DNA from: Nitzschia sp. pyKryTriq1
Taxonomy: Eukaryota > Bacillariophyta > Bacillariophyceae > Bacillariales > Bacillariaceae
NCBI GenBank assembly: GCA_956465555.1
Contig: OY101119.1
Coordinates: forward strand, 806,001 to 870,000
Reading direction: 5' to 3'
DNA length: 64,000 nt
The translations under genes and the position numbers were made by a program. The notes beneath the pieces were generated by a model. The model saw only the letters and a list, made by a program, of their open reading frames with translations. It was not told where the DNA came from and did no database searches. Each line of letters starts with the position of its first letter. Position 1 is the stretch's first letter. Shown in pieces: positions 1-64,000 of the stretch.

Positions 1-155
1 TCTTTTTCATCGGCCGGAGCGAATTTCGAAGTCCAGTTGTCATCGGCAACGACATGATCATCATTATTTTCGATTTCGATTTCTGCGAGGGATTTCGTCG
101 CTTCTTCCTTTCTCTTTTGTGTGCGCTTGTGGGACTTGCTGAAAAGGGTAGACAT
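1..155 (-). CDS. 5' end of an unidentified gene running off the left edge
   Basis: An ATG on the minus strand at 155-153 opens a frame that stays open to the window edge (51 codons visible). The start reads MSTLFSKSHKRTQKRKEEAT and is basic, followed by an acidic stretch and then DDNWTSKFAPADEK. The basic opening would suit a nuclear protein. The WTSKFAP stretch faintly recalls the 'W-x-x-K-x-x-P' opening of Rad17-type clamp loaders, but too little is visible to assign a family. The 391 bp to its right (156-546), between this start and the ALA dehydratase stop, must hold its promoter; I see no clear element there. Confidence 0.5.
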   Translation of the reverse strand, partial: MSTLFSKSHKRTQKRKEEATKSLAEIEIENNDDHVVADDNWTSKFAPADEK

Positions 156-546
156 GGCGACCGAGCCACAAAGATTAAACCAAACGGATGTTGTGCCACA
201 AAAGGGAAGTCTTCTTTCCAAAGACAATAACATGATGGGACGCAAGAGTTGGCGGGGGAGACCTGCGGCCTCTGCTAATATGCATGCAAGTTTCTCTTTT
301 GCGTGATGGTGAGTTTTGCGCGAAAAGAATGGTTGGTGGCAGCAGTCGACTGGATGGATCGTTACGGTGTTATTTTGATCCATAACCTAATAGTGTTTTG
401 CTCCAACTGGTCAAACTGCCTCGATCCGCCGCCGCCCGCCACATACCGGTAGCAGAAGATCTATCATCATTATCGGACTGGGAGGAGGTGAGATAAGACA
501 TTCAATTTTTGCTTCCTTCTAATTTACATTAAAACGTAATGTGTGC

Positions 547-1919
547 CTAGTAAAGACCATCTTCTTCGATCCATTGAGCTGCTTGCTTGGCGTAGTAAGT
601 CAAGATGATATCGGCACCCGCTCGCTTGAAGCATGTCAAAGTTTCCATGACGACATCCTTTTCGTTCAACCAACCCCGTTCGCACGCAGCCTTGATCATG
701 GCGTATTCTCCCGAAACGTGGTAGGCAGCAATGGGGAGGTTTGAAGCATCCTTGAGACGACGAATCACATCCAAATAAGGCATTCCTGGCTTGACCATCA
801 GCATGTCAGCACCTTCGGCGGCATCCAAAGCAGCCTCGATCAACGCTTCCCGACCGTTGGCAGGATCTTGTTGGTAGGTTTTCTTATCTCCAAAACCAGG
901 GTGGCTGTCCAAGGCATCACGGAAAGGACCATAGTATGCAGAAGCGTATTTGGCAGTGTAAGAAAGAATGGAAACATCCGTGAAACCCTCCGAATCCAAA
1001 GCATCTCGAATTGCCTTGACGCGTCCGTCCTGAAGGATAAGAAAAAGAGGTAGATGGATAAGAAAGAATATAAGTATTTCCAAATAGAGAAACAAAATGT
1101 CAGCCATCAAAATTCTTACCATCATGTCACTGGGGGCAACGACATCAGATCCAGCACGGGCTTGGCAGACGGCTTGCTTGCAGAGTTGGTTGATAGTGAC
1201 ATCATTCAGAATTTTTCCATCTTCGACAACACCGTCGTGTCCTTGGTCGGAATAGGGGTCCAAAGCAACATCGGTACAGACGATCGAATCGGGGTATGCC
1301 GCCTTGATCAATCGGAGGGCACGGGGAACAATGCCTTCGGGGTTGTACGCCTCGACACCCAAGTTGGTCTTGAGCGCATCGGGCACCTTGGGGAAAAGAA
1401 CAAAGGTCTTGACTCCCACGTCGTAGGCCTCCCCAACTTCTCGAAGCATGGATTGCAAAGAGTGACGCTCACAACCGGGCATGGATTCGATAGCTTGATT
1501 GTAATCTTCTTCGTGGATGAAAAGAGGGTAAATGAAGTTCGAAGGGGTTACAATATTTTCTCGGACCATTCCACGCATGGTAGCACTCTTGCGGTTTCGA
1601 CGAGGTCGAGCTCGCTATTATTATAGCGGGTGCAGAAATTAAAACTGGATTAAAAAGGAGAGAGTCAACGGATCACATGTTCCTCGTTTCTTTTACATAC
1701 CTGAGGAACCCAGACTTGGTCATTGTTGTTGCGGATAAGGGCAGGGCTTTCGCCGGAGGTAGGATCGAAAGTGTCGGGGTCGCTGTCGATTCCAATCAGG
1801 GAGCGATCGACAGGTTCGGGATTTCCAGTGGCCGAGGCAGCAGACGAAGGTGCCACTGCCGAGAAAGCGCAAGCGTTATTGACGAGTGACGCGAGGAAAA
1901 GGGCGGTGTAGAACTTCAT
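547..1919 (-). CDS. hemB: Delta-aminolevulinic acid dehydratase (porphobilinogen synthase), plastid
   Basis: Exons complement(547..1029, 1120..1614, 1701..1919), 398 residues. The enzyme condenses two 5-aminolevulinate molecules to porphobilinogen in tetrapyrrole (chlorophyll and heme) synthesis. Exon 1 encodes a signal peptide, MKFYTALFLASLVNNACAF, with a plastid-type cleavage site at CAF-SAVAP. Exon 2 begins with the family's RARPRRNRKS arginine stretch and carries the Asp-rich metal site DVALDPYSDQGHDG, typical of Mg-dependent plastid enzymes rather than Cys-rich zinc enzymes. Exon 3 holds both active-site lysines, in SYTAKYAS (about residue 265) and MVKPGMPY (about 318). Intron 1 is 86 bp. 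Intron 2 is 90 bp, a multiple of three, and contains no stop, so reading through it stays in frame; VAPSDMM-DGRVKAIR across the junction shows it is an intron. The gene shares a 598-bp divergent gap with the Deg protease. Confidence 0.95.
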
Positions 1920-2517
1920 GGTTAGGTTGTTTTGTTGTTAAAAGGAAGACGACTTTGTGCCTCTCGGTGAGTGGAAATGAGAAGTGAAAGTGGTCGGCAA
2001 TGAGAGATGCCGTACCGGCATATCCGTCCGCGTGGAAGTGCATGTTCGGCATCATCTTTTGGCTCCTCATTCTACGTGATTTCAAGGTGGAAAGTCTACG
2101 AGATCACAACTTCAACAAAGCTAGATTAGTACCCACAAAAAGGTCCAATGAGTCGAATCTGGTGCCTGGGCGTACAGTAGGACAGACCAGCGAAGAATGC
2201 ATTCATTCATGCCACGTCAGCACTCGGAACGCGAGAACTTCCCACCGACGACTATATCGAAAGATACCGAAAAGCAGAAAATCGACACGCGTCGAAACCT
2301 GCAGCAGAACAACTACTTGAAACTCGTCGCCTTGAAAGGCGTTTGTGGAATCATCCCATCCTTCCTCTTGCTCATAATTCGGAGAAAGGCTTGCTGCACA
2401 GGCGAAAGGCGGGACTTTTTCAGCGAGAACTAGCTCAAGAGAGAAATTGGGAAGAAGCAAGACGATCATTGTTTTCAGTAGCATCGACAAGACATCTGAC
2501 AAACAAACATCGGAAGA
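1920..2517. promoter_or_regulatory. Divergent intergenic region between hemB and the Deg protease
   Basis: 598 bp lie between two oppositely directed ATGs, so both promoters must be here. Both genes encode plastid proteins. A GCCGTACCGGCATATCC stretch near 2008-2025 is a weak relative of the GTAC-centred palindromes found at other gene starts in the window. No TATA box or known factor site is convincing. Short open frames here have no family resemblance. Confidence 0.5.
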
Positions 2518-3930
2518 ATGAAGTTCTCCAACATTCTCACCGTCCTAGCTCTTCTGATGAGCCCGGGGTATCCATTTGTCATCCCAACCGTTTCTTCGAT
2601 GCGCATGGGTCATAAGCAGCGGTTCTATTCTTCAGGAGGCTACGCCGACGAGAACGGCGTCAACAAGAACGATTCACTGAAAGCTCTTTCCGTGACCGAG
2701 CTCAAGCGATTGCTGAGCGAGAGAGGAGTCGATTTTCGCGACTGCTTGGAAAAACGTGACCTCATTGATCGCCTGATGAATTCCGAAGCTTCGAGTGATC
2801 GGCAGCCGACCGCGCCCATGATGGGACTATCCGACCATGAGCAGTCGTTGATTTCAACCTTCAAACGAGTGTCTCCGTCCGTTGCCAACATCAAGACTAC
2901 CACTGTTGTCCAAGCTCAAGAGGGGCTGAGGCTTCGGAGCCTAGAAATACCGCGTGGTACTGGCAGCGGGTTTTTATGGGATGAGAAGGGCCATGTTGTG
3001 ACTAACTATCATGTGGTCTCGGCTGGACGCAAAGATGGTACGCTGCCTTCCAGCGTGAAAGTCAAGTTGGCCGGTATGGCCGAGGTTTTTGACGCTGATA
3101 TTGTAGGCGTCGAGCCTGAAAAAGACATCGCGGTTCTTAAGGTACGAGACCGTCGAAACCTGCCCAGACCAATCGATGTCGGTACGTCCAATGACTTGCA
3201 AGTTGGTCAGAGCGTTCTGGCCGTTGGCAACCCCTTTGGGCTTGACGATACATTGACCACTGGTATAGTCAGCGCTCTTGGTAGAGATGTGGACGGCATT
3301 GGTGGTCGTCCCATTCATGGATGCATTCAGACCGATGCGGCCATCAACCCTGGGAACAGTGGCGGGCCTCTATTGGATAGTCGAGGCCGCCTGATTGGTG
3401 TCAACACGGCCATTTTCTCCCCGAATGGAGCTGGCAACGTTGGTATCGGCTTTGCTATTCCTGTTGATACAGTTCGCAGGGTTGTGAACCAAATTATCAC
3501 GTACGGAAAGGTCGTCCGTCCTACTTTGGGGATTTCTGTCGTTGACGATAGGATTGTGCGCAACCTTGGTCAGCAGCTGGGTCGAACATTGGAAGGTTGC
3601 TTGGTCGCTGACGTCGTGCCAAATAGCCCTGCGCTCGTGGCAGGGGTCGAAGCGACCTCCATGAAATCTGATGGGTCGATTGTCCTTGGAGATCTGGTGA
3701 CCGGTGTGAATGGTGAACCTGTCCGACAAGCAGAGGATCTCATTTCTGCCATTGAAGAGAAAAATGACGGAGACAAGGTGTACTTGAATGTACTTAGGAA
3801 ATGTGATCCTTCGAGATCTAAAACAATCGAAGTCATCCTCACAACCCGAGAAAAGCTCAAACAGAAATCCACCCAGACAGCACGACCAGCTGCAACAAAA
3901 AGATCCAGCATCTTGAGTGCTTGGCAGTAG
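2518..3930 (+). CDS. Deg/HtrA-type serine protease with an N-terminal SAP-like segment, plastid
   Basis: Intronless, 470 residues. Residues 1-20 form a signal peptide ending at a GYPF-VIP cleavage motif, consistent with plastid import. Residues 55-90 (LSVTELKRLLSERGVDFRDC and on to DLIDRL) look like a SAP/ARMET-C helix-extended-helix, as known in stramenopile and chaperone-linked proteins. The trypsin-like domain follows with a complete triad: His165 in VTNYHVV, Asp203 in EKDIAVLKV and Ser281 in NPGNSGGPLLD. One PDZ domain fills about 340-450 (GDLVTGVNGEPVRQAEDL). This layout matches Deg1/Deg8-like thylakoid proteases, which clear damaged photosystem proteins. Whether it sits in the stroma or lumen cannot be told; no twin-arginine motif is seen. 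The C-terminus is basic and disordered. Confidence 0.92.
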   Translation: MKFSNILTVLALLMSPGYPFVIPTVSSMRMGHKQRFYSSGGYADENGVNKNDSLKALSVTELKRLLSERGVDFRDCLEKRDLIDRLMNSEASSDRQPTAPMMGLSDHEQSLISTFKRVSPSVANIKTTTVVQAQEGLRLRSLEIPRGTGSGFLWDEKGHVVTNYHVVSAGRKDGTLPSSVKVKLAGMAEVFDADIVGVEPEKDIAVLKVRDRRNLPRPIDVGTSNDLQVGQSVLAVGNPFGLDDTLTTGIVSALGRDVDGIGGRPIHGCIQTDAAINPGNSGGPLLDSRGRLIGVNTAIFSPNGAGNVGIGFAIPVDTVRRVVNQIITYGKVVRPTLGISVVDDRIVRNLGQQLGRTLEGCLVADVVPNSPALVAGVEATSMKSDGSIVLGDLVTGVNGEPVRQAEDLISAIEEKNDGDKVYLNVLRKCDPSRSKTIEVILTTREKLKQKSTQTARPAATKRSSILSAWQ

Positions 3931-4202
3931 GTGTAAAAACTCTCTACAATAATTCCAATTCATCACGCCTCTATGCCCTGGACTCCAGGACTTTGTTTCG
4001 AGCGACTGTCTGAAAAACCTAGCGTCGTCAATTGGAGAAAATGCTTTTCATGTCGAATTGGAACTATCCCTATAAAGGTTGCTGGTACGAGTACCCAAGC
4101 AGAAAAGGTGTGAAGCCTTTCTCAACACCAGTCTGCTGCTGCCCGGCAGGTTAACGATGGTACATTGAAGTTGCCAAGGAATACCATCAAAACTGTAGAA
4201 GC
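3931..4202. other. Convergent 3' gap between the Deg protease and MED7
   Basis: The two genes end toward each other across 272 bp. I see no further gene here; it should hold both polyadenylation regions. Confidence 0.4.
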
Positions 4203-5147
4203 TCAACTTTCCTCCATTGCCTGAGGAATATCTCCAAGGAGAGCATCGGCGCTTGCAACATCCTTCTCGAGCTCATCTATGAGTTTGAGGCGTTCTTCCA
4301 GTTGCTTCTCGAGAATTTCAATCAAAATCTCACGGCTCTGGTGCTCCCGGAACTTGTTTGTTTCTTGTAGCATGAGAAAGATATTATGTGATAGCTCGTC
4401 TCGTCCTTTTCTATAGTGTGAAACCAAGCATGTAAGATTTCCATTAGACTCTACTGCAGATCCCTCGACCGTCCCGGCCGATCCATGTAAACTTACTTGT
4501 TGTCTGCAGGACGGTGCACCAAATCTTGAACAAGGCGCACGAATCCTTGAACAACCATTCGATTGAGCCTAACATTATGGGAGGGCAATATGCATAAGAC
4601 CATGACTGAAAAACGGTTCAATCTTGCAGCAATCTTCGTAATTTGTATCAGTACTTACTTCTTCACTTCATCGCGTATTATTGTCGGATCTTCGCAAGGA
4701 TCGAGTGGCTCCACAAGAAGGGGGTCCTGGATAAGAGGACATGAGAAAAATGAGCGGCTGGCCATGAATTTCAAATAAAGTATAATTTTGAATCGATAGC
4801 AAGGAACTGCTTGGTTTTTTTCAACTCACTTCCACGATTTCTCCAAATACTCCCACCACATCGCCCTCCTCTTCTTCGGCGTCTGCACGAACGCCCCCTA
4901 GGATCGCATCAGTATTGGCTTTTTCATCGGCAAGTCTCAAACGTTCTGCTTCTTCGCGAGCTCGCGCTGCTGCGGCAGCGGCACGTCTTGTCCCTCGTTC
5001 CAGGGCATCTTTCGGGATTTCTGGAGGCGTCAAATGAGCGGCTTCAGTGTAATAAAAGGGCGGCGGTGGGAATTCGCTCACCAGCAACGTCGCCTCTCCT
5101 GGGGCATCCCCTTCACCGCCTGTATCCGCTGCTACTCCAGAAGACAT
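4203..5147 (-). CDS. MED7: Mediator of RNA polymerase II transcription subunit 7
   Basis: Four exons, complement(4203..4410, 4497..4568, 4659..4726, 4830..5147), 221 residues, a usual length for MED7. Mediator bridges transcription factors and RNA polymerase II; MED7 pairs with MED21 in the middle module. The N-terminus carries the hallmark proline run, VSEFPPPPFYY. Exon 3 encodes LNRMVVQGFVRLVQDLVHRP and exon 4 the coiled coil FREHQSREILIEILEKQLEE, both in the order and spacing of the family. An Ala/Arg/Glu-rich insertion (about residues 50-90, RRAAAAAARAREEAERLR) lies between the proline motif and the first helix and is longer than in yeast or animals. All three introns have GTRAGT donors and keep phase. 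The start at 5147 is preferred to upstream in-frame codons because MSSGVAADTGG immediately precedes the conserved segment. Confidence 0.9.
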
Positions 5148-5686
5148 TGTGATATGAATCCAAAAACAGTCTTCCTTGAAACAAGGGTATGAAATCAGCT
5201 TGCTGCTTGCCGCTATCTTTGTGAGAGATGACAATGAAAAAGTTGATATCCACCTCTCAACTCTCAACTCTCAACCACTTTCGCAACTCATTACGAACGC
5301 AGATAATACTGTCATGAGTCTTGCATCGCCGGGGATAAGAGCTCAGCTACCGGTATCATCAGTAGTTTTCAGCGCAGCACTGTCAGCACTGCGCGCCGCC
5401 GCCGCCTGATGCCTGATCCGACGGATGGACTAATACGACTGTTAGATTGGACCCACCCGACACCCGAGACGACAACCTGATGCTACCGGTACTGTACCAG
5501 GTAGAGTAGCTGGAAACAGCGGCTTTCTCTACCGGTACACTGCTTTGCGATACAGCTCTACCGGTAGTAGACTACTAGTAGTCTACTCCAGTGTGATGAG
5601 TGCATCAATCCGTACAAATAATCAGAGCCGATGACAAATTCCTTTATTTATAAAATCCCCTCGGGACTACTCAGTAGGTGTTCTAT
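5148..5686. promoter_or_regulatory. MED7 upstream region with a TACCGGTA palindrome cluster
   Basis: This 539-bp gap holds the MED7 promoter and the 3' end of the NmrA-like gene. From about 5484 to 5586 it carries repeated TACCGGTA, GTACCAGGTA and ACTACTAGTAGT palindromes. Confidence 0.5.
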
Positions 5687-6589
5687 TCATCTGAGCGACC
5701 AGCCGAAGTGCTCGGCATTGACTGCCACAAAGAAATCTACCGTGCTCGGTCGCTCTCCCGTGATTTCTTCGATGTTTTCTAAATCCCCTTGTCCTAGCCG
5801 ACGATCATAATCTCCATCTAGCCATTCAATAAGCCCGTCAATTTGCCACTCGGGTATTCGGCTAGATAGCAGAGCTTCTTTGAAACGTTGCCAAGATATT
5901 TCGCGAACTTTGATGTCCCTTCCCAGAACCTTGGACATGCTTTGAGACAAATCGATCATTGAGTACTTTTGCGACACCAAGTTGTACGTTCGACCGTAAT
6001 GAGGCTGTGGGTCAATCAATATGTCAGCGGCACATTTTCCAATATCCTGTATAGAGACGCTTGCAAATTTCGAGCGCGGACAGCGTGGGTCACAGATTCT
6101 ATTTTCTTGCTTGACGGTGCTGGCGTGCGCGAAGAGATTGTCCATGAATAACGGTAGACGAATGATTGTATAGTGAATACCAAGAGCTTTTGCACGATCT
6201 TCGATTGGCTTGAATTGTTTTCCAAAGATTGTTTGTGTGTTTGCAATTGTCACAGATAATAGCAAGACAAATTTTACACCCGCGGCTTTGCAAGCGTCTA
6301 GAGCAATAGATGCCAAGCCTGTCCGTTCTCGGTCGCAAGGCACCACGATAAAGGCACGTTCAAAACCTCTCAGATTTTTGGTAAGCTCTCTGCGATTGCT
6401 CATGTCGGTTTTCACGGTGGGTAGTTTCAGCCTGTGCTGTTCAAATTTCTTCTCATTTCGGACTCCCGCGTAAACATCGACTTCACCTGAACTTCGCATC
6501 AAAATCGACTCCAGAGTAGCAACACCCACGCATCCATTTGCTCCAATGACGACTGTTTTGGCTGCATTTCTTGAAGGAACGGCACCCAT
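5687..6589 (-). CDS. NmrA-like NAD(P)-binding protein (atypical short-chain reductase)
   Basis: Intronless, 300 residues. The N-terminus has a Rossmann-fold dinucleotide-binding loop, VVIGANGCVGVATL (GxxGxxG-like), followed by the atypical-SDR features DVYAGVRNEKK, FIVVPCDRERTGLASIALDAC and FVLLLSVTIANTQTIFGKQF. The usual SDR YxxxK catalytic pair is not evident, as is common in NmrA proteins, which often act as redox sensors rather than enzymes. The middle IRLPLFMDNLFAHA and later GRTYNLVS match the NmrA/TMR-like substrate-side lobe. I choose the ATG at 6589, because the two codons upstream in frame do not include another ATG. No targeting peptide is obvious, so it is probably cytosolic. Substrate unknown. 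Confidence 0.82.
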   Translation of the reverse strand: MGAVPSRNAAKTVVIGANGCVGVATLESILMRSSGEVDVYAGVRNEKKFEQHRLKLPTVKTDMSNRRELTKNLRGFERAFIVVPCDRERTGLASIALDACKAAGVKFVLLLSVTIANTQTIFGKQFKPIEDRAKALGIHYTIIRLPLFMDNLFAHASTVKQENRICDPRCPRSKFASVSIQDIGKCAADILIDPQPHYGRTYNLVSQKYSMIDLSQSMSKVLGRDIKVREISWQRFKEALLSSRIPEWQIDGLIEWLDGDYDRRLGQGDLENIEEITGERPSTVDFFVAVNAEHFGWSLR

Positions 6590-7194
6590 GGTCAATCACA
6601 CTAACGTTTTTTTGTGTTGACGACAAAACTGAACAACAACGAAAATAATGCATCCAAGAAAAAAGTGAGGGTGACAATCAACGAGCATGCAGTAGTTGAG
6701 GCCATGAAAACTCAACTGACCCGCCAATGTGACTTCTAAGTAAAAATGTCGCACCAAAAAAGCCCATAAATAAGATGCCGTTGAATTGTCACACTATTTT
6801 CGAGTATGGATATCATCTCATCAAACACATTCCGCCCAGCAATTCATTCGTATTGCAAATTTCTGTTGGCGTGCGCGATGCTACGTAAAAAGCTCTATGA
6901 TACAGGTACAGCACTCTACGGTACCGGTACCGGTATGGAATGACGATGGCAGATCAAAGCAATCGAGTTAATCGATGGAAGCTCGGCGTCGGGCGGCGGA
7001 CGTACGTGTCGGACGATGAACGGTCGGTCGTCGCGACGAACTCTCATAAAATGCTGAATGCGAGGCGACGATCCAAAACCCCGCAAGCCGCCGCAAAAGC
7101 CTTTTGTTTTTTGTTGGCTTTTGACTTTTAGGTATGGCCTTCTGTCTTTTTTCATTGATGTTGACAATACAACTACAGTATCTCAACATCAAGA
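6590..7194. promoter_or_regulatory. Divergent promoter region of the NmrA-like gene and THOC1
   Basis: 605 bp separate two diverging ATGs. A tight GTAC palindrome tract (GGTACCGGTACCGGTATGG) lies at about 6920-6938, roughly midway. No other gene is seen. Confidence 0.5.
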
Positions 7195-9930
7195 ATGAGT
7201 AAAGGGAGCGCAGCAACTGCCATGGTGGTGGACACCCCAGTTCCTCCCACAGATGATTCCTATTTGGATTCGTTGGAAGAGCCATGGAAGTCTATGGTGC
7301 TCAAAGCCATTCCACCGATCAGTGCCGATGAATCATCCGCTCTCGCCGACGCGGCAGTACGCCTCGAGCAGTTTGAGTTGGATGTTCGGTCGCAGTTCTT
7401 GCAGCTATTTTTCGACACAGATCCTTCTGAGACACTTGAAAAGGCAGGGGCATTCTGGAAGGCAGCCCTGAACCTGTGTTTGCACATGGTACATGGTGCC
7501 TCTAAATCGAAAGGGGATCCTCGATACGCCGATATGACACCCCGGAAACTGCCGGTACTGCTGATAGAAGACTACTTGGATGCTCTTCCCGTTGAAGACG
7601 CCAAGAAATTCTGGGCGGACTATGTAGAACCATCCTTGGATCACCCCCCACAGTTGCTGGGAGAGCTGATGTGGAATTCGTCCAACTCGTCTCACTTGCC
7701 TTTCTTGCGTGTATGCAATCAATTTCTTCGAGTTCTGGATACGGCTTCTCACAGTGACCAGTGTGAATGGAAGGGACGTATTCTCACTGCGTTGGCTAAG
7801 GGATTCTCCATTGCTGATCGATCGGCTCTCAAATTCTGGGGGAGCTTTCATTCTTCCAATGTCAACGACTACGAAAGTGAAGAAACCTTTGAAGCCAACT
7901 GCTTACCAACCAAATCCAAAGGTAGTAGTGCCACTACCAAGATGGATTACAGCTTATACGAGTCCTTCTGGTCCTTGCAAGCTGATTTTTCGAATCCTAA
8001 TCGTATTCAAGTGGCTGCTTTTATTCGGAAATTGAAGACTGTTTTGGAGGCTATGGAATCTGCGGCCAGCAGCCATGCTAAATCGACTGCCCCTCTTTGC
8101 ACTTCCATCCGATACATGACTTCCTCCTCTCTACTTCCGACACAATTGTCGACTGTTGAATTCCGTTCCTGTGTGGTGTCTCAATTTCTGATCACTGCCT
8201 CACACTTGTCGTCAGAGTCCCCCGCTTTGGCCACTGCTCTGGTACCGTTCTTGACGCGCGCCAAGAAATTGCTGCAGTCAGATAATCCAGAACTCTATCA
8301 TTTGTTGTGGGAATCCATTTTAGCACATCGTGAAGATGCCTGGCGAAAGTGGAAAAAAGAAAAGTGCCCTGTTAAAGCCTTTGCCCCAAAACAAACCCGA
8401 AAGTCCCTATCCGAAACCCCCACATCGCTCAGCAAGGACAAGAACCAACTCCTCATGGCTGGTTCTCTGGGAGACGTAGACGCACCGGCGGAACATGAGT
8501 ACGAATCATTGCAGAGCGATGAGCTCTTGAAAGTTTCTCAAGACTTGAAAAAGGCAATTCCATCTCTGGAAGAGCATTTGGAACCATACGTGGAAGCCTT
8601 GGATCCTGAATCAGGCATCGAAGCCGACTATCACCCTGGGAGTGACCCGCTCTTTTCTTGGAGAGCCATGAGACTGTATGCCAAGCATCAATTGCCTCTT
8701 CTCAAGAACTGTCGACGACCTGCCGATCTGGAACGAATTACACGAGAGTGGTATCGCCAGCAGGGCAAGGAAATTCCAGGAGAAATGCCGCCGGAACAGC
8801 CAGACGACGATTGGGAAGAAGATGATAATCATTCTGAAAAACTTGACGGCAAAGGAAGCGAGATGGACGAAGACGAAACTGAGAAAAAGGACGGCGATGA
8901 ATTATCTTCTAACGAGGGAGATCGTGCCTCAGGTGACGAACGCGAGGAAGAAGCACCCAGCCCGATTCAGGAGGTGGAAACGAAGGACGGAGACGATGAA
9001 GAAAAAGAAGAAAGATTGTCTGAAAAGGAAAAAGGCGACAACTATGATGAGAAATCTGTGGATAGCGTCAGTCTCGAAGAAAAGGAGCAGGCAGGAAATG
9101 CCCGTGATTTGACGGAACCAAATACGGATGACGACAACGATGAAGCCGCAAATTCGAGTGCTGATTACGACCAAGCGAAAGAAGATGCTAGTAGAGCAAA
9201 GAAAAACGCCGACGAAGTTATGAAGGATTTGGAGGACGAAAAGGAAAAACCGGAAGCTACTGTAGAGGACAACGAGTTCAAGGAGAAGAGCGAGGACAAA
9301 AAGGAAGAAACGAACAGTCGAGAAATCGAAAACTCGGTGGTCAAAGAGATAGAAGATCCAGAAGCATCCAAGAATATGTCGAGAGAAGCGAGCGACGATG
9401 AAAACAGCAAGAAAGATGAAGACAGATCTCGGCATCGTGATTCTTCGTCCAGGAAACGAAGACGATCGAGAAGCGAAGAGAGGGATGGGAAAAGGTTCTC
9501 GCGGGGTCCGTCGCGTGAAAGGGGTGGTGATCAAGACCGAGACCGTCGTGATCGTTCGAGGCCTTCTGGGAACAGAGGAGGGGGTCAGAGAAATGAAGGC
9601 CCCCAAAGAGGTCGTGGACGGAATGATGACGGTGGTCGAAGAGACGAAGGACCGCCAGCACGTGGAGGTCGTGGAGGTGGTCCGCCGCCGCCTCGTCGTG
9701 ATGATGGCCCACCCTCACATGGTAGAGGCGGGGGTGGGGGAAGACACGACGACGAGAATCACGCAATGTCGGGACGATTTGAAGCCCCCCCTCCTCCCCG
9801 GCGACAAGACGATGGTCCGCCACCTGGTAGGGGAGGCGGTGGACGTGGCGGCGATCGGAGAGATGACCGCCATCGTGGAGGTGATAGAAGGAGTGGGCGA
9901 GATGATTCTAGATTCCGCGGGCGGCGTTAA
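7195..9930 (+). CDS. THOC1: THO complex subunit 1 (HPR1) with a long RGG/RS-type tail
   Basis: Intronless, 911 residues. THO couples transcription to mRNA packaging and export as part of TREX. The first ~500 residues match THOC1: LRVCNQFLRVLD, then GRILTALAKGFSIADRSALKFWGSF, YSLYESFWSLQADFSNP, and PLFSWRAMRLYAKHQLPLL near the end of the folded part. After about residue 540 the protein becomes an acidic Glu/Asp/Lys stretch (to ~740), then an Arg/Ser region (RHRDSSSRKRRRSRSEERDG) and finally an Arg-Gly-Gly/Pro tail ending FRGRR. Animal THOC1 ends in a death domain; none is visible here, and the RGG tail occupies that place. Such tails bind RNA and are usual methylation targets, which suggests direct RNA contact; that is inference. 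Large antisense open frames are by-products of the repetitive acidic and arginine codons. Confidence 0.9.
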   Translation: MSKGSAATAMVVDTPVPPTDDSYLDSLEEPWKSMVLKAIPPISADESSALADAAVRLEQFELDVRSQFLQLFFDTDPSETLEKAGAFWKAALNLCLHMVHGASKSKGDPRYADMTPRKLPVLLIEDYLDALPVEDAKKFWADYVEPSLDHPPQLLGELMWNSSNSSHLPFLRVCNQFLRVLDTASHSDQCEWKGRILTALAKGFSIADRSALKFWGSFHSSNVNDYESEETFEANCLPTKSKGSSATTKMDYSLYESFWSLQADFSNPNRIQVAAFIRKLKTVLEAMESAASSHAKSTAPLCTSIRYMTSSSLLPTQLSTVEFRSCVVSQFLITASHLSSESPALATALVPFLTRAKKLLQSDNPELYHLLWESILAHREDAWRKWKKEKCPVKAFAPKQTRKSLSETPTSLSKDKNQLLMAGSLGDVDAPAEHEYESLQSDELLKVSQDLKKAIPSLEEHLEPYVEALDPESGIEADYHPGSDPLFSWRAMRLYAKHQLPLLKNCRRPADLERITREWYRQQGKEIPGEMPPEQPDDDWEEDDNHSEKLDGKGSEMDEDETEKKDGDELSSNEGDRASGDEREEEAPSPIQEVETKDGDDEEKEERLSEKEKGDNYDEKSVDSVSLEEKEQAGNARDLTEPNTDDDNDEAANSSADYDQAKEDASRAKKNADEVMKDLEDEKEKPEATVEDNEFKEKSEDKKEETNSREIENSVVKEIEDPEASKNMSREASDDENSKKDEDRSRHRDSSSRKRRRSRSEERDGKRFSRGPSRERGGDQDRDRRDRSRPSGNRGGGQRNEGPQRGRGRNDDGGRRDEGPPARGGRGGGPPPPRRDDGPPSHGRGGGGGRHDDENHAMSGRFEAPPPPRRQDDGPPPGRGGGGRGGDRRDDRHRGGDRRSGRDDSRFRGRR

Positions 9931-10691
9931 AACATCTGCTGTTGGCAAAATTTCTTATATTGATTACTTCACTGCTCCTAGCCGGAGTACGGAATAGTAC
10001 GGGTATAGACTAGTATGGATTACATTGGTTGGAAACAAATAATAGTTTGAGACCGAGATTCAATTCGGTCTTTTCCCTCTTGAGCAGCTTCAAATTACGT
10101 CGACTACGTAGTCAATCAGATTCCACTGCTGCGAAATCTAAATCATGTGATGATGCCTGGTTGCTGACCCGTGGTGAAGAATCATCGTCATCGTCATCGA
10201 TTTTCTTGGGCCTTCAACAGTTCTGTTGTTTTAGATGCCCTGCATGCATGCATGCTGCCACGACGATTGATGATGAGGGGAGGAGGCTTCGGATGCCAAG
10301 ATTGAAACGGCATCTATTGCAGTCGTGTGGTGCAAGAGGCATTATAATCGTGATATCGTTTTTATCTTTGGGGCCATAATAGTAGGTTCGTCCGTTTTAT
10401 CCCTTGCTTATCGTCCCGGTGCAAATAAAGGCCCAATCACGATACGAAAACAACAGACGAAGTACCGGTACACAGTCAAAGTAGTGGAACTCTTTGTTGC
10501 TTTGATGTGAAGTCGGTCTCGTAGAGTAGTTTAAACAATCAAGATAAACGAGTATTCTCAAGATTATAACCATTAGAAAGATCTACCTTTTGCAAGAATG
10601 ATTTTTTTGGATCGCTGAACTTTCGTCCAGCGATCTCCAAAAGTTCATCAGTATTCCACTTCTGATAGTAGCCAAGATCCAATTTTTGGTA
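9931..10691. other. Gene-poor region downstream of THOC1
   Basis: Short frames at 10029-10379 and 10325-10510 have no family resemblance and low-complexity composition (a TCATCG run near 10180-10200). A minus-strand frame, 10539-10754, begins inside the adjacent 225-bp repeat and runs out into this unique DNA; I cannot assign it. Confidence 0.4.
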
Positions 10692-10916
10692 CTTAGGCAG
10701 TTGAACTTTCAATGATACATCCATGCATGAGGATGTATCAATGCCGCTTGACATTCAATTAGGTCTCAAAATTCATCCTGTGGCAGTTCCAATAACCAAA
10801 CTGCCATTGAAATATTCATTATCCGAAACGATAGTTTTTGTTCACGAGTCGCGAGTCCCTACCTCTAGGGATCCCGACTCGCGGACAAACGGACAAAGGT
10901 CAGACACACATCGACT
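10692..10916. repeat. 225-bp direct repeat, left copy
   Basis: Identical by eye over 225 bp to 11579-11803 (constant offset 887). It contains a near-perfect hairpin, TGATACATCC / GGATGTATCA around an ATGCATGA centre, and a second imperfect palindrome built on CGCGAGTC / GACTCGCG. The two copies flank a Ty1/copia fragment. Confidence 0.9.
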
Positions 10917-11578
10917 CTCCCTTTCATTCGCAGGCAAGAGAAGATCCAAAAAAAGGAAAAAAAAACCAAAACATTCACAGACTGCGCGCGCGTCGCAGCA
11001 ACACAACGGTATCTTGTCGAGAGACGAGGAGGCCCTCCCGGCGAGGCACGCATGGAACAAGACAAGGACCATCTCTCAACATACCAACGATCATCCCGTT
11101 ACCATCCCATGATGAGCTTGCGGAGCCTTTCAAACAGCTCTCTCGCCAACGGTTTTGTGAACGGATCCCCCAACATGTCTCGTGTCGCGCATTTCACGAC
11201 GCGAATAATCCCTGGCTTGACGTGTGTCCAGAAATGGTGCATTTTCACAGAAAGGTACTTGTTGCGGTTGTTCAAGTGCTGCGAGTTGGCGAGGAGAAGG
11301 GCGCTTGCATTGTCCTCATGGACGGTGGTGTGGATTGAGGACACCAGGGGATCTGGAAGCGAGAGGGCCGACACCGTTTCGATCAGCATCTCTCGGAGAG
11401 GGATGAGGATCCGCATGCAGTGGGAGAGAGCCGAGTATTCGGCGTGGAAGGTCGAGAGGGCAATGCTCTGCTGCAGGCAGGACTTCCAAATGAGAGGACA
11501 TCCTGCCAGGAAGATGATGATCCCGGTCCTTGATTTCACGCTTACTGGATTGTCCGGAGGGTCGACACCATAGGAGTT
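10917..11578 (-). mobile_element. Ty1/copia relic: RNase H end of pol plus downstream sequence (broken)
   Basis: The minus strand encodes the C-terminal part of a copia-type RNase H. Recognisable pieces are SRTGIIIFLAGCPLIWKS, STFHAEYSALSHCM, the acidic-site-like VHEDNASALLLA, the KYLSVKMHHFW helix and the terminal GDPFTKPLARELFERL. About 190 bp beyond it (10917-11100) would correspond to the element's 3' non-coding part. Everything upstream (gag, protease, integrase, reverse transcriptase) is absent, so it is a fragment and not mobile by itself. The identical flanking repeats suggest the rearrangement that placed it here is recent. Confidence 0.8.
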
Positions 11579-11803
11579 CTTAGGCAGTTGAACTTTCAAT
11601 GATACATCCATGCATGAGGATGTATCAATGCCGCTTGACATTCAATTAGGTCTCAAAATTCATCCTGTGGCAGTTCCAATAACCAAACTGCCATTGAAAT
11701 ATTCATTATCCGAAACGATAGTTTTTGTTCACGAGTCGCGAGTCCCTACCTCTAGGGATCCCGACTCGCGGACAAACGGACAAAGGTCAGACACACATCG
11801 ACT
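11579..11803. repeat. 225-bp direct repeat, right copy
   Basis: Second copy of the repeat at 10692-10916, same orientation and no visible difference. The outer flanks of the two copies are unrelated, and I see no short target-site duplication, so these do not look like ordinary LTRs of an intact insertion. Confidence 0.9.
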
Positions 11804-12062
11804 TACACCCTTACGTCCGCGTCGACGCGCACCAAAGACCAACAAAATCACAATCTCCTGGGGGCGGGTGAAACAAACCAGGATATAATAGTCATCAATA
11901 AGAATTCCGTTGGGCGTGATTTTGCATTTCCATACAGTATCAGGAAGAAAGGTTGGTTCTCAAATTCGGAGCAAGATCAAGATTGAAGATTGGAGCGAAG
12001 ACTCCTTGAACTTCTTGTCACCACCACAACCACTGGTCATCACGATCGCTTCACAAAATAGT

Positions 12063-13022
12063 ATGCAACGTTCCATTCATTTCCTTTCACCCAAAAGCCC
12101 ACAGTCATTAACCAACATGTATCAAACAATGGGTCTAGGCCAACAATCGATCGGTTGTGAAGCAGATTCCGTGCAAATACATGCTATGTTAAAACAGGAA
12201 GAATCAGCTTATGTCGTACGAGACTATCTTCAAAATCTTCCAGCCCGCACTCCAGCCGGTCAACCCGTTGACGCAGACGCTAGATCCATAATCGCTGCCT
12301 GGTGTGTGAAGATTATGGAGGTTTGTCAATACGAAAAGGAAACAGCTGCTGTTGCCATATCACATCTTGATCGCTTTGTGGCATCACCAGATGGCTACGA
12401 AATTCTTCTCGATCGAAGCCTCTTTCAATTAGCGGCACTCACATGCGTATATTCTGCGGTTAAGATTTGTGAGCAGCAAGCTCTTGGACCTAAGCTCGTT
12501 GCACAGCTCAGCAATGGAGAGCGTAGCAGTGAAGAAATTCAGAAAATGGAACTTCGATTACTGCGGGCCCTTCAATGGCGAGTTAATCCCCCCACGGCCA
12601 TGGCGTTTGTCAATTGTCATGTTGAGTTGATATCAGAAAGGGAGTTAGATTCTCTCAGTCGCCAAGGGCTAATCGATTTGGCACAATATCAGGTTGATAT
12701 AGCTCTTTTGAATTATGATCTCGTTACCAAAAGATCATCTTTGGTGGGGCTTGCTGCTCTACTCAATGCCTCTGAAAGTTGGTGCGACGACAATTCTCTT
12801 CTTGCGCAGGTGGCATCGTTGATATTGAAATGCACTGGTATTCAACCGGAATCTCTTTCGACGCTACGAAACAAACTGTACGACTTCATCTCCACAAAAG
12901 AAAAGACGGGATCTGTTCGGTGCTTGCCAACCCTGCGAAAACCGAGCTCTAAAGTTCCGTCGTTTACAAAAACATCTGGAGATTCCTTCTCCGTTTCACC
13001 CAGATCAGTTCAAATCTCGTAA
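12063..13022 (+). CDS. Diatom-type cyclin
   Basis: Intronless, 319 residues from the first in-frame ATG. Residues ~45-190 form a cyclin box: ARSIIAAWCVKIMEVCQYEK, then AAVAISHLDRFVAS, LAALTCVYSAVKICEQ and EIQKMELRLLRALQWRVNPP, with a C-terminal helical half (LIDLAQYQVDIALLNYDL). The sequence fits the large group of diatom-specific cyclins better than canonical A, B or D types; no LxCxE, destruction box or clear MRAIL hallmark is seen. Such cyclins are known to be expressed at distinct cell-cycle stages and in response to nutrients, but this member's partner kinase is unknown. The C-terminal 40 residues are Ser/Lys/Thr-rich (RKPSSKVPSFTKTSG), likely a regulatory tail. Confidence 0.8.
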   Translation: MQRSIHFLSPKSPQSLTNMYQTMGLGQQSIGCEADSVQIHAMLKQEESAYVVRDYLQNLPARTPAGQPVDADARSIIAAWCVKIMEVCQYEKETAAVAISHLDRFVASPDGYEILLDRSLFQLAALTCVYSAVKICEQQALGPKLVAQLSNGERSSEEIQKMELRLLRALQWRVNPPTAMAFVNCHVELISERELDSLSRQGLIDLAQYQVDIALLNYDLVTKRSSLVGLAALLNASESWCDDNSLLAQVASLILKCTGIQPESLSTLRNKLYDFISTKEKTGSVRCLPTLRKPSSKVPSFTKTSGDSFSVSPRSVQIS

Positions 13023-13171
13023 CGAGCACATATTATTCAAATGCTAATGTAATCAACTCATTCCCCGCTACATTTTTCGTTTGATTTCTACTAGCTGTGT
13101 ATAGGCGAGATGCCTATCGGCTGCATCATCATGTTGTCCCATCAGAATATCCCTCATGCCGGGAAAACGCT

Positions 13172-14757
13172 TCACTGTTTCGGTCCCCGTCGTCCCATTT
13201 TCGGCTTCCAATTAAAGCCGAGTGCGTCCAGCTGTCGTCGTCGAACACTCGCAGACTTTCCACCGAGGTAGTATCCCTTCACACGAATGTCCCGTAGTCT
13301 TTGGCCAAGCGGGAAGCCCCATAGATACTCTTGAAGTCATAAAAGAAACGAATCGTTAGAGAACGCGATACGACGATCCCACTTGATCCATAATAATTCC
13401 ACATACCTGGCCAGGGCCACGCATCATCGCTCCCGACGACGCAGGTTTCACTTTCTGATGAGCCTTTAGAATCGGAGGAGCTCTTTCTTGGAGGGGCCGG
13501 GACAACGAAGCTCTGAGGAACGTCAAGGTTTCTGTGATGCATCTGTGAGTAGACGGCTGCCGCATGTACAACTTCCAACCAGCTGAGGCTATCGTTTCCA
13601 CCAGCGTGAAATCCAATATCAGCAAGAATCCTCAGTCGTTCTGGGCTGCCCTTTACATACAGCTCCTTTTGTCTGACAGCGGTGCATTTTGCACCCAACG
13701 GGTAGTTCCAAAGATGCTGTGGCCAGTCTTTTGTTTCTGGAACGACGAATTGCGAAGGTATTTTTAATGCCCCAGTCTTTCGTGAGGCATGACCAGTAGC
13801 CTCATTTATTGCATACAGTCGTAGAGCGTTACAAAAGATATCGAAACGATGTTCTTGCACACACCAAACAAAACCAATGGCATTCAACTGCCTTCTCCTC
13901 TTTTCTCCCTTGTGTCCTTTCAAAAAATCGCCTCTGCCCCGAATTCTGTAAACAGCTTTTCCAAGGGAGAGCCCCCATGTTGCTCTGGACCACTCAGCGT
14001 CGCCAAAGGGAACGACAAATTTCGAAGGCACCAGCAGGTCGTCATGCAGCGTTCGATAGGTGATGAGTGCCTCGAGAATAAGATTCCATTCTGGCTGCAA
14101 GCGCTCCCAGACGAAGCCGAGTTGATTTAGTTGGGCAACACGATCGGGCCTCTGCTGAACATGACGAAGCCACCATTTCATGTCATAAACTGTCCGTGAT
14201 AGGTCGATACCCTGCCATTCTTTGGGATACCTTTCTTTGTCTTCCACTACATACTTCCTCGGCATGACTAGATGAGTATGTTTGTCGTGATAGACCCTAA
14301 GCGCTGTGACGGCAGACTCATACGGTAGATCTATTGCACATGTAGTTTTGGTGGATTTCTGAGGTACTACTGTGGGGCGCTTGCCATCCTTGCTCCAGTC
14401 TTCTGTGATTTCTGGTTCTTTGACGGAAGCTCGTTTTGAAATCATTTTTTCAGGTGGCAACTGTCTTGGCCTGCTTCGATTTGAGCGCTGTTTCAAAATT
14501 CGCCGCGCCACATCTGCTTCCTGGATTCCCGCCACAGCTGCCGAGGATTTCAGCAGCACATCATCGATGCCGACTGGGAGATGTTGTTCACTCGACCCCC
14601 CCTTATTGCCACCTCCCAACGCGAGCCCTTGCACTTGATGATGATGATTCCCTGAATAGCAAATCAGTAGCGCCAAAATCACGCATCTACCCAGCAAACC
14701 TCGCCGCCGGATGGTTCGCCAAATCAATGGAACCCATCCTGTTTCTTGTCTAATCAT
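13172..14757 (-). CDS. Helicase-associated (HA) domain repeat protein with signal peptide
   Basis: Two exons, complement(13172..13329, 13407..14757), 502 residues. Four HA-type repeats follow one another; the core pattern is a Tyr-rich helix, VPxxFVVP, W-x-x-x-L-W-x-x-x-L-G and GFxW. Examples are LLVPSKFVVP, LKIPSQFVVP and LDVPQSFVVP. The short last exon completes the fourth repeat (EYLWGFPLGQRLRDIRVKGY, then RRRQLDALGFNWKPK); reading through the 77-bp intron would lose it. HA domains occur beside helicases in bacteria and are greatly expanded alone in diatoms; they are thought to bind nucleic acid. The start at 14757 gives a basic-hydrophobic leader (RRRGLLGRCVILALLICYSG), so entry to the ER or plastid is likely, which is odd for a nucleic-acid binder. 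Function unknown. Confidence 0.8.
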
Positions 14758-15742
14758 GCCTGTGGTAAATGCTCCTTCTCTGTTGTCTGTCACCTCTTGA
14801 GATACAACGATCTACAGCTTGAAGACATGTTGTTGTCATGCTATGAGTATGATAGCTGATCACTGATACCGGTACGGTAGACGGTAGATATGGGGGCGCC
14901 GCGCCCTTCGTACAAGTACTGGTACGTACAGTATGGCATACTGTACAAGTACCAGGTACTTGTACCCCGGCGTGGTATGCGAGTATGGGCGAGCGAGTAA
15001 TAAATAATACGACCGTACCAGGTACGTACGTGCACACAGGCACTGCAGTGCCGGTGATATCGGGCTGGGCGGACTCTCGCTACTCTCTGCTGAGCTAGCG
15101 AGAGAGAGAGAAAGCCTACATTTACCGGTAGTACTACCGGTACCGGTAGAGAGCAGTTCTCCCCTGCCGGTAATAATGAATAGATTTCATGTTTTTTGAC
15201 AATGGACGACTCCTCTGTCACTACGTGTGAAGTAAATCAATAAGAGGAGCATAGTAGATTTATGAGACAAGTGGTGAGGAGCAGGGGTACAGGTACCAGT
15301 ACATTCTGGTGAGTGGTGAGGAGAGCATCATGGCTCCGGAATCGGTCGTTGACGGACGACGGACAGCCAGTGACGTCACATATGGATCTTGGATACTGTA
15401 CCGATACCGGTATGTACCGGTAGGAGAAACATCATCCTCACTCGACTTTTCACTGCGCACTCGCACTGGCTGGACTAAGGGTACCGGTACCGGTATGGAT
15501 CTAAAGGGTAAAGAGTAAGAGTATGGGGATCACGGGGATCTAAAGAGTCTCTCTACTTGTACTCTAGAGAGTACTATTAATGACTTCTTTTCTTGTTTCT
15601 TCTTTCATCTCTCGACGACAACTGACGAGGAGGATTAGACTATCAACTGTGCGAAGAAATTGATTTCAGAAAGTACCATCGTCAATGGCAACAATACGTA
15701 GTTCCCGGAGTTCGATCGATTCTTGATTGATTCATTCTTTGT
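14758..15742. other. GTAC-palindrome-rich intergenic region with a dispersed repeat
   Basis: This 985-bp gap lies upstream of the HA-repeat gene and downstream of the GNAT gene. It holds dense GTAC-centred palindromes at about 14866-15172 and 15395-15495. It also contains the dispersed repeat listed separately. No gene is seen. Confidence 0.5.
15214..15432 (+). repeat. Dispersed repeat, copy 1 (inverted relative to 24783-24942)
   Basis: Begins CTCTGTCACTACGTGTGAAG, passes through ATCATGGCTCCGGAATCGG and GTTGACGGACGACGG, and ends at GGTAGGAGAAACAT. The reverse complement of 24783-24942 matches throughout. This copy is about 60 bp longer, and the extra sequence is mostly GTAC-type (for example CTGTACCGATACCGGTATGT). 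No coding potential is evident. Confidence 0.8.
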
Positions 15743-16767
15743 TTAGCCGTTCCTTGCACCACCTGTTATTGTCTTTACATAGTAGCCAATCTCGGAAGCA
15801 CCGCCAGCCCAAAATGGATTCCATCGGTGCCCAACGTCTCGATATCCTTCACTTTTGTAAAGTGATAAAGCTGCGACGTTGTCTTCGTCGACGTGCAGAT
15901 AGATGCGATTGTAGCCCCAACTAGTCTGGGCGATGTTCTCTACGCACCGCACTAAAGCCCTTCCAATCCGTTTCCCTCGGAACTTCTCGGCTACGCACAA
16001 GTTGCTCAGGTACGGTTGAAGGTCACTTGCAGAACCATCTCCGAGGCCGATTGTCGATGCAAGACGTCTTTCCACTTTGTCTAGCCAAGGAAGACTGAAC
16101 GGAATCTTTGCATCACACGGCTATACAGCAAGGGTCAGATACAAGAGCAACGCAATGAAGACCACACTGTGATGTTTCGTCGTACCTGCAGACGAAGCTC
16201 GATGGATGCAACTATTTCGATCCGAGAGTCCTCCGTGTCTTGTGACGGTCGGGCGAGAGCCAGAATGAGAGAATCTTTCTCGGCAGCCGTAATGGCTTCC
16301 TTACCGCATAGACCTTTGACACTCGGTACTGATAAATCCATTTTCGCCAGCCGATAATCAAGTCTCTGCTTTGTACCTGAAAATACTTCTGCAAATGCCA
16401 CAATGCTGGAGTAGCCGTTCAAAAGTTCTGCAGCAGGAGAAATCAAGGCTCGTTCGAACGCATTCATGTCTTGGCTTAGCCTGATTGCGTCCGCCCCGAA
16501 TGCTGCCACCACAAATCGCGAAAGGTCTGGTAAATCTTCTTCTTCGACTAGAGAAAGATCAAATTTATACTCTCCGTCTGTGAATTGTCCTTTTTTGTCA
16601 ATACATACTCGGTAGCATTCGTCCTCCGAGAAAAATGAGAGGTCGCGGTCGTACTTGGTGAGTGGCACGAGTTGCAGCCCCGGCCTTCTCGTTTCGAAAC
16701 GGCATATCGAACTTCGACCGGTAAATGCCGAGCTTTGACTCAGGAGGGTGGCGACCAAGATCAGCAT
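15743..16767 (-). CDS. GNAT-family N-acetyltransferase, plastid-targeted
   Basis: Two exons, complement(15743..16120, 16186..16767), 319 residues, with a 65-bp intron in phase 0. The N-terminus MLILVATLLSQSSAFTGRS is a signal peptide with an AF cleavage motif, predicting plastid import. The catalytic domain is C-terminal: LSNLCVAEKFRGKRIGRALV carries the acetyl-CoA-binding R-x-x-G-x-A/G loop, followed by YLHVDEDNVAALSLYKSEGY, the classical GNAT beta5-alpha4 signature. The N-terminal half (LSLVEEEDLPDLSRFVVAAFG) is the usual substrate-side arm. Plastid GNATs often acetylate protein lysines or N-termini, but the substrate is unknown here. An in-frame ATG at 16920 would give a longer protein without a clear signal peptide, so I prefer 16767. 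Confidence 0.85.
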
Positions 16768-17503
16768 CGACGCGTTTATTTTCAACTCTTTTGTTGGTGG
16801 GCATTCGCTTCGTCGATCCCTCGAAGACTGGTTTTGATCCAAAGGGCAGTTGCGTAGTATTGATCGTTCCAGGTGCTGGTGGCAATGATCCAATATGACA
16901 TCAGATACCGGTAAAGTCATGTTGTTGTGATGGTCGATAAAGTAAAATTTGAGAAAAACAATGTCGTCATGGCTCTCGTCGTCACCTTTTGTGGCTTCGT
17001 TTACAGGAGATGTACCGGTACTATATATGGTACCTGGTACCTGGTACCGGTAGTTTACACAATAGATCATGGCGTCTGTCCTTCAGTCCCGTACTTGTCC
17101 AGACAGTCGCAGGTCGCAGGTCACAGGTCACAGACAGTCGCGAGTCGCGAGTCGCGATGTGGGTCCCGTCCGTCATCCAAGATCGACACTGACGGACACT
17201 TCAACTGTCCGTTATGTTTCGGCAGTGAGATATTATTATGGTATTTATTGTGTCCCGCCGACTTGCTTGCATGTCCTGTTTCAGCATCTTCTACTACTGG
17301 TATACTCTAGTAGAAGACCTACATGACGGTTGAGCCCCAACCCCCAACCAATACAGTACGAAGTAGACAGAGGCGCAATAATAGTAGCTACGATGTGTGG
17401 ATGAAAACTAATGCCGAGCCTGTTATTCTAATTGTTGCTACTTTCTCTGCCTCAGCGAATCCTCGTCCAGCAGTGGTGTAATTTCGGGATCGTTTCTGAA
17501 GAT
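16768..17503. promoter_or_regulatory. Upstream region of the GNAT gene
   Basis: 736 bp between the GNAT ATG and the 3' end of the ketoacyl-CoA reductase. A GTACCTGGTACCTGGTACCG tract lies at 17030-17049. A short run of GTCGCGAGTC units at about 17135-17157 recalls part of the 225-bp repeats near 10.8 and 11.7 kb. No gene is seen. Confidence 0.45.
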
Positions 17504-18531
17504 TCAGTCCGTCTTGCTAGAAGCTTCAGCGGCCAGACGCTCGTCCTTCTTCTTACCTCTCTTCCTAGTGGCCAAATGCATGCTCATGATTCCCTTGGAA
17601 ATAACAAAGTCTGGCAAACAATCCAAGACATAACCTTGGATTGCATGCAACAGGAACGGCGAAACGACACAGTCGCTATACCCGACCCATTTGATGGCTA
17701 AGGCGACAAATTCGGTTGGTGTTGGGACCATCATACTCTTTCGCATCTTGGCAAGCTTGGTTGCAACGTAGAAAGGAACTTGGCATTGGCACGTGACACC
17801 CTTGGCCGTGTATTCTGCGTTGATGGCCCGCGAAAATCGTTCGATGAAACTTTTCGCTCCTGAGTACTCGGCCAAGAGAGGCAAGGTGTACATGGCAGAA
17901 GCGGAAGAAACATTTACAATACTGCCCTTCTTGCGGCTGAGCATACCGGGAAGAACCATCCGTGTCATCCAAACAGTGCTGTCAATGTTCATCGTCATAA
18001 GATTTTGAACTTCCTCGTCGGATAGCTCATCAAAGAACATGGGGTACCTGTAGCTTACGCCGACGTTGTTGACCAAAACACCAACTTCTAGGTCTTTGAT
18101 GGCCTTTGCTACCTTATCCTGTGCAGCCTTGTCGAAGTTCGAGTAATCGCAGACCACGCACATGACTTCGATTCCGCTGTATTTCGCTGCGATTTCCTTC
18201 TTGACGTCCTGCAATTTCGACTCCGTCCTACTGATCAAAACCACACTCATACCTTGCTTGGCGAACGCAAAAGCATAGGCTTTTCCGATTCCATCTTTAA
18301 CAAAAATGAGAACGTTAGAGACACTGAGACATGATTTCTCTAGCCGATGACAAATATAATGTGTAGGCGCTTACCGGTTGCACCAGTGACCACTGCCCAT
18401 TTGCCAAACCTTTTCAGATCCTTCCCGGGGCGAAGGAATGTCTTGAAAAGATGGGTCACGGCCTTCAACACCAAGTTGAGGCCCATCAGGCCGACAATAC
18501 CGACGGCTGCCTTTTCCAAAGTAATATCCAT
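17504..18531 (-). CDS. KCR1: Very-long-chain 3-oxoacyl-CoA reductase (SDR family)
   Basis: Two exons, complement(17504..18294, 18375..18531), 315 residues. This ER-membrane enzyme reduces 3-ketoacyl-CoA in fatty-acid elongation. Exon 1 gives a membrane segment (AAVGIVGLMGLNLVLKA) and the first part of the cofactor loop, WAVVTGATG; exon 2 completes it with DGIGKAYAFAFAKQG. Further SDR marks are LVNNVG, the catalytic serine in VNVSSASAM and the YSGAK Tyr-Lys pair. A second hydrophobic stretch follows near residue 240, and the C-terminus is lysine-rich (KRGKKKDERL), which fits ER retention. The split in the TGATG-DGIG loop is phase 1 and restores the motif exactly. A slightly earlier ATG at 18564 would add 11 residues. 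Confidence 0.88.
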
Positions 18532-19348
18532 TGTGACTGGTCTGAAATGGGAAAATGGGATCATCAAACACCACGCAACAAACAACAACCACTGCAACCA
18601 CCAACCACAGCAGCGTACCAGGTACTTGTAGACCTACTGCTACAGTACTAGGTGCTGGCAGGAAAAAATGCGCGCTGTGAGACTTCGTTTGTTAGGCTAC
18701 CGTACGTGTACGTGTAATTTTCCGGTTCACGGATGACTGGTGCGCTGTGCGCTCACGTTTGGGAGTCACGAATGACGCACGAGATGAGAATCAGCATTAC
18801 AAGTACGAGTACCAGGTACTGGTACTGTACTTACGGACAGACCAACCTGACGACGCTACTAAGAGCAGAAGTCTACTACTGCTCTAGTCTATCGTAAAGC
18901 AGCGAAAAAGTGCAGTCTAATTTAGTTACTACCTTGACGGTCGAGAGCAATCAATCTCTAGTAGATATATGTACGGTGTACAAGTAGACTACTCCTCTCT
19001 CGAGCATTATGGCTTTCAAATCCCTTAAGTCCTTCTAGTTTTAGAGTAGAATTGTCGCTGTGGCAACTATGATTCACTTCCTTAAAAATTGCTCTCTCTA
19101 CCAGTAGCCTTTGGTGGGACCATTTCGACGGCTGCGACAAGGGGGGCTTCCGAGGCCAATACGAGTACACTGATCTATCTATCTGCTCGTATCAGAGTGA
19201 GGCAAAGCTCGCATTGTACATGATTCTAAGAGGTAAATATTCTATCATTTACTCAAATAATAGCACTACTTTTCGTGCTTCCCTGCTGTGCGTCTATTGG
19301 AGTACCTGGAGAGAGAGGTGGCAGCATCTGTAAAAATATCATGATTGC
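18532..19348. other. Intergenic region with GTAC tracts and a short dispersed repeat
   Basis: 817 bp upstream of the ketoacyl-CoA reductase. GTAC palindromes occur at about 18615-18650 and 18800-18835, the latter a run of overlapping GTAC variants. About 18890-18960 is homologous in reverse to 26229-26302. No gene is seen. Confidence 0.5.
18890..18960 (-). repeat. Short dispersed repeat, copy 1
   Basis: About 70 bp containing TGCAGTCTAATTTAGTTACT and CCTTGACGGTCGAGAGCAAT. Its reverse complement recurs with a few differences at 26229-26302. Origin unknown; it could be part of an LTR or a miniature element. Confidence 0.65.
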
Positions 19349-20125
19349 TTATGGATATGCCTCGCCCTCACTCATTTTCTTCAGAACTCCATTGTCGCCG
19401 GCACCAGTCAGATTATTTAGATAGTCCCAAGTTGCGCGATTGCCATATCCACCAGAAGTCTTGCGATTACTTTGACGGTCAATGATAGACTGCTGCAGGG
19501 CCTTTTGGTATTCCTCGGGAGACATTTCATCCATGCCATCGATCACATAAGTGTTCACAGTCCCCTTGGCCAACCCAAGACCTCCTTTTCCAGCGTAAGC
19601 CTCTCCTTCTTCATCGTTAGTTTCGTCGTATACTGTTTGGGATGTTGCCATTCCCGTTGGCACGGCAGGCGCAACCAGTGCGACCGTTGAAGCTCCGGCA
19701 GAGCCCAATCCACTCACTCGTCCCGCTTCGAATTCCCTCATTTCGACCAAGATACGCCCTGTCTGAGCGCACACCTGTTCTACTTCTAGCATGGAAAGGC
19801 TTCCTGGTCCATTCTTGATCCGGTTCTCCAAGGCCAAGAGAGTTTGCCTCATATCCTCGTACAAGCTTTCGGAATACAGTTTAGGAGGTTCTTCATCCTC
19901 GTCGGGAAGACCTTCTTTTTCCCGCATGCGTGCCTTGATTTCTTCCGGCGACATGGGCTTCGTTCTGGTAATTTCCGGTGGTGATTCCGAAGAAGCATCG
20001 GCAGACAGCCGCCAAAGGCATGCCCGGCCAGACGAAGACTGTTGGTGCACTGAGAATCCTTGGACCACCAAGGTGTCTGCGAGCAGCCCAACGCTGGTAG
20101 CTAGAGAAAGTAGTGAGAGACGCAT
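19349..20125 (-). CDS. Conserved-looking plastid protein of unknown function
   Basis: Intronless, 258 residues. Residues 1-24 form a signal peptide, MRLSLLSLATSVGLLADTLV, followed by VQGFSVHQQ, a phenylalanine-type plastid cleavage site. The mature part is hydrophilic: an acidic helix (MSPEEIKARMREKEGLPDED), a long amphipathic helix (YEDMRQTLLALENRIKNGPG then LEVEQVCAQTGRILVEMREF), and a C-terminal region with MSPEEYQKALQQSIIDRQSN and ATWDYLNNLTG. I recognise no enzyme family. An in-frame non-ATG extension upstream was discarded because it precedes the signal peptide. The neighbour across a 706-bp divergent gap is a DnaJ protein. Confidence 0.72.
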   Translation of the reverse strand: MRLSLLSLATSVGLLADTLVVQGFSVHQQSSSGRACLWRLSADASSESPPEITRTKPMSPEEIKARMREKEGLPDEDEEPPKLYSESLYEDMRQTLLALENRIKNGPGSLSMLEVEQVCAQTGRILVEMREFEAGRVSGLGSAGASTVALVAPAVPTGMATSQTVYDETNDEEGEAYAGKGGLGLAKGTVNTYVIDGMDEMSPEEYQKALQQSIIDRQSNRKTSGGYGNRATWDYLNNLTGAGDNGVLKKMSEGEAYP

Positions 20126-20831
20126 TGTGGGCTCGGACAAGTGTATATTGCAATAGAACAAAAGTGTCAATGGCAATATTTTAAAATACCGTTGCTGTAG
20201 TGCAAAGGGAGACGTTCAGCGTTGATGGGCATTTTGTTCTGTCGACGGCTCTCACTTACTGGCTACCGGTAGAGAATAGTTAGGTAGCAGCGTAATGGTG
20301 GATGATGGTTTGATGAGCGAGGTTGATGGAGCGCGAGCGACGCGTGTCGATCGTTGGGCTGGTGGCTGGTGATCGTCACCGACCATGGACGGACGGCCGT
20401 GATACCTGCGTGTACGGTACAACTGTACCACTGGTACTGTAGAAGTACACGTACTGTACCGGGCGGTACAGGTACTGTACCGGGCGGTACAGGTAGCGTG
20501 TAGTTTCTGGTTTCTGGTGTTCATTCTGGGTGGACCCCTCCCTCTCGGCCGTTTTTCACTACACCGGTAGGGATGGCCGACGGAAATTTGATGAATTAGA
20601 CTCATTTGACTGATGTAATTAAGACTTTTGATCGAATTTTCCATACATTGCACGATTCGAAAGTGTCGATTTTCAGATTTTGCACGATTCGAAAGTGTCA
20701 AAACTCTTCGAAAGTCGAAAGACCAAATTCGACTCACATGATCTGGATCCCGATCCTCTTCGAGGTTGGATGTTGGATTGTCCATTTATTTTTCTCACAA
20801 CTCGCCAAACCCACACAACAAAACATTGACC
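20126..20831. promoter_or_regulatory. Divergent promoter region of the plastid protein and the DnaJ gene
   Basis: Contains GTAC/TACCGGTA tracts at about 20262-20275 and 20405-20500, including the tandem TACCGGGCGGTACAGGTA, and a 20-bp direct repeat (TGCACGATTCGAAAGTGTC core) at 20648-20667 and 20680-20699, 32 bp apart. A related TTCGAAAGTCGAAAG follows at 20707-20721. The repeats are closer to the DnaJ ATG. Confidence 0.6.
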
Positions 20832-22258
20832 ATGACGTCCAATCTGAATTCCGACGATTATTACCAAATTCTGGGCGTCCCACGGACAGCCACAGAGGCT
20901 GAATTAAAAAAAGCTTACAGAAAGCTTTCTATCAAGGTACGTGCAAAAGAAAGAAAGCGACAGGACAGCTCTGCATCCAAAGGCGGCTGCCTGTTGTATT
21001 TTTTCGCGAGGGCGGTCCAAAATGGGCTTCGCTCCCGCACGATTTGACTCTACGTGGTTTTAGTACCAGAGCTACGTGAACGAAGGTCCCTCCGATAAAA
21101 TATGAGAAAGTGTTGCAGATTGAAGCGCCCTTGATCATGCATGACAACAACAATACCCTGAGTTCTCACTCCTCTCTTTTTTCTCGTTTCTACTATGTTC
21201 CAATCAATGATGAAACTATATTCTTTAAATTTAAATAACAGTGGCACCCCGACAAAAATCCTGGCAACGAACAAGCAACCAAAAACTTCCAAAAGATCTC
21301 CGAGGCGTACGCGATTCTTTCCGATGAAAAGAAGCGAAAAATATACGATCAATATGGCGCAGACGGAGTTAATCAAGCAGAGCAAATGGGCGATGATATG
21401 CCGGCGGGAGGCATGCCATTCGGATTCCGACCAGGAGGTGGTCATGGCCATGGCGGCGGCCATCATGGTGGCATGAGTCCTGAAGAGGCTCAGGCTTTTT
21501 TCTCACATTTCTTTGGCGGTGGCGATCCATTTGGAGCATCCTTTGGGGGAGGAGGAGGAGGGCCTCGTATGAGTTTTGGTGGAGGTGGTCCCCGACAGGG
21601 CGGATCGGCACGAATGCAGTCGGATCCATTTGCTCAAATGTTTGGGGGAGGTATGGGTGGTGGTATGCCAGGAGGAATGGGAGGCTTTGGAGGTATGCCA
21701 GGAGGCATGGGTGGTATGCCAGGAGGCATGGGAGGCAGTTTCCGACAACCACGACAAGAAAAGAGATACGATACAATTTCTCCAGGAACAGTTGTGTCCT
21801 TGAAGGGGCTCCAAAGCCGACCTGAGCGAAATGGAGACAGAGGAGAAGTGCAGCAATTCGATCCACGATCAGGAAGATATATCGTTATCCTGGAGGATAC
21901 AGACGAAACCATGTCGGTGAAGCCATCCAACCTACTACAACACGTCCATGTCACGCTCAATGGGCTTGAAAGCAAGCCCGAATGGAACGGACAGCGGGGT
22001 ACAATCATTGCATGGGACCCCAGCAAGGAACGATATAATATTTATGCCATGGGTCTGCAGAAAGCGGTATCTCTGAAACCTGGAAACTGTATTCTCGAAA
22101 ATGGAACTTGTGGACAGATCACAGGACTCCAAGCGAAACCAGAGCTGAATGGCAAGTGGGGCACGATTACCAAATTCACTCCCGAAACAGGTCGCTACGA
22201 TGTTCAACTTTCCAGGGATAAGATTTTGCGACTGAAGTTGGAGAATATCCACGTGTAG
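20832..22258 (+). CDS. DnaJ (Hsp40) co-chaperone with three C-terminal KPxLNG repeats
   Basis: Two exons, 20832..20936 and 21242..22258, 373 residues. The J domain opens with DDYYQILGVPRTATEAELKK; the 305-bp intron falls just before WHPDKNPGN, which carries the HPD motif that stimulates Hsp70. A Gly/Met-rich linker follows (about residues 85-180, repeated GGMPGGMGG). Instead of the usual DnaJ peptide-binding domains, the C-terminus has three repeats of about 55 residues with the core GLxxKPELNGxxGTI ... GRYxV ... LKPxN: GLQSRPERNGDRG, GLESKPEWNGQRG and GLQAKPELNGKWG. This repeat type is common in algae and dinoflagellates, often next to MYND or ankyrin domains, with no established role. No targeting signal, so probably cytosolic. 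Confidence 0.88.
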
Positions 22259-22431
22259 ACAATATTCCTAAAGTAGAGGAAGCAGAGACCCAGCTGACAG
22301 CAGTTAGGAACTCCTTAGGTTAAGATGGTCGTTCATTCTAGAGATACTCGGTTCAATAGATCACAGAAAGCAGGCAGAATCGGATTGCAGCATTGATTTT
22401 ATGATTTATAAATTATGTACTAGTAGATAGA

Positions 22432-24393
22432 CTACACTGGCTGCCCAGGCATGGTGCCAAGAGCACATTCATCCCACACTTTGCATCGTATCCAAGCGGT
22501 GGGACGATTCGGAACTAATTCTTGACTCTGACGTGTTGGCTTCTTATCGGGTGCAGATGGCGCATCATGTTCAGCCTCTTCCTCGTCGTCGGAGAACATG
22601 GCTTCCATCTCATCCAAAGACATTTTTCCGTCGCTCAATGCTGGTCCGTGTCCAATTTCCCCCATTGGTTCCTCGAGTAGTGGGCTCGATTGTCGCTGTG
22701 GTCTAGCATTTGGTGATAGTTTTGCAATCTCAATGCCATGGTCTACAACCCGCTGAGATCCTAGGATTTCTTCAAACGTTTGCAGTATATCTCGACTGGC
22801 CTTGTGCAATTCTGGATTATCATCAAAACTGCAGCGATCGCAAAGACTATTCAAAGGATACCCGAGAGGTTGTATACTTTCGCAGCTGGCCAGAGGTATT
22901 TCGGTGGTGTTGCCTTTCTTTCCCTTGTTGCTGGAACTCGTACTTGATGGGTATAATTTCTGCACAAACTGCTCCGAAACCAACAAACGAATCCACGAAG
23001 ACAGAAAGAATAGCTTCCTTACCGACCCGGGGTCTTCGGATCCTTGTGCGACACAGCTTTCTTCGATTGACAAAACAAATTCAATCAAATGCAACAACAG
23101 CGCCGAGCAGAAACCAGGCCAGACTCGCCCCAAGACTTCGATCAAGGGAAGATATCGTTGCCATGATTTGCGAATCCCTTGTTGTGTGGCTGGGAACGCC
23201 ACGGTAGACCCTGGGATCAGGACCCCCCTTCCTGACGCGGCCCCTCCGATTCCACCCCACACTAAAAATTGAATAGCAGTGGAAAATCCTTCTTGTGGCG
23301 ATACTGCCTCCACGAATTCTTTCGCATGATCAAAAGGGTACTTTTCGCCAGGAAGTTTCTTTCGTTGTGGTGGTTTTGGTTTCTTGGCCTTTTTCGGCTT
23401 CTTTGGGGGCGACGGCTTGATCTTTTTCGGAGGTTCCAAGACGGCAAATCGATTGTTACTTGTACCAATTGAAGATCCCCATAGACTACCAAGAAGAGGA
23501 TCTTCCCATTCATCCTCGTCATCGTCGCTGCCACCGCCGTCGCTGTCTCCGAAGAATGTGTCGAACGGCCGTTTGGTAGAAGTAGATTTCAGTTGCTTTG
23601 TCCCAGTCCGATCGGAAGAAGCTCCATCATCACTCTTGGTAGTAGAAATCAGATTTTCTTCAACAAGAGCACTTGCCTGGAATTTGGATGCGCACGCCTT
23701 GTATTGAAGTAAGATATCAATTGGCTTGTTTGGACTATTTGTTCCGTCTTGGTCTGCCTTCTGTTCTTCTTCGACTAGGTTTCCTTCTTTTTCTGTGATC
23801 CATTGTGGACAGGTCGGAATCCAGTATTCATTTTGTAGGTATTCGAGAAGAGTGACGGTCGCAAGCCTCAAAACAGGCAAGGTCGGTAGGGCGTTGTGAG
23901 AGGCTTCGTGTCGAATATCCACCAACCACGAAGGAATTCCAAGCTGCCCACATAGAATCGACACAGGCGCTGCCACGAATCTTTGCTGTTGCAAGGCGTC
24001 CGCAAATCCATTGATGCATCGGACGATAGCCGACGAATAGGCTAGGCGCAGCTCCGTCACCGAAACACACATGCGCCTGTCATTCATTTGTTGCATCATC
24101 ATTTGATCCCTCCAATAAACTTGCGCCAAGGCCGCTGTCGATTCAACTGCATGAGGGAGAGCTTCCATGGCATGTGATCGGGCCTTCCAGACTGTTGTAA
24201 CATCCAAGGCTTCCAAAATACTCGGTGTTGCCTCGCCGGCTTGTGAATTTAGAACGGACAGGAGCCCACGACCAACAGACTCCAACTCCCAGACATCCTG
24301 CCATGGAGTGGATCGCATTTCCTTGCGAAGACGCCTGTTGAGTTTAGTCACATTATCCTGTCGCCGCTTGTTCTTTCTCTCTGGTGCTGACAT
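22432..24393 (-). CDS. LAS1: LAS1-like pre-rRNA endoribonuclease
   Basis: Intronless, 653 residues from the ATG at 24393. LAS1 cleaves within ITS2 during 60S ribosome maturation. The N-terminal domain matches: TPWQDVWELESVGRGLLS, ELRLAYSSAIVRCINGFAD, then GIPSWLVDIRHEASHNALPT followed by LPVLRLATVTLLEYLQNEYW. RHEASH is the Arg-x4-His catalytic motif of HEPN nucleases, so the enzyme looks active. The middle is acidic and low-complexity with a Lys/Pro stretch (KKIKPSPPKKPKKAKKPKPP), a probable nucleolar signal. The C-terminal half contains a further helical region (LIEVLGRVWPGFCSALLLHL). The protein ends CALGTMPGQPV. Confidence 0.88.
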   Translation of the reverse strand: MSAPERKNKRRQDNVTKLNRRLRKEMRSTPWQDVWELESVGRGLLSVLNSQAGEATPSILEALDVTTVWKARSHAMEALPHAVESTAALAQVYWRDQMMMQQMNDRRMCVSVTELRLAYSSAIVRCINGFADALQQQRFVAAPVSILCGQLGIPSWLVDIRHEASHNALPTLPVLRLATVTLLEYLQNEYWIPTCPQWITEKEGNLVEEEQKADQDGTNSPNKPIDILLQYKACASKFQASALVEENLISTTKSDDGASSDRTGTKQLKSTSTKRPFDTFFGDSDGGGSDDDEDEWEDPLLGSLWGSSIGTSNNRFAVLEPPKKIKPSPPKKPKKAKKPKPPQRKKLPGEKYPFDHAKEFVEAVSPQEGFSTAIQFLVWGGIGGAASGRGVLIPGSTVAFPATQQGIRKSWQRYLPLIEVLGRVWPGFCSALLLHLIEFVLSIEESCVAQGSEDPGSVRKLFFLSSWIRLLVSEQFVQKLYPSSTSSSNKGKKGNTTEIPLASCESIQPLGYPLNSLCDRCSFDDNPELHKASRDILQTFEEILGSQRVVDHGIEIAKLSPNARPQRQSSPLLEEPMGEIGHGPALSDGKMSLDEMEAMFSDDEEEAEHDAPSAPDKKPTRQSQELVPNRPTAWIRCKVWDECALGTMPGQPV

Positions 24394-24782
24394 TGTTCTT
24401 TGTTTCGGCTTTTCGCTGCTCAATCGGCGAGATTCGGGCAACGATTTAGTCAGGCAACGATTATTTCTCGGAGGTTTGAAATCTGATTTCCGTCCTCCAT
24501 CAACTACTAGAAATAGCTAGAAGTGCCATAGACGTCAAAAATCTACACCCTTTCAAACTCTTGGGTTGTTAGGTTGTGGGATCTTTCGACGGGTAGTTTT
24601 CCTGGCGTTACTCTAGTAGAGGGAGGATAAAGAGAGTATGTATCGTAGAGTATGCCTGCTTGTTTGTGCTATTTTCCGCAACCATATATATTTCACACAT
24701 CATGGCGGGCGGGGGGGACTGGGGGGGGTTGGGTCACTTTTCTATGTATGGCTCCGACGACCGACGAGCAAAGCGAGGAGGA

Positions 24783-24942
24783 ATGTTTCTCCTACCGGTA
24801 TCCAAGATCCACATGTGACGTCACTGTCCGTCCGTCGTCCGTCAACGGCCGATACCGGCGGAGCCATGATGCTCTCGTCACCACTAGTCTCATAAATCTA
24901 CTAAGCTCCTCTTATTGATTTACTTCACACGTAGTGACAGAG
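24783..24942 (-). repeat. Dispersed repeat, copy 2 (inverted relative to 15214-15432)
   Basis: About 160 bp, reverse-complement homologue of 15214-15432. It lacks most of the GTAC-type inserts of the other copy: copy 1 has a two-part palindrome tract where this copy has a single TACCGGTA. Confidence 0.8.
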
Positions 24943-24968
24943 CTTAGTGATTTTTCTTGGGTTTGACC

Positions 24969-25900
24969 ATGATGTCCTCCCGTATTCCCAGTGTCAAAGA
25001 CACTTACTTCCAGCACAAAGTGCTCACTCGTCTCCATGGTCAACCTGTGTAGGAGTCTCTGCAGACGCTACACACATGTTGAGAATCATTGATTGTGAGC
25101 ACACTTTAACTACTACAACATGAACCATTTGTCAAAAAGAGACCACTCTATCGAGTGCCCGAGCCTTGATCCGCTCGCCGCTTGGCTCCATGAAGACCTG
25201 GGAAGCCTAGCTCTGGACCCCGCCTTCATGGACAATTGGAGAGAAGGGGAGCAAGGGCTGAGCCTCCCAAACTTTTGGGAAAGGCTCGAACGTTGCGTCT
25301 CCTTTGAAGACGACGAAAGCCCCAAAAACGTCAACGAGGAGCCGGGGGAAGCGGAGCCGGAACATGAACCCGAGCTCTACCGGGCTCCCCCCAGGAACTG
25401 CCTCTTGGACGACCTTGAGGAGCATCTATTCGTTCAACTAGAGGCCCATGGCCTCATTGTGGCCCGAACCACACCACGCCGAGCGAAATTGTTACAAATC
25501 GAAGATTCGGAAACCGCGAGGACGACGGCCGGTATCCATGCCTACGAGGCAGGAGACCTCATCGTCGAAAACGTCACTACCACCGGACGCACGAAACACA
25601 TCCACATGAAAATACGGTGGATCACTAAATCGTGTGAAGACGGCTTCTTCAAGCTAATTTTCGTAAAATCAGAAGAAAACAAAAGCGACATTTTTACGAA
25701 AAATGTGACAAGCGAAACGCACGAACGACACATAAATACATACGTAGCCAAGAAGGATTACCTAGAGAAGAACTCGAACGAACAAGCCGACGAGCAATAC
25801 AATTGAGTCGCTCGACTGCACGTCAAGGGAGAGTGTTGAGAATCATTGATTGTGACGTACATCGAACGACGTACAGACGTCGTGACTCGACTCGTTACTC
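24969..25900 (+). mobile_element. Ty1/copia relic (broken, internally deleted)
   Basis: The left part (from 24969) resembles the start of a diatom copia gag (SSRIPSVKDTYFQHKVLTRL). The right part (about 25580-25770) is the tail of a copia RNase H: GRTKHIHMKIRWITKSCEDG, then LIFVKSEENKSDIFTKNV. It is followed by a polypurine tract (CAAGGGAGAG) and TGTTGAGAATC, which looks like the start of the 3' LTR at about 25834. The same 22-bp LTR-start sequence occurs at 25078-25099. Most of pol is missing, and the LTR's right end could not be placed, so 25900 is approximate. The element is a fossil with large deletions; age cannot be judged from one copy. Confidence 0.72.
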
Positions 25901-26228
25901 AAACAATACGAGATCGATATCTACTAGACTATATCGATGAACTAGACAGACCAAGAAGCACGAATTATACTCCGACCTAAACACGATTTATACTCCGAAA
26001 CACGACCTAAAGTGCGGGTCTGGAAAGTAAAAGAAGCAGCAGAAAGTAGACAACTAAAATAGTCATAATTTGGAAAACGAGAGATTCGTAGGACATATCG
26101 TACGACTTATTAGACTAGAGACTTCGCAACACACACAGAACTCAAAGCAAACGCTCCGTAAGGGTGAAAAGAGTCCATTGAGTCAATCAATTGGACTGTC
26201 TGGCGTGGATGGTATCGTTCCGGCGGGA

Positions 26229-26302
26229 GAGAGATTAATTGCTCTCAACCGTCAAGGTAGCAACTAAATTAGACAGTGCACTTTTTCGCTGCTTTACGAT
26301 AT
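26229..26302 (+). repeat. Short dispersed repeat, copy 2
   Basis: Reverse-complement homologue of 18890-18960, containing TTAATTGCTCTCAACCGTCA and CACTTTTTCGCTGCTTTACG. It lies between the copia relic and the E(z) gene. Confidence 0.65.
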
Positions 26303-26589
26303 AATATAGTAGCTAGAGAGATCTCAACTATTACTGTATTCTTATAAGCAGAGCGTGGCGGGAGTGAGAAGGGAGGAAGTCTCGTCGTGGTTCATCGTCT
26401 CTCGAACAAGCAAGTCGAGTGAGTCAAACATATATGACCATGACTCACTCGAACACCCCCCCTTCAACCCACGGCGCGAAATCCGCGAAAGCGCTTCTGA
26501 TCGAGGGCTTTCATTATTTCGACAACAAACCAAATGGCTTCGGGCACAGCATACTACTACTGTACTGTAGTTGGATTGCAAATAACACC

Positions 26590-29500
26590 ATGTCTAATCC
26601 GAATGAGGCAATTGTGATTGCCGACAGCGACGACGAGCCGGTGGTTGTTGTTGGCACCAACAACAACAACACCTTCGGCGGCAACGAGGAGCAGCTGGGA
26701 CGTGATCCCCGCTCCGCTATCGAAATCTGCGACGACGACGACGACGATAGCAGCGATGACAATGTCGTTATGTCCATTCCGTCCATGCAAAATCGATTTC
26801 ATCATCAAGAACAGCAAGTAGTAGACCCACGCGTGGCAATTACGAGTAGTAGTTATCCTACTACTACTACTACGTCACCACAACCACCGCAGAAAAAGAA
26901 GAGAAAGACCCTGTCACCCGAGGTGGCCCTGGCCCTGGAAAGGTACTTTGACGGTGTCAGCAAGGAACCTTCCTCTCCTCGTTCATCATTGGCTGCTGCT
27001 GCTGCTGCTGCTGGCGAGACAGCGACAATGACACCAATACAAAAGGGCCAGCCGCCTCCCAGTCATCATCAACATCGAGAAGAGATTGTGCTGTCTTCGG
27101 ATACTTCGGATGAAGAAGCATCGTCGGCGTCTGCTGGTGGAGACGATCGTGTTGCTTGGCATGACTTGCCGGCAGAACATGCTGACGCTCATACTATGAT
27201 TCTTGATCAAGGTGGGAAAAGCGGTGAGGTCCGACGCCAAGCCGCGGTGGCTGCAGCTGCAGCTCGTCACGAACGTGAGGGATCTGCGTCGTCTTCTTCC
27301 GAGGAGGAGGAGTCTGAGAACGATCACGATCGTCACAGACCCATGGCTTCTACTAATTACAGTAGTAATCGCAAATCCAAACCGCCAGTCAAACTTCCCA
27401 ATATAGCTAGTGCAGTACCTCCCGCGGCTCGCAAACAACAAGAACGGGGTGGTGGTCCATCATTCGAAGACTATGCTTCCGACATCACTGACAATAGCAA
27501 TGACAAAAAACCAAGAGCCCAACATTCTCAACCACGTCATTCCAGTCGTCCAAGGCGTCCACCCAGGTATTTGGACGATGACGATGACAACGACGACAGT
27601 CCGTTGGAAGATCGAAAAATGCCTGCGTATCCGACGGCGACTCGGTCGCGGAGAAAGTCAGTAGTGGGTGGGAGCAGGGCCTCGATGGTCGAGGAAGAAG
27701 ATGCAGACTACCCTACTGCTCTCCGTCATCACGTTGAAGAGACTCTACGCCAAGTTCGGAAAGCACATACATTGTCTTCCAAAGAACTACTGAAGCAATT
27801 CCTCATTGCCAAGAACAAACTACTGCAAGGCGGAAAGCCCAGACGCGTGCAACCACTTCCAAATTATCGGCGTTTGCCTTTCGTAGAGAATCAGCCTTTG
27901 GATTCCTCCTACTTGCGGCATGAAGATTATCCACTTCCGAGGGATTCCCATCACACTGTTTTCATGAGAAAGCACTTTTCGTCGGCTACCACCGAAAAAG
28001 ACGATGAAGAAGGAGACGATAAAAACAAGGCAGCTCCCCCTTCCCCGTGCCTGAGTTCGGCTTCGACGGTCGATGGCAGTGACTCGTTAGATGGAGAAGA
28101 GTTGAGTCCATCCAAGAAAAAATACGCCAAGCAGATTGCAGAATTTCGTTTAGAAGACAGTATCGGTGTAGGTTACGAAGAAGACGAAATGGACGCAGAA
28201 ATCGACAAGGTACTGGAAGCGTCGAAGGATACCAAGTTCAAGCACCAACGAGTGCATGAATACCTAGCGATTCTGATCAATGTGGACACCAAACGTGTGA
28301 CGAAGCGCTGGCAGAAAATCAATGGCATCGAGGAGCCCCGACGCCAGCATAATTCCCCATATGAGGAAGTCATGAGCTCGTTCCGTGACTTATTTTGTCG
28401 ACGCTGTCAGATTTTTGACTGCAATCTCCATGGCCTACAAGATGACTATGATCCGGCAATCCAGTTGGAGCTTGCTGTGCGTCTGGAGAATTCAGGTTAC
28501 TGGAAGGTATGTACAACTTCTGTTTGCATTCTATAAGAAAGGAAAATGCACCTCTTATTCAGTAACATATCCTTTTTTCACAGAACGAACCTGTACCTAT
28601 GTGTCTCGCTGTGGGAGCGGCTACAAACGAAATTGAGAGCCGTGTTGCAGAAGTTCAGCAGGTGGAGAGCACTACTGTTAGTGGTGAACCGGACGATCGA
28701 GTTCTCGAGGAGGATGAGAAAGAACTATGCAAACGACTGTACCAGCTTTTCCAAAACGACCTCTCAAGTGTCTCAAGGGCCATGTCGATTCCAGAAGCAA
28801 GCATCGCTCGACAGGTAGAATTAGAGCGCTTTGAATTCAAGCTAAGTGATCCCACCCTTTCATCCCATGGAAAGACGAAACAGAACAAGAGCAATGCGTA
28901 CAATCAAGAATGGATGAAGCGTATTGTGCAGGCTACATCCCATCCTTTCTTTAACCCGTGCACGCATACTGGACAGTGTTCAGAAGAGACATGTAGTTGT
29001 GTTCAGAATCGCTTTTTTTGCACCAAAGCGTGTATTTGGGGTGCTTCCAGTCGAAACTTTTTCAGAGGATGCAACTGCACCTCCCGTTGTCAACAAAAGA
29101 GCGTAAGTTGCCCGCCATACAATAGGCTAACCTTGCACACCTGAGTTCGTCACGAATGCTTACAAGTTACTCTATTTTCAGTGTCCGTGTTTTGCCGCCA
29201 ATCGTGAATGCGACCCCGACCTATGCAAGAAATGCGGTGCTTGTTCAGACCCACCGAACAAGCCTGCCACAGAACAGAGCTGCCGGAACGACAACATTGC
29301 GATGCGACGCCATGTCCACCTCCTCCTCGGGAAATCGAGGGTGGCGGGATGGGGATTATACAACAAGCACGCTCTCAAGAAGGGCGATTACATCCACGAG
29401 TACATAGGCGAGCTCATTCCCCATAATGAAGCGGAGCGCAGAGGGGAAATCTACGATCACAGGAATCAAACGTATATATTTGACATGAGCACAGATTATG

Positions 29501-29866
29501 CTGTTGACGCGTTGAAGAAGGGCAACAAGACGCGTTACATCAACCACAGTGACGACCCCAACCTCGAACCTCAGGTAAGCTGATTTCCCTATCACGAACT
29601 TTCTTTGCCTACCTCCTCCGATCTAATATTGCGCGTCCATTCACAGATGAAGGTTGTCAATGGGGACTATCGAATTGGTTTCTTCGCATTGAAGGATATT
29701 CCGGCTCAATCAGAGGTAAGGAGAACGAAGGAACATGTCGCCCGCTGCGAGAATGGGCATCGATGAGACTTGCCGCTCTAACGTCCTTTTCCAATGTCAA
29801 AAGTTGTTTTTCGACTATGGTGATAAATTCTTCAAGGCAAAAGGGGCATTCGCCCCGCAGAACTAG
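26590..29866 (+). CDS. E(z): Enhancer-of-zeste histone H3K27 methyltransferase (PRC2 catalytic subunit)
   Basis: Five exons, 26590..28506, 28584..29102, 29182..29574, 29647..29715 and 29804..29866, 986 residues. The protein methylates H3 lysine 27 for Polycomb silencing. Exon 1 encodes a long acidic, Ser-rich N-terminus and a MCSS/SANT-like part (QRVHEYLAILINVDTKRVTK). Exon 2 carries a SANT-like segment (LCKRLYQLFQNDLSSVSRAM) and starts the Cys-rich CXC domain (HPFFNPCTHTGQCSEETCSC), which continues in exon 3 (CPCFAANRECDPDLCKKCGA). The SET domain has GKSRVAGWGLYNKHALKKGD, YIGELI, TRYINHSDDPN (NHS motif) and, in exon 5, LFFDYGDKFF. All catalytic motifs are present, so it should be active. The final exon is only 21 codons. 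Start: the ATG at 26590 is preferred, as frames further upstream enter promoter-like DNA; 26434 is an alternative. Confidence 0.93.
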
Positions 29867-30862
29867 TGATTGCGCGATGGCAGGAGGAAGAAATTCGCGT
29901 TCAGGGTTTTCTTTCCAGAAGTACGAGTACAATGATGTGAACCTGCGTCTTGCGACGTTTAGTGGTTATAAAAATTTTAAACATTGGATGTTCTGGATGA
30001 TTCATCATCTGGAGCCACCCATGCATGATCGACCGCAACCAGGGGGGCAGCTGTGGAATCTAATTTGCCTGCTAAAATACCGGGGATTCAACAAGTCTAT
30101 TTTTATACCGCTCCACCATGTAAACATAGTACTGTTAAAAACTCATCGTGTATTTGTACCTGTTGATCGTCCTGGTGTCTTCGTTTCATAGACTGTATCT
30201 CCCGTCACACCCTACGTACTCTCTTGAACTACTTTTGCTTTGCTAGTATTCTCTCTCCTGCCACCGCAGAGCTACTTTACCGTACCGGTAGATCTCTCAC
30301 TACCGCGGTACAGTACGAGTACAAGTTCGTAATGTATATGATACCTGTACGGCGTACCGTACAGTTACTTCTCGTTTGTACGACGACTTGGCTCTCTACA
30401 CACACTCTCTCTCTCTCTCTCTCTCTACTAGCTAGAGCTAGAGCAGTAGTAGCTCTCTGCTCTACTACTACTAGCTCTCTACTACCCGAGTAGAGCAGAG
30501 AGAATACATCATACTGTACAGACTATTGGTGGTAGCGATTTTCGTCGAATAAAATGCATGATGGTGCGTTCCGAAACATTTTTGCTATTCTTTATCATGT
30601 CGCATGGCTGTCGTAATGATTAAGTTACTTATAGTTCTCCGAAATTTTCAACCGTTGAGGGCACACGTTTTTTATTCAAGACTACGAGCGCGCCAACCGA
30701 GCCAGAATTTTTCATCCAATACCGCCGTTGAGTGATGGATTGTGGCATTCCCGAAGGCATCGGATCTGTTTTACACAGTCGCAAGGCATGTTACTGCTCA
30801 CAAACAAAGAAACATCAAGCAAGCATTGTATCTTTTGCAATACACAATACACACAATTCACA
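29867..30862. other. Intergenic region with microsatellites
   Basis: About 1 kb downstream of E(z). Contains GTAC tracts (30283-30370), a CT dinucleotide run (about 30400-30426) and CTACTACTAG-type runs to about 30500. No gene is seen. Confidence 0.5.
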
Positions 30863-32425
30863 ATGCGATTTGCCATTGCCATTGGAATCCTGGCGCAAGG
30901 TCTAGTGGCTGCCAAGGAGCCTACCTCTGCCGAGCTCGTCTCCAAGGGAACCACTCCTCGCTCATCTACTCGTACTCTGGGTAGGAGAAATGTTTTATCC
31001 AAAGTAAAACAACGTCGAAACTTGAAGCAAAATAACGTCGTGGAAAATGTAAAGAGTAAGATGCACCCACTTCAGAATGGGCGAAAGTGTGATCCAAACG
31101 TTGGATCCGACCCCGCGACGGATGCTGACGTTGGTATTCTGAATAGTCAATGTCTCGCCGGGGAAAGTTGCAGCGAATTTGGTTTCTGTGTTGCTGGAGC
31201 TCTTGGCGTAGAGCTACGCCAGACTGTTTCTCCCACAAACACTGAAGACTATCCGACTAACTATTTCGACTACTTCTGTGGTGAAAGAGATGGCGATCAA
31301 CCTACCGACGACAACTTCAATCCATACTTTACCTATGACTGTACATGTGCACAAATTTCAGATGAGTTGAGCACCATCACCTGTGTAGATCCGGAACCGA
31401 CATGTGAGGGAAATGTATGTTACGATTCGAACTTTGTGTTCGGTTTCGATTCGAACTTCACTAAGATTTCGTACACAACCTACTGCGCGACGTTTTTGCC
31501 TCCTTCCGAGGGAGAGATCTGTTACTACTATTTATATGATTCTGAGGTGTGCCGCATCACCATCGACGATGAGACATGTAACAGCTGTGAGGTAATTGAA
31601 AAATACGAGTACAGTCCTCAACCCGGATTTACCACAGTATGTTATGGAGCATCTGTGTTCGACTGCACCAATATTGAAGGAGGAAATGCTGGAAATGACT
31701 GTGTTGGAGACAGAGTATCGGATATCTTTGGTAACAGTACTCTTGTACCTGTGGAAGAAAATGTACCTTTCCTTCGGTCCATTCTTTACGGAATATCAAG
31801 CATGTCGATCGATGAGCAGATAGAATGGGCGACATTGACTGCCGAGTACATCGTTTCATACTACCAGACCCAGAATACAGACCTTCTACAGGACATTACT
31901 GCGTTGATTGATGTCTTGGCAGTTATCCCCAACGACGATAGACGTGGTCGCAGCCTGCAGGAATGCGGGGGCTCGGTGACCGTGATTTATGATACTTATT
32001 TGAGCTACTCGATCGAAGATCCGACTTTGATCTCACCCTCTGAAGTTGCTCAAATGCCGTTCGCAACGGAAGCTGACCAGGCCATCTATGTTCAGTATCT
32101 CATGTTGTTTGGAACTGGTGATCTTACTTGCATCGATGGCGTGGATCCTCTCGGTCAGGGAAGGCCACTGCGCCCCGGGAAGGGCGGTAAGAGCGATAAG
32201 AAGAGTAAGAAGTCCAGTAAGAAGTCCAGCAAGTCGAGCAAAAGCGGTAAGAAAAGCGGTGGCAAAGGTTCCCAGATCTACCACCCACCGCCCGTCGAAC
32301 ATTGGGACGATGACGATTATTACAAAGAAAGCAATGGGAAAGGAGTTTCAGCGCATATGTACGGATATCCCCAGCAGCAAAGCAACAATAAGAGTGAGAA
32401 GAAGGGAAAGAGCAGAAGGCGTTAG
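30863..32425 (+). CDS. Secreted Cys-rich protein with a Lys/Ser-rich, silaffin-like tail
   Basis: Intronless, 520 residues. MRFAIAIGILAQGLVAAKEP is a clean signal peptide with an AxA-type site and no plastid Phe motif, pointing to secretion. The middle (about residues 75-280) is rich in paired cysteines (GESCSEFGFCVAG, YDCTCAQISDELSTITC, DDETCNSCEVIEKY), suggesting several disulfides. A more hydrophobic helical part follows (WATLTAEYIVSYYQTQN). After residue ~430 comes a lysine/serine tail (KKSKKSSKKSSKSSKSGKKS) and then a Tyr/Asp/Gln-rich end. Such KxxK and SK clusters occur in silaffins and other frustule-associated proteins, but also in unrelated secreted proteins. I do not recognise the Cys-rich family by name. 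Confidence 0.75.
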   Translation: MRFAIAIGILAQGLVAAKEPTSAELVSKGTTPRSSTRTLGRRNVLSKVKQRRNLKQNNVVENVKSKMHPLQNGRKCDPNVGSDPATDADVGILNSQCLAGESCSEFGFCVAGALGVELRQTVSPTNTEDYPTNYFDYFCGERDGDQPTDDNFNPYFTYDCTCAQISDELSTITCVDPEPTCEGNVCYDSNFVFGFDSNFTKISYTTYCATFLPPSEGEICYYYLYDSEVCRITIDDETCNSCEVIEKYEYSPQPGFTTVCYGASVFDCTNIEGGNAGNDCVGDRVSDIFGNSTLVPVEENVPFLRSILYGISSMSIDEQIEWATLTAEYIVSYYQTQNTDLLQDITALIDVLAVIPNDDRRGRSLQECGGSVTVIYDTYLSYSIEDPTLISPSEVAQMPFATEADQAIYVQYLMLFGTGDLTCIDGVDPLGQGRPLRPGKGGKSDKKSKKSSKKSSKSSKSGKKSGGKGSQIYHPPPVEHWDDDDYYKESNGKGVSAHMYGYPQQQSNNKSEKKGKSRRR

Positions 32426-33061
32426 CTCCATTTTGAAGATCGGCGGAGATGATTTCGAACCCTGTAATATATTTTGTACCGCTAGTAGCATGTTTACTTG
32501 TACTCCTAAAAAAGTGTTACCACCGGTATCTCTCTCTCTCTCTCTCTCTAGTAGTAGTAGTAGTAGTAGTAGTAGACAGTAGAGAGTAAATACTCTCTAC
32601 TAGAGTGGAGAGAGTAGACTAGCTCTAAGCCCCACAGTTCTCTTCCTCACTTCCAATTGCGAATTTCGTAGTTGGTCTTCAATGTCCGTCATACAAACCT
32701 ATTCGACTACGGACGGAAACTTTGGGGCATTCCTTTGCAGTCGTATGGGTCGATTTCACAAGAATATATTATCTTTCCTCGTCGTTTTTTCTGAATAAAT
32801 TGAAATTTCTGAGTCACTTTTTGTTCCATGTCCAGATTTCGAAAAGGGCAGATGAGCAGAGAGGTGTGGTCGACGCAGCGTCGCGTTGCAATCGATTTTT
32901 TCTCATCACTGGAGAGAGACTAATTTGGAATCCGCTGGGTATTCGACCAAATAAGCTATACATATCTCTCTTGTATTGCACTCGGAGCGGAGAGAGCAAC
33001 TTGGCGAAGCGAAGTCCGGGATCTGATTGATCCATTTCATCGACGGAGCTGAGGAAAACGA
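32426..33061. other. Intergenic region with microsatellites
   Basis: Contains a TC dinucleotide run followed directly by a TAG trinucleotide run (about 32526-32577) and ACTCTCTACTAGAGTGGAGAG, a short palindrome. The remainder is presumably the promoter of the ChaN-like gene. No gene is seen. Confidence 0.5.
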
Positions 33062-34522
33062 ATGCCCAAGCAACAATCTTCGTCTCTACGAGGACCCACC
33101 GGTGGAAGGATATTCTTTTACCATGTTCCTCTGCTCGTGATGCTGGCCCTGTTTGCGCATACCGTGGTTGCTTGGTCACCAAATGCAGCATGCCCAGCGC
33201 CTAAGCTCGAGCGACGAACGTTCATTGCTAGCGTCGGAGGTTCTACAACTGCAGCGGCAATAGGGCAACTCTTTTTTGGCCCACAAAGTGCTTCCGCGAA
33301 GGAACCATTGTCTACAGATCCAACTACATTTGATACATACAACGTCATTCCCGATGCCAGTGCTAGCTTGGATCCGAAGCTGCTAAAGGTAGATGTGAGT
33401 ACAATCCAAAAATCGAAATAGCCTTGCTCAATTTGGTCGCTCACCAGTATTATGCGAAAGAATCTCGGATTTATTCAGAAACTTGCGGGGTCTAAATCGA
33501 AAGGGTCCATTTGGCTAGGAGAGCATCACAATTCCGTCAGCGACCACGACTTTCAAGAACGGTTCATTCGAATGTTGCACGAAGAACGTCGACGATTCGA
33601 ATTGAAGGACCAGCCCATGGCAATCGGCCTGGAACAAGTTCAGATTCAATTCCAACCGGTTCTGGATGATTATATCAGTGGTAAGATTAGTTTGGATGAA
33701 ATGAGACGTTTAGTTGAATGGGACAAACGATGGATGTGGAGCTTCGAGGGTTATCAAGGTGTCTTCGAGGCGGCTCGGGAACTGAAGAATGTGAGACTCT
33801 TGGCCCTCAATGTGGATTCAGAAGATTTGGCTATTGTTGAAAAGGGAGGATATCCTGCGTTACCCATGGAACAGCTTCGAAAGTACATAAAGGACCCCAT
33901 AGGCTTTGGTAACTTCGCTCAGGCTCGGAAATTCAAGACCTATGTGGACTACGTGATTGAGCCCTCCTATGAAGTTCATCGAAGGCTCGGCCTTCTGCAA
34001 TACACAAATGCAGGCGAGAAGCTCGATGTTGAAATGCCGTTTCGTAATTTTCTATCAGGTGATTATCTTTGGATGATATGATACAGAAATATAGCAGCAG
34101 CGATTTGGTATCTCACACGTACTGTGCACTTTGCCATTGCAATTTTAGGACGGATTCTTTGGGATGAAGGGATGGCAACAGCAGCTCATTCTTGGGTCTC
34201 CGAAAATGCTGGGGGGCTTTTGATCGGCTTAGTTGGTGCTGATCACGTCAAGTTTGGCAACGGGATCCCTGGACGCTTCGCTCGCCTGTCAGGTGGTAAA
34301 TGCGATTGCACGACAGTGATCATCAACCCGACGCTCATCGACTCCAGGCCTTCAGGATCGGTATCTAGCATCCCAGGGTCTGATTCTGCAAAAACGCCCG
34401 ACTTGATTACGCTTCAATTACGATATTTGAAGGACGATGTTGATCCCACCTCTGAGTCGAGAAGACTCCCTGAAAGTACGGGTGGAGTGTTACCTTTTGC
34501 CGACTACTTGGTTGTAACGTAA
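33062..34522 (+). CDS. ChaN-like (DUF399, Tiki-superfamily) protein, predicted thylakoid lumen
   Basis: Three exons, 33062..33394, 33479..34058 and 34149..34522, 428 residues. The leader is tripartite: a hydrophobic signal (HVPLLVMLALFAHTVVAW), then a twin-arginine segment (RRTFIASVGGSTTAAAIGQL) ending in QSASA-KEP, as for proteins exported to the thylakoid lumen by the Tat route. The mature domain has the ChaN core: GSIWLGEHHNSVSDHDFQE, the glutamate in AIGLEQVQIQFQP, LLALNVDSEDLAIVEKGGYP and GADHVKFGNGIPGRFARL. Bacterial ChaN binds heme or iron; the plastid members have no settled role. For intron 1 the acceptor at 33478 was chosen because it keeps phase 0; the stronger-looking CAG at 33447 breaks the frame. 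The stop lies inside a GTAAGT, so a further downstream exon cannot be excluded. It converges on gene A, 57 bp away. Confidence 0.8.
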
Positions 34523-34579
34523 GTTTCAAAATCGGCTCAATTTGCTAGAAAACTTATATTTAGTATTGCATTGGCCTCG

Positions 34580-36775
34580 TTACACACGAACTTGTGTTTT
34601 TCGTTTCCTTCGTTGTCTTGGTTTCCGCCACGATACGTCATCAAAGCTATCACTGAGAGCAGCTGAAATATTTTCCATCATGTCGTCTCCGGAGAAACCC
34701 CTCTCCAATTCCGACCAAAAAGTAGTATTGAGATTTCCGAGGCAACCATACATTCCACTTGCCTCTTTCGGGGTTTGCGTCCGTTGACTGTAAGAATGGT
34801 AGCTTATGCTTTCGTTGTCTTTTCTATATCGAGTTGAGCAACTATCGGAGGAGTAAACCGAGTGCTGATGCCTGGAAGATTCGTCGGTGGACTCACTGGT
34901 CAACAATGTTCCATGGCTTTGTTCTTCCCACCCAACAATGCCTGCCGTCTGATCGAGAATCTTATTCACGAAGAGCTCTGGTAGGCCAGCCTTGATTGCC
35001 CTACTGTGAATTTCCTCCCGCTCCTCGGTGGAGAGATTTGGTGACCGCAATTTCGGGCCGGCAATCTTTAGAAAATGGTTAAGCATCTTAATTTCTTGGG
35101 CAGAGGCACCAAGAGGCCTTGCTTTGGTTTTTCTTGGGTATCTCAGGTCATACTCTGAGTGGTTACTTGCTGTTGTCAAGCTGTCAGATTTATGCAGAGT
35201 GTGCGGGTATGTCATTGTGGATGCGGAGTCAGAATTGAAAATTCCCGCATCGATAATGATATCCATTCTGCCATCAACAGAGGTTGATTCGCTTGATGTG
35301 GGAGCCCTGTAAAGCCCGCTCACATGATCGGACACATCACTTTCGGTATCAAGAAGCGAGTTGTGAGAAGTTGGAGAAGGTTTCGCGTTAAAATGAATCG
35401 ACTTCTTCTGCTTGACCCGGTGTCTAACAGATTCGAAGCTCGACTCTCGATCCACGATTCTAACATCGCTAGGAACATTACTGTTCCTTCGTTTTTCTTT
35501 GAAATCCTTATCTTCTTGGGCAGTGTTTGTTTCAATATTGCCTGTGGGAACAAAAGAAGTTGTATCGCATATACTATTGTCCGCTGCATGGCTCTCTGGG
35601 AGTAACTCGTCTGTTTCAACAATTTTCTCCAACGTGAGTTGAATCTGGATGCTCTCCTCTCGTCTTTCAAGACACTGATTTGTCTGCTCGATGGGCGCTC
35701 CTTTTGGGGTGCAAGTTGGCAAAAGAGCTGGACTTAGGAGCTCTTTCCTCTCGTAAAGGATAGATTTTCTGTCTGGAGCTGCAGGCCCGTTCTTGGGGCT
35801 CTCGTCTTCGATCGATTCATTCACCGTGTCCAAACCAATAGAAAACAAGTTATCGTACATGTTGTCTCTTCGTAGCTGCGTAGATGGTTTCAAGCTTGCA
35901 TTCAGAGTCAGAAAGATTTTGCCTTCACCATCCTCATTGTCATCTAGAGAAATGATATCAGAGTGAACGCTTTTCTCTATCGATTCCCTTGGTCGTTCCA
36001 GCAGATTATGGAAGTTCAAAGTTTCAGGCATTTCCATCTTATTTTGTGAGTAAATGCTGCTTTCTTCCTCGTTTGGTTCTTTGTCACCATCGGCTGCCGC
36101 CCGAGGTAGCATTTTCACAGCATCCGGAGAAGTGAAGTCCTCTGGTAACATGGGTGATGGCCCAAAACCTCCCCAGGTCGAATCTCCCTGTCCATCGTGA
36201 GGATCATCTCCATGTAGGCTGTTACTGAAGATTCCGTCGAAGGGGTTCCAACCATCTATATCATTTGTAATGGCAGTCACTTCTGCTTCTTGCTGTGTCG
36301 TCGCTTCAAATGCCGACAAGAGTTGAGCGTCCGCTTGCTGAACGAAGGGGTCGACATTCTTCTCCTTGCCAACTTCTGAAAGGAGTTCCTTTGCTCGGTT
36401 GTGTCGAATATCATCTAACCTGTTTGCTTTCAACTGAGGAATTTTGGCCTTTCTGCTGTCCTTCGGAATGACTGGAGACAGATGGTCCTTTGAAACATCT
36501 TCATGTAGGTTGCGAACTTCGGGCCACTCTAATGCCGGTGCCTTGTTTTCTTCGTTTCCATCCAAAGACGTAACATTTGTCAAATCTTTCAATTCAGAAA
36601 ATGGATCATCTTGAGGAATGCTGGAGGGTGTCTCCAACAAGGGTTGGAAAGAGGCACTTCGAAATGATTTTATTCTTTGTGCCACTTTTGTTGACGACTC
36701 TTTGATCCCAGCTGGAGCGATGCCTTCGGCATCGTCTTCATCGAATTTGCGAAATCTTCTCCTTAGTCCGGGCAT
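34580..36775 (-). CDS. Large disordered protein A, shares a helical motif with genes B and C
   Basis: Intronless, 731 residues from the ATG at 36775. Mostly low-complexity and acidic/Ser-rich with no enzymatic domain I recognise. The N-terminus is basic-acidic (MPGLRRRFRKFDEDDAEGI). The one ordered piece lies in the C-terminal third (about 34935-35100): EIKMLNHFLKIAGPKL, then REEIHSRAIKAGLPELFVNK and ILDQT. This follows the pattern LNxF-x2-A ... A-x3-GL-x4-V-x2-LLxQ that recurs in the two giant proteins at 40836-45767 and 46403-51220. A Trp-rich acidic segment (WNPFDGIFSN, GDSTWGGFGPSP) might be a docking site. Very probably a real gene because the frame is long and uninterrupted, but function unknown. 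Confidence 0.72.
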   Translation of the reverse strand: MPGLRRRFRKFDEDDAEGIAPAGIKESSTKVAQRIKSFRSASFQPLLETPSSIPQDDPFSELKDLTNVTSLDGNEENKAPALEWPEVRNLHEDVSKDHLSPVIPKDSRKAKIPQLKANRLDDIRHNRAKELLSEVGKEKNVDPFVQQADAQLLSAFEATTQQEAEVTAITNDIDGWNPFDGIFSNSLHGDDPHDGQGDSTWGGFGPSPMLPEDFTSPDAVKMLPRAAADGDKEPNEEESSIYSQNKMEMPETLNFHNLLERPRESIEKSVHSDIISLDDNEDGEGKIFLTLNASLKPSTQLRRDNMYDNLFSIGLDTVNESIEDESPKNGPAAPDRKSILYERKELLSPALLPTCTPKGAPIEQTNQCLERREESIQIQLTLEKIVETDELLPESHAADNSICDTTSFVPTGNIETNTAQEDKDFKEKRRNSNVPSDVRIVDRESSFESVRHRVKQKKSIHFNAKPSPTSHNSLLDTESDVSDHVSGLYRAPTSSESTSVDGRMDIIIDAGIFNSDSASTMTYPHTLHKSDSLTTASNHSEYDLRYPRKTKARPLGASAQEIKMLNHFLKIAGPKLRSPNLSTEEREEIHSRAIKAGLPELFVNKILDQTAGIVGWEEQSHGTLLTSESTDESSRHQHSVYSSDSCSTRYRKDNESISYHSYSQRTQTPKEASGMYGCLGNLNTTFWSELERGFSGDDMMENISAALSDSFDDVSWRKPRQRRKRKTQVRV

Positions 36776-37317
36776 TCTGGTGCTTGTTGTTGTCTTTCTT
36801 GGTACAATTACAATTATTTTTGCTCTATAGCAACACTCTTCTATCGCTATCGATGAGGACGGTTCAGGTTTTCCACAGTTCCACAGATCTTTGCTTCTTT
36901 TCGCCCATAGCGTCGTTTCCGTAATAAAGAGTTCATTGTTGAGAGGCAGGAGTAGTAAGCTCGGCACGCTCTTTCATGTGCAAACGGCATACCTGAACAT
37001 TCATCTTCCTACATCTTTGTTGATAATTTAATCTCATTAATATATTCAGTTCCTCATACTGTATGTTGAGATCGATGTTCCCGCCATTTTGAATCATTCG
37101 ACCAGAACTATTTCGTCTGGCCTTACATCCGTTTGCAAGGCAAGGCCAACCCTGGCCAATGGAGAGGCGGAGCCTCTCAATAACACACTTTGAAGTTTGC
37201 GTCGATCACCGTCGACATACTGTAGTTGTACTGTACCGTATCGGCTACTCTCCCACAAGGAAGCGACTTCCTCCAAGACCACTACGTTCCCACTAACTCA
37301 ACACAAGGTTATTCAAT
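36776..37317. promoter_or_regulatory. Divergent region between gene A and the LLPH-like gene
   Basis: 542 bp between diverging ATGs, with one GTAC-type cluster (GTACTGTACCGTATCGG) near 37230. An open minus-strand frame continues upstream of gene A's chosen start without another ATG that would be convincing. Confidence 0.45.
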
Positions 37318-37872
37318 ATGGCAAAATCGATCCGATCCAAATGCAAGCGAAAGGCCAGGGCAGAGTTCCGTCGGACGATTGGAGATGTACGTACTTTTTT
37401 AGAGGTCCTCGCTCGCCGCCCTTTGAAAGAACAACATACGTGTCCTTCTTCTGTGGATCCTTAAAGGGATTGATCATCCCTCATGAGCATATTTTACTGG
37501 TTCCTGAACTTTTTTGCTCTCGCATTGTGTATACAGGAATTCGCCAAGAAAAAAATGGCTGAAGTCCAAGACAAGCTCAAGGACTGTTTGGAAAAGCAAT
37601 CCTTGAAATCCCTTGACAAACTTTCCAATATTTTTAACGCTGCCCAGGAACAAACCTTGCCTGAGAGTATGGATACTACTACGAACACGACAACTATTGG
37701 TATTGATGCTGTGGATGATGGTCTTATCGCCGCAAAGGAGCTCAAGGGAGAAAATAAGATTCCCGTAGGAAAGAAACCAAAGAAGAGTCGAAAGCACGGG
37801 CTCAAGACTGCACAACAGAAGCGACAGGAAGAACGGCCGAAACGAAGACCCAAATATTTTGTTCAGTTTTGA
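37318..37872 (+). CDS. LLPH-like (DUF2423) nucleolar protein
   Basis: Two exons, 37318..37386 and 37537..37872, 134 residues, phase 0, 150-bp intron. The N-terminus MAKSIRSKCKRKARAEFRRT is the hallmark of the LLPH/DUF2423 family (human LLPH and yeast Ybl028c begin MAKSLRSK.KRK.RA), which are small basic nucleolar proteins linked to ribosome assembly. The rest is helical (KDCLEKQSLKSLDKLSNIFN) and the C-terminus very basic (KKPKKSRKHGL then RPKRRPKYFVQF). Exon 1 is only 23 codons. It converges with Ku80. Confidence 0.82.
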
Positions 37873-38241
37873 ATACATGTGTGGCGGTAAAACTGGCTTT
37901 GAGTACAGACAGTACGGAACATAAGGAAAAGAACAGATATCTACAGAATAAATTATTGCATTCCTTTCGCAGCGTTTGCACTCGTCGTTTTCGTTGTCGT
38001 CGTGGAGTTTTCTGTTGTCGGATTATGATTCCAACTGGAGTCACCTCGGAACACCTAAATTGAGTTCAATCCAATCATATTGTTGATTACTAGTGCGACG
38101 CAAGATGACCGTCGCGAGGGATAGAGCTCCTTCTGTGCTGCATTCTGTGTGCCACAATGTTTCTGCTATTCATCCTTCCAAGCTGGAAGAGCAACTCGCA
38201 GATCTTGTTCAATGCAGCTTTCTTTCACTTTTTGACATGGG
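37873..38241. other. Convergent 3' gap between the LLPH-like gene and Ku80
   Basis: 369 bp holding both 3' ends. No gene is seen. Confidence 0.4.
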
Positions 38242-40176
38242 TCACTCTTTCAAGAAGTCATGATAGCTCTTGGGACCCTTTCGTTTCGCTTTGGATCCGC
38301 CGCGTCCCACCGATTTTGTATTCGTGACTTGTGTCAAGGGCAAGGCTGACCGAAACGCCTCCACGGCGGGCTGGGCTCGTTCTAGGATAGCCCTGGGGGT
38401 TGCCATGGGATCCTGTGATCGCACCGAAACGACGCCACTTTCGGGTTTGAGAATACGTTGGACGACCGTTTGATGAAAGCTGCGCAAGTACGGGTTGGCA
38501 ATGCGAGTGTGATCCAGGACGTCGGGTGGCAAAATGCAAGAATCAATCAGATTGTCGGCTGCCGCCTGCTTCTCTTGTGATTTACCCTGTGTAATATCCT
38601 CCGTTTCAAATGTCAAAGGGTCCAAGGACGACGACAAGTTGGTAACGTCACCTCGAAATGGCAATTGCATCATACACAAATGTCTGGGTGGCGAGGAATC
38701 ATTTTTGATGTTGAGCGGGAAGAGTCCTACCAAGATGGGGTCCGCATCTTTGGTTTTGACCAATGTGGCGATTCCAACTTGGTGGTTTCTTTGCAATGCT
38801 ATTGCCAAGGCAGCTATTGCCGCGCAGCACTTCAACGAATCGGCTCCAGCCAGGGCATAGGAGGGCCCGATGCGTAAGTACCTTGGTACCTGAGTCTCGT
38901 TCAGATATCCCAAGATCGTCAACTTGACGGGAGAAGGTCGTTTGAGACCAGTCATGTCATAGCCACTCATGGGAACCAGATCTGATCCGTACCGATACGC
39001 CCCCGTTATATCGACAATCTCTCGTGTATCTTGTTCCGGATCCCAGTGTGTAACGATAGTGTCAAAGGCTTGTGTGACTTCCTTTCCTCGTTCGTCTTTG
39101 ACAATCTTGGCGTCAGGGTTGTCAGGTCGTTCCCCCACTTGAAGTTCCACTACTTGCTTCTTCAAGGCTGGTATGGAAGCCTTGGACAAGAGCAGCGAGA
39201 AGCGTGCATCCAAAACAAGACCCGGCGCTATTTGAAATTGGACTTTGCGTCGCGTGGACTTGGGCAAGCGCTGCCCCAGAACTTTGGATAGGATGGGTTG
39301 CAACTCTTTGGCAGCCATGACAAATCCACCTGTCTTTTCCGTAAGGCTTAGCAACAGCTTTTCGTTTTGACGCTTGATTGACTGTGGATCCAAATCCTCG
39401 TCCTCCTCGTCTTCATCTTCGTCCATGTCGTCACCCGACGCCTCCGTAGCACTATCGCCGTCGTTGTCGTCGTCCTGTCCTTCCCCTTGTTTCGTTTCCT
39501 TATCAGCGGCAAAAGGATTCTCGCAGTCTGCTCTAGCTTGAGCTGCATTTTCATATTCGGCCTGTGATTCAAAATTCATTCCAATGACTTCGAGGCGACA
39601 TTCCATGGCCCGAAGGGAATCCAAGACAACCAGCAACTGCTGCGGATCAATTTGAACCTTGTGTTCGGCATCTGTAATCAAGACAATGCGCCGTTGGTAC
39701 TTCTTGCCGGAAGTTCGTTTGAACAAAGCGTCTGCCGCGACCACAATCCCATCGCAAAAGTCTCCTCGGAGGTGCTTGCTGGAGGGCGTGACTTGCAGGG
39801 CTTGAATTTGGCGCAAGAGATCGGGATGGGGTCGGTTGACTCCCGTCATGATTCCATCGCCTCCTAGTTCGACAATGTTTGGAAAGGGAATATCGGGGGA
39901 ACAAGAAGAAGAATCACCGTTGTCATCATTGGAATGGTGATGATTCGTCTCGTTCTTTGTCTCGGGCGCCAGCCAAAAATGATGATTGGTGGTGTTCGAT
40001 TTCAACACCAAGACGGCGACTTCGTGGGTGATGCTTCGAATCATCAAATCACTGATCATGTCCAAGCAAACTTTTTTGGCGCAGTCAAAACGAGACTTGG
40101 TGGTGGTGCTGGTGTCGTCATAGCTGGCCGCCATGGTTTCATTGGCGTCCAGGATCAGCACAACTGCTTCCTTCAT
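38242..40176 (-). CDS. KU80: Ku80 subunit of the DNA end-binding Ku heterodimer
   Basis: Intronless, 644 residues. Ku70/Ku80 binds double-strand ends for non-homologous end joining and telomere maintenance. The N-terminus is a vWA domain (AVVLILDANETMAAS, RRIVLITDAEHKVQIDP). An acidic insertion (about residues 235-265) precedes the Ku core: FDTIVTHWDPEQDTREIVDI, then YRYGSDLVPMSGYDMTGLKR, the most diagnostic Ku80 sequence, and ILGYLNETQVPRYLRIGPSY. A helical C-terminal arm follows (YLRSFHQTVVQRILKPESG), and the protein ends in a basic tail (GGSKAKRKGPKSYHDFLKE). The extra C-terminal domain and EExxxDDL motif that recruit DNA-PKcs in animals are absent, as in yeast and plants. Confidence 0.92.
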   Translation of the reverse strand: MKEAVVLILDANETMAASYDDTSTTTKSRFDCAKKVCLDMISDLMIRSITHEVAVLVLKSNTTNHHFWLAPETKNETNHHHSNDDNGDSSSCSPDIPFPNIVELGGDGIMTGVNRPHPDLLRQIQALQVTPSSKHLRGDFCDGIVVAADALFKRTSGKKYQRRIVLITDAEHKVQIDPQQLLVVLDSLRAMECRLEVIGMNFESQAEYENAAQARADCENPFAADKETKQGEGQDDDNDGDSATEASGDDMDEDEDEEDEDLDPQSIKRQNEKLLLSLTEKTGGFVMAAKELQPILSKVLGQRLPKSTRRKVQFQIAPGLVLDARFSLLLSKASIPALKKQVVELQVGERPDNPDAKIVKDERGKEVTQAFDTIVTHWDPEQDTREIVDITGAYRYGSDLVPMSGYDMTGLKRPSPVKLTILGYLNETQVPRYLRIGPSYALAGADSLKCCAAIAALAIALQRNHQVGIATLVKTKDADPILVGLFPLNIKNDSSPPRHLCMMQLPFRGDVTNLSSSLDPLTFETEDITQGKSQEKQAAADNLIDSCILPPDVLDHTRIANPYLRSFHQTVVQRILKPESGVVSVRSQDPMATPRAILERAQPAVEAFRSALPLTQVTNTKSVGRGGSKAKRKGPKSYHDFLKE

Positions 40177-40835
40177 GACGACGATGACGAAAGATCGAGG
40201 TGCTCGGAGATCAAAAACGAGTGCAATAAGGTACCGGTACTGTATCAGGGAATGAGTCGTTCACTGGTACAACTCCTCTATAATTTATGCGGTTGTACTT
40301 GTAAGAGTGGACCGGATCCTGGAAGCTGCCGCTACCTACAATATCACAATGTTATCCGCCATTGTCGTCGACCTTTTGTTGCTTCGTTTTTCGTTTTGCT
40401 TTTTGCTTCTCGTTTTCTCGTGCCGCCTTTTATTGTGCAAAAGGTGTGGTATTAAAAATAAACGAGGACTCGACTCAGGTGACTTCACTGGTCGACCAAT
40501 TTGACCGCTTGGTTCGAACAAAATCCGGGTCTCTACCAGTACCGGTACTTGTAATGGTACCAAGATGGTACTAGCATACCGGCATGTAGAAGTTTTCTAG
40601 AAGTGAAGAAGGAAACAAAAAATTATGCAATACTCTAATACTCTAGCTAGACAAATCGCTCATGTTTGTAGAGTGGACAGAAATGACATGGATTGTGACA
40701 TTTATCTTGGATGTGGAGGAGGAGAGCGGCAGCGTTCGAGATTCCGAGCTGGGAAATTATTCCATCCTCTACGAGCCTTCAGAGCTCGAACGAGGCATGA
40801 TGGCTTCCCGGGCTTTCAACCACCACAATAATACC
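40177..40835. promoter_or_regulatory. Region between Ku80 and gene B
   Basis: 659 bp with the Ku80 promoter (GTACCGGTACTGT at 40231-40243) and the 3' end of gene B, plus a second GTAC cluster at about 40540-40575. No gene is seen. Confidence 0.45.
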
Positions 40836-43800
40836 TTACGCAAGTCCTCGTTGGGCTCTTGCGGGCTTACTCTTTCTTCCCTTCTTTTTCTTCTGCGCCT
40901 TGCGTAACTTTCTTGTCAATTCGTCTCGGTACCCGTCGGAACTAATCGAACTGCCGTCGTCGTCATCATCGTCATCATCATCTTCTTCTTCGTGGTGCAC
41001 ATCCCCCGGTGTACCACAGTTGGCCCAGCCCTGGACCAGATTCTTCATATACTCCAATTGTTCCCATGCGTTGCAGCCAACATCTTGGACACGCTTTTTG
41101 GTACGTTTGCTGGACTGCGTCCTATCACGGGTATAATAGGTAGAGGCTTCATCTAGATCTTCTTCCATCGAATAGTCCGGCACACCCACTGCCGGTATAG
41201 GAATGTCCTCTGTCGTTGCTTCCATCGTTCTGCTTGCGTTGTTCGTATTGGCTTGCTGAAGCAGCTGGTCCACAAACTTTTGGGACAAGCCAACCTTCTC
41301 GGCAGCGGCTCGAACTCGTTTCTCTGAGTCGGCACTGAGTTTCTTCCCGTCGAAATTACTGGCAGCTACCTCGATGAATCGATTGAGCAAATTCACTTGC
41401 TCCTCAGTAGCGCCTTCGGGTAGTTCCGGCATGCCAGGCATCGATTGTAGGTTCCGAGCCATATCAGCGGCGTTCTCTTGCAAAGCTTCCAGGATGGCCT
41501 GTGCCTCAGGATCAGGTGGTGGCGGCGGTACACGTGAGTTGTGACTTCGATAAGAATGTCCCTGATGGTCCGCGATTTCGTTCCAAGAGGTTCCTTGTTC
41601 ATAGATAGGGTCACAATCTGGACCCACGTCCTTCCGAAGATGCCGCACAGAAGCGGGCCTGCAGGTGTCCGAATCAATAGGGGCTTCGTAGGAGTGTTGG
41701 TCTTTCGTTGGAGTCGGCACTTCTACTCCTTTGAGAGGAGCTCGACGAATTTTGCTGTTTGTTTGGCTTAGAAGGACATCGACAATATCCGGAGAGATTC
41801 CTCTTCGATGTGCAGCAAGGCGAATATCTTCTTCGTCCACCGTGGACTCCTCACTGTCAGCGGACCGAAGTTGCGTTGGAGACGTTGGTCCTGGACTAGA
41901 CTCGTCAAAATCAGGTTCGGAGTCGAGATATCGGCCACGCGAATCATGATTGTGTGGGTGGGGTCGACAATTGATGTCGTCCCTTGCCTCCTCCTCCTCT
42001 CTACTAGTTACTGTGTTTTCCATTAGTATTTCTGAGAGAGTATCAGAAGAATGTATCGCATCCAATGATCCAAAATTTTCGTGTCTTTGTGCTGGCACAG
42101 ACGAGGAAAATGGTCGAGCTTTCGGTGTTGGGTTCGATTGAAAAGATGGCGTAGCAAGCCCTGTGGGAGTATGAGGCGGGACGTTCGAACGAAGTTTCTT
42201 GTTTTTGGCGGAAACTGAGTCCAGGTAAGAGCTTAGAGCCTCGAAATCATCTTCTGAACTCGGCTGGTTACTATAATGCGGGGTGGGCATCCGATGCTGA
42301 AGCTTGCGTGATCGCTTCTCCTGCCTTTCGTTGGTCGATGGGTGTGACGGAGATCCCCCCATATGCGTCAAATTGGAAGTTGAATCAATATTTGACGTCA
42401 TTGTAGAAATTGGAAACGACTTCAAACCCATGTGAGACGAGAACGATCCAGCCACGGAGTCCCCCATCACATTTTTGGGCGCTCTACTTCTTGACGCGAC
42501 GCCCATCACATCCGATACTCTAGATCCTCGGTGGCTGACGAGGGGTGCATCTGGTTGCCGAGCCGAGTGCGGTAAAGAATCATGGTCGCTCTGTGGATGA
42601 GACATTCGACTTTCAAACATCCTTGAATTCTCTGAAGCCTGAATACTCTCGATTCTTCTCACATCAGAATCGTGGTAAGAATTTAAGACGTCAAAGTCAC
42701 TCTCCGAAGACATCGATCTCGTTGGCTCGGTTTGCCCATACAAGCCGAGTGAGCCTCTACTCGTGTCGAAGGACTGCTGCTCCACGTCGTCGACGCGGCG
42801 AAAGGCGTGGTCAATATTGCTGGTATGATATTTCGAACTTCCTGCTCGCTTTGAGCCTCCAGTATTATTTGGTCTGAATGCCTCCAGCATATGGTGGGAA
42901 TTTTGTGCAGAAGTGTCCACATCTGCTGACCAAACCACCAAATTAGGCAATTGTTCGTTGTTGAAGGCATTATTCCTGTCATCAGAGCGGTTGCCTTGTT
43001 TGTAAGGATCAGCAAGCTTCGAGGAATGTTTTGACTTTTTGGTGGAACGGCCCCCGCCAACGTTTCGAAAATGTCCAGTGACTCTCTCTTTCATGGAATC
43101 ATCAGAAGTGCTCGCGCTTGCTGGATTTGGCCCATACAACTGCCAGACTTCCTCAGTGCCATACTCCACAATACCTTTTGTTTTCTTTTCTCTGGTCTGG
43201 TGGGTTGAAAAAAGATTTTCTTGAAAGTTGGTCCAGTCGCCTGTTTGCTCCGACAGAACACCACGCCCTTTTCTTGATGCACTTGAGCCCACAATCGGTT
43301 GCTTGATTCTATTCGGGAAAATCTCCGAGACTTGACTTTTCTTTCGATTCGATTCTGGCACAACATTCTCACGACGGTCCTCGGAAAGTTTGCCCATTGA
43401 TGGAGATAGGGATATACTTTTCATACTCGGTTGTCTCGTTGAGTCATTGTCTTCTTCGAAAGCGCCGCGCCGCCCTCCTAAATTTTCCGTACTTTGGGGA
43501 CGTCGGAAAGTTGACCCAAAGTCGACCCAGCCACTTTCTTCTTGAGTATTTTGTACCCTGAACCTTTGATCAAGATGTTCCTGGTGAGGGGGCAAATGAC
43601 TGTCGGAAAACGTCTCACCATTTGCGGTATGATATGGCTCGTCGAATGCCTTTGTGCTCTCATGCTGCGGTCCATTTGAAAGTTTGTTGCTAGATTGGTG
43701 ACGATCGCAGTCAGTCACGAAGTACTCCATTTGTCGTGGGGGAGTGCTGCTGCTGATAGGCGTTTTCATACTGTCAATTTCATGAGGGCCATTACCCATT

Positions 43801-45767
43801 CTCGAATGCCCGAGTGGAGCAGGACTTTCTTGAAAAAGTTCGGACTCAGAGAGTGAAGTTCTAGATTGACGTTTTGGTATACTTCTCGATGATCTTCTTT
43901 GATTGTGTGATTGGCCATCTTCCTGTGATAACGAGCTACTCTCAGTCAGAGAGCTCAAAACGCCATTTGAATCGTCGCTGTGTTTTTGAACGATGACCAC
44001 TTCCGGCGTTTCTTGAGCATAAGTATCATGACCGGCACCAGAGTTCAAGATTGTATCATCGCAAAGCTCATTTTCGACGGTTCCTGCCGCCTCATATCGT
44101 TGACTTTTATCGCCGACGCCGGATTTTTTCAAGCGCTTTTGGGCATCGTGGTCTCTCTTTCTCTCAAGAGCGTTTCTCAAGTCGATGGTATCCCTTGCAG
44201 GCCTAACAGGCTTTGATTCCCCCTCACTAAATTCCCCGTTGTGTGACATTTCAAAGTTTTGTCTCGCCAAACTTAATGCGCTTCCCGTCATTGCCCTGTT
44301 CGCCCTATTGGCCTGAAGGTGGCTATCTAATTTGTGCACCTCTATTCGACCCGTTGAATCATGTCTTTCGAAAACTTTCGCGATATTCGGATTCAATCTG
44401 TTGACATTTGGCGCACGCAGTGGACTCCCTGCCCTCTGGACATTTCCTACATGTTGGGATCCCTTAGCTTCAAAAATTGCTCTTGAGTTCAGTATGCTTG
44501 ACTCTTGGAGAACTGCCAGAGAGTGTCGTTGCTGACGCCTGCTTTCAGGATGCTCCATCTCCATGTTTTCATTATGTCCAACTTCGCTCTTAGCTCTTGA
44601 CTTCACCACCTTTGATTGCTCTAGCGCCTCAAGGGAACTCCGCCGTTGTCGTTTTACATCCTCTCGACTTTGGCTGAGGCTCTTTCCGAACACCGCAAGG
44701 CCACGTTTGACTGCAGACACTTCTTCCTCGCCGTCGCTGGCGGCAGGCTTTTTTCGTAGCACCGCTTCTGCATGTGCCGACTGGCGTCGGCGCACGCCAC
44801 TCCTTCGAGAGCCACGACGATGATTCTGCTCGAGTGTTTCAGCTCCAGAGGCCACGGTTGAAACATCATCGGGAGGATAAACCCCCGGGCGCAGACTCAG
44901 AATATCATCTGTCACTATCGGCTGACAATCGGACATGATGTAGTCTTCCCCGTCACTTGGAAGAAGACCGAGAAACGAACGGTAGGTTGGAATATCCATT
45001 CTGGCCTCAGCTTGCTGTCTTGCAAGTTGAGCCTCCTCCTCTGATATAAATAGCCTCTGCCTCTCCGTGGTGTAGTCACACCGTATTCTTGCAGCTTCTG
45101 CTTCATCAGCCGACCTTTTCTCATTTCTCAGCGCCTCTTGGTACAAACGGCTTGTAAGAGATTCTTTGCTCATTACGTCACTAAGATCCATATCATGTTC
45201 TTTGAGAAATTGTTGTATGATTTTGTGCATAAATACTCGCCACACCGAGGCTGAGACGTCAAAACCACTCCCATCGTCTTTTGCACCCTCCTCTAGCAAT
45301 CGAGACAACTGAGGGTCGTTCTTCATCTTTCGCGCGAAAGCGTCATCCGAAGCCATGCAATATTTGAGTACAGCATTTTTATCCGACGTTTGCTCTACGA
45401 GTGTATCGACCACCTCTAAAGATAAGCCAACCTGTTTGGCTGCTTCGCGAAGACGTTTTTGGTCTGTCTTGTTCAGCTGGCGGCCTTTGAACGTATGGCC
45501 CGCAACAAAAATAAACTGATTCAACGCATTGATTGCAGCACGTGCTTCCTCATTTTTCCTCCTTAATCTTGAAAGTTTCTCTGAGCTCATTCTATCATGC
45601 GGCGTTTCATCTTTCTGTGGGCCGACCAGAAATTCAGCCAGAGTGTTGGCAGTTGTGGTCGAGTTTTGCGTTGCCGATGCATCATCGGTGTTGCTTGGAT
45701 ATCCTCTTGGCGGTGGAACGTATGACCCGTCGGCAGTGTCTATCGTCTGTCGACGATCATCCATCAT
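40836..45767 (-). CDS. Very large disordered protein B with repeated helical motif
   Basis: Intronless, 1643 residues. Mostly Ser/Arg/His/Asp-rich and probably disordered. The shared motif occurs near the N-terminus (about 45384-45533: LNQFIFVAGHTFKGRQLNKT, REAAKQVGLSLEVVDTLVEQ), partly near 41750-41840 (IRLAAHRRGISPDIVDVLLS) and near the C-terminus (about 41241-41399: LNRFIEVAASNFDGKKL, AAAEKVGLSQKFVDQLLQQ). Between the motifs at the N-terminal side lies a helical Arg/Glu/Ala coiled-coil-like segment (EAQLARQQAEARMDI). The end has an Asp run of about ten and a Lys-rich tail (KAQKKKKGRKSKPARAQ). No enzyme motif, signal peptide or membrane segment is visible. The length of the open frame and the recurring motif argue for a real gene; function unknown. 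Confidence 0.72.
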   Translation of the reverse strand: MMDDRRQTIDTADGSYVPPPRGYPSNTDDASATQNSTTTANTLAEFLVGPQKDETPHDRMSSEKLSRLRRKNEEARAAINALNQFIFVAGHTFKGRQLNKTDQKRLREAAKQVGLSLEVVDTLVEQTSDKNAVLKYCMASDDAFARKMKNDPQLSRLLEEGAKDDGSGFDVSASVWRVFMHKIIQQFLKEHDMDLSDVMSKESLTSRLYQEALRNEKRSADEAEAARIRCDYTTERQRLFISEEEAQLARQQAEARMDIPTYRSFLGLLPSDGEDYIMSDCQPIVTDDILSLRPGVYPPDDVSTVASGAETLEQNHRRGSRRSGVRRRQSAHAEAVLRKKPAASDGEEEVSAVKRGLAVFGKSLSQSREDVKRQRRSSLEALEQSKVVKSRAKSEVGHNENMEMEHPESRRQQRHSLAVLQESSILNSRAIFEAKGSQHVGNVQRAGSPLRAPNVNRLNPNIAKVFERHDSTGRIEVHKLDSHLQANRANRAMTGSALSLARQNFEMSHNGEFSEGESKPVRPARDTIDLRNALERKRDHDAQKRLKKSGVGDKSQRYEAAGTVENELCDDTILNSGAGHDTYAQETPEVVIVQKHSDDSNGVLSSLTESSSLSQEDGQSHNQRRSSRSIPKRQSRTSLSESELFQESPAPLGHSRMGNGPHEIDSMKTPISSSTPPRQMEYFVTDCDRHQSSNKLSNGPQHESTKAFDEPYHTANGETFSDSHLPPHQEHLDQRFRVQNTQEESGWVDFGSTFRRPQSTENLGGRRGAFEEDNDSTRQPSMKSISLSPSMGKLSEDRRENVVPESNRKKSQVSEIFPNRIKQPIVGSSASRKGRGVLSEQTGDWTNFQENLFSTHQTREKKTKGIVEYGTEEVWQLYGPNPASASTSDDSMKERVTGHFRNVGGGRSTKKSKHSSKLADPYKQGNRSDDRNNAFNNEQLPNLVVWSADVDTSAQNSHHMLEAFRPNNTGGSKRAGSSKYHTSNIDHAFRRVDDVEQQSFDTSRGSLGLYGQTEPTRSMSSESDFDVLNSYHDSDVRRIESIQASENSRMFESRMSHPQSDHDSLPHSARQPDAPLVSHRGSRVSDVMGVASRSRAPKNVMGDSVAGSFSSHMGLKSFPISTMTSNIDSTSNLTHMGGSPSHPSTNERQEKRSRKLQHRMPTPHYSNQPSSEDDFEALSSYLDSVSAKNKKLRSNVPPHTPTGLATPSFQSNPTPKARPFSSSVPAQRHENFGSLDAIHSSDTLSEILMENTVTSREEEEARDDINCRPHPHNHDSRGRYLDSEPDFDESSPGPTSPTQLRSADSEESTVDEEDIRLAAHRRGISPDIVDVLLSQTNSKIRRAPLKGVEVPTPTKDQHSYEAPIDSDTCRPASVRHLRKDVGPDCDPIYEQGTSWNEIADHQGHSYRSHNSRVPPPPPDPEAQAILEALQENAADMARNLQSMPGMPELPEGATEEQVNLLNRFIEVAASNFDGKKLSADSEKRVRAAAEKVGLSQKFVDQLLQQANTNNASRTMEATTEDIPIPAVGVPDYSMEEDLDEASTYYTRDRTQSSKRTKKRVQDVGCNAWEQLEYMKNLVQGWANCGTPGDVHHEEEDDDDDDDDDGSSISSDGYRDELTRKLRKAQKKKKGRKSKPARAQRGLA

Positions 45768-46402
45768 GGTCAGACTATATTTTCAATTGCATGGAGAATA
45801 GACAATATTACAGAGGCCTCATCAAGTAGTGTCGTCTACAGGTACGAAGTACAAGAGGTGTTTGGTGATAAAAAGACGAGAGAGACGAAAAAAAGAGCAC
45901 AAAAAGGGATTTGCTCGGGATTCGATTGTTCACGATTGCTCAGTAGAGCAAATACGTAGAATTCTACGGTAGAGTGGACACGCTTGCGCGCGAGCGAGCA
46001 CGGCGTCGTCTCAGATAGAAACGGCTACTTGGATGCTAAGCCGGCGGGCGCGAGACTGGCAGCCGCGCAAAAGGCGACCACCAAAAGAAGAAAAACACAA
46101 TCTACGGTAATCGCACATTGCCTGTCTGTCGGTATCACTGTTACTCGCTCTACTTGTACTAGTACTGTAGCTAATCTACAGAGACTACCTGTCCCTGGTA
46201 CCCTTACCGTATGTATTCATTTGCGACCTTGAAGTGTCTGTACTCCATCCTCTAGTAGTCTGTATACCACAAAGATACTGCTGATTCACAAAGATACTGA
46301 TTGTCTTTACGAGGGTGCTATCTGAATACAATAATATAAATAGACTATGTCTCATTTACAAGTTAAAATTCATTTCTGCAAATGCTGTTGTTGGTGAATG
46401 CT
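45768..46402. promoter_or_regulatory. Upstream region of gene B
   Basis: 635 bp between the start of B and the 3' end of C. Contains scattered GTAC (GTACGAAGTAC) and a Gly/Ala-type GC-rich patch around 45985-46070. No gene is seen. Confidence 0.4.
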
Positions 46403-49400
46403 CTAGTACGGGAAAGTCCCTCTGGGGAAATATTTCTTTCGCCATCGGCTTCGTCGCAAAGAACTCGTGAAGTCGGGGTGCACTCGCGTCACGCGTTCGC
46501 CAATCTTTTGTCTAACATTGATGATTTCACCGCATTCTGGGGCTTCTTCCCATGAGGAGCTTCCGCTGCTGCCTGTTCCGCTCGAGGCAGAGTAAGAAGA
46601 CTCGTCGTAAATGTGGTGTGAAGTTGAGCCTTCTGTATCGCTGCCATGATCAGTATATCCATGATCAGTGGTGGTGAATGTTCCACGATCAGTGACGCTG
46701 TGATCAGTGACACTTCCATGGTCAGTGAATGTAGTACCATGGTCAGTGAACGTTCCACCATCAGTAGCTGTGAAATGATCAGTGCTGGTTTCGCCGTCTG
46801 TGTAGCTTCCGTCGGTTGTGTACTCATCAGATTTGGAGGCTCTCGATTTAGATGCTCTGGATTTCGAAGCTCTGAGAGCTCGGCGCTCATGGGGTGATTT
46901 CCACTGGGTGAACCACTCTTTGGTCCATTCACCCTGATCGGGCAAATTCTCGATCGGCATCTCCATGGATTTCGGCTTGCAAACCGGCATTTTGATCTTT
47001 TGGTTTCCACGCTTTCGGATCAAATCACCGAACCAGTTTCTTGAGTACGAATAGCTTTTCTCCTGAAGAAACCGCTGCTGGACTTCACGGCGCTCCCAGG
47101 GAATATAGTCCTCTTCCTCCCGCACAGTGAGATCGACACCCGTAGACTCGTAGATGGAGTGCACATCGACTTCCATAAATCCAGGATGATATTGCGTCCT
47201 CTCTCTGTATAGCCGTCTCCAAGGTTGGTGGTTCTTGAACATCTTCTTGCTGAAAACAAAACGGCGAAGATTATCGGCTGTTGCGACACCATCGATGGGA
47301 AGCGGTCTGCGCAAATTGGAATTGGATCTTGGGGACAACCAGTTGGTGTGGGCCTCCCACCCTGCTCCGTAATGTGCCATTCCATTCCGGCGAGTCCATT
47401 CATCATCCTCCCCGAAACCGTACCTTTTGTTGATAATCGGATGAGCTTCTTTGCGTGCCTGCAGTTTTTTTACACGTTCGGCGTGGGGAGGACTCGTGGG
47501 TGCCAGCTTCTCGGGCGCTCCCACGGCCTTGTCGTTGTCTTCCTCGTCATCATCAAAATCAGAATCCACTCCAATTATTTTGTCGACAATACCAGATTGA
47601 TAAGAGTCGGTAATTTGAATTTCCAGGTCGGAATTTTTCTTCTGCTGTCCCTTCCACCACTCATTGTCGTCGTCGTCATCCTCGATCTTGGTGATAAAAG
47701 TATCATCAGCATCGATCTCGATGGTCTGATCTACACCGCCCTTGGTGACAAAAGTATCGTCAGCATCGATCTCGATGGTCTCGTTTATACCGCCCTTGGT
47801 CACAAAAGTAACGTCAGCATCGATCTCGATGGTCTCATCTGCACCGCCCGCCACTCCAATATAGTCCTCAGCCCGCCAACCATTTGCGTTGGGGTGTCCT
47901 CGATTACGAACTCCGAATCGAATCAAAAAAGCGTTGATTTCTTGGTCTTGATCCAAGTCTTTGGGTGGGAAAGCATCAGGAGCCTGCTGGCTTCGTTCGT
48001 CGATAAGATCCAAAAAGCGGTCTACCACTTCTAGTGGGATTTCGGCACGCAGTGCGGCTTGTCGAATCTGTGCGGCCTCGATGATGGACGGCTTCTCTCC
48101 AGCGACAACTGGTGCTACGATTCGTTGGAAGAATCTCACATTTTGGGCCATGAATCCGCTGTCATCTCTAAACTTTTCGTCCAGGGCGGCGAAGAACCTG
48201 GCGATTCCTACCAACGTGAAGAGATTGCGGGGAGTTTTTAGAGCAGCTTCCGATGAGATTCCCTCACTGTCGACTGAGGTCCCTTCATCAGCCGTGACCA
48301 GGTCGATTACGTCTTCATTGTCAATCTCAAGCGCCTGAAATTGCTCGAGGAATCCGGGACCTTCTTCTTCTTCTTCTTCCTCTGCACTCTTTGCTTTGGA
48401 CGAGAATGCGAACGGATTGAACCACTGGAATTGTGAAGTGGATTTCAAGTCTTTACTTGCGTCAGCGGTTCCGTGCTCGTTCACATCATCAGCTGACGTG
48501 GATCCTTGCAAGAATGCTTCCACAAAGTTGTCTCCATTCTCCTCACCCGATTCAGTTTCGTCTCCCGAGTCTTCCACAAAATTCTCTCCAATCTCCTCAC
48601 CCGATTCGACTTCGTCTCCGGTGTCGGAGTCAGCGGTGTCAGGGTCAGGTCGCGTCTCCGCCACTTCCTCGTCTGCGTCAATCTTGGGTCCAAGATGACC
48701 AGATGGGTCAACCAAAGGGCTTTCACGATCTTCGTCTGGTGATGGGGCTGCCGGAATGTTGTCAGTAGGAAAGATTTCTTCCTCTATTTCAGCCCCAAGA
48801 GCACTTTCTAAAACTTCAACGCCATCCTCCCCGTCCTCGATGACACATTCATCATCGTATGCAAAGCCAGACTTTTGCGTGTCAGATTCTGTCTCCGTAT
48901 CATCATCAACCTTCGAATCATCGTTTTCCTTCATGCTGAATTCACTTTGGGGTACAGAACTGTCGTCTGATAGAAGACTTATCAATTTTCGGGCCTTCGA
49001 CCTTGACGCAGGGTTCAACGCAGCTGGACGAGTTCGACCAGCAGCTTTCATCGTCTCTTCACTAGCAATGTCTTTGAGGTCCCATGGCAGCGAATCATCG
49101 TCATCTTTCATGCTTGGAGAATTAGGAAGATTTCTGAGACCAATTTCTGGGAGATCGGTAACAATATCGCTACAGTGTGATTCATCATCTTCATCGTCCT
49201 CACCGTCGTCTTCTTGGTGAGAATTCTTGTCATCTGGGTGACCTGCCTCGTTGGCATCATCTGATCCATCTGCCTCAAGCATTTCATAACGACCAACAAG
49301 CTGGGACGCTCGACCAACCTCCATGTCAGATCCGTCGGCGGAAAGCTGCGTTCGAAGAGGAACGCCAGCGTCGTCAACTAATTCGCTGGAGGTGCTTGTT

Positions 49401-51220
49401 TCAGTGGTCTCCGACTTGGCGGAGGAGAGCTCTTCGTGTGCTGTCTGGCTGGACTCCTTAGAGGGCTTGTCTTGGCCATTCGTTCCAGCCTGTTCACGTG
49501 GAGTAGGAGGGAGCCCCCTTTTGAAAGTTGCTTCATTACCCGCATTGACTTCTAGTTTCGCTTCACTAATATCCGTCTCCGAAGATGAGGCTTCAATCAC
49601 TGGTGTTAGGCTTGTGCCAACTTCATCCGTGTTCCCAGATCTGCAGTCATTGAACTTTGACGTTTCCTGGTCCATATCATCCTCTGCCTTCTTTTCTTCT
49701 TCTTCCATAGACTTGTGATGATCCATGATCATGTTTTCAGATTCAAGGGATTCTACAGAGTATGACGGCGCCATGGCTTGCGATTCATGCATGCGCATTA
49801 CGGCATCATTCATATTAATGGTGGTCGCTGGGGGGTCCACTTGATCAGTTTTGCGAAAAGTCATGACAGCAGGAGGATCCATACCCTGGATACCCCGTGG
49901 CATTGATTTTGCTTCTACCTGCTCGTAAATGGGCGAGGGCTTCGATACGCGTGTTTGTGCGACAATGGTGTTGCTTTCCTCGCTGTAGTTTTGGACGATC
50001 GCAGCCTCAACCTCGTCATCATCCGCGTAGGAGACTGCTGTAGTTTCATCCAAGGTCACGGTTTTGCTAGCATTTGTTTCGCTTTGCCACGAAGTAACAG
50101 ACACAACTGGATCCGCAAACGTTGGAGCATCGCCGTGTTGCCTCGTTGACATTTCGCTAGCAGTAGAAGGAGCCTTGCTGACGACAGCATCAATGTAAGC
50201 ACCAATCTCTGCTAAAGTTTCCGGATTGACCGAACCGGTCGACGAGCTTTCGCTGCTGTCATCGTCACCCTCCTCACTTCCATAGATGAAATCATCGGAT
50301 GTGGCTCTGCGCATAGCCCCGATGGGATCCGAAACTGTGCTGCTGCTGCTAGCTACTTGTTCAAGCACACTGTGAATCTCCCCAGGTTCTCTGATGTTGA
50401 GAGAGTATAGAAATGTGTTGACTTCCTCGATTGTCTTTGAATCCACTGGAACCTCAAAGGAGTCAGCTGACTCCTCTCCGCCAGAAGCGGCTTTTTGAAG
50501 ATTCAGTCTGTCGAGAAAGTTTCCGATGTCTTTGATCATTTGTTCATCAACTGCCATCTCAGAGGTATCTACCGAATCAACGTCAAACCCGGTCGAAAGC
50601 GAGGCAGAGGGAGACATGACCCTCGTAGAGCGCTGGTCCGATTTAGAAACCATTCGTCCTCGACTTGCTGATTGTGTCGCAAGTTGGATTTCACGCTTCA
50701 CTAATTCCAAGGGACTCATGAAACGGGAGCTCCTACTTTGTGGAATATTCTCCTCGGGTTCGTCAGACATGGACGCAAAGGGCAACGAATCGTCTTCGTC
50801 ATCAGGATGGGAAGCTGTGGCAACATCCGATCGAGAGGCAAACACGTTCATTAGAAAGTTGTTTGGCTGGGCAGCAGCAGCAGCAGCAGCAGCTTGTCTA
50901 GAAGAATGAGGGTGCCTTCTCATTTCGGAGGAGCCCGTTTGTCCTGCTGGAGCCAGCGGCGATCTCGCATTATCCACGCCAGTAGGAGCCACAGAACTTC
51001 GAAGCGTCTTCAGTTCAGATAGGTCTTTCACAATCGTGTTCGGTGGTTGCGATGCTGCAGACTGTCTAGCTCGAACAAGAGCTATAGCCTCGGAGACCCG
51101 TTCCCTCGCGGGAGCCCGCAAAGGCCCCGACTGACGACTTCGAGCCATTAACGAAGGAGTACCTGCAGATTGGTGTCCAACGTCCCCTTGGGGAGGCTTG
51201 GACTGAGCAGCCAGCGTCAT
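46403..51220 (-). CDS. Very large acidic repeat protein C, relative of A and B
   Basis: Intronless, 1605 residues from the ATG at 51220. The N-terminal two thirds are acidic and low-complexity, with repeated helical bits of the form IxEIxxFLxxLN (IKDIGNFLDRLNL, IEEVNTFLYSLNI, LAEIGAYIDAV) and duplicated acidic units around 48530-48620 (SGEEIGENFVE). A motif related to genes A and B lies at about 47990-48160: NVRFFQRIVAPVVAG, then IRQAALRAEIPLEVVDRFLD. Three tandem repeats of TIEIDADDTFVTK follow (47690-47850). After that comes a basic, Trp/Tyr-rich stretch that may fold (YGFGEDDEWTRRNGMAHYGA, FKNHQPWRRLYRERTQYHPG). Near the C-terminus are RASKS x3 and TDHG repeats, and the end is basic (SRWRKKYFPRGTFPY). 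Function unknown. Confidence 0.72.
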   Translation of the reverse strand: MTLAAQSKPPQGDVGHQSAGTPSLMARSRQSGPLRAPARERVSEAIALVRARQSAASQPPNTIVKDLSELKTLRSSVAPTGVDNARSPLAPAGQTGSSEMRRHPHSSRQAAAAAAAAQPNNFLMNVFASRSDVATASHPDDEDDSLPFASMSDEPEENIPQSRSSRFMSPLELVKREIQLATQSASRGRMVSKSDQRSTRVMSPSASLSTGFDVDSVDTSEMAVDEQMIKDIGNFLDRLNLQKAASGGEESADSFEVPVDSKTIEEVNTFLYSLNIREPGEIHSVLEQVASSSSTVSDPIGAMRRATSDDFIYGSEEGDDDSSESSSTGSVNPETLAEIGAYIDAVVSKAPSTASEMSTRQHGDAPTFADPVVSVTSWQSETNASKTVTLDETTAVSYADDDEVEAAIVQNYSEESNTIVAQTRVSKPSPIYEQVEAKSMPRGIQGMDPPAVMTFRKTDQVDPPATTINMNDAVMRMHESQAMAPSYSVESLESENMIMDHHKSMEEEEKKAEDDMDQETSKFNDCRSGNTDEVGTSLTPVIEASSSETDISEAKLEVNAGNEATFKRGLPPTPREQAGTNGQDKPSKESSQTAHEELSSAKSETTETSTSSELVDDAGVPLRTQLSADGSDMEVGRASQLVGRYEMLEADGSDDANEAGHPDDKNSHQEDDGEDDEDDESHCSDIVTDLPEIGLRNLPNSPSMKDDDDSLPWDLKDIASEETMKAAGRTRPAALNPASRSKARKLISLLSDDSSVPQSEFSMKENDDSKVDDDTETESDTQKSGFAYDDECVIEDGEDGVEVLESALGAEIEEEIFPTDNIPAAPSPDEDRESPLVDPSGHLGPKIDADEEVAETRPDPDTADSDTGDEVESGEEIGENFVEDSGDETESGEENGDNFVEAFLQGSTSADDVNEHGTADASKDLKSTSQFQWFNPFAFSSKAKSAEEEEEEEGPGFLEQFQALEIDNEDVIDLVTADEGTSVDSEGISSEAALKTPRNLFTLVGIARFFAALDEKFRDDSGFMAQNVRFFQRIVAPVVAGEKPSIIEAAQIRQAALRAEIPLEVVDRFLDLIDERSQQAPDAFPPKDLDQDQEINAFLIRFGVRNRGHPNANGWRAEDYIGVAGGADETIEIDADVTFVTKGGINETIEIDADDTFVTKGGVDQTIEIDADDTFITKIEDDDDDNEWWKGQQKKNSDLEIQITDSYQSGIVDKIIGVDSDFDDDEEDNDKAVGAPEKLAPTSPPHAERVKKLQARKEAHPIINKRYGFGEDDEWTRRNGMAHYGAGWEAHTNWLSPRSNSNLRRPLPIDGVATADNLRRFVFSKKMFKNHQPWRRLYRERTQYHPGFMEVDVHSIYESTGVDLTVREEEDYIPWERREVQQRFLQEKSYSYSRNWFGDLIRKRGNQKIKMPVCKPKSMEMPIENLPDQGEWTKEWFTQWKSPHERRALRASKSRASKSRASKSDEYTTDGSYTDGETSTDHFTATDGGTFTDHGTTFTDHGSVTDHSVTDRGTFTTTDHGYTDHGSDTEGSTSHHIYDESSYSASSGTGSSGSSSWEEAPECGEIINVRQKIGERVTRVHPDFTSSLRRSRWRKKYFPRGTFPY

Positions 51221-52297
51221 GGTTACTCTTTTGCAGCGACGATGATGGTTCAATCGCTTGACTTGAATGAATGATGCAAGCAACAAGGTTAGTAGTAGTA
51301 GTCGCTGTTCTTTCTTCTGGCGATGGCGTGTCGTTGGTTGCGATACAAAGTCTCAGTCGCGTCATCTCACAACTTTTTCGCGATCGCCGACCGCGGACGA
51401 CCGGCGCCAGTCGGCGATGGGAGTGGCATCGAATATTATCTTTTTTCTACGTTTCTGTATATATTAAAAAAAGCCTAAATACAAAATCCAGTCTGATCTG
51501 GAGAGTGGTCACATCATCCGACTCGCACGAAGCGCGCCAAAAACGGGAACGTGTTCTCATTTTTTAGTCATACCAGTCAAGCGATCTTTGACCGACCAGT
51601 TCGAATGAGTGAAACGCCAGTCCGCCAGTCGTCAATGATCGTCTCGCCCCTGTAACTTACTGTACCAGGTACAGTGCCGGCAAGATACCGGTACTCCGCG
51701 CGGGCGGGGCTTGGCTATGGGTGGATCCTTCTCTTCAAGCAGAGAATATCGAATCGAATAAATATCTAGTTTATGACTGCGCTCTAAATATTCGCGTAAA
51801 TACCGGTATGGTACGAATACAGCAAGCGACACCGCCCTGGGACACGATTGATCGATGGCCAGCCGCCAGCTGGCAGGACGGATGCGATGAGGTGAGTGAG
51901 GAGTAGTCGTCGTCTACGGGAGTCAGTCGTCGTCTACCGGTACCTGGTACAGTGCTGGTACTGTACAAGTACATGTACATCTCGTACAGTACTCGTACCA
52001 GTACTTCTACGGCGGCAAATACCTGTGGGTGTCAGATTTCAGGCGAGATGATCGTGATGATGATTCTTCTTCGCGATATTTCAGATCTATCTTGCTTGCT
52101 CCAATCAAGTAAAAGGAACGCAAAGAACCACCATCATCGTCGCCTCTCATCCATTTGATTTGCCCCCCCGGTCGTATTAATGCGATACTGCCTGTGATTT
52201 CAAGGACGGAATCAATCAATCATCTCTATCAGGTTCCTTAGTACCTTGTTCTGCCAGTGCTCCACGCTCCACCTCCCCTCACCACAGTCAGTGAAAG
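51221..52297. promoter_or_regulatory. Divergent region between gene C and the START-domain gene
   Basis: 1.08 kb between diverging ATGs. TACCGGTA/GTACCAGGTAC tracts occur at about 51660-51692 and 51935-52005, the latter an almost continuous run of GTAC variants. No gene is seen. Confidence 0.5.
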
Positions 52298-54053
52298 ATG
52301 AGAGGCAATCAAACACGATGGATTTTCTTGCTCTCCGCAATCCTTTGCGAGTCCTTGCGTTCCGGCGGTGGGTCCTCTGTGGAAGCTTCCTCGTTTTCGG
52401 ATGTTGTGCAATCGATTTCACGGCGAAGTCATTCGACACTTGCACGTTCTGTCCCAGCCTTGAGCGTGTACCACGTTCCACAAGGATCGTCCTCCTCGCT
52501 CGGTTCGAGTGGGGTGAGAAAATACCACGAGACGATTGAAGTTGCGACAAAGAAGCGGAAGAGACGGACACTGAACTTGCCCTCGGTGGACAAGTCGCAA
52601 TTTGAAAGCGGAGGATTTTATTACGGCATCACTAGCCAAACATTGTCGAAAGCATCGACTGCAAGCGATTCGAAGAAAAGGCCCAGACTTTCGGATTCCA
52701 TGTACGAAGCGCTCGAAGAATTACGAATGATGCGTATGGAAATGGAAGCCATGCGCAAAGAAATGCAAACATTAAAGCGAAAAATGGTCGCCGATGGAGA
52801 CATTGAGGAAGATTCGGAGGAAATCAAGGCGCAGGCTCGACTGGCTAAGCGACGAAGAGCAAGAGACTGTGAAAAGTTGGCTGGAGAAATCGAGGAGTGG
52901 GCCACTCGAATTATCAAGGAAGGGGAAGAGGATGGCTGGAAAGAAATTAGTTGCAACAAAATGATGCGCGGAACTCTCAACCCTACAGAAAGGACACAGG
53001 CGTATCTCAAGGTAAGCTCATCAATTTGTAGTGTATTTGTCGGATGCAAATATCCTACCCATATGGAGAAATAATGCGACCTCACCAAAACTCCGCACAT
53101 ACGTGTAGTGGATGAAGGATTCACGTGGGGACAAAGCCAACAAGGATGACGACAATGAATATCCATGCATCAAATGTGTGGCGAGAATAGACGCACCGTT
53201 AGAAGATGTATGCACATACTTGTCGCAGGAGAGCGCTTCGCCTGAATACAACGACGTTGTTCACAAACACAAGGACATCGAGGAGATTTCACCAAATGCT
53301 AAACTATGCTGGAGCCAGTCGCCACAGATCCTCTTTTTGAAACCGCGAGACTTCGTCACATTTTGCCACCATAGATGGAAGGGGGACGGTACTGAAGTGA
53401 TGGTCAACCAGGCCATGGATCATCCTGACTATCCGGCAAATGACCAAGAAAAAGATGGAAAGGCCTGCAGAGCCTATGCTCTCAGGGGCGCAAATAGTAA
53501 GTAACACAGCTACAGTACTACAGTCACGGGGAAAGTCGAATACAACGTCTCTCCTCACAATCAAGTATCCGCTACCACCACAGTACTCTCCCGATGCCCA
53601 GATGATCCCGACAATAAGACAATCGTCCAAATTGTGGCACATGCAAATCCAGGCGGCGTTCCACAGTGGGCTGCAAAGACTGCGGTCAACGCCTTGGCAC
53701 CAATAGAACCTTTCAAACTGTTTCACAAAATCAATGAAAATGTCCAGCGGAATCAACCTCAATTGCGTGAGCGTCTTCATCATGCAGAAATGGTCGGCTC
53801 CAACCTCCCCAAGGGCAGAAGTCCACGACCGGCTGGGATGGCACAACTTGGATACGCCTGTTTCTGGCCCAATGGGGGTGGGGTGTACGAAGGAAGCCAT
53901 AAGCAATCAAATGACAGTCCTTCCAATCACGATGCTACCACGAATTCAGAGGAAGAAAGCGACCGCGTCCTCGGTGAAGAACAACAACATGCTGTTGAGG
54001 CCGAGAGCCCTGAGGTACACTCTTCAAAAGAAGTTCCTGTAGAAAGCTTTTGA
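52298..54053 (+). CDS. START-domain lipid-binding protein with hydrophobic leader
   Basis: Three exons, 52298..53011, 53109..53496 and 53524..54053, 543 residues. Introns are 97 and 27 bp; the 27-bp one is unusually short but its removal exactly restores the family sequence (ANI-TGKVEYNVSPHNQVSA). Residues 8-17 (WIFLLSAILC) suggest a signal peptide. A basic, coiled-coil region follows (MRMEMEAMRKEMQTLKRKM), then a START-like domain: YPCIKCVARIDAPLEDVCTY, PEYNDVVHKHKDIEEISPNA, FCHHRWKGDGTEVMVNQAMD, VQIVAHANPGGVPQWAAKT. START domains carry sterols or phospholipids; the ligand is unknown. If 53497-53523 is not spliced in some transcripts, the frame ends just after ANSK. The C-terminus is acidic and disordered. 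Confidence 0.8.
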
Positions 54054-54226
54054 GAGTATCACATAAACGCCACACTACAGACTTTAGCTTAATGGTAAAC
54101 TGGTCGGCAATTATGAGAAAATTAGATGTTTTGTCGGCATTTAAGAATAATGTACTGGGTGGATTGGTCACATAATATACACCACAGGATGCCCCTCCGG
54201 CTAAAGCAACAGAGAGATCTAATTGT

Positions 54227-56400
54227 TTATTTTCGTCGCCTGCGTGATCTTCCGCGGTCGCCGCGACTACCTCTGCGATGTCTGGAGTCGTAATTGTCAT
54301 CACAACTCTCTTCGCTCGAAGCTTCATCATGTTCTCGATCTTCAGAAAACGTAGCAGTGGCGCCCTGGTTTCCGAAGGACCCGTAGTCAGACATATCATC
54401 AAGATAAACTTCTTCCCCAAACGTGCAGTTAACCAGTTTCTCCAATAACGTTGGATTTCGCAACTCTCTGGATTCCAAAGTCACTTCATCATTCCCTTTC
54501 TTCCTGCTCTTCTTCGGCGCTTCTTCTAGTGGCTCGGCAGATGGCGTCCCACATAGCAAGGTTAAAATTCCCTTGTTGCGAGGTTGAATCTGCGTGTTCG
54601 TGTTGTCATCCTCCGCAACAGAATCCTCGGGTGCATCCTTCGATGCTTCGGTGTTATCAAAGGTTTCATCTTCGTCATTGTCATAGTCCTTCGCCGCGTT
54701 TCCAGTGGTCAAGGCAGATCCTACCGTCTTGCCCAGTTGGGTAAATGTAGACGATTCGTAAAGCTTCTTGACCACCTTCAAGAAACGAACAAAGCTGAAG
54801 TTGTCGTTCAGGGACAGCTTGGCGGTGGATCCAGAGCGATCGGAGCGAGTCGTCCAAGAGTAGGGCAAGTCCATCACCATGCCAGTATCACAGGCATCAA
54901 TTAGGATCGTGACGGTGACACCATATCTCATTGGTGCAAGAAGAGTTTTGAATATAAGAGTATCGCGAATGATGCCGCTAGTGGTGTAGTCACTGGGTAC
55001 GATGACCTCGTCGTAGCTCTCCCCTTCGGCATCATCAGTCGAGTCCAAGACTCGACCTCCGTGACCCGCAAAGTGAATGAAAACAGAATCGCCAGGTTGA
55101 CTTTGTTCAGATAATGCCTTGAAAGCTTCGGTTATATTCAAAAAGGTAGGATGTTGATGGTCATCGTCGTCAAGGAGGACGGTCATCATATCATCGCTTT
55201 CCGAAAACCCGTGAACGTTTACGATGTAGTCCTGCATGAAAAAACGAGCGAGTGAGCAGGACTGGCCCGAGATTGATGAATCACACCGCCTTCAATACGA
55301 CCTAGGTAGCTTACCTTCATAGAGCGAACATCGTCATGGCTCGCTTTCAGTTGAGCTCCATTGAGATTGTTGTAGTTGCAGCCCACCAAGAGGGATCGCC
55401 TTTTGGACGTTTTCGGGTCAAATGTTTCCGGCACGAGCGAAAAAGGTTGGCTCAGATCAAACTTGCGAGTGGCCGTCAACGTTGGCACCTGCGCATATTC
55501 AATATCTTTCATTTCAGCTTTCATTTTTCTCAAAAGGGAAGCCCATGAAATAGTGGTGGCGTTGCTGTGATCATTCAAATCTAGCGATGCAAAGGTGTTG
55601 TTTCGGTTAAAAGCGGGTTCACCAGAGAGAGTCGCCTCCTCGTCTTCATCATCATCAAATAATGCATCGGAATTATCCACTGTTTGGGCCGCATCCGCAG
55701 CCTCGTTGGCAGCATCATAAAGAACTTTCAACATGGCATTACAACATGCGCCGCCATACGATCGACCTTTAAAATCCGAAATGTTAGGTCTTTTTTAATA
55801 CCGCACACACATGCAATATATAGCAGAAGAACTTGTGAACTTACCTGGCTCTTGAGCTCCGTCTTGAGCATTGTATTCATCACTGTTAGGAAGATCCCAT
55901 ACTCTTCCATATTTGGTAAAGGAGCCTCCAATAACCCGAACATCTGCTGGAATGAAGGCGGCGCTTTTCCGGGCGTATTCTTCGCTTTTCAAGTTCGAAA
56001 CCATGCGACTTAGTTCTGGATCATCGCGCCGAGTCAAGGGAAGGTTGTTACTATTGTTGGCAACCACCTGGAGATATGCCATGAGGTCTGCCATGGCAAG
56101 ATTCACGTGAACTTGATCATCCCTGATACGCGATTGACGAGCCGTGTCATTCCTCCCTTCCCGGACCTGTCGGCTACGTCGGCCTTCTTCCCCGGAACTC
56201 CTCGTCTGGTGTTTAGTGCGTGGGGTAGTGGAAAGGGTTGAGACAGTCTCCATCTCTTTCTTTTCTTCTTGGGGGCCGTCCTGTCCGTAGCTAGCAGCGG
56301 GTTCGTCGATCAACGCCTCGGCCTCTAATTTGGCGTCTTTGATGTTCTTGTCGGCTTGTTCTTTAGATCCGTTTTCAACCTTTGAAGGCGAAGATCCCAT
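54227..56400 (-). CDS. Metacaspase, type III arrangement (p10 before p20)
   Basis: Three exons, complement(54227..55231, 55315..55766, 55845..56400), 670 residues. The p20 domain is C-terminal to a p10-like region. The latter has GRSYGGACCNAMLKVL and ISWASLLRKMKAEMKD ... QVPTLTATRKFDLSQPFSL. The p20 part has RRSLLVGCNYNNLNGAQLKA, the catalytic His in FIHFAGHGGR (about residue 393) and the catalytic Cys in LIDACDTGMVMDLPY (about 450). p10 before p20 is the type III layout known from algae with secondary plastids. A Ca-binding acidic stretch may lie in VLLDDDDHQH. The C-terminus adds an acidic region and an Arg/Gly/Ser tail (RHRRGSRGDRGRSRRRRK). Metacaspases cleave after Arg/Lys and are linked to diatom stress and cell death. 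Splice junctions are phase 1 and 0 with good GTAAG donors. Confidence 0.88.
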
Positions 56401-57480
56401 GGTCTGAATAGGGGGATAGATTGTGATGCCTGATGAAGCCGCGATGGCGATTTCTTCACAGACTTTATCTGGTCTTCAATCGACGTCAATTACAAGTAGA
56501 GGCTGTACTGTTGTACTGGTACCCGCCAAAGAGGATACTGTAGTCCGATACGTAGACAAACACTCCAACCTCCAACAGCCCAACAAAACAGACAACAGCG
56601 ACGAGCTGGCGGGCTGTTCTCGCTCCTCGTTTCATCGCCGATGCCCACCGACCGGATGCTCATTTTTCTGCAAAAATAATGCAGAGTCGGCATGGCAGAC
56701 TATGTAAATGCATAGGCACGTATACCTGAATGGTTACATTCAATTTCTAAATAATCGTTTTGATCATATTGGTGATTGAATATAGAAATACAACTTCCTG
56801 TTGAGCTTGCAACTTGCTTAGCACATGAAAACATGATAAGCCCTGTAAATTTCAGCATCTTGTTTTTTAATGGTCAGGTTAGGTCCGCTCGCTCGCTCGC
56901 TCCTCGCCTGCCTCGCGCGCCCTCGCCTTTTTTCCATTTGGCCGTCCGTCTGTCCACACGCACTAACTAGCCCCTGGCCTGTAATGGTTCGTACCAGGTG
57001 CGGCGTACCTGGTATCGGCGCTCAACTACCAGTAGGTAGAGAGTACCGGTATGTACCGATCGAGCATACAGAGGAATATTACACCGGTCCAAGTACAGTC
57101 AGTTATAGTGTCCATACTAGATCTCTCTACTACTAGTAGAGTAGCTCTCTCTACTCTAGAGTAGAGAGAGCGCCCAGACTATCCTACTCTCTAGCTCTCT
57201 CTAGACATGCAAGAGTGAGTGCTGAGCCACCTGCAGGTCTAAATCCGAGATGAATGATTGATGATGATTGATCAATGTCTGTCAAAATAGTTACAAAAGA
57301 TGACAAAGCATTTACGAAGGCTGACTTGTGCATGTTGCTATTTGTTTCCAAATCCATGATTCCATGTATCGGTACAGCTATTTCGTCTAAAAGTAGTTTT
57401 GTTAGAACACAATTGCCTTCTCTACTAGAGATCCTTGATGTTACTAGGAGTAGTTCTGCTAGTCATAGTATCACAGACTT
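56401..57480. other. Intergenic region upstream of the metacaspase
   Basis: 1.08 kb. Contains CGCTCGCTCGC tandem units near 56887-56905, GTAC tracts (56995-57060) and CTCTCTACTAGTAGAGTAG palindromes (57120-57200). An open plus-strand frame at 57275-57544 overlaps the next gene's last exon and has no family resemblance. No gene is seen. Confidence 0.5.
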
Positions 57481-58571
57481 TTACGCAGTGCCTCCCACAA
57501 CCTTCCATGACTTCTTAAAGTCCTCAGTCTCGATAACCAGGTAGCCCTCGGCAAAACCAGGACTTTGAGGCTTGAACTTGACAACGAACTGAGTGTCGTC
57601 TCTTTGCATCAATGATCCTTCGGAAGGAGTCACGGAAAAGAAGGGAGAACTTTCGGATGTGAATGCAGCTCGAAAGTCGGCAAAGCCCATGAATGGATTC
57701 TGATGAAACGAACGTCATGTCGATCAAGAACAAGAGAAGAAAGAATGGTGTTGAGATCTTGTAAAACGCTTGCCAGGCAGATGTAAAACAACCACACACA
57801 ACTCACCCTCAATGCGAATTCGTAAACAGCAGCGGGACCATTCATGCGTGCATTCAGTTCGATAGTGCCTTCGACATCTCCAACTGTGACTGAGCCAAAG
57901 CTTTCGTTCAAATCAAAATCCTACAGTACACCCAAATCGCCACAAATTCGGTGAGACAAAATAGCAGCACATTGGCACAGACTTGGTGGATTCTGAAAGA
58001 AAATGCTCACCTGATTGCGCTCAACTCCGAATTTCGCAAGTTCTCTCCAGTTTTCATCTTCTCGTTCGGTATTATTATCGAAGCTGTCGGTCTCGTAACG
58101 CTGCGCTTTTCGCTTTTGGAGAACTTCCTGCTGATTGTGCCAATTTTCCAACTGTTGGGCACGGGATGTTTCAACGCCCTTTGCCTTCAATTCTTCCGCG
58201 TAACCAGTCGCCGTCCCCCACGCATTTTTCGCACTCATGGACCTAGACGTGGCGAGCGAAGTCATGTCGAACTTTTCAAGTTTTCCGCCGCTACCGTCTC
58301 CTGCTACACCCATCTGTCCGTCTCCTCCATCAAATTCATTGAATTCCACGTAGCCTTCCCAAGAGCCCGCTCCGAAATTTGAGACTTGCTCCTTCTTCAT
58401 CTTGGTAGCTTCCCTGGAGTCATCCTCTTCAACTTCTTCTTCCGGAGGGATGGCACCGAGGTTGTCAAGATATCCCATCAATCGTGTCGGCGCAACGGAT
58501 CGTTGCTGTGGAGGCAGAAAAGCGCTGGCCGAATGGACGACCGCGCCGAGGGTGAGAGCTGTGATCTTCAT
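57481..58571 (-). CDS. Plastid protein of unknown function with classic ASAF leader
   Basis: Three exons, complement(57481..57699, 57807..57920, 58011..58571), 297 residues. The leader MKITALTLGAVVHSASAF-LPPQ is a textbook bipartite plastid signal. The mature N-terminal half is acidic and charged (EEEVEEDDSREATKMKK, GVETSRAQQLENWHNQ). The short exons 2 and 3 form a beta-rich C-terminal domain (FGSVTVGDVEGTIELNARMN, then FFSVTPSEGSLMQRDDTQF and VVKFKPQSPGFAEGYLVI) that looks like an Ig/MSP-like sandwich; this is a weak resemblance. All introns are phase 0 with GTGAG donors. Possibly photosynthesis-related, but that is only inferred from location. Confidence 0.75.
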
Positions 58572-60290
58572 TTTTGCTGGGCGGGTTAGTTAGATAGTGT
58601 CAACGATCGAGTTTCAAGTAGTAACAATAGCATGAGTATTGTGTTCCTGTTTCAGTTTCGACGGAGGTCGATGACACCTGCTGTGCGGAGAGAATGGCGA
58701 AGATACTGTACCTGGTACCTGGTACAGTACAGGCACCAAAGATCTCTATGGCTGCCGCCTGCTGGCCACTACCGGTAAACTGCTACTTGTACGTAGCGGC
58801 AGTCTACGGCAACTACTATTCGCTCGAGAACCTGCTTTTTATTCTTCGATTGTTCTTCGGTCGTCTGGACAGCGAATGACGTTTAAGTACTTTTTAGCAG
58901 TACAAGTACACGTACAGTACCCGTACTCGTAGACAACCAGCAGTATGATACCAGTACCGTACAGGTAGACCTGGTACTGGTTACACTGGTACTACGGGTA
59001 GTACCGGTAGACCTTTATGTATGTAGAATCAGTACCAGGAGGGTCATGCACCGCTGTTGCAGGGCTCACTTATGAGATGCACCCCGTTGCACCCCCTGCA
59101 CATCAACCAAAATTTACTCCCACGACTGCCTGTGTCTCCTTTACAAGATTCATTGGACTAAACATAGTTGTATCGTGAGCACCATACAATGCCTACATAC
59201 GCACTGTATGGTATCCACCATACAACGTATCGCAGTTGGCTGTATGGTTGGCACCATACATGATTAGGACCAGTGCCAAATAATGCACACGAGTCCTACC
59301 AGTCCAATTTACAAGCACCAGTCCTTTTCTTACTGTATCAGTAGGACCGGTGCCAGACCACTCTTTTTCACGAAACCACCTACGTACGTAGAATAAGCGT
59401 GGATGTAGTTTCGGGTTTTCGCGCGCAGATCACCGAAACGCCCAGCAGACTAGTTTCGGGTTTCCGCGCGCAGATCACCGAAACGCCCAGCAGACTAGTT
59501 TCGGGTTTCCGTGCGCAGATCACCGAAACGCCCAGCAGACTAGTTTCGGGTTTCCGCGCGCAGATCACCGAAACGCCCAGCAGACTAGTTTCGGGTTTCC
59601 GCGCGCAGATCACCGAAACGCCCAGCAGACTAGTTTCGGGTTTCCGTGCGCAGATCACCGAAACGCCCAGCAGACTAGTTTCGGGTTTCCGCGCGCAGAT
59701 CACCGAAACGCCCAGCAGACTAGTTTCGGGTTTCCGCACGCAGATCACCGAAACGCCCAGCAGACTAGTTTCGGGTTTCCGCGCGCAGATCACCGAAACG
59801 CCCAGCAGACTAGTTGATGATTCGCTGTTGTTTCTCTCGCTCCTCCACGCACGAATTGCAAGGATCGAAAATCGAAGGGTTCGGTTGAGTCGTATTCTCG
59901 ATCTACTACAGTACGGTACGCAAAAACGAAATTCGAAGAAATTGTGCAGGTATTCGCAATAGCAAACGATCTTAGTAGATCCGACGCAAGTGCTCGTCTG
60001 CTGTCACAGCGTACCAAATATTTTCATCCGAAAGCAATAATGGTCATGCGTGCATCTGTAAAAAGGCACCAAGAAGAAAGGCGATAATCAACACATACTT
60101 GCACTCTTCCAAGAAACACTACTATCAAACAACAACCAGTGAAACGAATTTTGATCAACTACTTGTATTCGGGCTCGATTTCTCGTTATTCCATATCAAA
60201 TTTGTTATTACAATCAAATATATGCGTTTTTTCTCTTCCTTGCACGGCAATCTATAGTATGGCTTGCAAAGAGGAACAAAGAAGCACAAG
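58572..60290. other. Long intergenic region: GTAC tracts, short inverted repeats, minisatellite
   Basis: 1.7 kb without a host gene. GTAC tracts at 58705-58735 and 58905-59035 sit upstream of the ASAF-leader gene. Between 59175 and 59270 the words CCATACA and TGTATGG recur several times and can pair. A CACCCC-rich spot lies near 59080-59100. The 9-copy minisatellite (59406-59810) follows. Confidence 0.55.
59406..59810. repeat. Minisatellite: nine 45-bp tandem units
   Basis: Nine units of TAGTTTCGGGTTTCCGCGCG followed by CAGATCACCGAAACGCCCAGCAGAC, split here for length. The period is 45 bp exactly, with a partial unit at 59811. Units differ by single bases at two or three positions (TTTTCG in the first; GTGCGC and GCACGC variants). 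Each contains a GTTTCGG / CCGAAAC inverted pair. As 45 is divisible by 3 and the unit has no stop in one frame on either strand, both strands are open; this does not make it a gene. Confidence 0.92.
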
Positions 60291-61641
60291 TTATGAGAAA
60301 TCCCTCTTGGCAAACTTCGCTTCGTCAAAAAATGTCGCCTGAACCTTTCTTCCATCAAACGTTCGTCCTTCCAGGCCTTGAATAGCTTTCCCTGCATCTT
60401 CGTTAGACGCATACTCGAGGAAAATCTTGGTAGCACCAGGTTCCCCTGCTCTTGGAATTTGAACGGATGTCAAATGCCCAAATTGGGAGCATTCGTCACG
60501 AGTATCTTCCATGATTTCGTTGTACTCGTCAGGGTTCTTCAAGTCTTCGTCGCTCAACATATTTTGAAGCTCAACAACCCGTGAAGGGGCCTGAGTAAAA
60601 GTGGAAGGCGGAGGTGCCATAGCCGCTGCGCCTTGCCCTGGGGCAGTGTTTCCCACCTGAAGTTCTCCAGACATGTATTTGGCCAAGATATCCTCCCAGT
60701 TTCCGTGATTATCGGGCGGTCCATTCCATTTGGAAGGCCGTCCGACCCGAAGTTGCGCCCCCATGAATGGGATGTTGTTTAGGTTCAGAGCAAGCGCAGC
60801 CTCCTGAGGCGTTCGAAGCTCGATGAAGGCAAACTTGCCAGACACCCGACAAGCAGTGATCGGGCTGCCCGCCATGATATTCAAACCCACTTGCTCCATT
60901 GCATTCCCCAGGAAGTCTTTTAGCATGGTTTCTGTCATCTCTGGCGTCGTATTTCCCACAAAAAGTTCCCTATTGACCTTCTCCTGCTCGGAGTCAACCA
61001 CGGCACCAACAGGAAGCGATTGCCCCGTCAAGTCTTGCCATGTCTTTGTTGGAACAGGCGGGCCTGCATACTTGGAAGGGCGGCTCACTTTCAGCACAGC
61101 CCCCAAGAAGGGGATTCCGTTCAAACTCAAAGCTCGGTTGGCCATATCAGCATTGAGGAGCTCTATAAAGGCAAATTTCGTGTTCACTCGGCAATTCAAG
61201 ATAGGCGTCTCGTGCGGGCCGCAGAGATTCACCCGCCGCATGGCACCATTTAGAAACTGGAGCAGCAGCATTTCGCTTGTACCCGGAGGTGTATTCCCGA
61301 CAAATAGCTCGCGATTAATCTTTTCCTGGGCTGCTTGCTGCGCATTTTGGTGAATATTTAAAGAGATCTGTGGGTTAGACATCGTGGTACATACGCAAGG
61401 GTTAACAAGCGATAGTCAAGTCAAACAACAAAGAATCATCGCGACACACAATTTACGACAATCATAATTTATTATCTGTACATGATGCTTCTTCCTTACT
61501 CACCCCTCCAGCGGTGGCAAACATGGGAAGACTAGCTATTTGCTGGGCAGTCATACCTCCACCATAAGCTAGCTCCACTTGGTCTGAATCCTCGCGGTCT
61601 CTCGATCTGGACCGAGAGCGTCTTCTTTCATCAGTCATCAT
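60291..61641 (-). CDS. U2AF65: U2AF large-subunit-like splicing factor
   Basis: Two exons, complement(60291..61367, 61504..61641), 404 residues. U2AF65 binds the polypyrimidine tract and recruits U2 snRNP. Exon 1 encodes a short Arg/Ser segment (ERRRSRSRSRDREDSDQVEL) and GGMTAQQIASLPMF. Exon 2 has two RRMs with the RNP2-like NRELFVGNTPPGTSE and NRELFVGNTTPEMTE and RNP1-like KFAFIEL in both, and a C-terminal UHM (VVELQNMLSDEDLKNPDEYN, then YASNEDAGKAIQGLEG and GRKVQATFFDEAKF). The order RS-RRM1-RRM2-UHM is the U2AF65 layout. The U2AF35-binding ligand motif is not obvious in the short N-terminus. The 61368-61503 intron is phase 0. A possible alternative first exon lies at 61847-61903. Confidence 0.88.
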
Positions 61642-62338
61642 GATTAGATGTCAGTTGCGTGGGGACGACACGAGACGGAAATCGATAAATTCTGTGGATG
61701 GCAACGAAGTACAACGTCTCGCGTTAGACCATCACCGTCCAAGAGTCCCGAATTTAGCTTCATCCATGGGTAGCAAAGCGTCCCCCCTCCCTATATCTCC
61801 CTTTATGTTAGACCATTAGAACACGTCAAGCACGATTTAAACCCACCTGTTCTTCCTGACCAGCAGCACCCAGGGCGTGGATTCCAAATCCATAGGACGC
61901 CATTCCCTGAATATTTGTGGCAATGGCTCATGTGCCGGTCGGTTCGATTACGATTGAGTGCGGTACAAGTACCAGGTACATACCTGTCGTCACAAGTCGC
62001 ATGAGAGGTCCTCAGTCCCCTCCCTCCGCGGCGCTGCACAGATGCCGCCGCGCGCAGATGTACATACATACCGGTACCGGTGTAGGCGCGTACCAGCACT
62101 GTACCGGTACGTTCAAGTGGTACCTTGTACCGGTAGTCGCTACCGGGGTACCACTTTTTTCAATTTTTTGGGGGGAGAAAAGCAAAAATTAGCTTAGCTA
62201 GCTAGCTAACGGTACTGTATGGTACGTACAGACAGTACTGTAGATAGCTACCAGCCCTCTGTCTACTCTACTAGTAGCAGCTCTCTCTCTACTAGAGAGA
62301 GAGAAATTCTGAGCGGGCCTTAGTTAGCGGTAATGAAT

Positions 62339-62463
62339 TATTATTATATGTCATGAAGCACGAGAAAAAGCACGCAATATTATTATATGTCATGAAGCAC
62401 AAGAAAAAGCACGCATTATTATTACAGTATATGTCATGAAGCAGAAGAAAAAGCACGCATTAT
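62339..62463. repeat. Three tandem copies of a ~40-bp AT-rich unit
   Basis: Three units containing TATATGTCATGAAGCA and GAAAAAGCACGCA, each flanked by TTATTATT. They differ at few positions. The array ends next to the copia relic. Confidence 0.8.
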
Positions 62464-62778
62464 TTGACGATCCGACTTTATCATTTAGAAAAGAAGAAAA
62501 TCCCACCCTTCCCGCCCAGTGAGAAGTACAAAGTCATATGGGATTCGGGCGCAAGCATCTTGATATCACCTTTTCGGAACGACTTTGTTGGTCCCCTCCA
62601 GAAAGCCCCACTCGGATTGAAACTGCAAGGCATCGCCAAAGGATTGAAGGTCACTCACGTTGGACACGTCGCCTGGGCATTCAAGGATACAACAGGAATG
62701 CTTCGGATGCTGCGATATCGGTCTGGACAACCAGTATCGCCACGCTTCACTAACAAGCAGTTGATCGACCTCCTTTGA
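62464..62778 (+). mobile_element. Ty1/copia relic: protease fragment (broken)
   Basis: Encodes a retroviral-type aspartic protease region: VIWDSGASILISPFRNDF (DSGA active site) and VTHVGHVAWAFKDTTGM, which resemble the linker and protease of copia pol. No reverse transcriptase, integrase or LTR is recognisable next to it, so it is only a fragment. Confidence 0.7.
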
Positions 62779-63332
62779 GTATGGCTAAAGGCTAACGCAC
62801 AGAGTGTGAGGCCGAGGGTTCGAGACCGGACCTCAACCCCCTTTTTCCGAGCACATCCCGGCTGAAGGCCAGACGTGACTCCTGACTGCATGCATAGTGC
62901 AGTAGGGCGCCGCGCAACCGCGCGCGCGGGCGGGTACACGGTACATACCGGTACAAGTACGGTACTGTAGCTATTCAGTACAAGGTACCTGGTACTGTAC
63001 AAGTGAGCTACAGGCCGCGCGCCCGCCGGTGATAGTGCCTGTTGTTCACAGCCGTTAGCCAGGCTCGCGCGTATTCTCACGTTCTTACATATCCATATCG
63101 CTTGCCAGCTATGTGGACGCCACGCCGGCCGATCATGTGTATTCGTTTCAGGCAGTCGCCAGACATCGTTGGTTTTGTCAACCAAGCGCACTCCGCACAC
63201 TTTATTGCCAATTTGCAATAATCATCATCGGCTATTCCCGAAAACCGCATCCACCATCCACCGACCATGAACAGCACCATCACCTTTGCCAACCCTTCTA
63301 TTCTTCGCGAGTACTCTAATCTTCCTCTCAAA

Positions 63333-63736
63333 ATGGACGCCATCCCAAAAGAATTTCAGTTGCCTCTCGTTGTGGTCGTAAGTGTATGAATCTTCTTGGT
63401 TAATTGTAATGTTGACATGACCATTTGTATCTCACGCATATTCGTCGTCGCAAATTGGCATACTTTGTTTTGTCGTTTGTTTTGGTATACAATTATTTTT
63501 TGCTGCAGATTGGTTTGATCGGCTTTCTCATTGTGATTGGAATGTCACGCATGTCGGCGGTCAAAGATGAGGATAAAAATGTTGAATTTGAGTCGTCATC
63601 GCTGTCTTCTCCAGCACCGACTACACCTAAACGGTCCACCCGTAAAACGACGCCCCTTTCTAAGAAAGAAGGAAGTGTACAGACTCCGGCTGGACGACGA
63701 TCGGCGCGTTTGGCCAGGACCCGAAAGGAAGACTAG
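63333..63736 (+). CDS. Small single-span membrane protein, hypothetical
   Basis: Two exons, 63333..63377 and 63509..63736, 90 residues, phase 0, 131-bp intron with TGCAG acceptor. The junction creates one transmembrane segment (LPLVVVIGLIGFLIVIGMS). A short acidic-Ser linker follows (DKNVEFESSSLSSPAPTTP), then a basic tail (KRSTRKTTPLSKKEGS and GRRSARLARTRKED). With only nine residues before the segment it resembles an N-terminally anchored protein with a cytosolic or nuclear-facing basic tail. I recognise no family. Found by splicing rather than as one frame, so the model is tentative. Confidence 0.55.
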
Positions 63737-64000
63737 TTCAGTTGGAGCTTTGCTTGATAGAAAAGTGTTTCTTTTGATCTAGAAGGGACGGGAGACACTG
63801 GCGACGTGACTTCTTCGTACTTCTGCGGTTTGGGATCAACTTTTTGTCGCCCTGAAGACAGTGTCGCGGCGGTTTCGAAACTGAAATGGCGCACATTGGT
63901 CGAAAGGTTGACGGGGCTCTGGGGTTCTGCAGTACTTGGCGTTAAATTACTATTAGAGTGTCTGTATCACACGTTGTTATTATCATAAAGTCATCGCTCC
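63737..64000. other. Right edge, no gene seen
   Basis: 264 bp downstream of the small membrane protein gene. I see no convincing start or continuing exon. Confidence 0.3.

Follow-up and report, generated by a model that had tools for sequence, protein, structure and literature searches.

A candidate three-helix module shared by long proteins A and B, and probably C, encoded by neighbouring genes of Nitzschia sp. pyKryTriq1

Genes A, B and C and their neighbours

Much that still lacks an explanation in diatom genomes consists of large disordered proteins in which no domain is known. Three genes for long proteins, called here A, B and C, lie within 17 kb of one another in the window, that is, the whole stretch of 64,000 nucleotides that was analysed (assembly GCA_956465555.1, contig OY101119.1, positions 806,001 to 870,000). 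The genes and the one recognizable neighbour among them are as follows.

34583..36775, minus strand: gene A, uninterrupted open frame of 731 amino acids, with the module toward the C-terminus and a basic tail
38245..40260, minus strand: Ku80-like gene between A and B, outside the family; stop-to-stop open frame (Pfam Ku 9e-17, Ku_N 1.7e-5)
40839..45767, minus strand: gene B, uninterrupted open frame of 1643 amino acids
46406..51220, minus strand: gene C, uninterrupted open frame of 1605 amino acids, net charge -158

The three frames are present at the sizes and on the strand given by the original prediction, and AT skew is negative across all of 34-50 kb, as is expected where one strand codes. 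B and C are neighbours, and between A and B lie only the Ku80 gene and one small frame. The naming of Ku80 is borne out by its matches to both Pfam families, whereas the gene called 'LLPH-like' (37474-37869, plus strand) has no match among the Pfam families at E 0.001 or at 0.1, and its name is not upheld. The frame adjoining gene A at 33422-34078 (plus strand) matches the haem-binding uptake/Tiki ChaN family (7.6e-27). Elsewhere in the window, Pfam detects a gene with a helicase-associated domain and, at 26368-28533, an Ezh2 MCSS domain (E 8.6e-7), which may be where an Enhancer of zeste gene begins, its remainder lying in the next frames.

The proteins had been described as disordered. Disorder-promoting residues account for 68-71% of A, B and C, in keeping with that description, whereas the windowed TOP-IDP mean exceeds 0.2 over only 29-38% of residues; judged by composition, they are probably long proteins that are mostly disordered. 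On reading of the sequences, A, B and C each have a basic C-terminal tail, and no N-terminal signal is obvious in any of them. Gene A as a whole has no match in Pfam.

Copies of the module

The module spans about 55 residues and consists of a segment H1 with the signature LNxFxxxA and a segment H2-turn-H3 with the signature AxxxGLSxxxxVDxLLxQ. The copies considered here are listed below.

34940..35104, minus strand: module copy in A (residues 558-612); blastp against B, E 1.96e-7; leave-one-out HMM 15.1 bits, iE 7.7e-4
45381..45545, minus strand: module copy B1 (residues 75-129); leave-one-out HMM 35.2 bits, 4.5e-10
41754..41858, minus strand: half module B2 (residues 1304-1338), H2-H3 only; HMM 11.1-17.0 bits
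41244..41408, minus strand: module copy B3 (residues 1454-1508); leave-one-out HMM 45.8 bits, 2.5e-13
47990..48151, minus strand: module copy of C (residues 1024-1077), divergent, with sequence support for H2-H3 only; PSSM 30.0, with 20.0 as the highest control score

The resemblance between A and B lies well beyond chance. The blastp match, obtained with the low-complexity filter, covers 56 residues without a gap, and a second match, to B1, has an E-value of 0.002. In the leave-one-out tests, each profile was built without the copy tested and searched against the 1302 six-frame open reading frames (ORFs) of the window with at least 30 amino acids, with E-values set for 1000 sequences; block shuffles, 1000 per protein per model, reached maxima of 2.9-8.3 bits. 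Across A, B1 and B3, ten columns do not vary; their residues are L, N, F, A, L, A, G, L, V and Q. When the modules were shuffled and aligned in pairs, six of the ten pairs had scores matched by none of 3000 shuffles, and the remaining four by 3 to 35; the score of the full A-B alignment was reached by 0 of 200 shuffles. B carries two full copies and one partial copy, as had been claimed: the score range of the half copy B2 comes from five HMM models, B2 being absent from all of them, and in a 28-column PSSM of H2-H3 it scores 47.7, compared with 15.7 for the top ORF of the window that is not A, B or C. The H2-H3 part of A alone, when left out of the PSSM, exceeds the best control by a narrow margin (33.0 against 29.0), a less impressive result, so that the membership of A rests on the whole module. 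A common origin of the modules of A and B is supported at the level of sequence. Among the 1302 six-frame ORFs of the 64-kb window, there is no further convincing copy outside A, B and C.

The shared piece of about 50 residues had been claimed for all three proteins, with the copy in C as the weakest, and for C the claim stands only in part. The C copy has neither the signature LNxF, nor the GL, nor the final Q. With the whole module, C scores 7.9 bits (iE 0.16), which is above 1000 shuffles of C (maximum 6.3) and lower than the 8.4 bits of a different frame in the window, so that the copy fails at the strict level; in the bacterial control, a set made up of pattern-selected loci, the A/B profile reaches 12.8 bits. 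The H2-H3 part of C, scored with the 28-column profile, gives 30.0, compared with 20.0 for the best of 161,345 control positions, these being taken from 965 bacterial ORFs (980 minus 15 that hold the search pattern) and the other ORFs of the window. The corresponding Gumbel probability is ~2e-4 per protein of the length of C, and ~0.006 if the other frames of the window are counted as trials (an estimate from ~50,000 positions, or ~32 such lengths). With B2 omitted from the profile, C scores 30.7, compared with 21.7 for the best of the 965 bacterial ORFs, and within the window it ranks directly after A, B1, B3 and B2, the next ORF scoring 15.7. If the pattern-holding ORFs are kept in the control, its maxima are 31.7, compared with 30.7 for C, and 38.5, compared with 33.0 for A; in the H2-H3 profile, a score of 31.0 was attained by one or more of 500 block shuffles of C.

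Pairwise comparison is less favourable to C. The blastp search found no A-C match in the module and B-C matches there only at E 0.38 to 2.8, and the unmasked alignments of C are no better than shuffles, 73 of 200 reaching the A-C score and 42 of 200 the B-C score; at full length, only the A-B alignment surpasses shuffled sequences. The H1 of C, compared with those of A, B1 and B3, scores -2.3, under control maxima of 17, and has no sequence support. In a single-sequence AlphaFold2 (AF2) prediction of C, made without any row from A or B (pLDDT 54), helices at 1021-1039, 1046-1058 and 1063-1077 fall within ~3 residues of the module helices, and two more helices are predicted outside the module. 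C is a probable member of the module family by common descent.

Predicted structure and searches for relatives

With a four-row alignment and B3 as the query, AlphaFold2 places helices at 10-25, 34-47 and 51-63 of 65 positions (mean pLDDT 63, pTM 0.37). This low-confidence model lends weak support to a module of three helices, instead of the 'paired-helix' unit that had been proposed. Helix amphipathicity is above that of shuffles at <0.05 in only 4 of the 12 module helices. The net charge of the third helix is -1 in A, -4 in B1, -2 in B2, 0 in B3 and -4 in C; since no copy has a basic third helix, DNA binding is unlikely. None of the 168 Foldseek matches of the predicted module in the PDB reaches E 0.001. 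All of the best 30 are homeodomain proteins (best E 0.62), and the best 50 include six oxidoreductases and two entries with titles that hold no protein name. The structure search of a viral library gave nothing useful (best E 1.6).

No Pfam family reaches its cut-off with A, B, C or the segments from A, B1, B3 and C. The strongest Pfam match on the module is that of Phage_T7_Capsid in B (E 0.0061; 17.4 bits, against a cut-off of 27.1), and the two NCBIfam matches are both far under their cut-offs. A profile of the module matched 16 of 177,635 distinct PDB sequences at E up to 10, and gene B alone matched no PDB sequence at 0.1. The top two of the 16 (E 7e-5 and 8.9e-5) are designed TPR-like repeats that sum four weak stretches, each of at most 7.5 bits. 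Among the PDB matches listed, no best stretch covers all three helices; this search served as the proposed test of whether a profile does equally well in unrelated helical proteins. Trans-prenyltransferases (GGPP/FPP synthases) have a similar helix-turn-helix stretch of ~30 residues, which matches at E 0.02 in the PDB, and the NCBIfam model of GGPP synthase matches B1 at E 0.072 (12.1 bits, against a cut-off of 460); however, the PDB matches extend over H2-H3 only, and the remainder of the enzyme is absent. The layout of the module (helix, loop, helix, GLS turn, helix) presumably resembles that of TerB-like domains, but there is no Pfam TerB match at E up to 10, a level at which HMMER filters drop most weak matches, and no such domain among the 16 PDB matches.

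With the A/B profile, 196 stretches of viral contigs and 95 stretches of prokaryote genome contigs fit the pattern, and none was confirmed in either set. Searches of viral contigs with B, with C and with the last 365 residues of C detected no stretch. At the DNA level, a pattern for H2-H3 matched no stretch of viral contigs and 16 stretches of prokaryote genome contigs, among which three pairs are identical or nearly so; the E-values of these pattern-chosen stretches are meaningless. The 16 were judged unrelated, as they score at most 18.4 bits over the part by which they were selected and have no LNxF upstream, where 3 residues were read for L015, 17 for L005, 20 for L002 and 45 for all other stretches. 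One of them, L010, presumably resembles pyrroline-5-carboxylate reductase. The portions of the literature that were available contain no description of the module. Judging from these and from Pfam, NCBIfam and PDB sequences, the module appears to match no known family.

Possible origin and role of the module, and short repeats in C

Outside the module, A, B and C have nothing detectable in common. When the modules were masked, the A-B, A-C and B-C alignments showed no similarity, their scores being reached by 126, 116 and 140 of 200 shuffles, respectively, and a family resemblance beyond the module was rejected on this ground. The only DNA repeats between the genes are acidic-codon runs (D1 and D2), the other five repeat families lying inside C. 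Any duplication of the genes must therefore be old, or the module alone has moved. Local duplication fits the arrangement of the locus, because the genes lie on one strand, B is next to C, only Ku80 and a small frame separate A from B, and the window holds no further convincing copy. The proposal that the genes form a family that arose by local duplication and diverged outside the motif is supported in part, by the module of A and B, the layout and the chance-level masked alignments; C is only a probable member, and duplication is not proved by the 64-kb window examined. We infer that A, B and probably C arose in this way.

The explanation preferred here, with about an even chance of being right, is that local duplication long ago made paralogues of A, B and probably C, which would be scaffold-like, probably mostly disordered proteins that carry a three-helix docking module. 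The module would be the sole sequence found in common among these long proteins. The helices H1, H2 and H3 may pack against one another by way of the conserved residues L, F, A, L, A, G, L and V, the neutral-to-acidic face of the module would be offered to a shared partner or to one another, and the disordered arms and charged tails could serve as tethers. The module is most likely a small protein-docking domain; third-helix charges of -4 to 0 suit a surface that binds protein, not DNA. The three proteins may function as scaffolds. The NCBD of CBP is a folded island in a disordered scaffold and, like the module, a small three-helix unit within a long disordered protein; this is an analogy only, no sequence relation having been found.

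That the module is instead a homeodomain-like helix-turn-helix that binds DNA, with A, B and C as transcription or chromatin factors, appears improbable. Homeodomain and helix-turn-helix proteins (PDB 2m34, 8pnc and 1enh), which are the top Foldseek neighbours, have three helices in ~60 residues, H2 and H3 being joined by a short turn, and so does the module as predicted; the spacing A-x3-G-x5-V is that of classical helix-turn-helix motifs, B3 has weak Pfam matches to HTH_28 (E 0.023) and HTH_1 (E 0.11), and the basic tails of all three proteins would suit such a role. However, every Foldseek E-value is at least 0.62, no Pfam family is matched at its cut-off, and the homeobox model of Pfam matches neither A, B and C nor the segments from A, B1, B3 and C at E up to 10. 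The third helix is neutral to acidic, never basic, and WFxNxR, the homeodomain signature in helix 3, occurs in none of the five copies. A domain widespread in the lineage and spread by shuffling, of which three carriers lie within 17 kb by coincidence or with tandem duplication as just part of the cause, is a rather unlikely source of the module. Shuffling would leave A, B and C without detectable likeness outside the module, as is found, but it does not lead one to expect three genes on one strand with B adjoining C, or a window in which none of the 1302 six-frame ORFs outside A, B and C holds another convincing copy.

Convergence of amphipathic helices without common descent is very improbable, and for A and B it is already disfavoured by the gapless match of 56 residues (E 1.96e-7), the 45.8 bits of B3 in the leave-one-out test and the scores of the module pairs against shuffles. 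What could be said for it is that C alone is near chance level in the full-module profile, that H2-H3 is matched at E ~0.02 in proteins with no relation to it, prenyl synthases among them, and that the H2-H3 pattern occurs in the 16 prokaryote stretches judged unrelated. The preferred reading, paralogues with a docking module, has a practical consequence: a module kept while all else diverged marks the testable part of otherwise featureless proteins and would represent a new lineage-specific domain family, should the module and the linkage of the genes both be conserved among orthologues. An orphan small helical domain in neighbouring paralogues is an ordinary kind of discovery, and the tests run indicate nothing extraordinary.

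A further idea, with only the slimmest chance of being correct, is a split module that assembles between proteins, in which helices absent from B2 or C are supplied in trans and wire A, B and C into one network. It was suggested by B2, an H2-H3 half without H1, and by C, which has two or more short helices, each about as long as H1, that lack an H2-H3. These helices belong to a short repeat with the following copies.

50495..50548, minus strand: r1, copy of the short helical repeat at residues 225-242 of C; score when left out 27.0, reached by 0 of 500 shuffles
50390..50443, minus strand: r2, copy of the short helical repeat at residues 260-277 of C; score when left out 25.5, reached by 3 of 500 shuffles
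50174..50227, minus strand: r3, copy of the short helical repeat at residues 332-349 of C; score when left out 17.5, reached by 89 of 500 shuffles and not significant
47906..47959, minus strand: possible weak copy r4 in C (residues 1088-1105); score 18.0, 10 of 500 shuffles; another window ORF scores 18.7
42204..42257, minus strand: possible weak copy of the repeat of C in B (residues 1171-1188); score 20.0, 4 of 500 shuffles; another window ORF scores 18.7

Only r1 and r2 are secure, given the left-out results of r1 to r3. A relationship between this repeat and H1 is not borne out: the best match of the r1-r3 profile in A is the H1 of A, but 197 of 500 shuffles equal it. Gene C also contains two 54-bp in-frame tandem repeats, at 47687-47849 (three copies) and 48517-48624 (two copies), which suggests that the gene grew by local repeats. 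Beyond the three genes, a 45-bp tandem repeat at 59406-59815 (9.1 copies, 98% match) would read as a 15-residue repeat in the open plus-strand frame 59392-59814 and is probably a recently expanded minisatellite.
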